Assembly (NCBI GenBank): GCA_027575805.1
Contig: JANBPU010000030.1
Coordinates: 1-64,000, forward strand
Source: Mycoemilia scoparia
Taxonomy: Eukaryota; Kickxellomycota; Kickxellomycetes; Kickxellales; Kickxellaceae
Direction: 5' to 3'
Length of the DNA: 64,000 nucleotides
The translations under genes and the position numbers were made by a program. Positions within the stretch are counted from its first letter, which is position 1, and every line of letters starts with the position of its first letter. Positions 1-64,000 of this stretch are shown here, one piece after another. Under the pieces are notes generated by a model, which saw only the letters and a list, made by a program, of their open reading frames with translations, was not told the DNA's origin and did no database searches.

Positions 1-75
1 CCGCTAATCAGTGGTGATTATCACCCTATGATCAGCGGCCACCAAAAGTCACCCTTCATAAATTATGACCCATAT
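1..75 (+). mobile_element. MITE-like element copy 1, truncated by window edge
   Basis: This is the right part of a miniature inverted-repeat element seen five times in the window. The right terminal repeat (51-75) reads, on the complement, ATATGGGTCATAAT followed by a T-rich stretch and GAAGGGT, matching the other copies. The interior (about 35-50, gccaccaaaag) also matches. It lies about 180 bp beyond the stop codon of the STE12-like gene. The left end is outside the window or decayed. Confidence 0.6.
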
Positions 76-170
76 GATACAATACTCTATAGAAATCCTT
101 GAATAAAAGGGGTAGAATAGATTGAAGTGTATTGCTGGTGTAAATGTGTGTACTATGATGAGGGAGTGAG

Positions 171-176
171 TTTATT
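171..176 (-). terminator. Candidate poly(A) signal of the STE12-like gene
   Basis: TTTATT on the plus strand reads AATAAA on the gene's strand, about 80 nt past the stop codon, a usual distance for a fungal cleavage signal. Inferred from position and hexamer only. Confidence 0.4.
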
Positions 177-253
177 TAGTAAACTTGTTTATATGTGTAG
201 AATGTATGTTGGAGGCTTGCATAAGATTGGTCGTAAACAACTGGTATAGTCTA

Positions 254-3200
254 CTATACTAGAGTTAAGGAAGTTTGGGCTTGTGATAGTCTCTGTTGTT
301 GCTGTGTGGAATACGGCACACATCCTCCATCAGTAGTTGAGGATGTGGGAATTGTGACATTTATAATATTTGTCATAGCTACAGTGGCTCCATTATTCTG
401 TTGTAGGGCTAGAGTTGTTTGTTGCTGTTGGTGTTGCTGTTGTAGAGCCATATTGTTCAGTCCAAAAGTGTTGAATAGCACGGTCGTGTCAATTCCAGAA
501 AAGGACTGCTGCCGCTGTTGCTGTTGAGATATTGTAGAAGTATTTTGGATATTCAAAAACTTATCATCGATACCCTGTATCTGCTCACCGCCACTATCAC
601 TTGATATGATATCATCCCATTTCAACCTGAGAAAATCTTCGTTTGGCACACTTGCATTCGTGTTTGTAAGATCCATATTAAATACTGTATCATTGAGATT
701 CGTGGAAATTCCAGGTTCCCGGATGGATAGTGCCTCATTGTAATCTATATTTCCTTTCACACCACCACTTCCATTGTTTGGGCGAAGTCTCGCTTCCTTT
801 TTCATTTTCCGTAGGGTGGATATAGTATTTGATGCTTTGGACTGGTTAAGCTGTTGTTGCTGTTGTTCTTGCATAGAGGCAATGGGTTGCGTGCTGGGTA
901 TCAGATTGGCAACTATATTTTGACTATCCATGGAAAGAGCGTTACTGAATCCACTTATGACCTCGCCATTTGGAAAATCAACCGAGCCAGTGGACGAAAG
1001 ATTAAGAGAATTATCCACATCTGTCACACTTTGAGCAACTGCTGCTCTTGAGCCATTATTCCTACTTTGGTTCTTGGGGATTCGGTGGCTGGAGATAGAT
1101 GTACCTGTCTTTCTGTTAACGTGAGTTCTGATGTGTTGATGCAAGTTATCCATACGAGCAAATCCCTTTGTACAACCTTCGACTGGACACTTGAAAGGCT
1201 TTTCACCAGTGTGGGTACGGATATGTCTCTTGAGGTGCTCATGGCGCTTGAAATTCTTGTTGCATCCAGAATATGGACAAGAATATCTCCTAATTTCGGA
1301 TTTTTCAGTTAAGCTATTGTGATTGTTGGATGGGAAACTCGTGTTTTCTTCAGGCTTGCGTTCTGTGGCGATGTCTTGACTTGGATTAGAGTCGGAACTT
1401 CCAGAGCTAAATGACATTTCCCCGTTTAGATTTAAGCCAGCACCACTTGCACTATTATTCGAACTGTTGACCAGACCTTGGTTGAATGCTGAGGGCGGTA
1501 CTAACCCGTTGGCCAGTGCTCTGATAAATTGCGCATCCGTTAAAGCGGTGTTATTGATGACTGGCGTATTTGTGGGAAGAGATGGTGTGGCCCCATTAGT
1601 ATAACTCTTATTGACATCAAAGGCAGAAACTGACGACGAAGAAGCGGCTACCTCAGCCGGCCTGGGCGGCATATTCGTGGCTGGCTTGTGGTGGAGGGAT
1701 TTGCAGAGCGAATTCAGGTATGGATGGAATCTTGCAAACTTGCTTGCTCTTGGTGTAGATGCCTTATTATTGAGAACAAATGGGTTAGAAGCAACCTGGG
1801 GAGCACCGCCGTTATTCACACTGATATTATTGATGGAAAGGGGTGAGAGTGTCGAAGGTGGTTCTGCCAAGGTGCTCTGGCCCAGCAATGGAATATTGGT
1901 TTGCTGTATATCACCTCCAAGACTACACAAGGAAGTATTTGACTGCTTATCTGCGCTTGAATTTAGAGAAGAGCCTACGCCTTGCCCATTTCCAACAAAG
2001 CCCTGGACGGGAGTTTCTGTTCGAGAAGCGTTAGAAGAAAGTATAGAATTCATGAACTGGATAGAGTGTGATGTGTTAGGCGAAGGGAGTGTATTGACCG
2101 GGTCCTGTGCGCTGTCCGACATAGTGGCTGGCGATGACAGTGCGTTGCTTGATGTCGCAAAGGCGGTCAGTGCGCCCTGAGGGAATTCGCTATCAGCCCT
2201 CAGTTCATCCTCATCATATTTAATAGATACACTTTGGAATGAAGGTATTTGAGTGAGTGACAGCTGGCTTTGGCTTGCCTGGAGCTGCGAGGTACTTGAT
2301 AAACCATCCTTCCAAACGTCCTGCTTTTGCGCGATCGAGGTCATAGCAGATGACGAATCAATACACATGTCTACCTCACTAAAAAGCCCTGAAGTAACGC
2401 TTTGGGTGCCTGGGTAGCTGGCGGTGTTTACAGACACTTGTCCAGCATTAATCACACTACCTGCTGGTGTTGCTGTGCTTGTCGATCCGCTAGGCTGGTT
2501 CAGGTAATATGACAGTGCTTGGGTAAAATTCTGGAAATTAGCGTCAGTCAAAAGGTCGCTGTTGGAGCCCAAGAGGGACAGGAAATCTGGGTCATCCAGC
2601 GCACTCATCTGTGGCGAGTGGTGAGGGGTAGGGGTTGGCGGAATACCAGATGTGTCAATTTTACTATGGTCGGTCTTTGGAGCGCAATTATAGTTGAGGC
2701 CAGTTGTGTTGTCTGGAACTATGATGGCAGTACTGTCCCCAAAGAACATGTTGGTCTTCTCTGAGCTCAACTCTACCTTCTGAGTGTCCAAAGTATTAAT
2801 AGAGGCAACATCTTGACTAAAGCACTTGGGTCTCGAAACAGCCGGAAGGTTAATAATCTTGGTTCCTTTGGTGGCTCTAGGTAGATGCTTTACTATAGAC
2901 CTGTGGTGGTGGTTATTGCTACTGATGGACAACTGGCCACGTAGCGAAGGCGCCAGGGTTGGGGGTACTGTGAGAGGAAGATGAACACCTCCGATATTTA
3001 CGACCATTTCTGCCGCAGCCCTGTTGGTGAGTCCTGTGGTTGGATCGATACCCATAGCTTCGCGCTTCAAGTCACGCTCTAGGGCTTCACGGAAGAGCTC
3101 GTCGTGCGGAACAGAGTACCAGTAGAAAACCTTTTGCTTCTTCTGGGTGCGTACACAGTGGTGTCTGTACAAGAGCTCCAGAAACTCAGAGCGGGGAGCT

Positions 3201-3568
3201 TCTAAGCGGGCATCAAACCCAGGCTTGAGGTTCCGCAGGTCCGAAAAGACACCCTCTTCAAACTTCTTGGCGTTTACAACCGGGCGGCCCAAGCTCTCAA
3301 AGCGGTGAACAAGCGCGCGGATAATATCGGTGCTGGTGATGTGGAACAGGTCGTCCCACCTCACACAGGATATCGTGTCTCCGTCAGGGAATGTATAGCG
3401 GCGAATGGCGCCCTTGTGGGCAGTGACAGCACAGCAATCCACGCTGTCTTTTTCATCCAGGCCGGTCTCTCCAGTATTGAAGCGTAAAGGAGCGTTGGAT
3501 AGAAACTCGACTAGACTGTCAGTGGGTTCGCTGGAATCTGATTCTGCTGGTTGCGACTCGGTCATCAT
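254..3568 (-). CDS. STE12-like transcription factor with two C2H2 zinc fingers
   Basis: An intronless 1104-residue protein. Residues about 20-140 form a STE12 DNA-binding domain, recognisable from the blocks [32 protein letters not shown] and a long C-terminal helix with [17 protein letters not shown]. Two C2H2 fingers of the C-x4-C-x12-H-x3-H type lie at about 762-786 and 792-816, joined by a TGEKPF linker. This STE12 plus C2H2 architecture is typical of non-yeast fungi, where such proteins act in the nucleus downstream of the pheromone/invasive-growth MAPK. The rest is Ser/Asn/Thr-rich and probably disordered, with short poly-Gln tracts near the C-terminus. The start is the first ATG of a Met-Met pair. 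Which paralogue or orthologue it is cannot be decided here. Confidence 0.93.
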
Positions 3569-4530
3569 TTGAGTGTCCTATGCAATGTCTCTATGCCAGG
3601 TATGATACAGAGGGTCTTGTGTTTGGGCTTTGGTAAAGTGGGTTGGTACAGCAGGAAAAGCTGCGGAATGCGTTTAGACTGGAGGGAGGAAATGTGAATA
3701 AAATGCTAATGAAGGGTGGCCTCAGCGGGGCTCACTAATCTCGAAAACGAAAACTTTGAACAGGCGGGGGTGAAAGCGCATATAAGCTTAGTATTTATAT
3801 TAAAACAGCAAGAAAGTCACAAGCATTGGGTACAACCAGGCAAAGAGTGTATATATATCTGTGTGCGTATAAGGAAAAGGCCATCAAAGCTATGGTGTGT
3901 TTTGCATGTGTGAGACTTGGACGAAAACGACAACAGATTGCATATCTGAGCAAGTTGCCTGCTTAAATTTTACCCACCTTGCCAGCAGGATTTTGCATCA
4001 GTGAGCTTTTTTTGGACGAAGTGGTTGGTGGTAGCACGCCATGGCCGCTCAATTTTGGAGCCCATCAATATCACGGCCAGCCAATGTGCTTTCCAGGAAC
4101 TTTTGGTGGGTCAAACACTATCCCACTTTAACTTTAAGCATGGTAGCTCCTCATGTGTGCAACTAAGCCTTGCGAGATAGACAGCGCCCGGGGCGAGAAT
4201 CTGTGGCCGCCTGTAAGAATAACCAGAAGGGTGCTGTTTTTCTGCCCTATGCTTTGGCGATAGCGAGCCAACAATCAGAGCTGAAGTCACAGGCCTTTAA
4301 GCTGCGAATACCTAATCAAATGCTCAAGTGACCTTCTATTGGCAGCACAATCGCCACCTTGGTCAAATCAAGGCGCCTATCCAGGCTTGACAAGACCCTG
4401 CAAACCCATATAATAAAGGCGCTAAGAACACACACTGAAATAGCGATCAACTCGATAAAGAAAACTGCCTTCTACAGAGCCAAAGCACTGCTGAAGCCCC
4501 AATCCTCAACAAGAGCTAGTGCTGAAAATA

Positions 4531-4676
4531 TATGGCTAGCTCTCCGCCAAAAGGGAACAGCCGGATACCCTCGCACATTCCCTGCAAATCAGCCCATAAG
4601 CTATACATTCTAGCTGGAGTCTCGGCAGTGATTGGCTAGGATACAGGGACTACCACAGTACCCTTTAGAGGAGACT
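4531..4676 (+). repeat. Dispersed repeat family 2, copy 1
   Basis: Shares with copies at 5132, 7064, 7529 and 23899 the ordered blocks ATGGCnAGTTCTCC, AAAAGGnAACAG, ATTCCCTGCAAATCAGCCCATA, TAGCTGGAG, ATTGGCTA and a distal AGAGGAGAC. Percent identity was judged by eye. There is no coding capacity and no clear terminal repeats. Confidence 0.65.
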
Positions 4677-5131
4677 TCATATACAAAATGCCAGCCTAAT
4701 GCAGGCATTAACCGAAGTGTGTCTAAATCAGGCCACTCACGATGCCACTGATGCTTCGCAGGTTTGCATACACGATTATCTGGCACCGCCAAATATTGCA
4801 TTGGCCTTATGTAGCCGCAATTCATTGCATTCCCTTATCTTTTAAAGCATAAATGGGTTCAGGCGGCTTTTTATGGTTTTAATGGTGGCTATTTGTCCTT
4901 GCATGAACCTTCTTTTTAGGAGTCCATTATACACTAAATATACTTTGCTATCAATACAAAGGGCCAATATTTTCTATGGATAATAAGCTAGCAGCTCCAC
5001 ATACATAATAAACCGTGACGAGTGGCATGCTTAACTGGTGCTTTGTAACTATCCTTCATCACAATCTTGCTGTGGGGTTTTCGCTATGATAAGGATTCAA
5101 TAATCTACTTGATTTAATTATAGGCCGTAGT

Positions 5132-5390
5132 GGGCTAGTTCTCCGCCAAAAGGGAACAGACAAATACCCTCATGATGATTAAGCCTTTTATTTCTCCTAG
5201 GGAGGTAGCTATATGCCACATACACTAAAATTTGTGTTTACCAAATTAAATAAGAACATACAGATACCCTCATAGTGCATTCCCTGCAAAATCAGCCCAT
5301 AGCCCATACATATTAGCTGAGGACTCAGCGATAATTGGCTGGTATCCAAGGGAATATCCTAGTACTGCCCTTTTAGAGGAGACTACTGCT
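5132..5390 (+). repeat. Dispersed repeat family 2, copy 2, interrupted
   Basis: The left block (GGCTAGTTCTCCGCCAAAAG) starts at about 5133 and the right blocks (ATTCCCTGCA through AGAGGAGACTACTGC) lie at about 5277-5389. Between them are roughly 90 extra bases bounded by a direct repeat ATACCCTCAT at 5164-5173 and 5264-5273. The other copies lack this segment, so it looks like an insertion or local duplication. Confidence 0.6.
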
Positions 5391-7063
5391 CTGCCAGATG
5401 GAAGCAAAAGTGCCTCTGATGTATAACAAATAATTCAATGAGCCGAATTACAAGAAAAATGTAACATCTGTGGTTTGGCCGTGCACAAGGATATTTGAAA
5501 ACACCATTCCCATACAGTTCGTCTCTATGGGGAGATAGACACTCATTTATTTTCTATATTTTATAGCAAGCAGGATTGTTCGCTTTTGCACCGACTATAA
5601 TGAAATGTTGGCTTCTTGTCAAGATAGACTCTCTATACATAAAAATAGACCCGAGATTTATAATAATAAGTCGAAATGCTATTCTAATACTGATGTTACC
5701 TAGCTGTACGACACATCCCTTTAATCAATCAACATCGATGTTGGATAAAGTATCTATAAATCTAGTCTACAACAGCGATTTCTGTCAAAAATGGGTTCAT
5801 CCATACTTTAAGCGAAACTGCTTGTAAATATGCATATGGCGAGATTTCACTGGGGACTAAATGTGAAGTATACAAAGGTGAGTCCTCATATTTTGACCAA
5901 ATGGCCATTCATTTGATTTACAGCTCCTGAGGACCTATTTTGACTAAGCTCTTGTGGAATGTTAGAACACCGCTATAACCACTATTCCAAAAGAGTGGCC
6001 ACCCTGATGGGGGGTTATCAGGGCTGTATTTAAGGATTTATTGGGCGTATATTGTTGGATGAAGCATATATTCCAACATGGAACCTGACCATATCTGGAG
6101 GTTTTTAGAATTTCATGGCCATATTTTGATATTCAGTGATAGACCAACTAATACAAAGTATTAGAACCAATTATGATGTTCTTTTGGCGAATTGGTCTTT
6201 CATTACCTTGCAATTATAGCATCTTGGATGGCTGCAATGTGCTTTCAAGGCAAATCCTTTCTTCAGATCCATGAAGCAGAGGCAATTGGACTTATAAAGG
6301 AAACATAGTTTTGTCGTAATTTCTCTTTCAGCAAAGCAAGTGTAGGTCAGGTTGATAGAGCCATAAATTGAAGAATTGTCACAGATGATAGCTCACATTA
6401 AAAGGAAGTATGTGGCATGTATGTATGGCAGGTCTGTGCTTCCTCTAACATTGCCTTTTTTGGGCGAAGTGGGGACAGTAATACCGGGATGTGCTACCCA
6501 CGATCAGGGTCACATATCAACTACCTGCCTTTGCGAATCAGAGAGAGCGACAGGCTAGGTACGTCATGTTATCTTGACAATTCCATAGTTGGCTTTTCGG
6601 ACCAAAGCATAGATTCCAGATGCCTTCACTGCTTGCTACATTCAATGTACTTAGTCGGGAAACGTACTGATATTGCACACGAAGCTCTTCCTTTGGCATT
6701 TCTGCTGAGAAGAGTATTGCCTGGTCATGGGGCTGGCATGGTGGGCATCTGCTTGCAGTAAGATACCTACAGAAGGTCACGGCCCGTACTACCATATGGT
6801 GCCTAGTGACACAGCCAAGGAGGTCGTGATATATCACAGATCATCTGATGCTCCCTCTGGTGCATTTACTTTGGAAAAGAATTTACTTCTCGATATCATG
6901 TCTCTTCCCAAAAACCTTGTGGTGTTCCAATATTGCTCCAAACTGAAAGAATGTTTATCTCAACCTAAAATCACCAATTTTTACAGATCTACGTAAGGGT
7001 GGTTTCTGGGCTTTTATTTTCAAGTAGTAAAGGATATAGATCCTTGTGAATTTTTCCGCTGCT

Positions 7064-7190
7064 ATTTGGCAAGCTCTCTATCAAAAGGAGCCAGGTAGAC
7101 TGGTGTCCTCATGCATTCACCGCAAATCAGTCCATAAGCTGCCATGCATTTTAGCTGGAGCCCGAAAATTATTGTCTATTATCCAAGCTA
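7064..7190 (+). repeat. Dispersed repeat family 2, copy 3
   Basis: Matches the family blocks GGCAAGCTCTC, CAAAAGGAGCCAG, CATTCACCGCAAATCAGTCC and TTTTAGCTGGAGCC. The right end past the TATTATCCA block is lost or too decayed to recognise. Confidence 0.55.
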
Positions 7191-7299
7191 GATATAGTCG
7201 AATTTCACTACTGATCAGCCACGCAATGTTTGCGGGTAGATTCTGGCAAAATGTCCTATAAATTTGAAAACCAATTTTTAAAAAGCGCATAATCTAACC

Positions 7300-7419
7300 A
7301 TAAGGATTATAATTTTTGAAGTGTGAAAGTTTACTAGTAAAACTGGACATCCATTTGGCTGTGTTAGCCCCTATAATCATTGGTCACCAAAATCCACCCT
7401 TCAAAAGTTATGATCCATA
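7300..7419 (+). mobile_element. MITE-like element copy 2
   Basis: The left terminal region (7300-7322, ATAAGGATTATAATTTTTGA) and the right terminal region (7394-7419, ACCCTTCAAAAGTTATGATCC) are inverted relatives of each other. The interior CATTTGGCTGTG and CCTATAATCATTGG match copies at 18250 and 56638. The left half carries about 18 extra bases relative to the 101-bp form. It sits about 110 bp before family 2 copy 4. Confidence 0.6.
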
Positions 7420-7528
7420 GTGTGAGTGGCTTGGTCAACCATCATGTACTTCACCCACAATGCCTGTACTCTGAAGTCAAAGGCTGACTCCAGAATTGGC
7501 TTTTGGCTTAATAGTAAAGGACACAGGC

Positions 7529-7720
7529 TATATGGCAAGTTCTCCATTAAAAGGAAACAGACTGGTGCTCTCATACATTCCCTGCAAGTCAGCCCATAAG
7601 CCATACATTTTGGCAGAAGCCTGACAGGTTATTGGCTACTATCCAGGGTATTCTTCTGGTACACCTTCAAAGGTATACTGGAATAATATGACAGAATCTC
7701 CTTTGAAGGAGACACTGCCA
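7529..7720 (+). repeat. Dispersed repeat family 2, copy 4 (one of two best preserved)
   Basis: Contains all family blocks: TATGGCAAGTTCTCCAT, AAAAGGAAACAGACTGGT, CATTCCCTGCAAGTCAGCCC, GTTATTGGCTACTATCCAGG, GTACACCTTCAAAGG and a terminal GGAGACACTGCC. It is closest to the copy at 23899. About 30 bp between the CTTCAAAGG block and the terminal block are extra relative to that copy. Confidence 0.65.
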
Positions 7721-9622
7721 TTTGGTTGCTTCCATGGCAGTAAATGAATTGCATCACCATATAACTGAGGATTGTCGGTTATTGCATGGGAGGAGGGTCA
7801 GTGGCTATGCGCTAGTGTGAAAAGCAGAAAATGGTGCCAACGATCAAAAATGTTCAAATAGCAGGGGGATCTCTTTCAGGCGCATGCTGGGTGATCCTCC
7901 ACACAAAAACAAGAAAGTGTCCTTGGCAAAGTTGTAAAAGATGCCCTGTGTGCCTGATCTGTTAATGCCAAGCCACTTGGAGCCATTAGCTGTGACGGTT
8001 GTCAAGGGAAAACCCAGGTCGACTTTGAGCTTATACTCTTTTGCCCTATACCAGCTAAAGGACCATGCTGAATTTTTTGTTAGCACAGGCCACAACAGCG
8101 CTAATTGGTCATAGTAGCACGCGGGGGAATTCAATGTATCGGCCATAGATCCGTGGCTTCGCAAAACAACACATCTTGGTACCAAGAGACATGTAACGAT
8201 AGAAGCAGGAGCATAGCGGGCTTCTCCTGGCTTGCACCACTGGTTAAAGCGGTATTATAGATGGGCTTAAGGGCGTGCTTGCCAACCGGGAGATGCTCAG
8301 GGACCAAGCAATGCTAAGTAATGGAATGTTATGCAGAGCATGTTTTATCTAATTAGGGATTGGTAGAGGCGGTCATTGCATGTCTCAAGCTATACTGCTC
8401 CAAAGGGGCTATGTTTTGCTCGGGTCTATTGCTCTATTTAGGCAGCCATCAATGCTAATACTGATGGTCATTTCAGAAAAGAAAGCATCAGAACAGAAGA
8501 GAAAACGCGGGGGTATTATTTAATCGACCAGCCCCAGACTTCTCAAATAGCGAGCCATTTTGACGGAGAACACTGTACCATGGCTATTGACGGTTCTACA
8601 AGAGTTGAGCAAATGCCGATCTTCGCCATATGGCTTTCATTGTAGCAACATTTAATCGAGCTTTTCGGTTATAGGCCAAGAAGGTTGCGTCTGCCTCATG
8701 GTTATAGCTTGGTTCTTTGGCATTGTGACGAAAAACGCTGGAAAGCCAAGTATATTTACAGCATCACACCACCATCGACACTAAAACCAAGCCAGAGCGA
8801 ACGTCCAGCCTGCTGCATGGTGGGGCAGGCCATGCAAAGAAAGGTGAACTGGGATGTGAAAAAGGTCAGCCCTTCCGCAAAACAAGAGAACTTGTGGCAG
8901 CATCTATCATATATGGCGGCACTGCGACGCACTTTGACGCTGCCGTTAGAAATATGCCAGTGCCATCAGTGTATATTCCAAGTATCATGCCACTGGCTTG
9001 CTGTGGGCTTGGTTTCTTCAGGAGGAAGGCCCAAGAAGCAGCCAATCAACAGCCATGGCCCAAGTTTGCGCCTGATTTGAAGAGGGGAGAAGCAAAATGA
9101 CATAAAAGCCTGCTACCACATTATCATGCGGCTTGAGGTCAAGACTGTGTAATTTCGACTTTATTGTTACCGGCGCACACTTCTTCTGGCCTTGGGCTCT
9201 TGAGCTTCATATTTCTCGGCCTTGTGTATGTGGATGTTCCCTTTTCCATCGCTCCTTATTTTTTCTCTGTTTTGCCCTCATTGTTTTCTTCTAGGCACTT
9301 GAATACCATCTATTATAGCTGCCGTGTCTATTATCTTGTCTAGAGCAAATATAGACTTGTCGCCTGCTGGCCAAGAGCAAATATCCAGTCTGTATTTCTT
9401 TCCATTCCTGTCCTTTTTGTCTAGGAGCTGAGAGAGGATAGCTTCGAGTTTCGCCAGGAGCATGTGGCTTTAGCCTAACACATTACCAACACAGAGTTCA
9501 GCACTAAATATTTCCCTAGTTGCATCGCGAAAGCACTTCATTCCAGGAAGCCCATTCCTCATTTTCAAGGCTGTTGAATTCTGGCCTGATAGTTCTGCAG
9601 CAATTACTCATTAGCAAAAACC

Positions 9623-12600
9623 ATGGCGAGCACCAGCGCTTCACCCAGCGACTACTTCCCGGTAAGTCGACCCAATTCCGGATGCATTGGTGAGGCTCAG
9701 AACAATCCCTGTTCGGGCAATGGAGGTGACTACTTTAGCACTAAGCTGCACTACCACATGATGGGCGAAAACGCTAGTCACTTTGGCTCGCATACAATCC
9801 AATCCAGCCATACCAATGGAGGGAACAGCAGCAGTAGCTTTCTAGCCGGCCCTATTACTAGTGTGAACAATGATCAATTTATTCCTAGCTCGCTTCCGAA
9901 AGGAACGTCCCAGTCCCAATACTCTTTACCAGGAGCATCGTACTCTGCCCAGGCATCTGGCCCATTGTATCGTGGATTCACGCCCGTTGCGCCGACACAG
10001 ACGGGCATTAAGAAAAAGAGAGGACTAAAGCTGACGCTTAAAGATATAAACCCAACTTCGCCAGATTGTTGCGAGGCAAGCCCTCAGAGCCCGACATTAT
10101 CTACCGATTTCAGGCAAGCACTATCCAGGATATCACCCATCAAACCCTCTGATCTTGCCGCTAAGATTACATCATTGTCGCTTGATAAATGTAATGTTCG
10201 GGGTATGATTATTGACGCACGGCCGTCACAGAGTTTCATCCAAAGGCACATATATGATGCAATAAATGTAAATGCTTCCACGACTCTTCTTCGACGCCCT
10301 GCTTTCACAATTGAGAGGCTATGCGCAACCCTTTTGCTTGGAGAGGCTCATCGCGAGAAACTCTTGCGCTGGAAATCATACGACTGGATAGTCGTGTGTG
10401 GTAGTGGGGCGCAGGATGAAATGGAGTCCAGGCGTAGTGTCTTGGGGTTATTGGCAAGAAAGATCGAGAATGAGGCCCCAATCTCGTTAAAAATATACTA
10501 TGTGAAGGGTAGGTTTATGTGCTACATCCACTATTTTTGGTCACCTTTATCAGTTTTTCAGTGGTGTTCGTTAGATATGCATAATGTTCGACCATGTATG
10601 TTGGTAGCGTGCCTATTAACAGCTTTTTTATGACCGTACAGGTGGTTTCCAGGCCTTTTTAAAAGAACACCCAGAGTTATGTGAAGCGTCCTCGCAAAGC
10701 GATTCTCCTGTTTTGGCCAGCGGGTCTATACCAAATGGTATTGAGCCAAGGCCCTTGGCAGCTTCGATGACTTGTCCTTCTAATCCAGCACACAACTCGC
10801 TTCTTAACAGTCTCCAGTATAAGCCAGGAAGAGTTATCGAGACCTGCGATCCGGTCCCAATGAGGTTACCACTGCGCGTTTGCCCTAGCAACCAGAACAA
10901 TTTCTATATAGATCGCAAAGATGCTATGGGTCATGAGCTCAAATCGCTTCCACAGTATCTTCAAAGGTGTCTTGAGCCAAAGAAGGGTGCAGAACTCATG
11001 TGGAGCATGTTTTCCCATGCGACGGAGGCTGAAAAGCGGCGTCTTAGCCTTATGATCTCTAACAATGGGCAGGCCACAGAACAGAATCCATTTACCTTTT
11101 CTGCTGGAGTTGAAATGGGGACAAAGAACCGCTACAAGAATATATTCCCATTCGACTATACCAGAGTGAAATTAAGCTGTGAGGCACCAATGTACAACAA
11201 CAAGCGGGCCACTTTACCGACGAGGCCAAAATTATTTTCAAACAGCCAGCTTGGTTCTCCGGTTCCCAAGATCTCTAATGACGTCAGTTCGAGTCATAGA
11301 AAACCGCAGCCTTTCACCAATCACTTTTCCAGAACATTTGTCCAATCGGCCTACGATCCACTTGGTATGGGTGGAGGCCTAGTGTCAGTGGACCCTGGCG
11401 GGCCCGGAAGCAGCTATATCAACGCCAGTCATGTTCGTTACTTTTCGGGACCACGCTATATCGCTGCGCAGGGCCCTTTGGACGAGACCACTGGTGACTT
11501 TTGGCAAATGGTATGGGAGCAAAATGTTCCTGTAATTGTCAATCTTACCCGGGAGGATGAAATGGGGCGGCAAAAGTGTTACCACTATTGGCCAGATGCT
11601 TCAAGAAATACTATGAGACGAGGAAATATCGTTGTTCGGTGGGAGGCAGAAGGAGCTCATCCCGAGGAGCCAGAGTTAGTGGTCAGACAATTTATATTGT
11701 CGAAGGAGGGTACAAACGCCCAGCGACAGGTAGTCCAGGTTCATTATACCGGTTGGCCCGACAGCAGTGTTCCCAAGGATCCACAAGGCGTACTGCGTGT
11801 TCGGGAGCTTGCCAGAAGGGCATATTCTGAATCCTGCGAGAAGCAGAACCAGGAGTCGCACCATACCAACCAAATTATTAGCAACCAGTTCCTTACTGGA
11901 CCAATGGTCGTTCACTGCAGCGCAGGTTGTGGACGCACAGGTGCCTTTTGTGTCATAGACACAGCTCTATACCTACTTGAACATCCAGAAGCAGAAAAGC
12001 AAAGTAGAGCTAAAGAGACCAGCCTTGGTATCGAAGATTTGGGTAGTGCATCACAGGGGCCTTTGCTTTCCTTGCTTCGGTGCAGGGAGTATTGGCATGA
12101 GATACCAGCTCCCGAGTATTCTGATAACACCGTTTTCCTTATAATGTCTCGCCTCCGTGAACAGCGCATTATGATGGTTCAAACACTCAGCCAGTTTGTG
12201 TTCTGCCATGAAGCGCTTTCATGGCACCTGATAAATTACCGACCAAAAAGCATAGGATCTATCATTGATTCGCGCCTAGTTTCGGAGTGGAATAGGGCCA
12301 ATTTGGGCCTTACCACAGCTCATGGTGGCCAAATAGTATATCTTCTAAAGGGGTGGGGGGAGATGAGTAAAGCAGTTAGCGATGCAGCTTCTTTGCACGT
12401 AAGTACTGGTCTTGCTATCGGCGATATAAGCACTGCAGACCTCCCAACGCTTTTAAGGCGGTCTAATACCTACCATGCCCCCAGATTGTCCCGACCTAGT
12501 GAAAACAGCGTAAAAGAGGGGCCATCAGTAGATGCTGGGAAGCATCTGGTAGAAGGTAATGATGCTTCTGGGGAACATATGGATATCGACCACGGCGATG

Positions 12601-13250
12601 ACGATAACAGCTATGCAAGTGTTAAGAATGGCCATGAGCTTAGAAGATCAACTGTTAGCAACTCAATTCAACAGCATCAGAACCCCAGTTCACTCGCAAA
12701 CATTGACCAGAACGATGATGGAAATATGGCTATGCAAATCGACTCAAAGGACAGACGGGGAGGCGGAAGCAGCAAGCGTGGAATGCTGGGCATTGACCAC
12801 AGTTGTTCATCCTCTGGCAGTATTTCTCAACAGTCACCTGCTGGACAGCGCCGAGTTACAGTGGTGGCAATCCAGCACCCAAAAGTCGTTTCACTCAACC
12901 AAAACAATCAAACTCTACCCTCCACATCTGACATGCATCATTATACAAGCTTCCAAGAGTCTTGTAACTTTAATTCTACATCTATTGGATTCTCATCTAC
13001 TTCAGTGACATCATCTTATCTAACTCCGGCCCCTCAGCCCACATTGACCCTTCCAGCACAAACCATAGTTTCAAATCTACCAGCATCAACAGGGCATATT
13101 CCCATACCAATGCGAATAGCAGCGTCAACAACTCCAGCAACACCAATGCATTTGAACCTGAAAGTCTCCACTTCACCAGTTTTTGGCAATTCATCTCCCA
13201 GCGCAGATTCCGTGACGAAAAGTTCTTTTACTGAGCAGGGTTATATGTAA
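9623..13250 (+). CDS. Rhodanese plus protein tyrosine phosphatase, MAPK-phosphatase type
   Basis: Two exons (9623-10508 and 10642-13250; intron 10509-10641, phase 1) give 1164 residues. Splicing restores the rhodanese ending YYVKGGFQAFLKEHPELC. Order: Ser/Asn-rich N-terminus; a basic-hydrophobic docking-like motif KKKRGLKLTL at 130-139; rhodanese-like domain about 165-320; classical PTP domain about 470-850; disordered Ser/Thr/Gln-rich tail. The catalytic loop HCSAGCGRTG has Cys721 and Arg727, the WPD-loop Asp is Asp669, and a Q-loop QTLSQF follows. Rhodanese-PTP proteins such as fission yeast Pyp1/Pyp2 and yeast Ptp2/Ptp3 dephosphorylate the activation-loop tyrosine of stress and pheromone MAPKs. 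All catalytic residues are present. The start has a good AACCATGG context. Confidence 0.93.
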
Positions 13251-13674
13251 AACAAACACATTATTTGAAAACGATTAGTAACTATACATAATTCTATCCC
13301 AATTAATTCCAAAGTTCATTCATGCCGCCTTTTCCCAACTTACGTGACAATTTGCCTTGTTTATTACCATTTGTTGCCCAGTCGTTATTAAAATCATAAT
13401 ATTTTCATAGCTACCAACATAGCAAAATTGCCTGCAATATAATACAAACATCAGTCACATGCCTGTGTTAATTTGATACATGATGCAAATAAGCATTTGT
13501 AACCATTTTGGCTCTTTTAACAGTGCAGCTATTGGGTTATTAGGACAGCTTCACCTGGTTAAGTGAAGGGTACTATTACCCATAATTTATCTATATACAT
13601 ACGAAGGTGTCTTGTAGTATAGACGGCCCCCTGTAGCCTATCTGGCAAGTCATCTAGTATTTGAATCCACTAAT
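13251..13674. other. Intergenic spacer
   Basis: AT-rich 424-bp spacer between two plus-strand genes. It must hold the 3' end of the phosphatase gene and the promoter of the Tcf25-like gene. No strong element is visible. Confidence 0.5.
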
Positions 13675-16600
13675 ATGTCTGGACGTGCCGTTCGCAAGGC
13701 GTTGAAGAAACAGCAACGCGATGAGTTGCAGGAGATTGAGGCTAGGGTGGCTAGTATGCTGAAATATACTGAATCAGACAATGGTAGATCTAGCGATGAT
13801 AATGGTAATGAATCCGGAAACGAACTTAGCCTAGGAGGCCCTGTTAACCCATTCACATTGGTAGGACACGCATGGAATAGCCAAATATTCAAAATTATCT
13901 TCCTGAAAGAAATATAGCATACTTATAATCAATCATTTTTAATTTTCTATAGTTAGATGAGGAAGCGTCGCTGCCATCATCCATGAAGAGTGTAAGTGTA
14001 CAAGAAAGATATTGGGAACTGTTGGTCATTTTTAAACATATTAAATGTAGGCTTTAAATGAAATGAATACTTATTTTTATAGAAACGTAAGCAGCGCAAG
14101 AAAAAAAGAGTGCAGGTAATACAGGACCAACTAGAAGAAAACGAGGTATACAAAGAATCCAAGCCCGTTCATCCCAAGAAGAGCCATCAGAAATCGAAAT
14201 CCAAAAAGAAAAGTGGTGCGAAGAATGAGCCAAAGCATAAGGGTCAAGCAGTATCGGACATGACTATGGATGAGTTTGAACAGCAGATTGAGCAAGCAAA
14301 GGCCAAGTATGTATGAGTATTAGTAGTATAAAAGATGTTTAATATCGCTTTGATCGATCTTAGCAATGTGGCTTAAAATATATAATGTAGACTTGGCGGA
14401 GCATGGAAGGAAAACGCTGGAGAAAGAGATGAAGCGAAATCCAGTGCGAAGCAAGAATCTCAATCCTTACTTGTAATTGATCCCAAAAACCTTGATCCAG
14501 ACAGGGAAATGCAACGACTATTTGGATCACAAGTAGTTCAGAGCACAGCACAGCGACGAATACCAGCACAAAGATTCAAAAGAAAATTCATATTTGCTCG
14601 ACCATCAATGACCTGGCCGCCATATCGTCAGCAAACTGGGCTACAGCAAATCAAGTGCCAAGTGGATGATAAAGACAACCACAGCTCTAATGTTAGGATC
14701 TTTAAGTTTACGCATTCCCCAAAGTACCAGGAGGTCCAAAAACAGTTCTTAGCCAGCATTGCGTTGCATGATGCTGAAGCAATGGCCATCATGGTACACA
14801 CAAATCCATACCATGTGGATGCGTTACTCCAACAGTCAGAGATTATAAAGCAGACTGGTGGTGACTTTGGTCAGGCTGGGGAGCTCATTGGTAAGCTACA
14901 TGCATCTGAATGCCGTTATAAATTGACCTATAACTGTGTAATAACTTTCAATTTTATCATTAATTTCCAGAGAGAGCACTGTTTTCATTTGAGAATGCCT
15001 TTTTGGCACAATTCAATCCAACCAGTGGAAGCTGTCGTCTAGATTTCCGTTATTATGAAAACAGGTCGTTCTATCTGACTCTATCCAAACAAGTCCAGTT
15101 TCTGATGAGAAGGGGGTGTTGGAGAACCGCCTTTGAGTTTAACAAGATGCTGATATCGTGAGTACTCTAAACAATTTGATGTTTAAGATATGGATACACA
15201 CAATTCTTTCAATTCTGATACAATTTATACTGTGAAATGTTAATTGTAGTCTTGATCCGGAAGAGGACCCTACCAGTGCGCTATTGATCCATGACTTCTT
15301 AGCTCTCAAAAGCAAGCAGTACGAATATGTAGCCGATTTTAAGGAGAAATGGAACTTTTCAAAAGTAGATCATATACCAAGCTGGGCATATTCGCATGCC
15401 TTAGCTCAATTTATGATTGAGAGTAAGAAGCATGGCGAAAAGAATCACAGAGACAGCATTGATCTGCTTGTCAAGGCCATCTTGAAATTCCCAACTATCA
15501 TTCCTCCACTCTTTTCAAAGATATCTCTTGAAATTCCTTCTGAAATTGTTGGATATTCGTATTTCGAACCAAAAGTTGTTCCTACCGAGTAAGTATAAGC
15601 AATGTACATAATGCTTTATGATATATTTATTGTTGGAAAAATATTCAAAATTGGTTATTGGTTTTGGTTTTGTTATATGGGAAATGTAGAAAATCAAAGA
15701 CATGGATGGAGCTTATGGTTGATTTGTTTATCGAATATAACGTATCGCTCTACAAGGTACCCGAGGTTTCTTCGTGGCTTCAGGAAGGCCTTATGATTGC
15801 AATGTCGTATCTGGAAGACCCAAATAGTCTTACCAATAACGAAAGCATACTCACGTCTCACGAAATTAATGACCTGACCTGCACTTACCTTGTGTCTAAA
15901 AGCATATCAAGGCATATCCTAATATTTGGTAAGTCCAATTAATATGGAATACCATTGATTTTATGTATGCTCGCGAATGATATTATTAATGAGCGATCTG
16001 TGTTTTATATAAAATGGAAATATAGGACATTCCCACTTGATGAGTGGATTGCCAGAAAGCATAACCAGCCAAACGCACTTTGACTTTGACCCCATTCCAC
16101 CTGAAGATGACATAAATCCTTATGAGGAATTCCTTTATAATAACGACATGCTTGGTGCCTCTGGCCTCAGAGGCATTGGCTTAGAGGGTCTTCCTAGAGA
16201 AGGAGCAGAGGCGATAGTAAGATTACTTAGACGATTCATACCTTGGGCAGGAGGCAATAACCCTCAAGCTGATCGGGATGGTGATGATGATAATAATGAT
16301 GATGACAGTGACAGTGATTCCGAAAGGAATTTACCACAAAATAGTCAAGCTGAAAATCCAGATGAGGGTTCTCATGCTCAAGGCAATCATCAGGTGAGAG
16401 TCAGACTTCAGCCACAATTACGCTATAAGAAAAGCCACCTAATAAATTCATCCAATACAAGTCATTTCTCACACTAATGTATTCCTTATCGCACTTTAAA
16501 TATATTCATATACGTTGTAGGCTGCGGATGAAGATGTTCAAAATGTCGAAGTGCAACATGGATTCCTGGAACAGCTGCGCTGGCTTCTTGGTGGGAGACA

Positions 16601-16727
16601 GAATCAAGGAGAAATGACCCAGACAGAGCGCGAATGGATCGAAGCATTCGATGCTGTTGAAAGGGCCGAGGCAGACGAAGGATCTGAATCTGATGCTGAA
16701 GAAGCCGACGATAACCATAGAGCCTAG
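13675..16727 (+). CDS. Tcf25/Rqc1-family ribosome quality control protein
   Basis: Nine exons encode 762 residues. Introns: 13861-13952, 13992-14082, 14307-14390, 14891-14970, 15158-15249, 15589-15689, 15929-16025 and 16394-16520, all GT-AG and all phase-consistent. The N-terminus MSGRAVRKALKKQQ, a Lys/Arg-rich stretch at about 76-110, then DPKNLDPDREMQRLFGS, the core ERALFSFENAFLAQFNP, RRGCWRTAFEFNKMLISLDP and YKVPEVSSWLQEGL are diagnostic of the Tcf25 (Nulp1) family. In yeast, Rqc1 works with Ltn1 and Rqc2 on 60S subunits carrying stalled nascent chains. An acidic Asp/Asn-rich insertion sits near the C-terminus, as does a final acidic tail. A donor at 14307 rather than 14311 is required to keep frame. 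Confidence 0.93.
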
Positions 16728-17088
16728 ACCCAGTAAAGCTATGCTGCAATAGCCTATTGATAGCTTTTGTGTTCAATGGATTCGATTTACATAGTCGTTT
16801 TTCTCAATTAAACGTTTTCAAAAGTAATACAATGCAATCCAGTTTGAGTCGGTATTGATTAAATCAGCTATCCTTTAGACGATTAATGCTGCAATGAATT
16901 GGTTGGGTTGTAAAAAGACCAAAAGAGCCGAGAACACCTTACCCATATACACACAGATTGCCTATACGTCTGTGGATGAGGGCTGAGTAAACACTTGCAC
17001 ATGCCAAGCTCACGTCATAACGTGAGGGAAATATGAACAATACCTTTGCATATCTTTGTATTATTCACACTTTCTTTCTTTTTACACC
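16728..17088. other. Intergenic spacer
   Basis: A 361-bp spacer between two plus-strand genes. A pyrimidine-rich stretch (about 17062-17088) precedes the downstream start codon, as is common at fungal transcription starts. Nothing else is evident. Confidence 0.5.
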
Positions 17089-17989
17089 ATGGAGGACCTC
17101 AAACGAATCTACCACGAAAACTACAGCAAAATTGACAAAGTTCTCGACCAAGTTCCACATCTTTCAGAACTTTCAGCTAAATTTGGAGTGCCAAAGGTTC
17201 CCCTTGGACTCTCTGCTGGCGGTGTATTCATTCTGCTTGTATTTTTCAACTTTGCTGCCCAACTTCTTGTAAATGTTGTTGGATACATCTTCCCTCGTAA
17301 GTATTTATGTAAATGCTTAAAGCAATTCTCTAGTCATATAAACATTTCTATATGAATAATAAATTAATATTGCATCAACAAATGGTTTACTACCCTGTCT
17401 ACGATAGTCTTTAAAACCATCGAGGCCCTTGAAAGTCCAGAGCTTGACGATGACAAGCAATGGTTGACATATTGGTAAGTTGGACTTTACATTGGCATAG
17501 AATCATTTTTCCCTCCAAGACTTTAGCCCTGGTAAAATTAGTATAAAGGTCTTTGATAATATGAAAGCAACTATTGATGCATCCTAATTTTAAATCCATG
17601 GGAATTTAACACGCTAACCCAATTCTGACCCTTATCCTTTATTGGTATATACATATATATATATATATATAATTTCTAGGTGCTTATTCGGGTTCTTTAA
17701 TACCATCGAGTACTTTACCAACTTTTTATTGTACTGGGTTCCATTCTACTACGTATTTAAGTTAGGCTTTCTTGTCTGGTTAATGGCACCCCAGTTCAAT
17801 GTAAGTTTTTGGCATCAGAGACAACATATAATTTCTATATTAACTAAGCGTGTTCGATCTTTGCCCAAAACTTATCCATTTGTTCTGTCATTTTTACAGG
17901 GAGCTCGCATTTTGTATTTACGGTTCATTAGTCCTGCCTACAGAAACTTCAAGTTTGGCAAGGAGGTTCCCCAGGCTAAGGCCGACTAA
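17089..17989 (+). CDS. Yop1/REEP/DP1 family ER membrane-shaping protein
   Basis: Four exons (17089-17296, 17408-17474, 17680-17800, 17900-17989) encode 161 residues. The order of features fits the TB2/DP1/HVA22 family: an N-terminal helix (MEDLKRIYHENY), a first hydrophobic hairpin (about 45-75) with YIFPLFKTIEALESP, the family hallmark DDKQWLTYWCLFGFFNTIEY, a second hydrophobic hairpin, then an amphipathic segment ending FISPAYRNFKFG. Yeast Yop1 inserts these hairpins in the cytosolic leaflet of the ER and stabilises tubules with reticulons. Length is close to the usual 180. The upstream in-frame sequence lacks another ATG, so 17089 (CACCATGG) is the start. The second intron ends after a TA microsatellite. 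Confidence 0.94.
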
Positions 17990-18530
17990 ACAAATGGTGA
18001 TGGTGTGTATTTCAGTAAACATAACCACGCAGGTGGCAGTAAAAGTATTAGTTGTTAATAATGCTATGCCAACCCATTCGATTAATCTTCATTTACATAT
18101 TTTTGTCAATGCCTGTCTTTCAGATATGGAAATAAGTTTAAGCAATAACAAACTACCACACAGTCATTATACACATAAGTGCATTAAGTCAAAGTATATA
18201 GGAAAATGTTGATCTGGTGTATCTGTGGAATAATTAAATGAACTTGAAGATATGTTGGATTATTTTTGAAGGGTTAGTCAGTCATTTGGGTGCGATTGCG
18301 CCTATAAATGCTGGCTACCAAAAGGTACCCTTCAAAAGTTATTGCCTGTGAAGCAATTCAAAAAACGTATATTGCAGCTAATAATTTGTATATAATCGAA
18401 GGTCTGAAAGCTTTGGAATTAAAAAATAAGGTAAATCCGTTAGTAGAGACAATCAAATTATATAAGTGAAATATTAAAATAATGATTTAGATTGAAATAT
18501 GATAATTTAATTTTTTTTTCGAAATCGGAT
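17990..18530. other. Intergenic region with a MITE-like element
   Basis: AT-rich spacer between the Yop1-like gene and the tRNA. It holds the MITE-like copy at 18250-18350 and a T9 run (18511-18519) just upstream of the tRNA. Confidence 0.55.
18250..18350 (+). mobile_element. MITE-like element copy 3
   Basis: A 101-bp element. TTTTGAAGGGT (18264-18274) and ACCCTTCAAAA (18327-18337) form a perfect 11-bp inverted pair, and weaker pairing extends outward towards the ends. The interior (TTAGTC, TCATTTGG, GCCTATAA, CTGGCTACCAAAAGG) aligns with the reverse complement of the copy at 56638. It lies about 260 bp past the Yop1-like stop codon and 180 bp before the tRNA. Confidence 0.7.
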
Positions 18531-18601
18531 GCATCGGTGGTTTAGTGGTATAATTGCCGCCTGCCACGCGGCAGACCCGGGTTCGATTCCCGGCCGATGC
18601 A
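18531..18601 (+). tRNA. tRNA-Gly (anticodon GCC)
   Basis: A 71-nt cloverleaf can be read directly. The acceptor arm GCATCGG (18531-18537) pairs with CCGATGC (18594-18600), with discriminator A at 18601. The anticodon stem GCCGC/GCGGC encloses loop CTGCCAC with anticodon GCC at 18563-18565. The T-arm is CCGGGTTCGATTCCCGG. The internal polymerase III boxes are intact: A box TGGTTTAGTGG (18538-18548) and B box GGTTCGATTCC (18580-18590). There is no intron, and CCA is not encoded, as usual for a eukaryotic nuclear tRNA. It decodes GGC and GGT. Confidence 0.97.
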
Positions 18602-18603
18602 TA

Positions 18604-18616
18604 TTTTTAATTTTTT
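18604..18616 (+). terminator. RNA polymerase III terminator of tRNA-Gly
   Basis: T5 (18604-18608) and T6 (18611-18616) runs follow the tRNA 3' end within 3-15 nt, the standard oligo-T termination signal of polymerase III. Confidence 0.85.
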
Positions 18617-18764
18617 ATTACTCAAATAAGCTCACACAACAACATATACCTAAATCATCTAATTTTATTCTTTGTTTGGTTAAAGACTTTAAACTGCAGT
18701 TTATAAGTGCTTTGTTTATTCTTGTTTCTACAACTCTTTATTTACACCTCATGTATGTAACACC

Positions 18765-19520
18765 ATGAAACCTTCGGTTTTTAACATAAACAATGATATT
18801 ATAGAGACTGAAAAATCCTTGGACCAATTTCGCAGAAATGCACTTGACCACTTTCATTATGAACTCACTGACTTGCATTTGGATAAAGATTGGTCTACTT
18901 TTCCCCAATTTGGTATGTTGAACCTTAAATACGACATTAACAAGTTCCATAAATATTTACTTTCTATTATTGCCAAGAAAGGCTTGCTAACACCACCATA
19001 TAAGAATATTCATTTCAACAAACTTGTATACTTTTGTGTGTGTGTATATAACGATTACTAGAAATCGGACTTCCAAGAGACAATGTAGCCTTGAGCCTTG
19101 ACATATATCCTGTCAGAACAAGCCAACACTATCTCCAGGAGGCCAGCAAACCCCTCGAAGGATGTTATAAGCATCATGGAGGGTCAATAAAGCATGAGAC
19201 GCCTAACAATACCCAACATCCAAATCAAGACCACTCATCATTGTGTCCCAGCTTCAGGCTACCTCAGCTTTCAACGCCATTAGAAATGGAGTACGCTAGT
19301 CAGGAAAAGTCAATATCTGATAACAGTTCAAAGTTCGATCTGAAGCCCTTGAGCCAAAGTGAGATGGTAAGGCTTAATAATGATTGATCCCATGAATACA
19401 AATGCATTTGTGTATAACAAAATGGCATGTGTAAATCAAACACATTTTTGCGTGTATATTTTATAGCTATCCTCGCACAAGCTTGATATGTGGGATCCTT
19501 TCAAACACCTACCCATTTAG
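18765..19520 (+). CDS. Unrecognised small protein, three exons
   Basis: I do not recognise this family. The best model has exons 18765-18912, 19062-19366 and 19467-19520 (introns GTATGT...CTAG and GTAAGG...ATAG), giving 168 residues. Phases agree at both junctions: PQF(E)IGLPRD at the first and SQSEM|LSSHKL at the second. The N-terminus (about 1-60) has the density of a folded segment (LDQFRRNALDHFHYELTDLHLDKDW kept here only as its first part, LDQFRRNALDHF); the middle is Ser/Asn/His-rich; the C-terminus WDPFKHLPI looks like a short linear motif. No signal peptide or membrane segment is seen. Retention of intron 1 would end the frame at 19061 after 98 residues, and retention of intron 2 would end it at 19387. 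It converges on the Zn2Cys6 gene at 19802. Confidence 0.6.
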
Positions 19521-19801
19521 CAACACAGCACTTGTTGATGAATATGGATCTCAAGAATTGATGCCATGTATCGTATAAAAGCGCACACTACAACCGAGAT
19601 ACTTTTCAACACCAGCATAGCATGGGTCTGATCTGGACGATTGGGCTTGTCATTATTGTTTTAAAGTCTATTATTAATATGTTTTAGGTCATTTACGTGT
19701 AAATTTGTATATATAAATGCGAAAGGCAGAAAAAAATTGGAGACAATAGTAATCTAAAATATTGACAAGAATTTTAAAAGGTGAAATATGACCACAGTGT
19801 A

Positions 19802-22708
19802 CTAAGAATTAGTTCCAAGATTATGCGTTGTGTATTGGTTCAGGAAGTTTGATGCTCCAGATGATGATGATGATGAAGGGTGGAACTTGGGACTGCTAGA
19901 ATTGCTCGATGGAACAAGATTCATAATACCTGGAGCTAGGGCACTACCAAATGTCTTTGCTGGCCCACCATCCCCGGCGCTATTACTACTAGCGGTTGCT
20001 CCATTAGAATCACTGGCAATGTTACCACCATTCGTTAACATAAAGAAATAGTTTACCAGCGTTTCAGCCATGTTAGTGTCTATTACTAAATTGGAAGGAT
20101 CGGCCTCTATATTTCCCAGGCTTCCACCAGCACTGGCACCATTGCCACCAGGATTCTGTATAGGATTGGCATTTGGTGAGTGTGCCATGAACTGACCTGG
20201 AGAATCCATGAGAGGCTGTGATATCATGTGTGATGCTATTGACGGACCCACCGAGATGGTCGATGTTTGCGTGTTCCCTCCGAAATAGTTATTTCTAAAT
20301 GTTGCATTTGGTGAAGATATGCCCAATGGCATCATATCTGGTGTCTGTTTGCCTATGCTGCTGTGCATTGGCGTTGATGATGAAATAACCTGGTTGTGAT
20401 TAGGAAACATTTCATTAGAACTTGCCGGCGAATGCGTATTGTGGGCATAGCTCATACTCTTCTGGTGCTGATGTTGTTGCTGTTGCTGTTGTGACTGTGG
20501 CTGAAGCGTCGTTGGCATACTGTTCGACTTTGGCACGCTTGGCGGAGTCGGCTGAGCAAATATACCAGAGAGCTGCTGGTTGATAAGACCGCTACGACCC
20601 TTTTTGGTTATTTTGCGGATCAGCACTAGGTCAGCCATTGGAACGTGCTTAGGAAGCATTCTGATCATTTGCTCCATGTCGTCCAAATTGTTAATAAGTT
20701 TATAGCACAGTCTCCACATGCTGGTACCCTGGCGAAGCTGCTGACGGTGCAACGCCAAATCCTGCTGTGCTTCCATCGGGTCATTGGGTGATTGTGGGAG
20801 CAGGCGGAAACAGTGGACCAAAGATGCTTTGAATATACACATGTACCAGCTAAAGTCGCGACGCGCGACTGGAATATCAGATGTGGCTCGCAAAAGGTCA
20901 GCCATCTTTATTGCCGTCTTCATGCTCTTGACCTGGCTAGCTTCAATCAGTTGGCGATCATCGGTAAAATCCAGAACACCACGGTTGAGTTGTATAATGG
21001 CAACATAGTGGCAGATATTTAGGTGAACCAGCATATAGTACTGGGATTCTGTACAGCTTCTTCCCAAATTTTTGTCGCTACTATCAAGGTGTATCTCATT
21101 TGGCAGGCTGTCGAACCAGTGTTCCATAACCACATTGAGCTCTCGGAATTCATTGAGTGCTTCTCTAGATGGGGACCTTGTGTGGGTAACTAGCCAAGCA
21201 ACCTTGGAAAACAACAATGCAAACTGGCAGAAATAAGATACCAGGTTGTGTATTGGCCCAACCTTCTGGTGCTTGTGCCTGTTGCCTTCTTGGTCTGATG
21301 AACGGTCTCGCGTCCATTCAATATTATCGCAGGGCAAATTCACGTCGCAGTATTCGGCTTGAATTGATGGCGCGACAAACAAGGAAACTGCGACATAGTT
21401 TTCAACTTTGAAAATTGCCCACCATACTCTGCGGCCCGACTCTCGTTCTACCCAGTCTGTTGGCGGAGGGGCAATGTTGGGGGCGGCCTGCTCTGAGCTG
21501 TCGATTCTGTTGTACCCTAGATCTATGCACATGCTAAAAACAAACCACAGTAGCGTTATAGTCATGATGTAAGACTCAATTCTGAATTTAGAACTAGAAT
21601 TTGTTCTGTTACTGGGAATAATATGCCGACACTTACTTTAGAGTCAGGGCTGCAGGTTTCGTGAGAAATGCCATTATAGTACCAGAAACGACAAACAATG
21701 GCGTGGTAGCAAAAGAAGAAAGTGAAAAATGGTTAGTATGGTCAAATATGCCCTTGCATGCCTGTATAACAAATCGGGAAATTGCCGTTGAGTAATGCAG
21801 TCTTTTATCTTCTCTTAGCCAAAGCAAAGTCAGGTGACTGCACTGAAATTGCCAAGTATCGGGCAATGGAACTTACATTTGTAGGCTGTGGTAGCATGGT
21901 CCTCTCCAAGCCCAAGGAAGCTGACAGTCATGAGCATAAGGGCTTGGGCGTGGGCCAGACTTGGCTTGTCAATAATATGGGGCATTAGGAGCTTTGCGCG
22001 ATGGAGAAATGGGAGGGCTGAGTCAGATGGCGGGTTAACTCGGACCTGCGGGTGTGAGCTGTGCTTTGCAGCCATGGCCATAACAGCATATAGTAGAATG
22101 TGGGGTGCAGTACCCTCCTCCAGTTGCCGCCTGAAAGTTTGCTGGTGTATGATCCACCAGTATGACAGCTGCTTCTCAAAGAATATGTTTATCAGCTCGT
22201 CGACTATATGCTTTGGTGGCAAATCATTTATGGTCGAGTTTGTGCCAGGCATCATCCAGCCTGTGCGAAGCCCGAGGGAAGAAATTGAGTTTTTCCCTAC
22301 ATTTGATTTAGCCTCCTGTTGCTGCTGCTGGAGGAGGAGTTTTTCCATAGCCTCAACCCGCTCAAACAGCTTGGTGGTTGCATTATAGGCACCAGAGGAT
22401 GGTGTGTCGTTGATTGATTTGTCTCCTGGGCCGGTGCCATTGGCAGTGTCACCTTCGCCATTTCTTTCGAGGCATTTCCACGTCCGTCGTGACTTTGGCT
22501 TCAAGCTATAATGGCAATGGGCCCCTACGCGCTGACAGTGCGAGCACGCTGGTCTCTCACCATCGCATTTGACTTTGCGCTTTCGACAATAGTCGCAAGC
22601 ACGAAGCAGCCTTAAGGGCGGGTGGTTCTGATTTTCGGCGGCATATGTGTTTTCATCACCTGTGGAGGCCCCTGGCGTGTGTGTGAGGCTGGACTGGTTA
22701 TTTTCCAT
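19802..22708 (-). CDS. Zn2Cys6 transcription factor A, with a 13-nt microexon
   Basis: Exons on the minus strand are 22708-21877, 21649-21637 and 21533-19802, giving 858 residues. The Zn2Cys6 cluster is at 38-66 (ACDYCRKRKVKCDGERPACSHC, first Cys38), followed by a Gln-rich helix at about 130-150 and the fungal-specific regulatory domain (about 170-560) with EDHATTAYK, MCIDLGYNRID and RRVWWAIFKVENY. The long tail is Ser/Asn/Gln-rich. The 13-nt central exon (phase 1 in, phase 2 out) is the reading I found that links the flanking exons without a stop and keeps domain spacing: AYK-SLTLN-MCIDLG. An in-frame upstream GTG at 22750 is not used as the start; the first ATG is 22708. It is probably a nuclear sequence-specific regulator; its targets are unknown. 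Confidence 0.88.
21637..21649 (-). other. 13-nt microexon of factor A
   Basis: The minus-strand sequence is CCCTGACTCTAAA, preceded by CTGCAG and followed by GTAAGT. The flanking introns are 21876-21650 (227 nt, donor GTAAGT) and 21636-21534 (103 nt, acceptor TTTTTAG). It completes the codon begun at the end of exon 1 (T+CC, Ser), encodes Leu-Thr-Leu, and starts Asn (AA+C). Position and phases match the microexon of factor C. Confidence 0.75.
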
Positions 22709-24988
22709 GATATGCTTCAAGAGATCTCTTGGGCAGGCTGATGTAGTCACTAGATACGTGACACAATATTTAGCAGTAGTAAAACGGTGGGCCGTGGCTT
22801 CTAATGCGGCTTTACAAGTGAGGGAGTAGTAGCAGTGACAATAGTAGTGGCTCTTGCTTTTGTGCTGGAGCAGAGGGTTTGCAGTGTAAACCAGGTTGCA
22901 AAGGCCTCTGGTTTGTACACATGAAACGGCAAAACAGGAGAGGCGTTAGCCAAGAAGAAGAATAGGTAATGGTAACGATTATAAAGCAAAGAAGATAGTG
23001 GAAAGGAAACCAACTGCAAAAGTCAAAAACTTGCATTATACACTGGAAGCTGACCAATCCTCTCAGATATGGCTTGAGTCTCTTTGATGTGCCGCAAGTC
23101 AGGACCCATCTGCCCAGTCAGCATCCTTAAAGGCTAAACTTTCAACAATAGTGGGCGGGCTGCCAATCGCTGGTTCTCTGTCTCTGTACTTCTGGTCTTT
23201 TTCTCAGCCATCGCACAAACATGACCAAAGTTTTGGGGTTTACATGATTCATGGTTTTCAATGCGATGTCCGAAAGTTCAAATGCTGGTAAAATGAGTAG
23301 GCGTATACCACACCTGCTTTATTTATATGGGGCGTTTCCTTGCGATCTATCAGGTTTTTCCTGTTTGCTTGAACAGCATTAGTCATGCTTCACCATTCCA
23401 TGTAGATTCTGATCCCAGCATACAAAGCGCAAACAGGGCTTGGCCAGTCTAATATTCTTATATCTTTTGCTCATTAGCAGGAACAGGCTTTGCGGTTAGA
23501 AACACATGGGCACAGGCACGCATCCATTTCTCCGTTTCTAGGAAGTATAAAAGCTCCGTGTACCCTGTGGCTGGATCCGATCCCGACTATGCCACACTAG
23601 CATGCACCCATCTAGTATTTTGCCCACTAAATAGCCCAATCAGATCTTTAAGGGCCTGATCTGAGCACTCGGGGAAGTTTCTGCATTGGGTTGAGTTTTG
23701 CTTATGAATAAGGGGAAGTTGGCTGTGGGTGACTCATCACTATACGAGTCTTGTTAAGGCTCACTATGACCACAAATTATATGGCTATTTTTCACAATAG
23801 TTGGGCACACAGGTATGTGCTTTCATCACTTGCTTGTTATAAAATCCCATGCGTGGATAGGGAGAGCCATGCTGCAAGGAAGAGGAATTAAACTGAGCAT
23901 ATGGCAAGTTCTCCATCAAAAGGAAACAATTTGGTACCTTTGTACATTCCCTACAAATCGGCCCATAGCCCATATACTTTAGCTGGAGCCTGGCGGGTTA
24001 TTGGCTACTATCCAGGGTATTCTTCTGGTTGGTACACCTTCAAAGGAGATTCTGAGCAGATAAACTTGAAGCTTTCCCACCACATGATAGTCCCATAAAC
24101 CATACATTCTTGCATGAAATTCTGCCAAAAATCACTAATATATTTGTCAGGGGTGGTTCCGATTCCATTTTGGATCAGATATTGTTGTATGTTAATACTC
24201 AATGGCGTCTGCCATTTAGCTTGTCTAAAAGGAACGGCATATATATATCTCACTGCTAGAACTTGTTTACTCTTTACACACTACCCATGCAGGTATGGCA
24301 CCATACTTAAGGGGTCGCCAAAACAAAATTTTACAAGTCAGACAAGAATACAGCTTTGTATTTAAAAAACAACTACATCCATACTTTAATCCTTGTTTCA
24401 TGAAGTTACCTGTTTATATGGAGAGTGCATTGTATAAAACTTGGTGCTTATCAGATGTAAACATGTAAATAAATCGGACAACATTGTGAATTGTTCCAAG
24501 CGCTGTTGGACCAACAGCTGTTTAGACCAAGATGCTCTTCTTGCAGTCTTTGTAGCCCAATTAAATTAAGCTCATGGCTGTAGCTTCACTGATAAAAAAG
24601 CGTGCCTTCATACTCTGCATTGAATCAGTGAGCACTAAATTCTCAATCAAAATCAAGCTGCATGATAGGTTGGGAGACCATTGAAACAAAGAGAAAAAAT
24701 AATCTGATGGGGGTTATCTGATGGAGGAATCAGTGTGCCACCAGCAGTTTCCGCAAATCTTAAGCTTCTGCCAGGACGGGGATTTCATATTGAGCATGTT
24801 GTTTGTGCTGATAACAAGCAGACCTTTTTAGAGTAACAGCAAGTTAAACTTTACATAGTATCAAAACCCCTTGTTATTTTCTACTTAAATTTCTACCTAT
24901 TTGCAAAACTTTTGACTATACTACTATCCCTTTCAAAGCCCGAAAATCCCATATCTCTGATTAGCTGAAAGCTGGGCACTTTAACACA
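22709..24988. other. Divergent intergenic region between factors A and B
   Basis: A 2.3-kb region between two outward-reading regulators. It holds the family 2 repeat at 23899-24058 and no convincing gene. Promoters of both flanking genes should lie here. I could not assign TATA boxes with confidence. Confidence 0.5.
23899..24058 (+). repeat. Dispersed repeat family 2, copy 5 (best preserved with copy 4)
   Basis: It contains ATGGCAAGTTCTCCATCAAA, AGGAAACA, ACATTCCCTACAAATCGGCC, TTTAGCTGGAGCCTGG, GTTATTGGCTACTATCCAGG, GTATTCTTCTGG and GTACACCTTCAAAGGAGA in the same order as copy 4 at 7529, 16 kb away. The flanking DNA is not related. Confidence 0.65.
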
Positions 24989-27900
24989 ATGTCGAATTAT
25001 GGCAACGGAGGTTCATACGTAAACTTCCAGCCGCTAGTCGTGCCCAGCAGTGCAGTTTTTTCGACCAAATCGTCTCCATCACAGCCCTTTCTAACATCAA
25101 TACCTTCAGTACCCAGCAATCCATTCATGGGATCCCAAGTACGGCTTATGATATCCTGCGATCTGTGTAGGCGTAGAAAAGTACGATGTGATGGTATAAA
25201 GCCCTCTTGTAGTGGTTGTATAAAGGCCAACTCGGCCTGCCACTACTCACCAGTTGGTCCTCGCCGCAAGCCCCGTCGACGAGGATCATCCAAGGCGCCT
25301 AAAGAGGACAGTGATTCAGTGCCGCCTACATCTGCAAAAAGAAAACCATCTACTAGCGGTGCCAGCCCTTTTGAAGATAACACTGCTCAAACAGGGGATC
25401 CAGTCGGGGTCAACACCAGCATACTTTTGAACATGGAACCCAGGATTGGCGGGCGCGTGGGCTCTGAAGACCATATCTCACAGTATTCAGGGTTATCTGA
25501 AAAGAGCCCACCAAAGCAAAAGGCGGGCTTTGGAGCATTATCTCCAGATAGACATGGCGTCTCATCCTCAGTGCACACCAGTGGTGGAGAGGATATGGAC
25601 AATGAATATGTCTATAGCGAAGCCCTGCAGACCGATACCAACAACAGGACTAGCGCGAGCCACGTTGGTGATACAAATAGCAGGGTGGAGGAAATGCTAA
25701 GCATCCAGAATCAGATAACGTCTTTGATGGCCCGCCTTCGTCACTTGACATTAGGCAGCTCACTCGGCGGTGATCTTGCCCATGACAAAAGTGACCCTAG
25801 CAGCAAGCAGATGCAATCCAAAAAAGACATCGATCAAGGGGCTTATGGCACCGCTCCTACCCAGCACACCACCACTCATTGCGGCATAAACATCACACGT
25901 GACCTTATTGATCATCTAGTTACCATATACTTTAAATACTCCCATCCCATGGAAACAGGTATGTATCCACAGGAGTTGTATGAAGAACGGTTAAAAGCCA
26001 GAAAGGTCAGTGAACCACTGCTGCTGTCTGTGCTCGCGGTTGCCAGCCGATACTCAGACGACCGACGTGTGCAACAGACACCGTCTTATCTGGCCGGAAA
26101 CTCCTTCTATGAGAGGGCCAAATCGAGGCTCCCTGACCTATTTGAGCGAGACTCACTGGAGAGCATTCTTACGCTAAACAACCTAGCGATCTATGCTGTT
26201 GGGCTGCCCGTTGCCAACAGAAGTTGGTATTTTTCTGGTATTGCCATGCGGATGGTGACCCAGATGTCTCTGCAGAAGATAGATGCGCACGGCCGAACGC
26301 CGGGTGCAAGCATGCTGAGTGGTCCTGGAATGGAGTCAGCAAGACGGGCCTTTTGGTCAACGATCTTTTTGGAGTCTCTGGCCAGCTTTGCCAGTGGAGA
26401 GCCGCCTTCGACAACCAAAGAGGACGTGCATGTGGCAGAGCCTTGCGATGAAGATGGTATGAGCACACACTTGGCCCAGCTAACCATACTTTTGCTGAGA
26501 GTCTCAAAGCTTAATGGAAATCGGCATCCTGAGTCTGCAAAGTTCAGCAGCGAATATGTGACTCTGCACGACGACATGGTAAAGTGGTACGATTCGTTCC
26601 CAAAACATCTCAAGATTGATCAGGAGAGCGCAGAGCGTGATGCAGCCAATAACCCACAACTGCTGGCTTCGAAAGTGTTTATTCATTGTGTTTATAATGG
26701 GGCAATAATAGCACTGCATCAGCCACGAGTTGATCTTGTCAGAGTTGATCCAGGCAAAGGGCACATTGATGGCTCTAGCAGGGGAGGCGATGGTGCTGCC
26801 GGCAGCGTGGGCAATGATAGTAGCAGTACCCCAGGTAAGACCACAGCAATGGAGGCAAAGACACCGGCAGGACTGCCGGGCCATAATGCAAACATGGATG
26901 TCCAATGGCGGCTTCATGCCCAGCAGAGCTGCTTCAAGGCAGCGAGAACAATAACGGAAACCCTGGTCCTCACGCAAAACCTTGATGTCCGATACCACCT
27001 GGTCACTGTTGGATTCAGTATATTTATGGCCGGCGTGGTCTACGTAACGGCCCTTTCATGCTCACATCCCGAATCGCCAGAATGGCAGTTCAGCTACAAC
27101 TGCGTGAAGCAGCACATGAATATATTGGAAAAGCTTGGAAAGTATTTTGCATTCCACTACATCATGGCGAAGCATATACAGGCCCAGCTCAGTGCCATCC
27201 AGGCATCAGCATCAGCATCCTCGACCTCTTCCAGCCAAAAGGGCGGTAGCACCAACAGTAGTGTCCAAAATAGCACCGACATGCAGAACCAATATAACCA
27301 ACAAAGTCACAATAATTATCTCCAGCATCTTCAACAATCACAGCAGTTTAGCAATCATGACCACCACCGCCATCAGACCTTTAGTCCAGAGAGCCACCAA
27401 AACCTTCCATTTATGAACAATGACAGTGTTAGCGATATTGATCTTTTGTCTCTCCTCGCAAATCCCCCCATGTCTATTGCAGACACTCTTGGGGAGTCTA
27501 TGCTCAACATGTCGGCTAATAATCCAGCTGGAATGGCCGGGTTCTTATCCAGCAACATGTTTGGGCAGCTCATGTCTGGCATGGCCAGCTTCAATGCCTC
27601 CAGCTATGGCTTTGGTAGTGGGGGTATCAGTGACTTTTTGAACACTGAGGGAAACAGCAACAATAGCAATAGAAGCCAGCATCAGCAAAATCTACATGGT
27701 GTAAGTAGTAGCGGTGGTGGTGGTAGTGCTCCTGGCAGCGGGATGCTTGGGTTTTCTGCAGTGTCGCCCACAATATCGAGCCTATTTGCATTAGGCCACA
27801 GCATGTCCTCTCCACCACCTGGCTCAATCTCAGGAAGCACTTTTAATCAACAAGTCCCTGCAGGACATCCACAACAACAACAACATCACCAGCAGCAGCA

Positions 27901-28171
27901 GCAACAACAACAACAGCCAGTATCATCAGATTCCTGGGGTAACTTATCTTTGCTCATGCAGGCCGGAAATATAGAAAGCGCAGCTGCCGCAGCTGCAGCA
28001 GCAACAATTACAACATCACCAGCAGCACTAACAGTAACGACAGGTGGTGGTACTGGATTTGTTGATGGGACCATAAATTCTCCCATGCCAGCTTCTGTAA
28101 CATCGCCTGTTGTCAGTAGTGGTACAACACCATCAACCGCTTTAAGATATGATTTTCATTCCACACATTAA
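24989..28171 (+). CDS. Zn2Cys6 transcription factor B
   Basis: An intronless 1060-residue protein. The Zn2Cys6 cluster starts at Cys57 (CDLCRRRKVRCDGIKPSC) and is followed by a basic linker RRKPRRRG. A leucine-containing helix (about 235-255) precedes the fungal-specific regulatory domain (about 300-770), recognisable from FKYSHPMETGMYPQELYEER, SWYFSGIAMRMVTQMSLQK and ARRAFWSTIFLESLASF. The C-terminal 270 residues are Ser/Gln/Gly/Ala-rich, with poly-Gln near 965-980 and a poly-Ala run near 1000, typical of activation regions. Unlike factors A and C, its GIAMRM segment is not split by introns. DNA target and pathway are unknown. Confidence 0.92.
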   Translation: MSNYGNGGSYVNFQPLVVPSSAVFSTKSSPSQPFLTSIPSVPSNPFMGSQVRLMISCDLCRRRKVRCDGIKPSCSGCIKANSACHYSPVGPRRKPRRRGSSKAPKEDSDSVPPTSAKRKPSTSGASPFEDNTAQTGDPVGVNTSILLNMEPRIGGRVGSEDHISQYSGLSEKSPPKQKAGFGALSPDRHGVSSSVHTSGGEDMDNEYVYSEALQTDTNNRTSASHVGDTNSRVEEMLSIQNQITSLMARLRHLTLGSSLGGDLAHDKSDPSSKQMQSKKDIDQGAYGTAPTQHTTTHCGINITRDLIDHLVTIYFKYSHPMETGMYPQELYEERLKARKVSEPLLLSVLAVASRYSDDRRVQQTPSYLAGNSFYERAKSRLPDLFERDSLESILTLNNLAIYAVGLPVANRSWYFSGIAMRMVTQMSLQKIDAHGRTPGASMLSGPGMESARRAFWSTIFLESLASFASGEPPSTTKEDVHVAEPCDEDGMSTHLAQLTILLLRVSKLNGNRHPESAKFSSEYVTLHDDMVKWYDSFPKHLKIDQESAERDAANNPQLLASKVFIHCVYNGAIIALHQPRVDLVRVDPGKGHIDGSSRGGDGAAGSVGNDSSSTPGKTTAMEAKTPAGLPGHNANMDVQWRLHAQQSCFKAARTITETLVLTQNLDVRYHLVTVGFSIFMAGVVYVTALSCSHPESPEWQFSYNCVKQHMNILEKLGKYFAFHYIMAKHIQAQLSAIQASASASSTSSSQKGGSTNSSVQNSTDMQNQYNQQSHNNYLQHLQQSQQFSNHDHHRHQTFSPESHQNLPFMNNDSVSDIDLLSLLANPPMSIADTLGESMLNMSANNPAGMAGFLSSNMFGQLMSGMASFNASSYGFGSGGISDFLNTEGNSNNSNRSQHQQNLHGVSSSGGGGSAPGSGMLGFSAVSPTISSLFALGHSMSSPPPGSISGSTFNQQVPAGHPQQQQHHQQQQQQQQQPVSSDSWGNLSLLMQAGNIESAAAAAAAATITTSPAALTVTTGGGTGFVDGTINSPMPASVTSPVVSSGTTPSTALRYDFHSTH

Positions 28172-28434
28172 ACAACAGTATTAACAACAGAAATAATGCT
28201 TCATTTACATCGGAGTTATCGATGATTTTCAAACATCCTTTCTTTTTTCATTTGACTTTTCTCTATTAGCGTTTATAATTGATTATTGGATTCATTGTGA
28301 TTATAAATAGAATAACAATTGATGCGAAACAAAGCTTCAACCACCACTACTACTACTACTACTCTTCTACTGCTGCTTATTTTAAATGTGATATAATATA
28401 AAATGGCACAATTAAAAATCTGAGTCTAGCTTGC

Positions 28435-28440
28435 AATAAA
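28435..28440 (+). terminator. Candidate poly(A) signal of factor B
   Basis: AATAAA 264 nt past the stop codon. A second AATAAA at 28495-28500 is an alternative. Confidence 0.3.
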
Positions 28441-28971
28441 ACTCAAACCCAGCATTACTCTGGATATGGATGTGGATGTATACACACCAGTTACAATAAA
28501 GAAAAACGTCCGGATGTTGCTCAATGTAGCAAATTCACAAGACACCACATCTTTTTTTGTTTTTGTTTAACACAGCACAGAATAAAGTATGAGCAAATAC
28601 TAATGTGACTATAGATAAAGAAATAATGTTGTTTCAGCACTAATGCCATTTTGAGCCACATATTATTTCACGCTATTGCTGGTGATTCAAACTCTTGGCA
28701 ACATTGCTGAAAACTAATGTTCCGGATGATTAAGCATTCTATTACTCCTGGCTGAAAATCAATGTTCTAGAGTTTCGAATTAATACATACAGATTCCATA
28801 AACAACTCAACGATATGGCGTAATTGTAATATCGGTAGTACAGGACATTATTTTTTCATCAAAGCGCAAGGCAAAATTTGGGAAAAAACATGTATATATA
28901 TATATATTGGTTTATTATTGAAAATGGTTGGTGGGTGGGTGGGTAAATCTAAATTCCTGTGTGGCTAAAAC

Positions 28972-28977
28972 TTTATT
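28972..28977 (-). terminator. Candidate poly(A) signal of factor C
   Basis: Plus-strand TTTATT reads AATAAA on the gene's strand, 194 nt past the stop codon and beyond the MITE-like element. If it is used, the element is transcribed into the 3' UTR. Confidence 0.35.
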
Positions 28978-29070
28978 ATGATTAAATGTTGGTAGTAATA
29001 GTAATAAATAGTATATTCATCTCTCTTTCTGCTTCCAGCGCAAATCTTGCCATGATATTAGGTGTGAGTT

Positions 29071-29171
29071 ATACGGATCATAATTGTTAAGGGTACCTTT
29101 TAGTGGCCAACAATTAAAAGGGCAATTACAGCCAAATGGATGACTACCCCTTCAAAAATAACTACCCATAT
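29071..29171 (-). mobile_element. MITE-like element copy 4, abutting a stop codon
   Basis: A 101-bp element in reverse orientation to copies 1-3. On the minus strand it runs from ATATGGGTAGTTATTTTTGA at 29171 to a partner at 29071 (ATACGGATCATAATTGTTAA on the plus strand). The interior GTAGTC, CATTTGGCTGTAATTGCC and GTTGGCCACTAAAAGG match the family. Its edge touches the TAA stop of factor C (29171-29173). Confidence 0.7.
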
Positions 29172-29608
29172 TAGGGCGATGAACTAGTAGGATGTGTTTG
29201 TTTTTGATCACCAGCTGTACTGCTACTGGGGCTAAATAGAATTATGTCGTCAAATAGATTATCACGATTGGCCGATGAATTCTGGGGGGTTGTGTGACTT
29301 GGATAGCCTCCACCAGTAAATGGTGATAATGACTGTGATGTATTTAGCGGCATTGAAGCTGATGGTGCTCCTCCTCCTTGCTGCAATTGATGGTTAATTC
29401 CTTGGTGTACTGTGCCAAATATATTGTTATTCCCGTTAATATTGGTCTGCCCATCGACACCAGAATTGATCGAACCCAAATCTTGTGGATATGATGCTGA
29501 CATTGCAGCTGCGTTTAGCTGATCAAAGTTTATAGCCATCCCTGGTATCATCGTGCCTGAAGTCATTTGAAGCATTTGTGGGCTAAATCCCTGAATACCA
29601 TGTTGTTG

Positions 29609-29639
<31 letters not shown>

Positions 29640-32482
29640 AGCAACAAAAACTGACTGTTAGTCATATGATTTCCAGGGCCTCCACTCATTGCTGAGGCTG
29701 CTGATCCTTTCGGATAATTTGAAAGCTGGGATGTCATAGACCCTATCGTCATTGCAAAGCGATTTAGGAATTCTGATGGGTCTGCACCAAGCTCTGCCGC
29801 CTTCTGACTAGACTTTCCTTCCTGTGACTCTCCAGATATATTGGCCTTTTGGCCTAGTTGCTGGACAAAGTTAACACGGTTGCGAAGTTCTTCGAGTCTT
29901 TGTAGCTGCTGAATTTGTTGAAGATGTGCTGATGTTTTTGGTTTTGAGGCATTCTGTGTGGGAACTGTGGGCACAGTGATATTGACGTTAGAAGGCAGTT
30001 GGGGATTAAATGTGAAATTGCTATTTACATTGCCAAAGTTAATAGGTGAATACGAGCTCTGATCTGATAGATTTCTTGCTGAATTTGTGCCAATATTGTT
30101 CAGCGCTGGATTTAGGTTTATATTGAATGGGCTTGATCCACCTCCACCTCCACCTCCACCAGTGGTTGCTGGTAATGATGCTGGTACAGCGACATTGTCA
30201 CTCGATCTAGCAACAGAGGTAGCTGGACTTGGAGTGAAGTTCGAGGCAACGTGCTGAACAGGAGAAGGCTGTATTCCGGGAACTGATCCCAACAAGCTTG
30301 GGTTAGACATGGCCATTTTCAAATGCTTCTTGAAAACCGGTTGGAATTGGCTATAGCTGTATGAATAGCCTTCGTAAGAAGTTGTAATTGGAACTATCCA
30401 GGGATCAGAGCTGACATTGGCATCAGAAGATTGGCTTGACGTTGAATGCTGCTGAAGGCGGATCTCATTAACAGCATGAAGGACGGTTATCAAATTCATG
30501 TTATAATAGTACAGTTTTCCAGCGCTTAGATGAAGCTTGAGATGCGTTTCCAAGTCATTTTTGCCCTGTGCGCTTAGCTTGCTGTCAGAAGAATAGCTGG
30601 TATTAATGTGAATGGTGCTCCCATGGAAAGCCCAAGCGCCAATGTGTGGATCCCAATAGTCCATTGGAATGTTGGTCATGCACCAATTTATTATCTCCGT
30701 CTGTCGATGGGCAGCCTCTATACACATATTTTTGGCATTTATAATATTTTCGAGGGGAACATTCTCATATGTATAATTGGGAAGCTCTGATCTGTAGAGG
30801 ATGATCTTTGCGGCAGTATATAACATGTGTACTGTGGCATACACGGAGAACAGGCGTTCGTATGCAATCGTGTTTTGGGCATACTCTGTAATTCCCCGAA
30901 GAATGTACTGGCTTTGTGGAGGAAACTCTAGGTACTTGGGAAACTTTGCGTATATTGCCTCTAGATCCTTAGCCAATTGGTTAAACGCGTCCCTTCTGTT
31001 TTGCTCACCGGGTCTTATTGGGCGGCGCCGACGGTTGACAAATTGGCATATACGACCCATCTGCACGTAGAGCTCGCATATTATCCATATGGTGTCTGGT
31101 GGGCTTGAGCCAGAAGTCTTCTCATTTTCCCACGATTCACGATGGCCAGATCCATATAACCATTCGTGGTCTTGTGAGGGCATATTGCAAACAAAATCTG
31201 TTTCGCTAATAGTTGCCGGCCGCGCGGCAAGCATCACGGATATACGGTCCGCTGTATAGCAGGCCCACCACAGGCGACGACGCCATTCCTTTGTTGTGGC
31301 CGAAGGTGGTAAAGAGTCTGAATTCTCATTCAAAGCATCTGGATCATCTGTGAGATGAATTTTCGCTCTTTCCGCCAATCTATAGTTAAAAAGGGGTTAT
31401 TAGATTGCATTTTGGCGCTTTATTTGCATGGTATTGTTGTAATAAAACATATGTGACATATACCTTAAAGCCAGGCCTTGGTGGTTAGTGCATGCAAGTA
31501 TTCGGATAGTAGGGTGGGGTGAGAGTTAGTCTCTGAGCAATAGATCATTCATTCTGTAGTATAATTGTAATCATAGTAAAGACTTACCAGTGAACGTCCA
31601 GGCAGATTCACCACGCCCACATGCATATTCGTAAAGACCCAAGTACAATAGGGTGATGATCACATTGTCCTCTGGCTTATCAACCATACTAGATATGAGG
31701 TATGCAGCCCTTTCAGCGAAGGCGCGACCAGCTAGATAGCGCGGACCCCTGGAAAACTGGGGAATCGACGAGTGGCGAGCGCCATTTGCTATAATGGCAC
31801 ATGTAAGATATTCTGGTATTTGGCCCCTGGAGAGGCGCTGCATAATTATGTTGCTAATAAATGGGTTCTGGTATGCCATTGCCACACAGCAAAAGGAATC
31901 GATTAGGCTGTTCACTATTTCTTGCGGTGGCATGGTGAAGTTATTGCGACCTGGATGGTCCTGTGATAGCTTTGCTGAGTTCATTGAAGCAGCTAAGCTG
32001 TCGTTTTGATTTTCTGAGGGAAAAGACGGTATGTTGCTGTCAGCATACGGGCTTTGGCTAAGCTGCTTCTGCTGCTGCTGGTTCAAAGTCATATTTTCGA
32101 CCAGGGGGCGGAGGAGCTGCTCCATATAAAGAAGCCTTTCTTCAAGCTTCTCAATAACACTGCGGCGGACACGCTTCTTGCGAACAAAGGGGCTGTAGTG
32201 GCAGGCAAGCTTGAGCCTTGTGCAGTGAGCGCAGGAGGGTTTTGACCCATCGCACTTGATTTTCTTTCGACGACATACGTCGCAGGCGTGCATTAGGCGA
32301 GACTGCTTAGGCTGAGGGTTATCGTTATCGCCACCCCCATCAGCATCATCGTCGATATTATTCTCGTTGACCTCATTGTCGTCCTCAAGGTCATTGGACC
32401 TCGACCTGTTTGGAGACTCCTCGGAGCTCTCCCTGGCCCTGATAGTGCCCTTATTGCTGGGGCTGGGCTGATGAGTTTGCAT
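29171..32482 (-). CDS. Zn2Cys6 transcription factor C, with a 13-nt microexon
   Basis: Exons are 32482-31588, 31476-31464 and 31379-29171, giving 1038 residues. An acidic N-terminus is followed by the Zn2Cys6 cluster from Cys67 (CDVCRRKKIKCDGSKPSC), then a short coiled coil IEKLEERLLYMEQLL. The regulatory domain (about 170-560) reads AWTFTG-LALR-LAERAKIHL across the two introns and continues EWRRRLWWACYTADRISVML. The tail is Gln/Asn/Gly/Ser-rich, with a poly-Gln run (about 29606-29644). The introns are 31587-31477 (donor GTAAGT) and 31463-31380 (donor GTATAT, acceptor CTATAG). The WTFTGLALRLA segment aligns residue for residue with the usual W-x-x-x-G-x-A-x-R-x-A signature, which supports the microexon. 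Targets are unknown. Confidence 0.9.
31464..31476 (-). other. 13-nt microexon of factor C
   Basis: The minus-strand sequence is GCCTGGCTTTAAG, preceded by CCACCAAG and followed by GTATATG. It completes Gly (G+GC), encodes Leu-Ala-Leu, and begins Arg (AG+A). Length, entry phase 1 and exit phase 2 are the same as in factor A. Confidence 0.78.
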
Positions 32483-34865
32483 TGCTACAAGCTAAATGAA
32501 AGGGAACGGGTATAGAGTGGAGACGCTCTACCAGAAAGAAAAGGGAAGGCCAATTTGGAGGGTCTGGTGGGAATAGTAGGCGGTCAGTGAGAAATAAGCA
32601 GGTCTAGAGACAGTAATTATACGGACAAAAAACAAAGGGTTAAATAGATAAGAAAGAGGCATAAGAGAAGAGCCACCAACAATGCCAAGGCCACCTTAGC
32701 TATCAGGGCGGGTGAGCCTCCTCATTGTTGAACGAGTGCTGCTCGTGGGTGTCTCTTTGCACAACTGGCTGGCCCTTCCATGCTACACCAAAGCCAAATC
32801 ATTGTCTATGATCCATGATCCTCAAAGATCCCAGTGAGGATAATTGGGCACCATAGGAAAATATACTTAGCCCAGTAGTCCGTAACGTTTGAATTAAGCC
32901 TTTTCCAGAATGCTTGGAAATCATGCCTAATTGCCTAGCGTTCTGGGATGGCAGTCTCCACAACATAGTATTGACTTTCACTTGGGGCCTGCGTTGTGGT
33001 TGATCTAAGCGGTGCCTGCTCGTCACAGTTCTATTCTCTCATGGCGATCTTTTATGACCCGGACCAACCATCACGCATGTGCCAGCCATGCTATGGGCGA
33101 TGCTTAATTATGGAGGCAGCATTTATATTATTCAGCAGACGTGCCAGTACCAGCACTGGCACGCACACACAAATGTGTATATATGTATATGTTTCTGTGT
33201 GCGCATTCTGCTGCTTTTGACAGCAGCATATGCAGCCTAAAGCCTATTAGAGGGCCTGTTCTGTTTTTGAATAGGGGAGCCTGAAATGTATAAATATAGA
33301 GATGGCGATGGGGCTTTAGCCGATGTTTAGCCGAAGACAAGCGAGCAGCAGAAAACAACACACTGGCCAATATTTCCAGGGGCATGAACAATAGAAGCAT
33401 GGCTATAACCTCTGCTTCCCTTTGGTCACCTGGTGTTTTGATTAAGAACAGGAAAAGCTGCGAGGACATGTTCAAATCTCACTTGAGTCGTCGTGAACAG
33501 GATGAGCAGGAATATGCCCAGTATGCGCGGGCACTAGGCGATTTCCACTCACACGAGAGACTTGCAAAAGTCCCAGTGATACGTCCAGCGGCAGTCTGGC
33601 TGGCGTATGTGGGCTGCTCAGGAGGGCCCGACCGTACCAGCAGACCAGGAGGATCGAACAAACCTGCATTGCTTGTTAGGCTTTGCGTCTGCTTAATAAG
33701 CTGCCCCTAGAGCCAGCTGCCAAGTAGGACGCACAGCCCAGCAGCTGTGGGCCAGTGCCAAAAGTGCCAGTTGCTGGTGATCGCTGCTGAGTGTCTTTTG
33801 GAGGCAATTGCAGGCCATCCCATGGTGTGCTTGGGGCTAAGCGTTTTAATAGGGGCAACGGCAAGTATGGTCTGTAGGCAGAATGGGGGAGGCAGGTGGC
33901 AGCCGTTAGCAGCAGCGGAGCCGACAGGCGAGAATGGGCCTGCAGCTATCTCTGGCGCCAATGTTGCCTGGAGAGGAAGTGGGCTTGCAGAGGCAAAGAG
34001 GGGACTGGTCGCTCCTGGCGAAAGAAAAGGTAGATCAAGAGCCATTGGCATAGTCTGGAGCCCAGGTTGTTGTGGATTGCCAGACAGGCAGGCAGACGCA
34101 GGCAGTAGAGCCAGCGGCTACTGCTGTTGCAATGTAGGGAGGCATAGCGCGAATGAGAATGAGCAAAGGTGGGAGTGAGGCGCCACAGCGAAGCACGCCG
34201 CACACTCGCTGCCTGTGTGACCGATTGTCGCAGCCAAAACGACAAGCCCACGTTTTTACTACTTCTTCAACCACTCAAGCTGTGGACGCAAGGTTTGGCA
34301 TTTGGCTCTTTCTTTTTGAGGCGGACTTTGAATCATATTCTTTCTCTCCTCGCATCTCTTCTATACTGTCTGCCATCCCCCACCGATTTGGCTCTCATAC
34401 TCTATTTCCTCGCTTCAAGCTCATCCCTGTGTGCCTGCCGCTGGCCTTCATGCGAGCTTCACCCAGGCCCTAATAAGACCGTCTAATTCCTTTTGTTCAA
34501 AAGTCCTCTTCTATTTCTTTTTCTCTGTTTCTCTCTTTCTCTGTTTATCTATCGCATACTGCATATACATTACCACCCCACTTTGGGCCCCTCTATCTTG
34601 CCTGCACAGCCCATCTGCCTCTTTTCGCTTGTGTAGACTACCAAGCTGACATTTCTCTGAGCCCTCTCTCTCGCTTTCTCTTTTATATTTTCTTTAGCCT
34701 GTGCTTGCTGGGAGCCCCTATTAATTCCTAACGCTGCGCATTCCTGCCCTGGGGTTATTCTCTTCGTCCCTTTAATCCCCTTATTCCTATGAACTCCTCC
34801 AGTTCGTCTTTACTGACTATACATTAACGTTGCTCTTGACATTTATATCAAATTTCCAGCAAACC
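32483..34865. other. Divergent intergenic region between factors C and D
   Basis: A 2.4-kb region likely carrying two promoters and long 5' leaders. It contains an 8-bp-arm dyad at 33141-33162, a TATAAATA at 33289-33296, and a long pyrimidine-rich stretch (about 34480-34690) ahead of factor D. AATTTCCAG at 34851-34859, 6 nt before factor D's ATG, looks like a 3' splice site, so a leader intron is possible. Several 60-140-codon frames here have no family resemblance. Confidence 0.5.
33141..33162. promoter_or_regulatory. Perfect dyad symmetry in divergent promoter region
   Basis: GTGCCAGT and ACTGGCAC form 8-bp inverted arms around a 6-nt centre. Such a site could bind a dimeric regulator, but nothing else supports function. 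Confidence 0.3.
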
Positions 34866-37800
34866 ATGGACCAGCCACCACCCCATAACAACAACAGCAA
34901 TAACAGTCTCCCATCAATCCCCCCTCAGCAAAGCAGTCAAAACTACCACGGCCACTCACAGGACACGCAGAAGCTGAACACCTCTCCAATAATGCTCACA
35001 CCGTCGTCCTCGAGCAACCTGAACCAGCCTCTAGCCGTGTCTACATCAATAGGGTCATCATCTGCTACTTCGACTGTCCAACACACGAATTTGCCGGTGT
35101 CTGTCCCAACGAATACAAAAGGCTCGTCCGTGGCAACACCAAATTCCACCTCTGGGTCTGCATCCACAAATAACCCCACGAATAAAGGCAAGGAGCCGGA
35201 GAAGAAGAAAAAGCGCCTCACACAAGCCTGCGATCATTGTCGGAAGAAGAAAATCCGCTGCGATGGAATTCGACCCTCTTGCAAGAATTGTCACCGCCTA
35301 TCCATACCCTGTACTTATGTTCCATCCTCGCGTAAGAGGGGAAGGAACGGCCAAAAGATGGTAGATCGTCCATACGGCGGAATGGCCTATGCACAACCCT
35401 ACGGGCGCCCAGGAGTCCCTTCCAATCTTCACCAAAACCAAAGACCAAGCTCTATGCAACAACGCCCATCTATAGCTTCAGCTTTCAACACACATATGCC
35501 ATCACTGCATCTCAAGGTCGACCCGCGTTTTGGACAGGATAATGATGAGCCTCATATGGACCCAGAGAAGGCTGCTGCCGCTATGCAGAGTTTCACCGGC
35601 AATTATTACCTCCCAGTAAACAACTTTCAATTCTTAAATAATGCACAGGGAAGGCCTGGTCTTAACAATGGTGGAAACAACGCCACGCCTAACAACATAC
35701 CACCAAACTCAGCAGCCACGATTCATTCATCACAATTGCCCGTTGGCAATGCTAGTGGCGGTTCATCCACTTCTGTCGACCACGGCAGCAATAGCAACGC
35801 TAACAACCACCAGTTCCGCCCGGGAGTATTTGGGCTTCAACACTTTCCTCAAAACGTCAGCCAACAAGATCACGCAAAGGCCATTGCTCAAAGTATCACC
35901 AACCTATTTAGTAACAACAGCAATAATAATAATAACAACAATAATAACCCTAATGTAGCCAGTAGTAATCCAAATTCTCTTCCCACGCTCCCAATGTTTC
36001 AAATGCAAAATTTCCCAATGGCGCCCTTTTCCAACCAACCACCAAACTTCAACCCACCATTCCCGCCAGCACCTCTTGGCGCTTCTGGCATTCCAGGAAA
36101 AGAAACCGCTGCTGCTGGTGCTAGCACTACCCCCCTGAGCGCGTCTTTCTCAAGAGATTCGACATTGAATGAGGCTGCAGGTTATTCGCAGCATAAAGTG
36201 GCGAATTCTGAATCCAATTCCGGTTCTGCAACAACACCATTCAGTAACAGTGAGTCCAACCTTAACCCACAGAACAATATCAATCGCCCCAACCCAACGC
36301 AACATATGCAGCAACTTAGATCTCAGTTTGAGCAGATATTGGATGCTATGTGGCCTCACACCCGCGCAAATAAGAGCCTTGGGCGAGCTGGGGATGCAAA
36401 TGCCCTCAATACACCAGCCAGCCAGAATGGTGGTGAGGCAAACACAAGCAGTCTGCACGGGTCTTCTGCTGCATGTGAAGACAACAGCACCCTGCAAGCG
36501 CTCGAACTTCCAAACAACACAGTCACTGACCAGCTTGTAACGGCGTTTTTCGAATTTAACCACCCAGTATTCCCTGTAGTCCACAAAAGAGCCTTTGTGC
36601 GACAATATCGGCAGAATAGCGCTAACCCGCTGCTGGTTAATGCTATGTGTGCATCTTCTGTAATGTTTACCAACCGCATTGATGACGAGCGGAAGCAGCT
36701 CTATGGAAAATACTCCAAGCTTGTGCAGGACAGCTACCATGAATCAACCTTCGCGCCGTCGCTCGAGGTTGTGCAGGCATCGCTGATTATGGCCCTTTGC
36801 GAGTCAAGGATGGGCAATTATCCAAAGTCATGGGTTTATACATCAATGAGCTTCCGTCTAGCCATGGAGCAGGGATACCACCGTGCTGATGAGGATGGCG
36901 ATCGTGAGATCAATACAGACGCCTCTGTGGCTGTCTTGCATGAAACACAACGGCGGGTATTCTGGATTAGTTACCTTCTTGATCGCTACACATGCATTAT
37001 GAATGGGCATCCCATGGGTATCAATGATAGCGATATTAAGCTTCGTTTACCCATGCCCGACGAGCCGTGGGACAATGGTGTAGCAAACAGTGCGTGTTCT
37101 GAGATGTTTTGTCCGCCCTTCTCAAATGGCACATCCAGCCAAATGCGACCCAGCCTGTCATTAGGCAAGCCTGGAGGCGATGCAGGCATTTTATCCCATT
37201 ATATCAAGCTAGTTTCAATACTCAGTCATATTACCCACCATGCCATTGCGCCCACAGAGCCCACTCACCCTGGCCAAGGAGATGCAAACGCCAGTGCTAC
37301 CTCGGCAACACCAAATCCAAAATTCTCGGTCTTTGACAATGCCTTGCGTGAATGGAAAGAGGGCCTTCCAGCAAGCCTTGACTACTCGGAGTGCAAGAGC
37401 CAAAGCCATCCTCCACACCATACTGTATTTTTGTCCTGTCTTCACGTCGTCTACTACAGCTCCATTATCCACCTAAACAGGCAAAATATGCGGTACCTGA
37501 ACGGCGGTGTTGGACAGTATGACACGTCCACAGGTCTTGCCTTGAGATCTATCGAGCGGTGCAGGGTTGCTGCCATGGAGATTGTTTCCTTGTCTCGACA
37601 TCTAGACACCTTCCCACTGGCATTTTCCCACCCGCTTCTGCCCTGGGCATTCTTCCAAGCAGGGACAATTCTCATTCACTATATGGTTGCTGGAAACACC
37701 GCGCAGCAGCAAGAAGCGGCCAAGAATTCGATAACTACACTCAGCTATGCACTACGCGATGGGCTTGGACGTTTTTGGAACATCGCACAGAAATACCATG

Positions 37801-38738
37801 TCGTCTTGTCAGGGATGGTAAATGCGTGGGAGTCTGCTGTAGGTTCATCGTCCTTGCATGATGATGCATCTGAGGTCAGTAGCCAGGCCAACTCCAGCAG
37901 CAGGTCTGCCACATATCCACCGCTGAGCAGCCCGCCTGCACCACACCAGCTCTCATCCCATATGGATTCAGGCGTCTCTGGTAATCGCTCGCATCCCCAC
38001 CAAATGGACGGCAACAGCCATACCTCAATGGCTGTTGATGGCTCAAACACTACAGCAGCAGCAGCAGGGTTTTCTATGGCCTCAGCCCCGCCGTCTGTCC
38101 CACTATCAGCACCTGGCATTAATGACAGCGGGTTTAATCCATTGGCTGCACTATTTAGCCAGCTCTCTCGTGACCCTCAGCTTGCCAACGCCACCAGCTC
38201 TGGTAATTTTTACACCATGCAGTCGATGTCCCTTGATATGAATGCCCTGCTCTCGCCCACTGGCTTGAAGCCGGGGGTACAGAACCCATCCTCGCTCTTG
38301 GTTTCCTCAAAGCCCAATGATGCTTCTGGTTGTGTGTCCAGTGCCAATTTTTCGCACGCGCAAATGGCAGCTGATAACATGCCAAACCATAGCGGAGAAG
38401 GTGGAGCCAGCGTCTCTTCCACAACCAGCGACGCCGGCCATACGTCCATTCCACAGTCAATGGTTTGTCCTCCATTTGATTTTAACAACATGGCCACAAA
38501 CGGCGCTCAAAGTGGGCCAGGCATTGACCCGATATTCCTCTCACAAATGGGTTCCATAATCAATGAATTGCAGTTCTTTTCTTCCTCTCAAGCTGGCCTT
38601 GGCTCATCTCTTCAGAGTGCAGCACCATCATCGCCAAATAACCTAAAGCCTCGCCTCCAGGTTTCGCAGTCTATGTCAGGCACAGCATCTTCCACAGACA
38701 TGCCCCTTAATCCACATAACCATGAGTCCACTCAATAA
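34866..38738 (+). CDS. Zn2Cys6 transcription factor D
   Basis: An intronless 1290-residue protein. The ATG at 34866 has an AAACCATGG context; the frame is open further upstream but without an earlier ATG. The Zn2Cys6 cluster starts at Cys122 (CDHCRKKKIRCDGIRPSCKN) with a basic tail SSRKRGRNGQK. A long Asn/Pro/Ser-rich linker carries a poly-Asn run. The regulatory domain (about 545-960) contains FFEFNHPVFPVVHKRAFVRQ, SWVYTSMSFRLAMEQGYHR and RRVFWISYLLDRYTC. The C-terminal 300 residues are Ser/Ala/Gly-rich. Like factor B it has no intron inside the SFRLA segment. Its regulon is unknown. Confidence 0.92.
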   Translation: MDQPPPHNNNSNNSLPSIPPQQSSQNYHGHSQDTQKLNTSPIMLTPSSSSNLNQPLAVSTSIGSSSATSTVQHTNLPVSVPTNTKGSSVATPNSTSGSASTNNPTNKGKEPEKKKKRLTQACDHCRKKKIRCDGIRPSCKNCHRLSIPCTYVPSSRKRGRNGQKMVDRPYGGMAYAQPYGRPGVPSNLHQNQRPSSMQQRPSIASAFNTHMPSLHLKVDPRFGQDNDEPHMDPEKAAAAMQSFTGNYYLPVNNFQFLNNAQGRPGLNNGGNNATPNNIPPNSAATIHSSQLPVGNASGGSSTSVDHGSNSNANNHQFRPGVFGLQHFPQNVSQQDHAKAIAQSITNLFSNNSNNNNNNNNNPNVASSNPNSLPTLPMFQMQNFPMAPFSNQPPNFNPPFPPAPLGASGIPGKETAAAGASTTPLSASFSRDSTLNEAAGYSQHKVANSESNSGSATTPFSNSESNLNPQNNINRPNPTQHMQQLRSQFEQILDAMWPHTRANKSLGRAGDANALNTPASQNGGEANTSSLHGSSAACEDNSTLQALELPNNTVTDQLVTAFFEFNHPVFPVVHKRAFVRQYRQNSANPLLVNAMCASSVMFTNRIDDERKQLYGKYSKLVQDSYHESTFAPSLEVVQASLIMALCESRMGNYPKSWVYTSMSFRLAMEQGYHRADEDGDREINTDASVAVLHETQRRVFWISYLLDRYTCIMNGHPMGINDSDIKLRLPMPDEPWDNGVANSACSEMFCPPFSNGTSSQMRPSLSLGKPGGDAGILSHYIKLVSILSHITHHAIAPTEPTHPGQGDANASATSATPNPKFSVFDNALREWKEGLPASLDYSECKSQSHPPHHTVFLSCLHVVYYSSIIHLNRQNMRYLNGGVGQYDTSTGLALRSIERCRVAAMEIVSLSRHLDTFPLAFSHPLLPWAFFQAGTILIHYMVAGNTAQQQEAAKNSITTLSYALRDGLGRFWNIAQKYHVVLSGMVNAWESAVGSSSLHDDASEVSSQANSSSRSATYPPLSSPPAPHQLSSHMDSGVSGNRSHPHQMDGNSHTSMAVDGSNTTAAAAGFSMASAPPSVPLSAPGINDSGFNPLAALFSQLSRDPQLANATSSGNFYTMQSMSLDMNALLSPTGLKPGVQNPSSLLVSSKPNDASGCVSSANFSHAQMAADNMPNHSGEGGASVSSTTSDAGHTSIPQSMVCPPFDFNNMATNGAQSGPGIDPIFLSQMGSIINELQFFSSSQAGLGSSLQSAAPSSPNNLKPRLQVSQSMSGTASSTDMPLNPHNHESTQ

Positions 38739-39115
38739 TTTATATATAATTGTAATTCTTCATCCTGCACTTTCCAGGCTTTTCTATTTATAATTTTTTA
38801 AAACTTCTATCCCTTTTTCCCTTTCTTAATATTTATTATGCATTCACAAATAAAAATCACTTCCCAATTGCTCATAACTAAACATAAAATTTAAATCAAT
38901 ACGTCAGTCATGACCTGTTTGACTGAGCAGCAGGATTAGGTTTTTTTCAGCCAGCCCAGCAGTTCACTGAATGATGATTACTCAAAATTAGTCCTCATTA
39001 GTCCACCAGCCATACAACTGCTTTATTACTGACACGTACAAAAATGCTTTGCGAAGGGTTAAACTAAACATTGTTGTTTCACTTTCTTTTTCGTTTTTTA
39101 ATATTCTGCTTACTA
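38739..39115. other. Intergenic spacer
   Basis: A 377-bp spacer between two plus-strand genes, with AATAAA at 38849-38854 and T-rich sequence before the HECT ligase start. No further feature was seen. Confidence 0.5.
38849..38854 (+). terminator. Candidate poly(A) signal of factor D
   Basis: AATAAA 111 nt past the stop codon in AT-rich DNA. Position and hexamer only. Confidence 0.45.
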
Positions 39116-42100
39116 ATGACTAAGATAAAAAAGAAAACACACCGGCGGGTCGTGTATCCGGTATGTATTTTCTAAGCAATGCTCTACCTTGATGGTCAGG
39201 CAAATTGCTGCGGCAAGGCAGCCTCACCAGCTGTTAACGCTTACCCATTTCTTCGCCCCCATTTATGAATGCGCACCCGTCTATAGCTCCATGTGTCCTA
39301 GTGCTATGTGCCTACATTCTAAGGCCATTATATTATTTCACACTTTCTGCAAATTCGTGATTGCTAATGTATATTATATATGTGTATACGTGGTACCAAC
39401 AATAGCCAGAAGAAATACGCAGCCTACGAACGGCCCTAGAAACCTGCCCAGACAACGAGATTTCAACCACGATTTCCAATCTTGGCGAATGGAAGTTCTT
39501 ACGTGGTGACCTCAGTCACTGGATCACGGTTTTAAACAGGTTTGACAGCATACTCGAGAATATTTGTAAAGTCTATGAGCTGAGCAATCTTCAGTCTAAA
39601 CCATTTACGTCACAAGATGAAAGTATGGTAGTGGGGATACTGGATTTTACGCTAATGTTGCTCGAGAATTGCATAAACAGAAATCTCTACTCCTCTTCTG
39701 ATGTAAGTACTTTTTTATATCACACCATCTTGCCTATTGAACAGCCAGATTAATTAAAATATATGATCTTAGATACTAACTTGTTTTTGTTATCTGGCTA
39801 TTTTGATATGACCTTGTACTTTATTGCTGTTGCTACTACTTCTGTTACTATTGCCATAGCGCTTAGAAGAACTAAAAAATACAACAAATGTCAATGTTTT
39901 GGAAAGAGTGCTCTTGATATATCTAAAAGCTTCACAGAGATGGAGTATACAGCGGGATCCTCGCGATGGCCTAATTAATGTCATGGAGAGGATATTCTTT
40001 CTTTCTCAGCCATGGGGAGTCAAGAAGCATGTTATCCAGGCAGCAGATCAGCACAAATACAAAGATCTTTCAGAAAGGACCGAGCTATTGTTGCTTCTCA
40101 ACTGCGGCGAAAATAAGGCAGACATCACCGAAGAAATGGCATCTATCAGTTATCAGTTCTATCGTGGTGCTGCAGATATCAGCGAGTTAGAGGGCTCGAA
40201 AGAAGGTCTTAATGTAGGTGCCGCAGCACCAATAGGTATTACAACTAGCACTAGCAACAGCAATATATCTGCCAAGCAAAGTAGATTGTCAAAACATGGC
40301 AGTGTTCGGTCAAAGTTTGGTAGTCGAAGAAATCAGCAGCAGATTGTCGATTTAACTGTACCACAGCCACGTCCAACCAGCGAAGGTTTGGTCACCATTG
40401 ATATCCCTGCATCTCAATGGAAACAGTTTGGATCTGTTCAGGAAGCTATGGCCAAGGTTATTCAATACTACCATATTCCTCGTCGGTGTCACTATAACCT
40501 ATGGTTTCGTGCTCAAGTTGCAATGGCAGTGGCTGGAGGGGTGAAAGGTCAGCTAGATTCACTTTTGAGGTGCCGCATCCTTGCTATAAGCATTTTATCT
40601 ACTGTCGCTACTGAGCTCGAGTTCAATTCCAGGGTTCTATCTCAAGATCCACAGCTAGTTCACGACCTTGTCTCTGCGTTGCAGCCAGAAGCTTGCGTGC
40701 CAAAACAAACACAGACATGTATACTATTTTGTATCGATGCGTTGCTAAGAAAGCGTGATCAGGTCCCTGCGCTGTTTTCTGCCTTGAAAATTTCAACCAA
40801 CCACGGCGTCCTTATGTTTATACTCAAGAGAGCATTTGTAACACCAGGTGGTGGCAGTTCTAGCGGAGATTTGCTATCCCGTTCCTATTTGGACGCTTTG
40901 CACCTATTCCTTACTACTTTGACTTCCACCACCAAGGGATCGCAGTCACTTGTTTCATCCGGTGCAGTCAGCCTATTTGTTTCAGTTCTGAAGCACAGCG
41001 ATGATGAGAAGGAGCATGATATTATGAATGTCTTGAGGGCTACCAGGATGCTATACTTTATCATGGTTTCAGCTCAGGGCAATGCCTTTTCTTCATTTGT
41101 TAGTGCCGAGGGAGTGTCAGTATTGGTCAAGCGCATGTATATTGAAGTCGACAGAGCAATCCACACCAGCTCTCTTGCAGATGCTGCTTCTAGAGACTTG
41201 AAAGCATCCCCATACCCACTTCCTCAATATCCCAACGACCCATCCGCCCTTTACAAGGCCGCAGAGATATTGCCACTAACCCAAATTTCGCTTCTCAAGG
41301 CCTTGTTTAAGCTTCTCCACCACCTTTTACAGCAAGGAAGCTATCAAGACCGCCTTCGCAATATTGTCGAAACCAGTCTGCCCAAAACCCTGGAGAAGGT
41401 AATTTTTCATCCTGAATGTTTTGGCACTAATGTTTATGGCGTTGCGATCAGGATCATGTCCAAGATTATTTACAACGAGCCGACTAGTCTTAGCATCCTG
41501 CAAGAAAGCACCTTACCATCAACATTCCTTTCCCAGGTTGGAGAGTACATTCCTTACTCTTCAGACACGCTCATTGCCATTCCAAATGCATTGGGTGCCT
41601 TGTGTTTAAACCAACCTGGATTCGACCAAGCTGTATCTTCCAATGTCTTGGCCAAGCTTTTTGAGTCCATGTCATCTCTAAGCTTTGTCAATGTATTTCA
41701 GATGAGCAACGGGCTCGGAGAGCTTGGCATTGAAATCGATGAATTTATGAGACATTATGCTTCGGTGTGCGATGGAGTGATGACAAAGGTAGTGGGCTAT
41801 CTTAATAATGTTGTAGCGCTCGGAACCACTGGATCAGAGTCCATTGTTTCAATTAACCCCGGAATTTCAACTTTGTTCAAGAATGATGAAGAGTACAAAA
41901 AGAAGGACTGTTTAGAAGATTTGTACGGTATTATGTTAGATTCTGCAACATCCTTTGTTGACGGTGTCCTGGCTCAAGATTTCCATACAGAGCGGTTTAT
42001 TGAAAAGGGCGGTTGGAAGGCACTTGTTGCTATGCTTAGGTCACCACTCTTGTCCTTCGATTTCAACATATCACCAAAGATTGACATATTTGCGGCTTTG

Positions 42101-45100
42101 TGCTCTCAGCTATTTGAGAAATCCGAGAATGTCTTAACAGTTGTTTTAAAGGAACTTAAAGAGCTACTAAACGACGATGAGTTTACCGAAAAGTCGCTTT
42201 CCAGTTCGTCTGGGCTTCTTATTGGTTACTCTGATCCTAGTTCTTATCCAGAGGAGTTCTGGTATAGCTATAACAAGTATATAAACCAGCTCAATTCTGC
42301 TTCAAGCCTCATATGTCTTCTCTATGATACAAATTCATCAACAGTGACCAGGAGATCGAGGAAGACCAAAGCATTGGCAATTGAAATGTCTAAACCAGAG
42401 ACCTATGATATGATTCCTAAACTTCTGAATATGTTCCGTGCGGTGGCCAAGGAAGATGCAGCTCTGGCTAATCGTTTGAAGGAAATAAGACTTGCAGAGG
42501 CCAAAGTCAAGAAAGAGCAGCAAGATACTTCAGAAACAAGTTCGCCAGAGATTCCATCGGAGAGAATCAAAGAAAATTTGGCAAATCTTCGTGAATTAAC
42601 TAGGTCATTTTACGAAAAGGCATCTCTTTTGATCCAGCAGCTAGTTGTTAATATTCCTCACACAATATTACCACCTCCAATGTCTCTTGGACCGCCCAAG
42701 GAGCCAGAAAAGCAGAAGCTTGTAATGTCGTATATTGGCCAGTTCCTTTCTGAAGCCACAAAAATGTGCACACAAGTCGATTTTACCAAAAAATCACCCC
42801 AGCTTCATCTTTTCAAGTCCGTTTTTAGTGCGATCACTGGAGTGACACTTAGTGATGGTGCTGAGCCACATATATACCTTCCAGTTTTGGTGTTCTATTT
42901 GAAACATGGAGGTGTTGACGAATTGTTGTACCTGCTAAAGAAGATTTGGTCAGCAGTTGAGCACTATGACATGAATTCCAAAGAGCCAGAAACAAAGGAG
43001 CAGGAAGATCACCTGAAAGAGCTCAATACTAATCTTGAGATGGTAATATCACTTGTTCACCTTATAATCGATACTCAGTCATTCAAAGGAGACGTTGATA
43101 AGTCTATATTGGCCTTTTTTGTCGATAGCGGGGATATAATCTCTGCAAATGCCAAAGACCTCGCAGTGTCAGCATATCCAGATGCACTCCTTGCAAGGCT
43201 TAGAGCTAGCGTTATTCCCATCTTCCTTTCAATGTGGCGTTCTCCTCATGTTGTGACATGCTCTCCTGGAGTGATGGATAGTCTTTTCTGTGGCTTCGGC
43301 ATCATAACAAATGTCAACCCATCCTCAAGTTCTAAGAAGGAACCCTCACCCCTTACCAGGGGATCCGAATCACTTCTTCCCAGCCATATCACAGACTTTT
43401 TCAATATGGAAGGCTTTAGTAGTATATTGAGTCCTAATACGGATAGTAACTTTGTTATTAACCAGGATCGTGTTGACCAGCTGATGCAGATGGGCTACAG
43501 CCGTTCAAACGCCGAAGACGCACTTCGCCAGAGCTCCAATGTTATATCTGATGCACTAAATATCTTGGTAACAGGATCGCAGACTAATATCGAAAGTGGT
43601 ACCGAAGCCGGACCATCTGATAATGCCAATACCAACGCTCAAATCACTTCTGCTAAAGGAAAAGAACAAGCAAGCGATTCGATGGATATAGAGACTACAG
43701 AGATTTCATCTCTTTCTGCCTCTGCGTCACTTGACATAACTAATGCCCAGAGAGTAGCCCAGGTCTCAGAAAAGTTAAAGGAAGTTCGAAAGGAGTTTTA
43801 CAATGATATCCCTTTGGTGACATTAAAATTACTAGAAGCAACCAAGGATAAACACGTCTTTGAGCTTAAAGAACTTATGTCATTTGTTTTGTATGATAAG
43901 GACGTTCCTGCTGAAACCATTGAAGCCCTCTCCAAGGCAACGCAAGGTCTATTTTCAAGCTTTATCAACTCACAAAAGAATACCATGGCTGTTGATGATG
44001 CTGAAGGGGCTGAGCCCACCGAGAAGTCCAATAGTGTTTCATCTGAGCTGGTGGGCACTCACGCACGCTACTGGGCCATCCTATTGCATGACTCAAAGCT
44101 CTCTAGTAGCGTTGTTAAATATGTCAAACGGTTTGCTCCTCTTCTAATTGACATGCTTGACGGTTTCGACTATGACAACAAACCTATTGATTGGATGAGT
44201 GCATGCTTGGTTTTTGCTGGCCTTTTGATCGCTTATGACACATGTGTCCCAGAAGTCAAAACTATGTCAGAAGACAAACAAAGAAGAATTTCCAAGAAGT
44301 TCGGCAAATCATCAGAGGACAATGACACTTCAGCGCCATCTAATAACGAAAAGGAAGAAGGTAACGAATCTTTGGGTGATGACGATGAGCTCAAGATGCC
44401 ACAAAAGGATCGCGTATTTAACGCAAATGACCTTGATAGGCTTCTTCAAATATGTATCAATGTCTTGAATATTAGTGCTTTGGGCAAACTGCCTGGGCTA
44501 ATCACAGCAGTTTTGACAGTTTTATCTCAGCTCACACTTGACCATGATTTGTCTGCAAAGTTCTTCCAGGAGAAGGGCTTGGAAACATTGTTCAAAGTTA
44601 TTCGCAGCTTCGACCCACCCCCAGCAACAACAAGCAAGGCAACCAGTGTGCCTTCTAGCGTTGATCAAAGCCAAATTGATTTCTTCAAGCAGTCACGAAA
44701 CTTGTTTGTTTTGATTTTGAGACAATATCTTGAATCTTATACGCTTCTTGAGTCCGACATGACTCGTGTCCTTGAAAATCGATTCCAAAGCCCCCTCTAC
44801 AGGAATATAAATACCAATAGATTTTTGACATCAAACCCAGAGATAGCCCTACGGAACCCGGCTATCTTTGTAAAGGTTGTTGCTGAGAATTGCTATTTGC
44901 TAGATGTCGACCCGAATTCCATAAGCGCCGAATCCCCAAGAATAGGATGGTATGACAAGAAGCCTTTGACTCTCACTGAGGTAGAGTCATTTGAGAACGG
45001 AGGCGATGAACCCAAGGATCGCAAGCGATCACCCGACTTGGAATTTAAGCTGGATGGACCAGATAAAGATCTGGCATGCGAAATCGTTCGTTATTTGGTA

Positions 45101-48100
45101 AATGAAATATTAGTACTGAAGCCCGTAATTTCCAAGATGAGCCACCAAGGCACCACAGATCCAAAAACTCCACTAAAGATGAAGAGGGCCTTTACTTCAC
45201 CAGCCCCTGTCAGCTCCGAAGCTACCAATTCGCCACATAGCCCATCTACCCGCACTTTCAGTGCAGCTCCTGGTAAAAATGGGCCTGAATTGCCTGACTC
45301 TCCAGAGACTATATCTTACCGCTGTCTCCTCCTTCAGACTTTGTCAGAGTTAATAGTAACTTTTCCACAGGGCCTTGCTGGAATTCTTGTTCAGCGCAGT
45401 TCATCTGGAGGTACGAGCTCTGGCTATGTTACTCCTCGTGCTGATCGTGATCAGCACCATGCTATCAAGTATAGTTCTCCAATAGTTGGCCACCTTATTC
45501 ACCATGTCCTAGTTCGTGATGCCCAATTCTATGCATTCCAGCCTGTAAACTATGTAGAGCTATTAGGAAAGGATGCCAGTCCCGAGGAAAAGAAACTTGC
45601 CGAATCCAAAACAGAACTTTCTAGTTTGCAGAGAAAGATATGTGTTTCCCAGAACTTTTGGGCAACGAATGTGTTGACCACAATATGTCAACCACATGCA
45701 AGGAGCCCCAAGCCATTGTCCGAAAGTGAAGCTGAGGATCCAGATAAGCCACAAGATTATCCTGTTAATCAAAAGGTTGTACCAGAGTTTGAATCTGTTC
45801 TTTTGCAAGTTAGAAGAGTCGTTATGGATCATATGACCCTTGCTTTCAGGGAGACCATATCGTCCCTGAATAGCGCGCAGTTCCTTGATATACCAATTTG
45901 TCGAATATGCTCGCTTGCAACTTTGACGAGGTTTTTGTTAACTAACAAGCAACCACCAGCTCTCGCTTCTAATAGCATTCCTGACAAGGACTGCAAAGAA
46001 ATTGCAAAGATGATGCTCGAAAGAAACTTGTTGGATTTGATGGTTGTGGCCAGCTCACAGATTGACCTTAATCATCCTTTGGAAAAGGCATTAATGAAGA
46101 TCATGTCAATTCCTATTGAATATTTGTCAAAATTTGCCACTGATATTAGCCGTGATGCCGCTCTCAAGAAAGCCAAGGCTAGTGGACAGAGCAACGATGA
46201 CAATGTTGATATTGAGATGGATGATGGGCTCGATATTTATCAGGGCGGGCTCGGTGTGTCTCAGGACAATTCGAATATGCCACCCGACTTGTACCAGAAT
46301 TCAGCTCTTGGAATATCGTCAGGAAATGCTGGAATATCCAATACACTTAGTGATTCTGAAATGGATGACGATTTAATCGATGCAGAGGATTATTATGATG
46401 ACTCTTCCCTTAGTGACTTGACTGAATCCGAAGAAGGTGAACATGGTGGATACACTGATGATGATGACATTGGAATGAGTAATGACGACGATATCGAGAT
46501 GGACTCTTACAGCCAAGATTATGGTCTCGAAGACTCCGACATGGAAGACGAGAATGAAATTAGCGTTGAAGAGGATATTGACGATGGGTCTGAGGTTGGT
46601 GACGAATCTGATGGGTCATCCGTTATGGATTCCGATATATCGGATGATGGAATTATACGTATTACTGATGAAGCATTGATGAATGAGCTTGGCGATGATG
46701 AAGATATGGAAGACGAAGATGTTATTGCTGAAGAAGAAGATATGCTTGAAGAAGATGATGTCTCTGGTCCACGAGGTGGTCGTGGCGGCCATGGTCATCG
46801 TCATATCCATGTTCACGGGGATGTTCCAGGAAGATCAACAGGATTCCGTATTGAGTTCACAGCTACTGTCGATGGGAATGGAAATATCCTGAACACCAAC
46901 TCTGGTGTGCGAAATGGAGCCCCTCTCATGAATAACAATCGGTATGATGAAGCTGATGATAATGAGTGGGATGATCTCACCGGGGAGTTTGAAATGTCTA
47001 ACGGCCCATTCTCTGATATAAGAAGTATACCTGCGATCACCAGAGTAAGGAATATTAATAGAAGACCGAATATGGCAACTGATTCTGAGCCTTTCGATGT
47101 TGGTTCACACTTGGACGACTTGCTTGATTCTGACATGAATGGTTCTGGGGGGAGACGCCCTGGACAGAGAAGGAACACTAGAAGTCTATTCAACCCATTC
47201 GGTGGGCACTCTTACAGAACATTCCCTCTCTTCTCTAATATTAATGCTGGTGGAGATGGACGTATCTCGGACCTTACACATCCACTGCTGCGTGGTCGTC
47301 CAGGTGGGCCTCTTCCAGCATTTAACCGAACTCAGCTCTCAACTCAGCAAAGAGGTTTAGGTCCTCAGTCGCGCACCGAAAATGTGCTTCAAAGAGCAAA
47401 CCCTCTTCAGGACACACATGTCTCTGCAGAAAACATTGAAGGGAGCAGTGCTGTGGGCTCAGAACAAACATCCAAATCTGATGACAATGTTGCGGATGTA
47501 TCATCTGAAAGAACTCAACCCACAGGGCCAATGACACAGACCCAGCTTGATAAATTAATTCAGAGGTGTAGTCTGGCCAAGGCAGCCATAAGCGCACATC
47601 ACATCCAAGCCAACTCTAAACGCTGGTCGCTGTCTTCTTATGCTCTATACTCTGCTAACTGGAAAAGCTATATATCCACACTCAATAACCACATTATAAA
47701 TAGGCTACTGCCGTCTTCTTTAGAACAGCAAGAGCTTTCCAGACGTGTTGCATCCGAGAGGAAGCGTCGCGAGGATGAAGCTAAGAAAGCTGAAGAAGAG
47801 GCCAAGAGGCGTGAACAACAGGAAAAGGAGGCCTCAGCGCAGAAAGAACAAAATAAAGATGATGGTGAAGCAATGCAGATTGAAGATAGTTCTGGCGCGC
47901 CAGGGGGTGATGAAACTCAACAGCCATCCGAGCCTGTTATTGTCAGAATCGGCGGCGAAGACATAGATATTGCTGGAACAGGAATCGACCCTGAGTTTCT
48001 TTTGGCTTTGCCTGAAGATATGCGGGAGGAAGTATACTACCAACATATAGAAGAGACAAGGCAGAATGCCCGAAGAAGGGGTGAAAATGACCCCCAGAGT

Positions 48101-51100
48101 AACCAGGGCGGGGTGAGCGAAGAGTTCTTGAATGCTCTTCCTGAAGATATACGGGAGGAGGTTTTGAGAAATGAAATGATTACCAACTCCGCACGAAGCC
48201 AGCAGGAGCCATCTAATCCACCTGCAACTAGCTCTGGGTCTGGAGACAACATTTCACAACGAGCACGGCAATCGCAGAGAAACAATGGTACAGAGGCATT
48301 GCTCGGTGACGAAACCAGAAATCTTCTGCGTGAGTTGCTTGGATCCATGAGCAGGATTGCCACCTACTCTGGACGCCAGATTGATATGCCCAGCGCCGCC
48401 ACAGAGGAGCTTGAGCGCCTTCTTGGAAATACCGCACCTAATATGCCATCAACATTTATACCGATTTCAAGAGGATTCGCACTCCCTGATGAGAGAGGTT
48501 CTATGAACTTCACTTCTCATCCACTTCACAATCTCAGTATGAGAGGGCAAGGAGCCAACAGCAGGCGTAATCCACCTAATATCACAAATTTCAAGATGAT
48601 TTTCCAGATAATTGATCGTACAGAGTTGACTATGCTTTCCAAGCATCTGTTTGTCCCAAATTCTAGCTTCAGGCCCACCAAGCTATTGCAGACAATAGCC
48701 AAATACCTTTGTCTCAATGTAAATACCTGTCTAGACTTCATATTCATACTTCTTTCCATTCTCCAGGCCAACGCATCCAACTACGAAACCATCGACCAAA
48801 TAATGTTCCACATTATGAAGAACTCTTGTATGGTGGAAAGCAGCAATAGCAGCAACCCAGTGCTTGGTTCACCAACACCCAAATCGTCAGCACTAGGCGG
48901 GGCTTCTGCAAGCACCAAATCTGGCCAGAGTGCCACAGCGCCAAAGAGACAGGAGCTGGTCAAGCCTCTGTCTTCAATTTTGCAGGTAACACCAACAATG
49001 ACGCAGCCTTCAAGAAACCAAATCATCAAGCACATCTTCCCGCTGTCGATGCTCAACCATGATCCAACAGCCCACTTTATTACCCAGTGCTGTCTTCACT
49101 CGCTGCTCTACCTTTTAAACAACAATCCCCATGCTGCGACTCACTTTTTGGTTGAACAGCCCGCCATATCCAATGCTATTTCGGAGCTCATGACATTCAT
49201 CTCTATTGGCCGCAAGTTTGGAAAGAAGGGCAGCAAAGGCAAGGAGTCTGTGATCCACCAGAAGAGTGGCGAAAAGGCTCAGCCGATATCCACATATCCC
49301 ATTGTGTCTTTGCTCTCCTTACTTGAACACAAGAATATATATGCTGAAAACACTTCTATAGCTGAACTACTAATGGAGACGCTACTTGTCATAGCTAAGC
49401 ATTTACCAGCTCTGTCCAAGAAGATCGAGGAGATATCTTCTAAGGGAAAAGCCTCTACGAGCAAAACTGAAGGGTCTCAAAAGGATGAACCTGCTGCTGC
49501 TGCTAAGGGTTCACGAAAGGAGCCAGGATCTTCATCAGTTCAGCTTCCAACTGAATTGCAGAAACTTCCCTTTATACCTGAAAGCAAGCTCAGAACATTG
49601 GTTAACGTCCTCATTGTTGATGAGTGCTCAAGTAATACATTGAGATATCTTCTTTCTTTGATCAACAACTTGTCCGTTATCCCCAGATCCACCTCAGTTA
49701 TATCTAGTGAGCTCCTAAAATCTGTCAATACACTTGCTGTTGCTGTGAAGGATGATCTACAGGAACTGCTTCCACTTCTCAAAAAGGCCACACCAACTAT
49801 CGACGAAGCAGATGCAGGCACTGATAGAACCCCCAGTCCTTCAGATCTAGCAACAAACATCTTGGACACCATTCAGAGAGTTGTTTTATCCAAGTTTTCG
49901 CAGTCTTCTTCAAGTCAATCAAAGCTGTTGCGTTTGCTCAAGGCTCTTGACTACATTTCTACTACCATCAAGGGCAACCAAAAGAAGCAAGATAATGGTA
50001 GCTCCTCTCCAGCGAAAACGGAATCGGAGGCCTTATCCGAATATCACCCACTGGACTCCTATCTTAAACCTCTGTGGGATATCCTTGGCGAGTGCCTGAG
50101 CTGTACCCAAAAGAATTCTAACCTTACGCATGTGACCACAGTTATGTTACCACTGATCGAGTCCTTCATGGTGGTCTTCAAGTCTGAGATTACAAAGACC
50201 TCTCCCATTGGAGGCGGCAGCCGTAGCGATGGCTCTGTGCAGATCACACCCTCTGCTTCATTTGGAGGTAGCGCCCCAACGCCACAAAACATTCTTACAC
50301 CAACATCCGAGTCTCAGCCCCCACTACTTTCGCCAATAGCCACAGGTTATTCCCTCAATAATGTTGAGAATTATTTCCAGTCATTCACTGACTTGCATAA
50401 GAAGGTTCTCAACACACTAGTCCGTAACAATCCGAATCTTCTTGGTGGATCATTCTCGCTCCTGATCCACAACCCCAGAGTACTAGAATTTGACAACAAG
50501 AGATCCTACTTCTATCAACAGCTGCGCAAGGATGATCCTAAAGTTGCTCGTCCCCAGCTTAAGGTTAATGTGCGTAGGCAGTATGTATTTGATGACTCAT
50601 ACCATCAATTTGCTGGAAAATCCGGAGAAGAAATCAGAACTGGGAAGCTTCAGGTCCATTTCCGCGGTGAAGAGGGAATTGATGTTGGTGGTGTCACTCG
50701 TGAATGGTTCCATGAGCTTTCTCGACAGATGTTTAACCCTGATTATGCACTGTTCAAGCCCTCAGCAGCCGATAGAGTTACATACCAGCCTAACCCTCAA
50801 AGCTGGGCCAACCCTGATCACTTGATGTATTTCAAGTTCATTGGACGAGTCATTGGAAAGGCCATTTGTGATGAAAGATTACTTGACGCCTACTTTACGA
50901 GATCCTTCTACAAACACATTCTTGATCGCAAGGTTGACTATAGAGATGTGGAGGCAATCGACCCCGAATACTTCAAGTCTCTGCAGTGGATGCTAGAGAA
51001 TGACATCACTGATGTAGTTGAGGAAACTTTTGGCGTTGAAGTTGACGACTTTGGTAGTGTCAATATAATTGATCTCATACCTAATGGACGCAATATACCT

Positions 51101-51637
51101 GTCACCGAGGAAAATAAGAAGGATTATGTTCGACTTGTTACTGAACAGCGCTTGACAGCATCTATCAGGGATCAAATAGATGCATTCCTTCAAGGATTCC
51201 ACGATTTAGTTCCAAAGGAACTCATCAAGATTTTCAACGAAAAAGAGCTTGAGCTACTTATTAGCGGATTGCCAGATATCGATGTCGATGACTGGCGCAA
51301 CAATACTGAGTACCATGGTGGATACACAACTTCTTCAGCCCAGATCCAATGGTTCTGGAGAGCTGTTCGTAGCTTTGACCAAGAAGAACGTGCCAAGCTA
51401 CTGCAATTTGTTACTGGAACATCAAAGGTTCCACTTGGAGGCCTCGCCAAACTTCAAGGCAACAACGGTATACAGAAATTCCAGATTCACAGGGATTTTT
51501 CTTCCAAGGAGCGTCTTCCAACTGCCCATACTTGCTTCAATCAACTAGATTTGCCACTATACTCCAGCTACGAGCAACTTCGTAGCCAGCTATTGTTGGC
51601 CATTTCAGAAGGAAACACAGGTTTCGGATTTGTTTAG
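39116..51637 (+). CDS. TOM1: Giant HECT E3 ubiquitin ligase, Tom1/HUWE1 type
   Basis: Exons 39116-39160, 39406-39702 and 39860-51637 (all junctions phase 0) give 4039 residues. The short first exon encodes MTKIKKKTHRRVVYP and exon 2 the family N-terminus LGEWKFLRGDLSHWITVLNR. Order: armadillo-like N-terminal region (about 80-800), UBA domain about 1316-1354 (VDQLMQMGYSRSNAEDALR), Asp/Glu-rich stretch about 2225-2420, charged helix RRVASERKRREDEAKKAEEE, two ubiquitin-binding-motif repeats (about 2824 and 2867, both with LPEDxREEV), then the HECT domain about 3690-4039. The catalytic Cys is Cys4006 in AHTCFNQLDLP, with the family C-terminus GFGFV. Yeast Tom1 and human HUWE1 ubiquitinate surplus histones and unassembled ribosomal proteins. 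A TTG near 39899 is not the start. Human and yeast counterparts are 4374 and 3268 residues. Confidence 0.95.
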
Positions 51638-52140
51638 TTAAATTATATTACATTTAGTGTGTTTTTTGAAAGGAACAATTTTAACCCTTTCTTAATAAAA
51701 TAAGTACAATTAATGATGTGTGCACATGTATACACAGAAGTTATTATAAATTGGTATAGAATCTGAATTGGTCTGGACCTGCCTAATCCCAATAAATCTT
51801 CTAGCACAAGTCATGTAGTCGTTTACAAACATCTTATAAATAAATTGAGTATAGTGCATAAAATATTTGTTGCTGAATCTATTGCTTTTGCAGAAACGGG
51901 TTTATAATGCCTTCATAGAAAAAGGGTCTGTATCTTTGATGCAATGTAATAGTTTTTATGAGTTTGGAATTGAAATACAGAATGGAGAAATTGATGTTTT
52001 TAATGATATGAGAAATTTAAATACGCCAAACAAGATAGTGTGAAGAATAGACACACAAAAGACGCAATTTTGGATTTATGCACACATGAAAGGAAGGAGG
52101 AAATGTATGATTATGGTAGTGAGGATAAAAAGCACAATGG
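51638..52140. other. Convergent 3' flanks
   Basis: AT-rich DNA between the converging HECT ligase and SUMO protease genes. Apart from AATAAA at 51694-51699, nothing is recognised. Confidence 0.5.
51694..51699 (+). terminator. Candidate poly(A) signal of the HECT ligase
   Basis: AATAAA 57 nt past the stop codon, within AT-rich sequence. Confidence 0.5.
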
Positions 52141-55100
52141 CTAAGAGCCAGTGCTATTATTTTCGGCAACAGTAAGATCTGGACTATTAGGTTCTTTGAG
52201 ACTTTTGTTATTCAAAGATTCATCATTATCTAAATCTTTCTCAACTTTATCGCTACCCTGATTTGCCAGGTGAATCTGGTATTGCTCGGATAGAACATCA
52301 ATAAGATTCCGGATTTCTCGTCTCTTAGTCATTACCTTTCGGACTTCAAACCAATTTGTTCGTAATGAATCGCGGTTTGCTATTTTCTTTGCACAATCTT
52401 TTGGGTGCTGCAGAAATTCTTCGACGTATTGTAAGAGGAATAGACCACAGTCGCATGTGTTTGGTTGTCTTGGTACCTAAAGGTATAAGGTTTAGGATAT
52501 TATAGGTAAAAGATGGGTATACAATCCGAATGTACCAATAAAATTATGCTGAAAGGAAAGAGAATGAAAAAGTGTGGTTACTTACTTTTGCATATACACC
52601 CTTTACCTTTCCATTAACCCCAACATTGTGTCTTTCCTTAGCCTCAGCAGCCAGGTACGAGTTAAGTACACTAAAAGTCTTTGGGTGAACTCCACCCAAA
52701 GAGTCGAAAATAAATATGAATGGCTGCTTTTCAGGATCAACTTCTTCATACTTTGATTTTGTTAATTTTTCCTGTCTCAATTTTTTATCATTATTATCGC
52801 TGCCAACAGCCGTTGGTGATGTGGTGACTTTAGAGCTGGTTGTGAGCTGTTCTACACCTAATGAAGCCTGCTGTGTTTTCTCTATCGCATCGAGCGCATC
52901 TTTAATTGGATTTGTTTCTGGTTGTGTTTTCACTGATCCTGTAGAAATGACTTCTTCCAACTCTTCATCGTTGCTGTTCTCTGTCTTGCTTAGAATTTCT
53001 TTCGGAATATCATTTCCATTGTTATCGTTGGCTGCTTTCTCATTTAATTTGATACTATCAGTGTCAGCAAATACTTTGCTATTCTCGTCATCAACAGCAG
53101 TAGTAGGCGTGTTGTTATTACTGGAATAGGTAGGACTTTCTTTTGGAGTATCTACAAGCATTGGCGAATCCTTAGATGCCGGGTTTATTAGTAGCCCAGG
53201 ATTATATATTATAGCCAGATACCAATGGAAATTCTCGTTAATAGGAACAAAAATGTAAGGTCTGGAAAAAATGTCGACCTTCTTTGTCCATTTGCGAATC
53301 CGCTGGTATCCATTGTCAGTAAAGCTACAATGTTTTTGAGATTTGAGTTAATAAAAGTAACCTTTAGTAAACATTATATACTAATACATAGAGATTGAAC
53401 TACAGTTATAAATGTAACAAAGCTTACCTTGATGCGCTCCTTCGGGCCAATTGGTTAAAAAAGAAGGGGCTGAACACAAAAACATCATTCTCAAGACGTT
53501 TGTTGGCATCAAAAGCTTGATCTTGAATATACCTAAATACCAAGCAACAGCCCAACTATTTGTTAGTCAATTTGTTTTAGATGCTCCAAACGACAAAAAA
53601 ACATATATGGAGACGCACCTTAAATAAAACTCGATAATAGTATCATTTAGAAATTCGTCTTTATTCAAGCGATAAATGTCGGCAGGAGTTATGGCCACAG
53701 AGCTTGGCCCATTGATTGGGTACGAAAGAACCACTGTCTGTGTATCCAGTATTGGCGTAGAAGGTTTAGTCATAGATCGCGTCGCTCTCCTAGTTCGGCT
53801 ACCCACAGTTGTCCTACAAGACAATATTTTAAGGTGCAAATTTGTCAGCAAAATATTATTTTTTAAAAAATTACATTGTATTGGGCTCCAAGTTATATCA
53901 TGATATGTTACTACTTACCAGAAAGGTGATTCTACAACATTATTTCTCGCTCGACTTGTTCCGTTGGTACTGGAAGGTGCATTTTGTTGAGCAGATGAAG
54001 CTGAAGGAGGAGGAGATGGAGTAGGTTTCCAAGGATCATCATCCGCACCTTTGGACGCAGAATTGCCAGCATTCGGCTCCAATTCTCCAATAACCTCGCC
54101 ATCAATCTCTGCCAAACTGACCACCTCTACATCAGTTTGAGGCCCTAGCCTCTTATATATTTGGAGCTTGTCATTGTCGTTCATTTCACTGACTTCAACT
54201 TTGCCACTAAAGAATGTCCGAAGCGTTTCTCTCAAACCAGCCTCAGAACTCCTCACAGTTTTGGTCTTCCACAAAAACATCAGCCATCCATCCTCAATAT
54301 CATCACGATCAGGGTTATAATAGATCGAAACCCAATGTGATTTTGGAAATCTTTTCCACGTTTTCATTACAAGGAAACAAGTAGATCCATACTGTCCAAG
54401 ACTGACGTTTGATACATCCTGAAATGGTATTTGTAGCTGGTCCATGTCTGAGTTTTCAATTAAAAATAGCTTTTGGATTGAATCTACAACAAGTACCGGT
54501 CGATATATTTTGGCACAGTCCACATGCATAGTCTCGACATGACTCCCAACGTTTAAACCGAGTAAAGGTATCCTGATACGTGGCTTGTATACTTTCTTCT
54601 TGGTGGACGCGGGGTCTATAGATAATCTTGGAGGTGGTGGAGGTGGTGTGAGCAGGTCAATAGTGGTAGAGGAATTGATATTATTTATTGGCTCTGAGAC
54701 CCGTGTCCTTTTTGGTGTTTTCTTGGGGCTTGCTACATTGCCAAACTTATCTCTCATTCTGCTCACTAGACAGGTAGTTGGCTGGGTTTCCTTGCCTTCC
54801 CTATCAGGCATAAATTTGGTATTCAATAACGATTTTGGTCTTCTTAGTGATTTTAGGGGTACAAAGTCTTCATCTCCAGGATCATGCTTTTTACAAGAAG
54901 CAGACTTATTGGGCAGCTCGTCAGAAGAACTTGTCAGATCCACAGATTCTTCAACATGTGAACTATGCTTATTTGCATTAGTAGGTTGTTCTGATGGTTT
55001 TTCGCACGTATTGGCTTTGTTCTGGTTATCTTTATCCTTTTTGAGTGATGAAAACAATACAGGTGTGGGTATTTCTGTTGTTTCGTGGTCTTTTGCGCTT

Positions 55101-56096
55101 TCTAAAGTTGTTTGGTGCTTTGATGATTTGAGCTCAGCTGCAAACGGATTCTTTGGCCTAACAATATCTTCGGCTTCACCCTCACCACTATCAATATCCG
55201 CTCGTCCTACGGAACCATAACTACTACCATGGTTGCTGCTGCTGCTACTATTACTCCTAGTAATTGCTCCCAATGGTGTAGGCTTAGCCAACCTGTCCAA
55301 TACTTCCTCTTCTTCTTTTTCGTCGTTAGAGCTTTCAATTTCTTGTACTTTTTGATTCATTAATGGGTTCTTCGGGGCTATTCCAGGATCAATAGAACTC
55401 ATACCTGGCCCTCCTTTACTCATTAAATGATGTCTTGGTAATGTGTGGTCCACGAGTAGATCGCTATTACTGAGGCCATATCCTCTTGGGGCTCTTTTGG
55501 GTTGTGGTGATAGATCAAGTCGCTCTTTACCATTATCCTCAATATGCAAACTATGCACATCGCGAAACAAGCCCACTTGTCTTTCTACTGTCTTTGCCCA
55601 ACCTCTTTTCTTTCTGCTAGTTCTTGGAGATACCTCTTTACCAAAAGCTCCTTGTGATGTACTCGGCGTATAGTTAGAAGTCATCGAGCTGTAACGCCGT
55701 TTGGCGTTTTTTCCATATGTGGTTTCTGGATGAGAATGCTAAATGATATTCATGTATTTATATTGATATTTGGGATGTTTGTTGAATATATAATCACATT
55801 ATTGTTGGCTACTAACAATACTTACATGGGCCTGAGGATGCGGTGAAGATGGTATAGCAATTATGTTACCTGGCCCTTGAGGCTTACTTTATATATATAT
55901 ATATTTATATAGGCAAAGTTAGTTGCAGTTTGTTTTTTTTTCAGATCCTCAGACTTGTATTAATACACTTCTAATGGACCAATTCATGAGAGAGTGTGTG
56001 TAGAGACTAGGTTTATAACAGTCAAGTAACTTACGATTTTTGTTTTGAACTTTTTAAAAATGAGTTCAAGATATTATCTTGGGTGCTATCGTTCAT
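52141..56096 (-). CDS. Ulp2/SENP6-7-type SUMO protease
   Basis: Seven exons on the minus strand (56096-56035, 55886-55826, 55738-53919, 53813-53619, 53532-53428, 53324-52586, 52476-52141) give 1105 residues. All phases agree. Residues 1-430 are Ser/Lys-rich and disordered; about 430-560 resembles a PH-like fold; the C48 peptidase domain spans about 675-1040. The catalytic set is His781 (NFHWYLAII), Asp955 (FIFDSLGG), Gln998 and Cys1004 (VPRQPNTCDCGLFLL). About 150 low-complexity acidic residues separate His from Asp, as in the split catalytic domain of SENP6/7. The family removes SUMO chains in the nucleus. An ATG at 55684 opens a long frame, but two upstream exons continue it cleanly (KSSKQKS-KPQGPGNI, QAH-HSHPETT), so the start is 56096. 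Confidence 0.9.
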
Positions 56097-57136
56097 GATT
56101 CCTTGTTCTTCTATTGCTCTTTATACCTAGAAGTAAACAAATATTCCATAGCCTTTTAGCTTTCTTGCACCTCCTCTTTTTACGATCATCATTCCAAGGG
56201 CTTGTCTTAATTATATTTATGCGTATCCAAACAATTTAACTAATGATAGACGTATATGGCTAACTTACAGATCCTTGATATTAATAATACACATAACTCG
56301 ATAACAAAATGTTGAACGTAGTGTGGAAAATATTCGATGTTATGATAATTTGATAGCTTAAAGTGAGATGATGGTGGTATCTGATATCCTGTATATATGT
56401 AGAAAAAAGGTTTTCAGTAAATAGAGGAGTGTTATGAGCCGCCCCAGTATTGATTAAGTGCTAGAATCAGTCAAATTTGGAACACGTTATCGAGTTAAAT
56501 ATGTAACATTTTTGGAACTGGTATTATGGGGGCTTGCATAAATTTTGGAACCCTTGCCCCTCTTGGTAAATCACTCAATGAACATGATTCTCCCACTTTC
56601 CTTTGAGAATGGGAACCTGCCAAGGCTTGCCTATACAATATGGGCAATAATCTTTGAAGGGTAAATTTTGATGACCAATGATTATAGGAGCAGTCACAGC
56701 TAAATGAGCGACTAACCCTTCAAATATAACCTCCCATATGGCTAAAGTTCAAAAGATCTTAAACAAAAAGGGGATGTGAAAGTGGTATATATAATGATTA
56801 ATCAAGAATTTAACAAATAATGTAGAATTATTAACATGAAAGGAGTGCATTTGTATATGCTGCAAATGTGTAAACAAAAACAATAAATAAAATAATTGTA
56901 AGGCTAAGAGAATGTGCAGTTTAAAAAGTATACCGAAGGTAAAACTAGAAAGGGAAAATATTTGGTCATGAAATGTCAAAATGGGCATGAGTGTAAAAAT
57001 AAATATGTAATAAAAGACACTTAAACAAAAAAGAGCCGCGTTTAGTTTATACATGATATGAAAATTTGAGAGGATCCAAATCGGTCCTAAAGAATGGGAA
57101 GAGTAGGGTAGATAGTCAGAACATGAACTTCGCAAT
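56097..57136. other. Intergenic region with a MITE-like element
   Basis: AT-rich 1-kb spacer between two minus-strand genes. It holds the element at 56638-56739. A 128-codon hydrophobic frame beside the RhoGAP stop codon is probably non-coding. Confidence 0.55.
56638..56739 (-). mobile_element. MITE-like element copy 5, with clearest terminal repeats
   Basis: A 102-bp element. ATATGGG at 56638 pairs with CCCATAT at 56733-56739, and TTTGAAGGGT (56653-56662) pairs perfectly with ACCCTTCAAA (56715-56724); the bases between match partly, giving imperfect terminal repeats of about 25 bp. The ends TATGGG...CCCATA are compatible with a TA target duplication. There is no coding capacity. It lies about 400 bp past the RhoGAP stop codon. 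Confidence 0.75.
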
Positions 57137-60100
57137 CTAGGTGCTGCTCTGCCTTTTTATAACATACTCAGTAGTTCCTTCGTGGTGAGTAGAGAGCTTT
57201 GACTGGTCGGCCATTTGTAACCTTGGTGAAAGGCTGACAGATTCAGGGATCTTCTTTGTTGTCTCTGGCTGCGTAGTTTCCGCAATTGTGCCTGTCAAGG
57301 CTTCACTGTTTAATGGATCCAGATCTACATGATTATCTGAACCAGAAAAGGCAACATCAAGCGGAAGGTAAAATTGACGGGCTTCTCTTCTACTCTTGGA
57401 TTTGTTATTCAGAGATCCGTCACTGGCATTCGACCCGCTTCCGCTAGTACGATTATTCTTGTTTGGGCTATCAGCTCTTTCGGCAGTCAAGCTATTATAA
57501 GCAGCAGTGACACCATCTTCAGCACGATTTGGTGAAGTTGGGATGCTGTTTTTGCTGTTGATATTGTTGGCATTGAAATTTGATGGACCATTTATCATCG
57601 AAAATCTTGCCCTGCTCTTACGAATCTCTTGTGAAGTACTACGTGGCTTGGTTGGCGAGATTGGTGGAGAATCCCATCCGTTGCTGTTATCATCTCCGCC
57701 CTCAGTATTAGTAGCAACACGTGATGAATTTCTATCTTTACTAGTTTCTTTGGTGGACTGTGATGTAGCCAATGGTATAAAGTCAGTGTCTAGAAATATG
57801 TCTTGAGATGAAAGCTGAGCCGACATCTCAGTGGCAACCATATCCATGTCTAGAGTGGAGTTGATCAGGGAAGGTGAGAATCCCTGCTCTTCGAAAAAGG
57901 CCATAGTTGATGGGCTCAGCTGGTGAGAATGAAATTGGTTATTGTTATCGCCATTGCCTTCAGTATTGAGTTTCATTGACACCTTGCTCAGAGATTTTAC
58001 TTTTGGGTTGGCTGCTTTATTCAGACCATCGACACCACTAGGCCAAATCTCATAAGCATTTTCGATCAAGAAGCTTACGCACTGGTTTATGTAGGCCATA
58101 TCCATCAGCTCTTCTCCAGCACGTGACTTTGGCAAATGTAAGATATTTGGCGCAAAGACGACCGCAAGATTCTTGGAGTTCATTTTGTTGAACTCTGAGT
58201 ACTGGGTTACCAGGTTCAGATGGGTAAGCAGGTATACCAAGGTGCACTGATGAGGCACTGGCATCATGTTGCATGCTTCACGGTATCCATTGATGCGCTC
58301 TTCTCTGTTTTCTAGGCCTGTACTTCGGATCCAGTTGGGGTAAGCATCAAATGTCATTAGTGGATCGGGGAGGTCACGGAAATACTGTTTGACTATGCTG
58401 GTTATTGTCGTCACATCAATATCGGATGAAGCAATGGGCAGATGGTAGTTGCATGCACCAATAATTTTGGCTATATCTTGCTGGACATTCTTGATTTCAC
58501 TACTGGAGCCAGATTTTCGATACACGCCTTCCATTCTTATACCATACTTCTCTATGAATGCAATAGAAGAGCGGACCATCCATGGAATATCAATCTTCTC
58601 CCTTAGGGCTGAGGTTGTCAACGGAACCCCAAATATATCTATGCCTGGGTTTTGAGCCCCATTTGTTGTTGCTTGACTGTTTAGTGCATTACCAGTCCCA
58701 CCATATACATTGCTATTGTTGCTGTATGATGACTGGTAGTCTATTCCTGGGCAAGTAAGTGGAACCAAGGCTGCGCACTTGGTGTGGCAATTATAGCTGC
58801 AGGCCTTGCACCGGAGGTCTCTGGTGTTGATGCCCCATATCTTTTCTCCACAAGCATCACACCTCGTCGGTTTGAGGAATGCTTGTAGCTGGAACATGTG
58901 TGGCCGTCCTGCTTGTTGCTGGCCATTGTTGCCATCGTTGTTGTTGATACCTGGAAATCCCGAGTTGCCAGCTCTGTGAGGATTTGCTATATTTGAAATG
59001 GGTTGAGGTTTGCCAATTGTTCTCCCAGTAGATCCTGAGCCTGCAGGTGTTCCGCTTGGCATCCTTGGATGCCCATGATTATGGCTACTACCATTAAAGA
59101 GCCAGTTGAAGCGCTTGCCAACAGGTTTAGGTACGATGGGGGTGATGACGCCATCTTCACCGTCAGAGTTTTCTGGCTCGGATGGTAGAGAATTTGACGA
59201 CTTAACATGGCGCAGCTTCTTTCCAGGAACGGGTATGTGAAGGGTGTCTGGCAAGGGGATTGAGGGTAGATTTGGTACGCCGCTTCCACCATAATGGGTC
59301 CTGCCTTCACTCTTTGGTGCTACTGGTGGACGCCCTGAGTCAAGCTTGATGTTTGCGGATAGTGAGCCACCTCTTTCACGACCAAGTGTTGTATTTACTG
59401 AAAGTGTTGGAAGTGAACTGTCTTGTGAGGCTCTCCCAGATTTGATGTCCTGTGGAAATGGTAGTGTTGAGGTGCTTGAACCTGGCCCGCCAGCGCTCTT
59501 TTTCAGCTGGGCAATCTCAACCTTGAGTTTTTCTATTAGTTCCTCCTGATCATTACTTCGGTCAATATTCTTCTTGAGCTGAGCCTGAACTTCAGACAGG
59601 CTGTCGGCAGCACTTTCATACATGGTCTTTAATATGTTATAGTTTGTTTTGACCTGATCAAGATGGTTCTGTGTGATCACAAGTTCCTGTCTTAGCTGCT
59701 CTGCAGTCGCAGACATAAGCCACTTTTCGCCATCATCATCATCAGCACCTTTATCGGCATCGGCATCGGCATCATTGCCTTTGGAGTCGACCTTTACAAA
59801 CTCCTGGCTTGAAAAGAGCACGCCCTGCGTGTCTTTGTTTACCTTTTCATCATTTAGACGCAGTGATGTACGAGTATAGCGCATGGCCATAGCATCAAAA
59901 CTGTCAAATACCGATGTATCGACATCGAAGTGGAACGATGGAAATCGTGGTGCTGGGAGAATTGTAGAAGTGCTACCAAAATCTTGACTACGCTGTTGCA
60001 CCATAGCAGCATCAGAGCCCGTGCCTTGAGCAGATGCATCGCCTCGTCTACTCGAACGGCTAAATGAACGGTGATGGTGATGATGACCCGAAGAATCTGT

Positions 60101-61655
60101 AGGATTGGTAAAAAAGCTTCGCAAAAACCCGTTTTCCTTTTTCTCACGAGTAGAGTGCGATGTGCTTAGACCAGCAGTGTACTTGCCAAGTGACTCACTG
60201 GATCTGGCACCGATATTGCTGCTGGAGTGAGAACGTTCGTGGGGTGATGAGGAAGTGCGGTGCGGCTTAAAAGATTGTTGGAAAAACATATACATACAGA
60301 TGTTAGTGAGTGGGTGGGTGAGTGAAGGGGGGTTGGAGTATGATAAATTAAAGTATATGTGGAAATAACAGGAATAAGATGATGCGACAATAACAATAAA
60401 AAGAAAGATATGCGATGAGATGAGATGAGGTGCTTACATGGTGGACGATATTGTTATCTTGAGGAATGGAAGGCAGTGCCTTATTAAGGAGAATTTGCTC
60501 TTTTTGCTTTCGAGAGGCCTTTTTGCGCTCGCGGCGCTCAGAGTAACACTGTACACAATAAATTGTGCCCTATTGGATTCAGAATGTTGTATTTAATGTG
60601 GGTTAGAGGCGTGGTGTGGGGAAGTCATTGGGCAAACAGTAGTAGAGATTTACCTGACTAGTCTTTGCAAACGATTTGCCCTGAATGCGCTTCTTACACT
60701 GAGCACAGCGGAAGCACTCCGAGTGATATGTACCCTCAACTATAATTGCATTGAAGCACAACAGCATTGCCAAGATTAGTTACATGGACGCATTAACATC
60801 CCCGCACTACTATCGCTACTACTATGAGTTCTTTTTAATTATGTTGTGTGCTGCTAGTGCTAAGGCCTTCTCTTGTTCTGTGCCAAGAGTAAAAAGCAGA
60901 CAAGCTGTTGTCTAGAAAAACACCACAGACAGGCCTTTTCCCTCTTCTTCTTCTTCTTCCCTCTGCCCCAGTCCTTTGTAGAAATAGATAATATATATTT
61001 TTATAATTTTTTAGTACTTACCAGTAAATATAGCTTCATCGTAGATCAGCTGTTTGCACAGTGAGCAGCAATATGAACAATCCTGGCAAATGGGTTTTCC
61101 CTCGGCTAGGAACAAAAGGCTGGCATCAGACTGAATAAGGTTATCACAGTTACTGCACCGGAAACTAAAATGAATAAAAGGCAAATAAATATACACGCAT
61201 ACACATATTAGTATAGCAAAACGAGATGATGATAGGGACTACTGCCGTATATCAAGACAATATACAAGCATACTGATACACACGCATATAAAAATACGCG
61301 GCAAGAATAAATTCCGTCACATTCGAGAGTGGCTCAACATTGCGCATATACAGGGTATAATCGCAATTAGATGCATCGCTCTTTGGGCTTACCATTCAAT
61401 ATGCCATACGCCATCAGCAAATCGAATTGCTTTACCTCCTTCAAGTCCTTTCAAACAACCAGAGCATTTTGGAAAAGGCTTGGTCTCTGAATTGGCTGTT
61501 CCAGTTGGTGCTGTGTTCGTTTGTGTGTTTGTTGTGGTTTGTTCGGTCTGTCCATTTATCTTGTCATTTGGATTTGCTTCAACAGAACGCTGGGTTGAAG
61601 AGGAAGACCTTACAATACCTCCTCCCCCACTCCCGCTCCCGCCTTCTTCGGACAT
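57137..61655 (-). CDS. LIM-LIM-coiled coil-C1-RhoGAP protein
   Basis: Exons 61655-61393, 61164-61022, 60739-60654, 60569-60438 and 60265-57137 give 1250 residues. Splicing rebuilds two LIM domains: CSGC (Cys64) with HIEC-FRCSNC across intron 1, then CSLC with TYHSECFRCAQC across intron 2 and YCVQC across intron 3. A basic helix ERRERKKASRKQKEQ follows. A coiled coil lies at about 390-465, a C1-type zinc domain at about 664-713 (CDACGEKIWG, CKACSYNCHTKC), and RhoGAP at about 753-940 with the arginine finger Arg791 in GVYRKSGS. LIM-RhoGAPs such as yeast Rga1/Rga2 switch off Cdc42 at polarity sites and in the pheromone pathway; LRG1-type members act on Rho1. Which GTPase is the target here is not decided by sequence. 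The tail is Ser/Asn-rich. Confidence 0.92.
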
Positions 61656-63097
61656 GGAAAAATAGCACTATGCAAGAATATTGAACAGCTGGCGTATACG
61701 TAGCTGAATGTACTCAGAGACCCTCCTTCCTCTTCTTCAATTCAGAACAGAGAATGCAGACGCCAGGTATGTGAAGCTAGGCGAGTATATTGTAGGATGG
61801 CAAAATAAGAACAAAGAAAGTATATAAATAGGTAGATAAAGTGAGCAAGAGAAATACGATTTATTATTGGGAACACAAAGCGTGAGCCAAAGTCAAAAAT
61901 AGACAAAGTGGTGATATTTGTGTCTGTATGTGAATGTATTTGTGGGGAATAGAAAGGCTGTAAGAGACGGAGAGAGACAAAGGGGAACTACTATTCTTAC
62001 TATAGAGGCAACCAAAAAAGAGAGAGAGGGAGAGAGAATGAGATGGGTTGGACATAAAGAGAGAAACTATCTTTGTGTATAACCAAGAAATACCATAAAA
62101 GGAGATGTGATGGTGGTGGTAGGTTGCAAGGATGGCGAACAGACACCAAAACGATAATGATGAAGGCAGGCGGGTTGTTCCTGGCACATCAATCAGTCTC
62201 ATAAGCCCGTTAAAGGGCAATGCCGTCTATAAAGCAACAACATCAAGGAGGAAAGGCTCCATACACACACTACCCAGCATGACAAGTCAACTTTGATAAT
62301 CTCAGTTTGTTGTAAATATAACTCTGTGTGAGAAAAATGGGATTGCTTAGAGCCAGTGAGTGAGTGGGTGAGTGGGAGACCACCAGCTAGACTGGGTGGG
62401 GATCCTAACCGGTTGGAACCCCAATGTGTGTGAAAGTCCAGACAACTATGACTTCAGTCATCCCATTCACGCACTCGTCTGGTCCTAATCACAACCTTGA
62501 GTTCAGACTTTCACTCAACACTGCTGCTCTCTTTCCGCCAGTTTGCCCAGTCAAAAAGCTGGACATTAACAAACCGAGGGTCCCTGAGCCTCCCAAGCAA
62601 GACAATAACCGGTTCGCGATTGCTTTTTGGGCAACGGCATTGTGGTTTTTGTGATCAGCCTTGATGGTTTTGGCTACCACCACAAGCTTTTTCTTCCTCT
62701 TCTGAGAAAGACCCACCATTATCTATACTGTTGTTGAGGTTGTAGTATCCAGTTCTCGGTTGTTTATAAATCGAACCTCTATTTTTATTTTCTCTTTCCT
62801 TTTTCCCAACTTGCTTTTGAGTGAGTAGGCGAGATCGGTCTGTAATCGAGACGACCAGCTACTGACTGTGTGTACGATCTTGGGGGGGGGGGGGTTTTTG
62901 TTGCCTGATAAGAGCGACCACCAATGACTGCCTATTGTCCATCTCCGATTATTCACTTTTGTATTTGTTTGTTTACTTTTATGTGTATCATTCGGCTATT
63001 ATTTAAATTCATACAAAACCTTGAAATTTACTATTAAAAAAAGTAAAAGTAATAATGAAAATGAGTGTCATATTATATATCTTTGCAAAGCTGCTTT
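61656..63097. other. Intergenic region, promoter of the RhoGAP gene
   Basis: A 1.4-kb spacer between two minus-strand genes. It contains GA-rich stretches (about 61960-62060), a G13 run at 62882-62894 and no supported gene. Short frames at 62424-62654 (+) and 62489-62956 (-) lack family resemblance. Confidence 0.5.
62882..62894. repeat. G13 homopolymer
   Basis: Thirteen consecutive G on the plus strand, unusual in an otherwise AT-rich spacer. It could be a length-variable microsatellite or partly a sequencing artefact. Confidence 0.8.
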
Positions 63098-63284
63098 TTA
63101 CATGTTTGGTGGTCTCTGCTGTTGTTGCTGTTGGTGTTGACGAAGCTGGTATTGCATAAACGCCGCCGCAAGTGATGGGTTATTCTGAAAAGATGCAGCA
63201 ATCTGACTAAAATTCTGGGGTAAATTTGCATGTTGCTGCTGTTGTTGAGGCTGATGTTGGGGTTGATGTTGCTGAGGCTGTTGA

Positions 63285-63319
<35 letters not shown>

Positions 63320-64000
63320 CTGTTGTTGTTGCTGTTGTTGTTGTGCTTGTTGCAGATACGTCCCTGCATTCTGTAGAGCACCCAGATTGAAGTTGTTTTG
63401 TTGGCCATTGGCCAAGAGCTGCTGAGCTAATAAGACTACAATGATAAAGCCATTTAGCAATCATATATTAGCATGAAGCACTTGTTTGTTTACAGGAACA
63501 ACATTTTCTAGAGTGTTTATACTTAAAGAGTATTGCTGCTTACCTTGATTTTGATTCATCCTTAATTGTTGCAATTGTTCTGGTGTAAACTGCATACCTC
63601 CTATCTGAACTGGATTGGCCTGTTGTTGTTGTTGTTGTTGTTGCTGCTGCTGCTGCTGCTGCTGTTGCTGTTGCTGGGCAAGATTTTGCATTGCTAAATG
63701 CGGCTGTGGTTGAGGTCTGACCGACAATCCAGGGCTACCACCTTGTTGGGCAAGAAGGTTCATCGCATTGACATTGCTAAAATGTGGGTTGGTGCCACTG
63801 GATTGTAGATTTAGCAGTGCTGGATGACTTGCTGCTTGTGATCCAAAGTGCTGTATCATATTGGCGAGAACTTGGCTGCTGGCACTTCCAGCGGCCAACT
63901 GGGGAAACTGATTTTGAAGTGCACTCAATAGGGCTTGTGATTGTTGCTGCTGTTGGTGTTGCTGCTGCTGCTGCTGCTGTTGTTGTTGTTGCTGCTGTAG
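63098..64000 (-). CDS. Gln-rich protein, C-terminal part (truncated by window end)
   Basis: The visible part is two exons, 64000-63544 and 63435-63098 (intron 63543-63436, GTAAGC...TGTAG, phase 1), encoding at least 264 residues with the N-terminus beyond the window. It is dominated by poly-Gln tracts written with both CAG and CAA, separated by segments such as SSQVLANMIQHFGSQAASHP, GGMQFTPEQLQQLRMNQNQ and NPSLAAAFMQYQLRQ, which look helical and slightly hydrophobic. It ends RPPNM. Such composition is common in fungal chromatin-remodelling and co-activator subunits, but I do not recognise the family. Without the upstream part no function can be given. Confidence 0.8.

Follow-up and report, generated by a model that had tools for sequence, protein, structure and literature searches.

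On a stretch of Mycoemilia scoparia DNA of 64,000 nucleotides, analysed as a whole and referred to below as the window, four Zn2Cys6/Fungal_trans genes, factors A, B, C and D, lie side by side within 19 kb (19802-38738). These four neighbours do not group together in the tree of the family. Factors A and C are read in three exons, the middle one being a putative microexon of 13 nt, and all the junction coordinates proposed for the two genes in a preliminary description of this DNA hold on the minus strand (Table 1). All four introns are of the GT-AG type, with lengths of 84 to 227 nt, and the spliced frames stay open through to the stop codon, yielding proteins of 858 aa (A) and 1038 aa (C). 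The W-x-x-x-G-x-A-x-R motif of the Fungal_trans domain is read through in both factors only with the 13-nt exon, and the two microexons, each preceded by a phase-1 intron and followed by a phase-2 intron, fall at aligned residues. This correspondence, described initially for two genes, in fact extends to three: gene E, encoded outside the window, contains the microexon CTCTTGCGCTGCG, which codes for S-L-A-L-R and again stands between a phase-1 and a phase-2 intron, so that exon length (13 nt), phases and aligned codons are the same in A, C and E. The homologous segment of B and D, previously characterized as intronless, is indeed read without interruption in both.

Table 1. Coordinates of the genes, exons and introns discussed (window positions unless stated otherwise)
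Feature	Position	Strand	Remarks
Factor C exon 1	31588..32482	-	Zn2Cys6 cluster and first part of the Fungal_trans domain; phase-1 end ...TTCACTG
Factor C intron 1	31477..31587	-	111 nt, GTAAGT...AAG; CACTAAC ahead of the acceptor
Factor C 13-nt microexon GCCTGGCTTTAAG	31464..31476	-	Codes for G-L-A-L-R with adjoining bases
Factor C intron 2	31380..31463	-	84 nt, GTATAT...TAG
Factor C exon 3	29171..31379	-	First base completes the Arg codon; remaining Fungal_trans domain and C-terminal region
Factor A exon 1	21877..22708	-	Phase-1 end ...TACAAAT
Factor A intron 1	21650..21876	-	227 nt, GTAAGT...CAG
Factor A 13-nt microexon CCCTGACTCTAAA	21637..21649	-	Codes for S-L-T-L-N with adjoining bases
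Factor A intron 2	21534..21636	-	103 nt, GTAAGT...TAG
Factor A exon 3	19802..21533	-	
Factor B open frame	24965..28171	+	Homologous protein segment YFSGIAMRMVTQ, intronless
Factor D open frame	34776..38738	+	Homologous protein segment YTSMSFRLAMEQ, intronless
Gene E	Contig C141, outside the window; L047: exon 1 to 3014, microexon 3191-3203, exon 3 from 3419		

The spliced proteins of A, C and E carry both domains that define the family: Zn_clus (PF00172) is matched with 46.1, 41 and 42.8 bits, respectively (cut-off 21), and Fungal_trans (PF04082) with 93.4, 72.7 and 64.1 bits (cut-off 23), the latter scores being those of the N-terminal parts of A and C and of the C-terminal part of E. In factor C, the microexon lies within the Fungal_trans domain, about 197 residues past the zinc cluster. 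At the sequence level, the features of a microexon (an internal coding exon of at most 15 nt flanked by two spliceosomal introns) are all present, namely GT-AG introns on both sides, a reading frame that is kept and conserved coding content.

Elsewhere in the window, an uninterrupted frame of 3925 aa (39860-51637) ends in a region that by eye resembles a HECT-type ubiquitin ligase, and a frame of 1107 aa (254-3577) contains, again by eye, two C2H2 fingers, together with one region which we take to resemble Ste12. The contig of gene E is palindrome-like over C141:1-26070 (L046 and L047), with mirrored copies of E whose coordinates sum to 26071 and with a tested 3864-base stretch that is identical in both arms; either a genuine inverted repeat or a fold-back created during assembly could account for this.

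Scoring of splice models

Every open GT-AG model around the gap, with the middle exon absent or of any length, was enumerated and scored against a profile built from 89 public proteins (90 rows), which contains no Mycoemilia sequence but includes orthologues of A and C, and from which P0047, P0028, P0070 and P0080 were left out. With the orthologues of each factor thus included, the 13-nt model ranked first among 1031 models for A, 11.5 bits over the next, and first among 120 models for C, 8.9 bits over the next. It also ranked first when middle exons were limited to 60 nt (among 520 models for A and 120 for C). When the gap sequence was permuted 1000 times with dinucleotides kept, an equally good middle exon appeared in 10 of the 1000 shuffled gaps of A and in none of the 1000 of C. 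Models with a single intron or with a longer middle exon were thus enumerated for both factors and were all outscored by the 13-nt model, the best single-intron models scoring lower by 11.7 bits (A) and 19.3 bits (C).

Gene E is divergent and for this reason is poorly discriminated by the broad public profile, in which the 13-nt model ranked only second among 1085, with 59.9 versus 59.0 bits for the best single-intron model (+0.9), and shuffled gaps were equally good in 469 of 1000 cases. With a profile of the two nearest uninterrupted paralogues of E, the 13-nt model ranked first among 1970, shuffles equalled it in 2 of 1000 cases, and the best single-intron model was 14.1 bits lower. A loose genome-wide pattern, built after A, C and E had been seen, gave 17 matches versus 13 for a reversed control, and is therefore not a rare one in itself; A, C and both copies of E account for four of the 17 matches. 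When E and an Endogone protein were combined in a two-row profile and run against 7876 candidates, only the GenBank protein of E itself was returned.

The residues encoded by the microexon are conserved among the relatives of both factors. The search with C gave 26 close proteins, 25 of them named Coemansia, Linderina or Spiromyces, and all 26 have G-[LMI]-A-x-R at the site, gapless; the nearest one is a partial protein of Spiromyces aspiralis with the sequence WTFTGLALRLAERAKLHLTDD. This search, with candidates up to about 1081 aa, returned no Mycoemilia protein. The search with A gave 23 proteins, all named Coemansia, Kickxella or Linderina, and the 22 that cover the site contain the residues without a gap; P0070 is the one that does not cover it. 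No DNA from related fungi was detected in the viral and prokaryote contig collections searched. The corresponding residues of the Linderina orthologue (326-330) fall in the middle of a helix (318-334) of its AlphaFold model, with a mean pLDDT of 93 for residues 321-330. A fold search gave only weak matches, the best of which was to a yeast inner-kinetochore chain (8ow1, E 0.025), with GAL4 (1d66) and a CBF3 core (6p7w) among the next.

Predicted splicing and its outcome

Judged from the sequence, and with a probability that we put at about three in four, the 13-nt exon would be a real, homologous microexon of this Zn2Cys6/Fungal_trans group, with two introns inherited from the ancestor of A, C and E and with an inclusion that is probably constitutive. 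Two ordinary introns would interrupt one alpha helix of the Fungal_trans domain, the first within a Gly codon (phase 1) and the second within an Arg codon (phase 2). Recognition probably proceeds by intron definition, with each intron forming a separate unit; this is the splicing mode that Romfo et al. reportedly described in 2000 for Schizosaccharomyces pombe, and it would allow the microexon to be shorter than exon definition permits.

Skipping of the microexon brings a stop codon 8 nt (A), 47 nt (C) or 14 nt (E) past the junction, and a transcript retaining either of the two introns would reach an early stop as well. In A and E, the phase-2 GTAAGT donor of intron 2 itself supplies an in-frame TAA immediately behind the microexon when this intron is not removed (window 21637, L047:3203). 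In view of such early stops, we consider constitutive inclusion, with each intron recognised as a unit, the most likely mode of splicing; a transcript devoid of the microexon would code for no more than the zinc cluster and a portion of the Fungal_trans domain, which also argues for constitutive inclusion.

The same properties could serve a regulated switch, in which inclusion would depend on conditions and skipping or retention would either inactivate the regulator or leave a zinc cluster with part of the Fungal_trans domain. We regard such a switch as unlikely. It would accord with an exon length that is not a multiple of three and with the early stops, including those provided by the donors of A and E themselves, and the retention of two introns in otherwise uninterrupted frames could reflect selection to keep them. 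A precedent is Xlr2 of Trichoderma, in which a 20-nt microexon within the zinc cluster (PCRRCE) is included in the absence of glucose, as described for Trichoderma virens (PMC11121469). Against a switch, four of the six splice sites flanking the microexon are strong (CAG and GTAAGT in A and E), which points to efficient inclusion, those of C being weaker (AAG acceptor, GTATAT donor). The placement within the zinc cluster seen in Xlr2 is not shared by the microexon described here, which lies in the Fungal_trans domain.

Together with the AP2 microexons of plants, Xlr2 is the closest system known. In Xlr2, as here, a fungal Zn2Cys6/Fungal_trans regulator has a microexon whose length is not a multiple of three, which was overlooked by gene models and which is conserved among relatives (PMC11121469). 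The authors call functional microexons previously undescribed in filamentous fungi. However, Xlr2 is one gene in an ascomycete genus, documented by RNA-seq and RT-PCR, whereas the microexon considered here is known from the sequence of three divergent Kickxellales paralogues; the two also differ in size and location (20 nt in the zinc cluster versus 13 nt in the Fungal_trans domain). That the introns are kept because they encode a small RNA, an idea prompted by RPL7 and NOG2 (PMC8476143), was considered and rejected: in the window, Rfam models at gathering cut-offs detected only a tRNA, and in L047 they gave no match.

Probable descent of the intron pair within the gene family

The PF04082 matches in the genome correspond to at least 14 genes, with E, present twice on the palindromic contig, counted once. 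In 11 of the 14 genes found, the motif and the zinc cluster lie in one frame, and the other three, A, C and E, have exactly this intron pair. Four further zinc-cluster genes, C456, C17, C188 and C169, gave no Fungal_trans match; the part read was their long frames, and an interrupted domain may be present there. Uninterrupted members in the same genome allow loss, retention and splicing of the microexon to be compared within one genome.

A tree was built from 44 chosen Fungal_trans domain rows, of which 14 are Mycoemilia genes. In it, E is placed with C240 (98/82) and, with less certainty, with C252a (87/83), both of which are uninterrupted, and A and C each group with their own Kickxellales orthologues. 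A tree in which A, C and E with their orthologues form the sole carrier clade was rejected (p-AU 0.009); neither a clade of A and C (p-AU 0.178) nor one of A, C and the group of E, C240 and C252a (p-AU 0.099) was rejected. C240 covers just 44% of the columns, and the longest branch is that of C252a, so that the placement of E is not beyond doubt. The same position and phase occur in paralogues other than nearest relatives. From the rejection of the A, C and E clade, it follows that the intron pair probably predates the split of these genes and was lost elsewhere.

For the carriers A, C and E of Mycoemilia, on which this account of descent is based, the intron pair is thus probably older than their splits and was lost in C240, in C252a and probably in others; otherwise it arose more than once. 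The preliminary claim that the intron pair preceded the divergence of the sequences is in this sense probably right, given the tree and the AU tests. The other paralogues may have lost both introns together through reverse-transcribed mRNA, a mechanism that would fit because the 14 genes have both introns or neither.

A separate origin of the pair in E on the one hand and in A/C on the other, at an identical site, would agree with the rejection of A, C and E alone as a clade and with the uninterrupted state of the nearest paralogues of E, but it would require two positions, two phases and the spacing between them all to coincide, and the clade of A and C with the whole E group is not rejected. 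Moreover, the junctions have no common sequence motif (ACTG|GC, AAAT|CC and ACAT|CT at the first; AAG|AT, AAA|CA and GCG|TG at the second). As phases, codons and spacing agree exactly and the junctions share no sequence, inheritance would be much likelier, and we consider independent gain quite improbable.

The microexon may have a counterpart in another phylum. The Endogone protein P0028 reads LHE and, after 18 missing residues, MAQELG, and the gap ends exactly at the Arg/exon-3 boundary of Mycoemilia, as expected from a predictor overlooking an equivalent 13-nt exon; the gap may therefore be a missed microexon. The tree neighbour of P0028 is the Variospora protein P0029 (95/79) rather than A or C, and P0029 has, by eye, 18 residues where P0028 lacks them. 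A microexon so ancient that it would predate the split of Kickxellomycota and Mucoromycota, and that would have been kept because its inclusion gates a working regulator, is a speculative extension to which we would give perhaps a slightly better chance than to a regulated switch. If other phyla share it, the microexon would be an age marker for a very large regulator family.

Public gene models and known microexons

The GenBank protein of A (P0047, H4219_002086, Mycoemilia scoparia) contains 53 extra residues at the microexon site that are present in none of the 22 relatives covering it. To obtain this protein, the first donor, the last acceptor and the donor of the microexon are kept as in the 13-nt model and intron 1 is given a different acceptor, so that the last 159 nt of intron 1 are read as exon and the middle exon becomes 172 nt long; this splice model scores 166.3 versus 185.4 bits for the 13-nt model and ranks 20th of 1031. 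Of the 1085 models for E, the 13-nt model alone yields its GenBank protein (P0094, H4219_004976), an argument from the protein sequence and not from deposited exon coordinates. P0094 has 649 aa and starts inside the Fungal_trans domain, leaving out the zinc cluster, which is found upstream in the same open frame (L047:1136-3014). The expectation that most gene predictors would miss the microexon is thus supported by the protein of A, where a predictor went wrong, but the microexon is not always missed, as the protein of E requires the 13-nt exon; the related expectation that each gene would be split in two fails for A in GenBank. The case of A shows that the best-conserved motif of the domain can be disrupted by a false insertion in a public model of a Fungal_trans regulator. 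That no microexon exists at all, the gap being closed by one intron or by a longer middle exon as in H4219_002086, is very improbable: the longer-exon protein is the deposited one for A, single-intron models with an open frame do exist (29 for A, 27 for C and 25 for E) and the broad profile hardly separates them for E, but the deposited model of A ranks low and has an insert foreign to its relatives, and the best single-intron models of all three genes fall well behind, that of E in the paralogue profile.

A real and homologous microexon, as favoured here, would mean that one tiny exon is common to three divergent paralogues of an early-diverging fungus. Fungal microexons have reportedly been found in the P450 genes of Phanerochaete chrysosporium, which likewise are very small internal exons but in other genes; we know of no position common to these and to the Fungal_trans family. 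Among the open-access PMC matches listed, there was no report of a microexon in the Fungal_trans domain. In plants, small conserved microexons of regulator families are established and widely misannotated (PMC8831610). The 13-nt exon resembles the 9-nt AP2 exon described there in being tiny, in lying in the core domain of a transcription-factor family, in being kept across its members and in being often misannotated, and in some of the plant clusters gene variants have kept or lost the flanking introns, as in the family studied here (PMC8831610). The plant microexons were found with RNA-seq, and the AP2 exon preserves the frame, in contrast to the 13-nt exon (PMC8831610).

For a rough background frequency of microexons in this genome, ten neighbouring match pairs were read off in Myosin_head, SNF2 and Peptidase_M1 genes. 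None of the ten omits 2-20 model positions, some gaps possibly being insertions and not introns; seven meet or overlap in model positions (C66, C68, C304 twice, C267, C46 and C118), and three omit 63-115 positions (C448, C22 and C435). The Peptidase_M1 genes C41:8181-8834 and C201:6013-6666 have identical scores, and C41 and C201 are perhaps duplicated contigs in the assembly.
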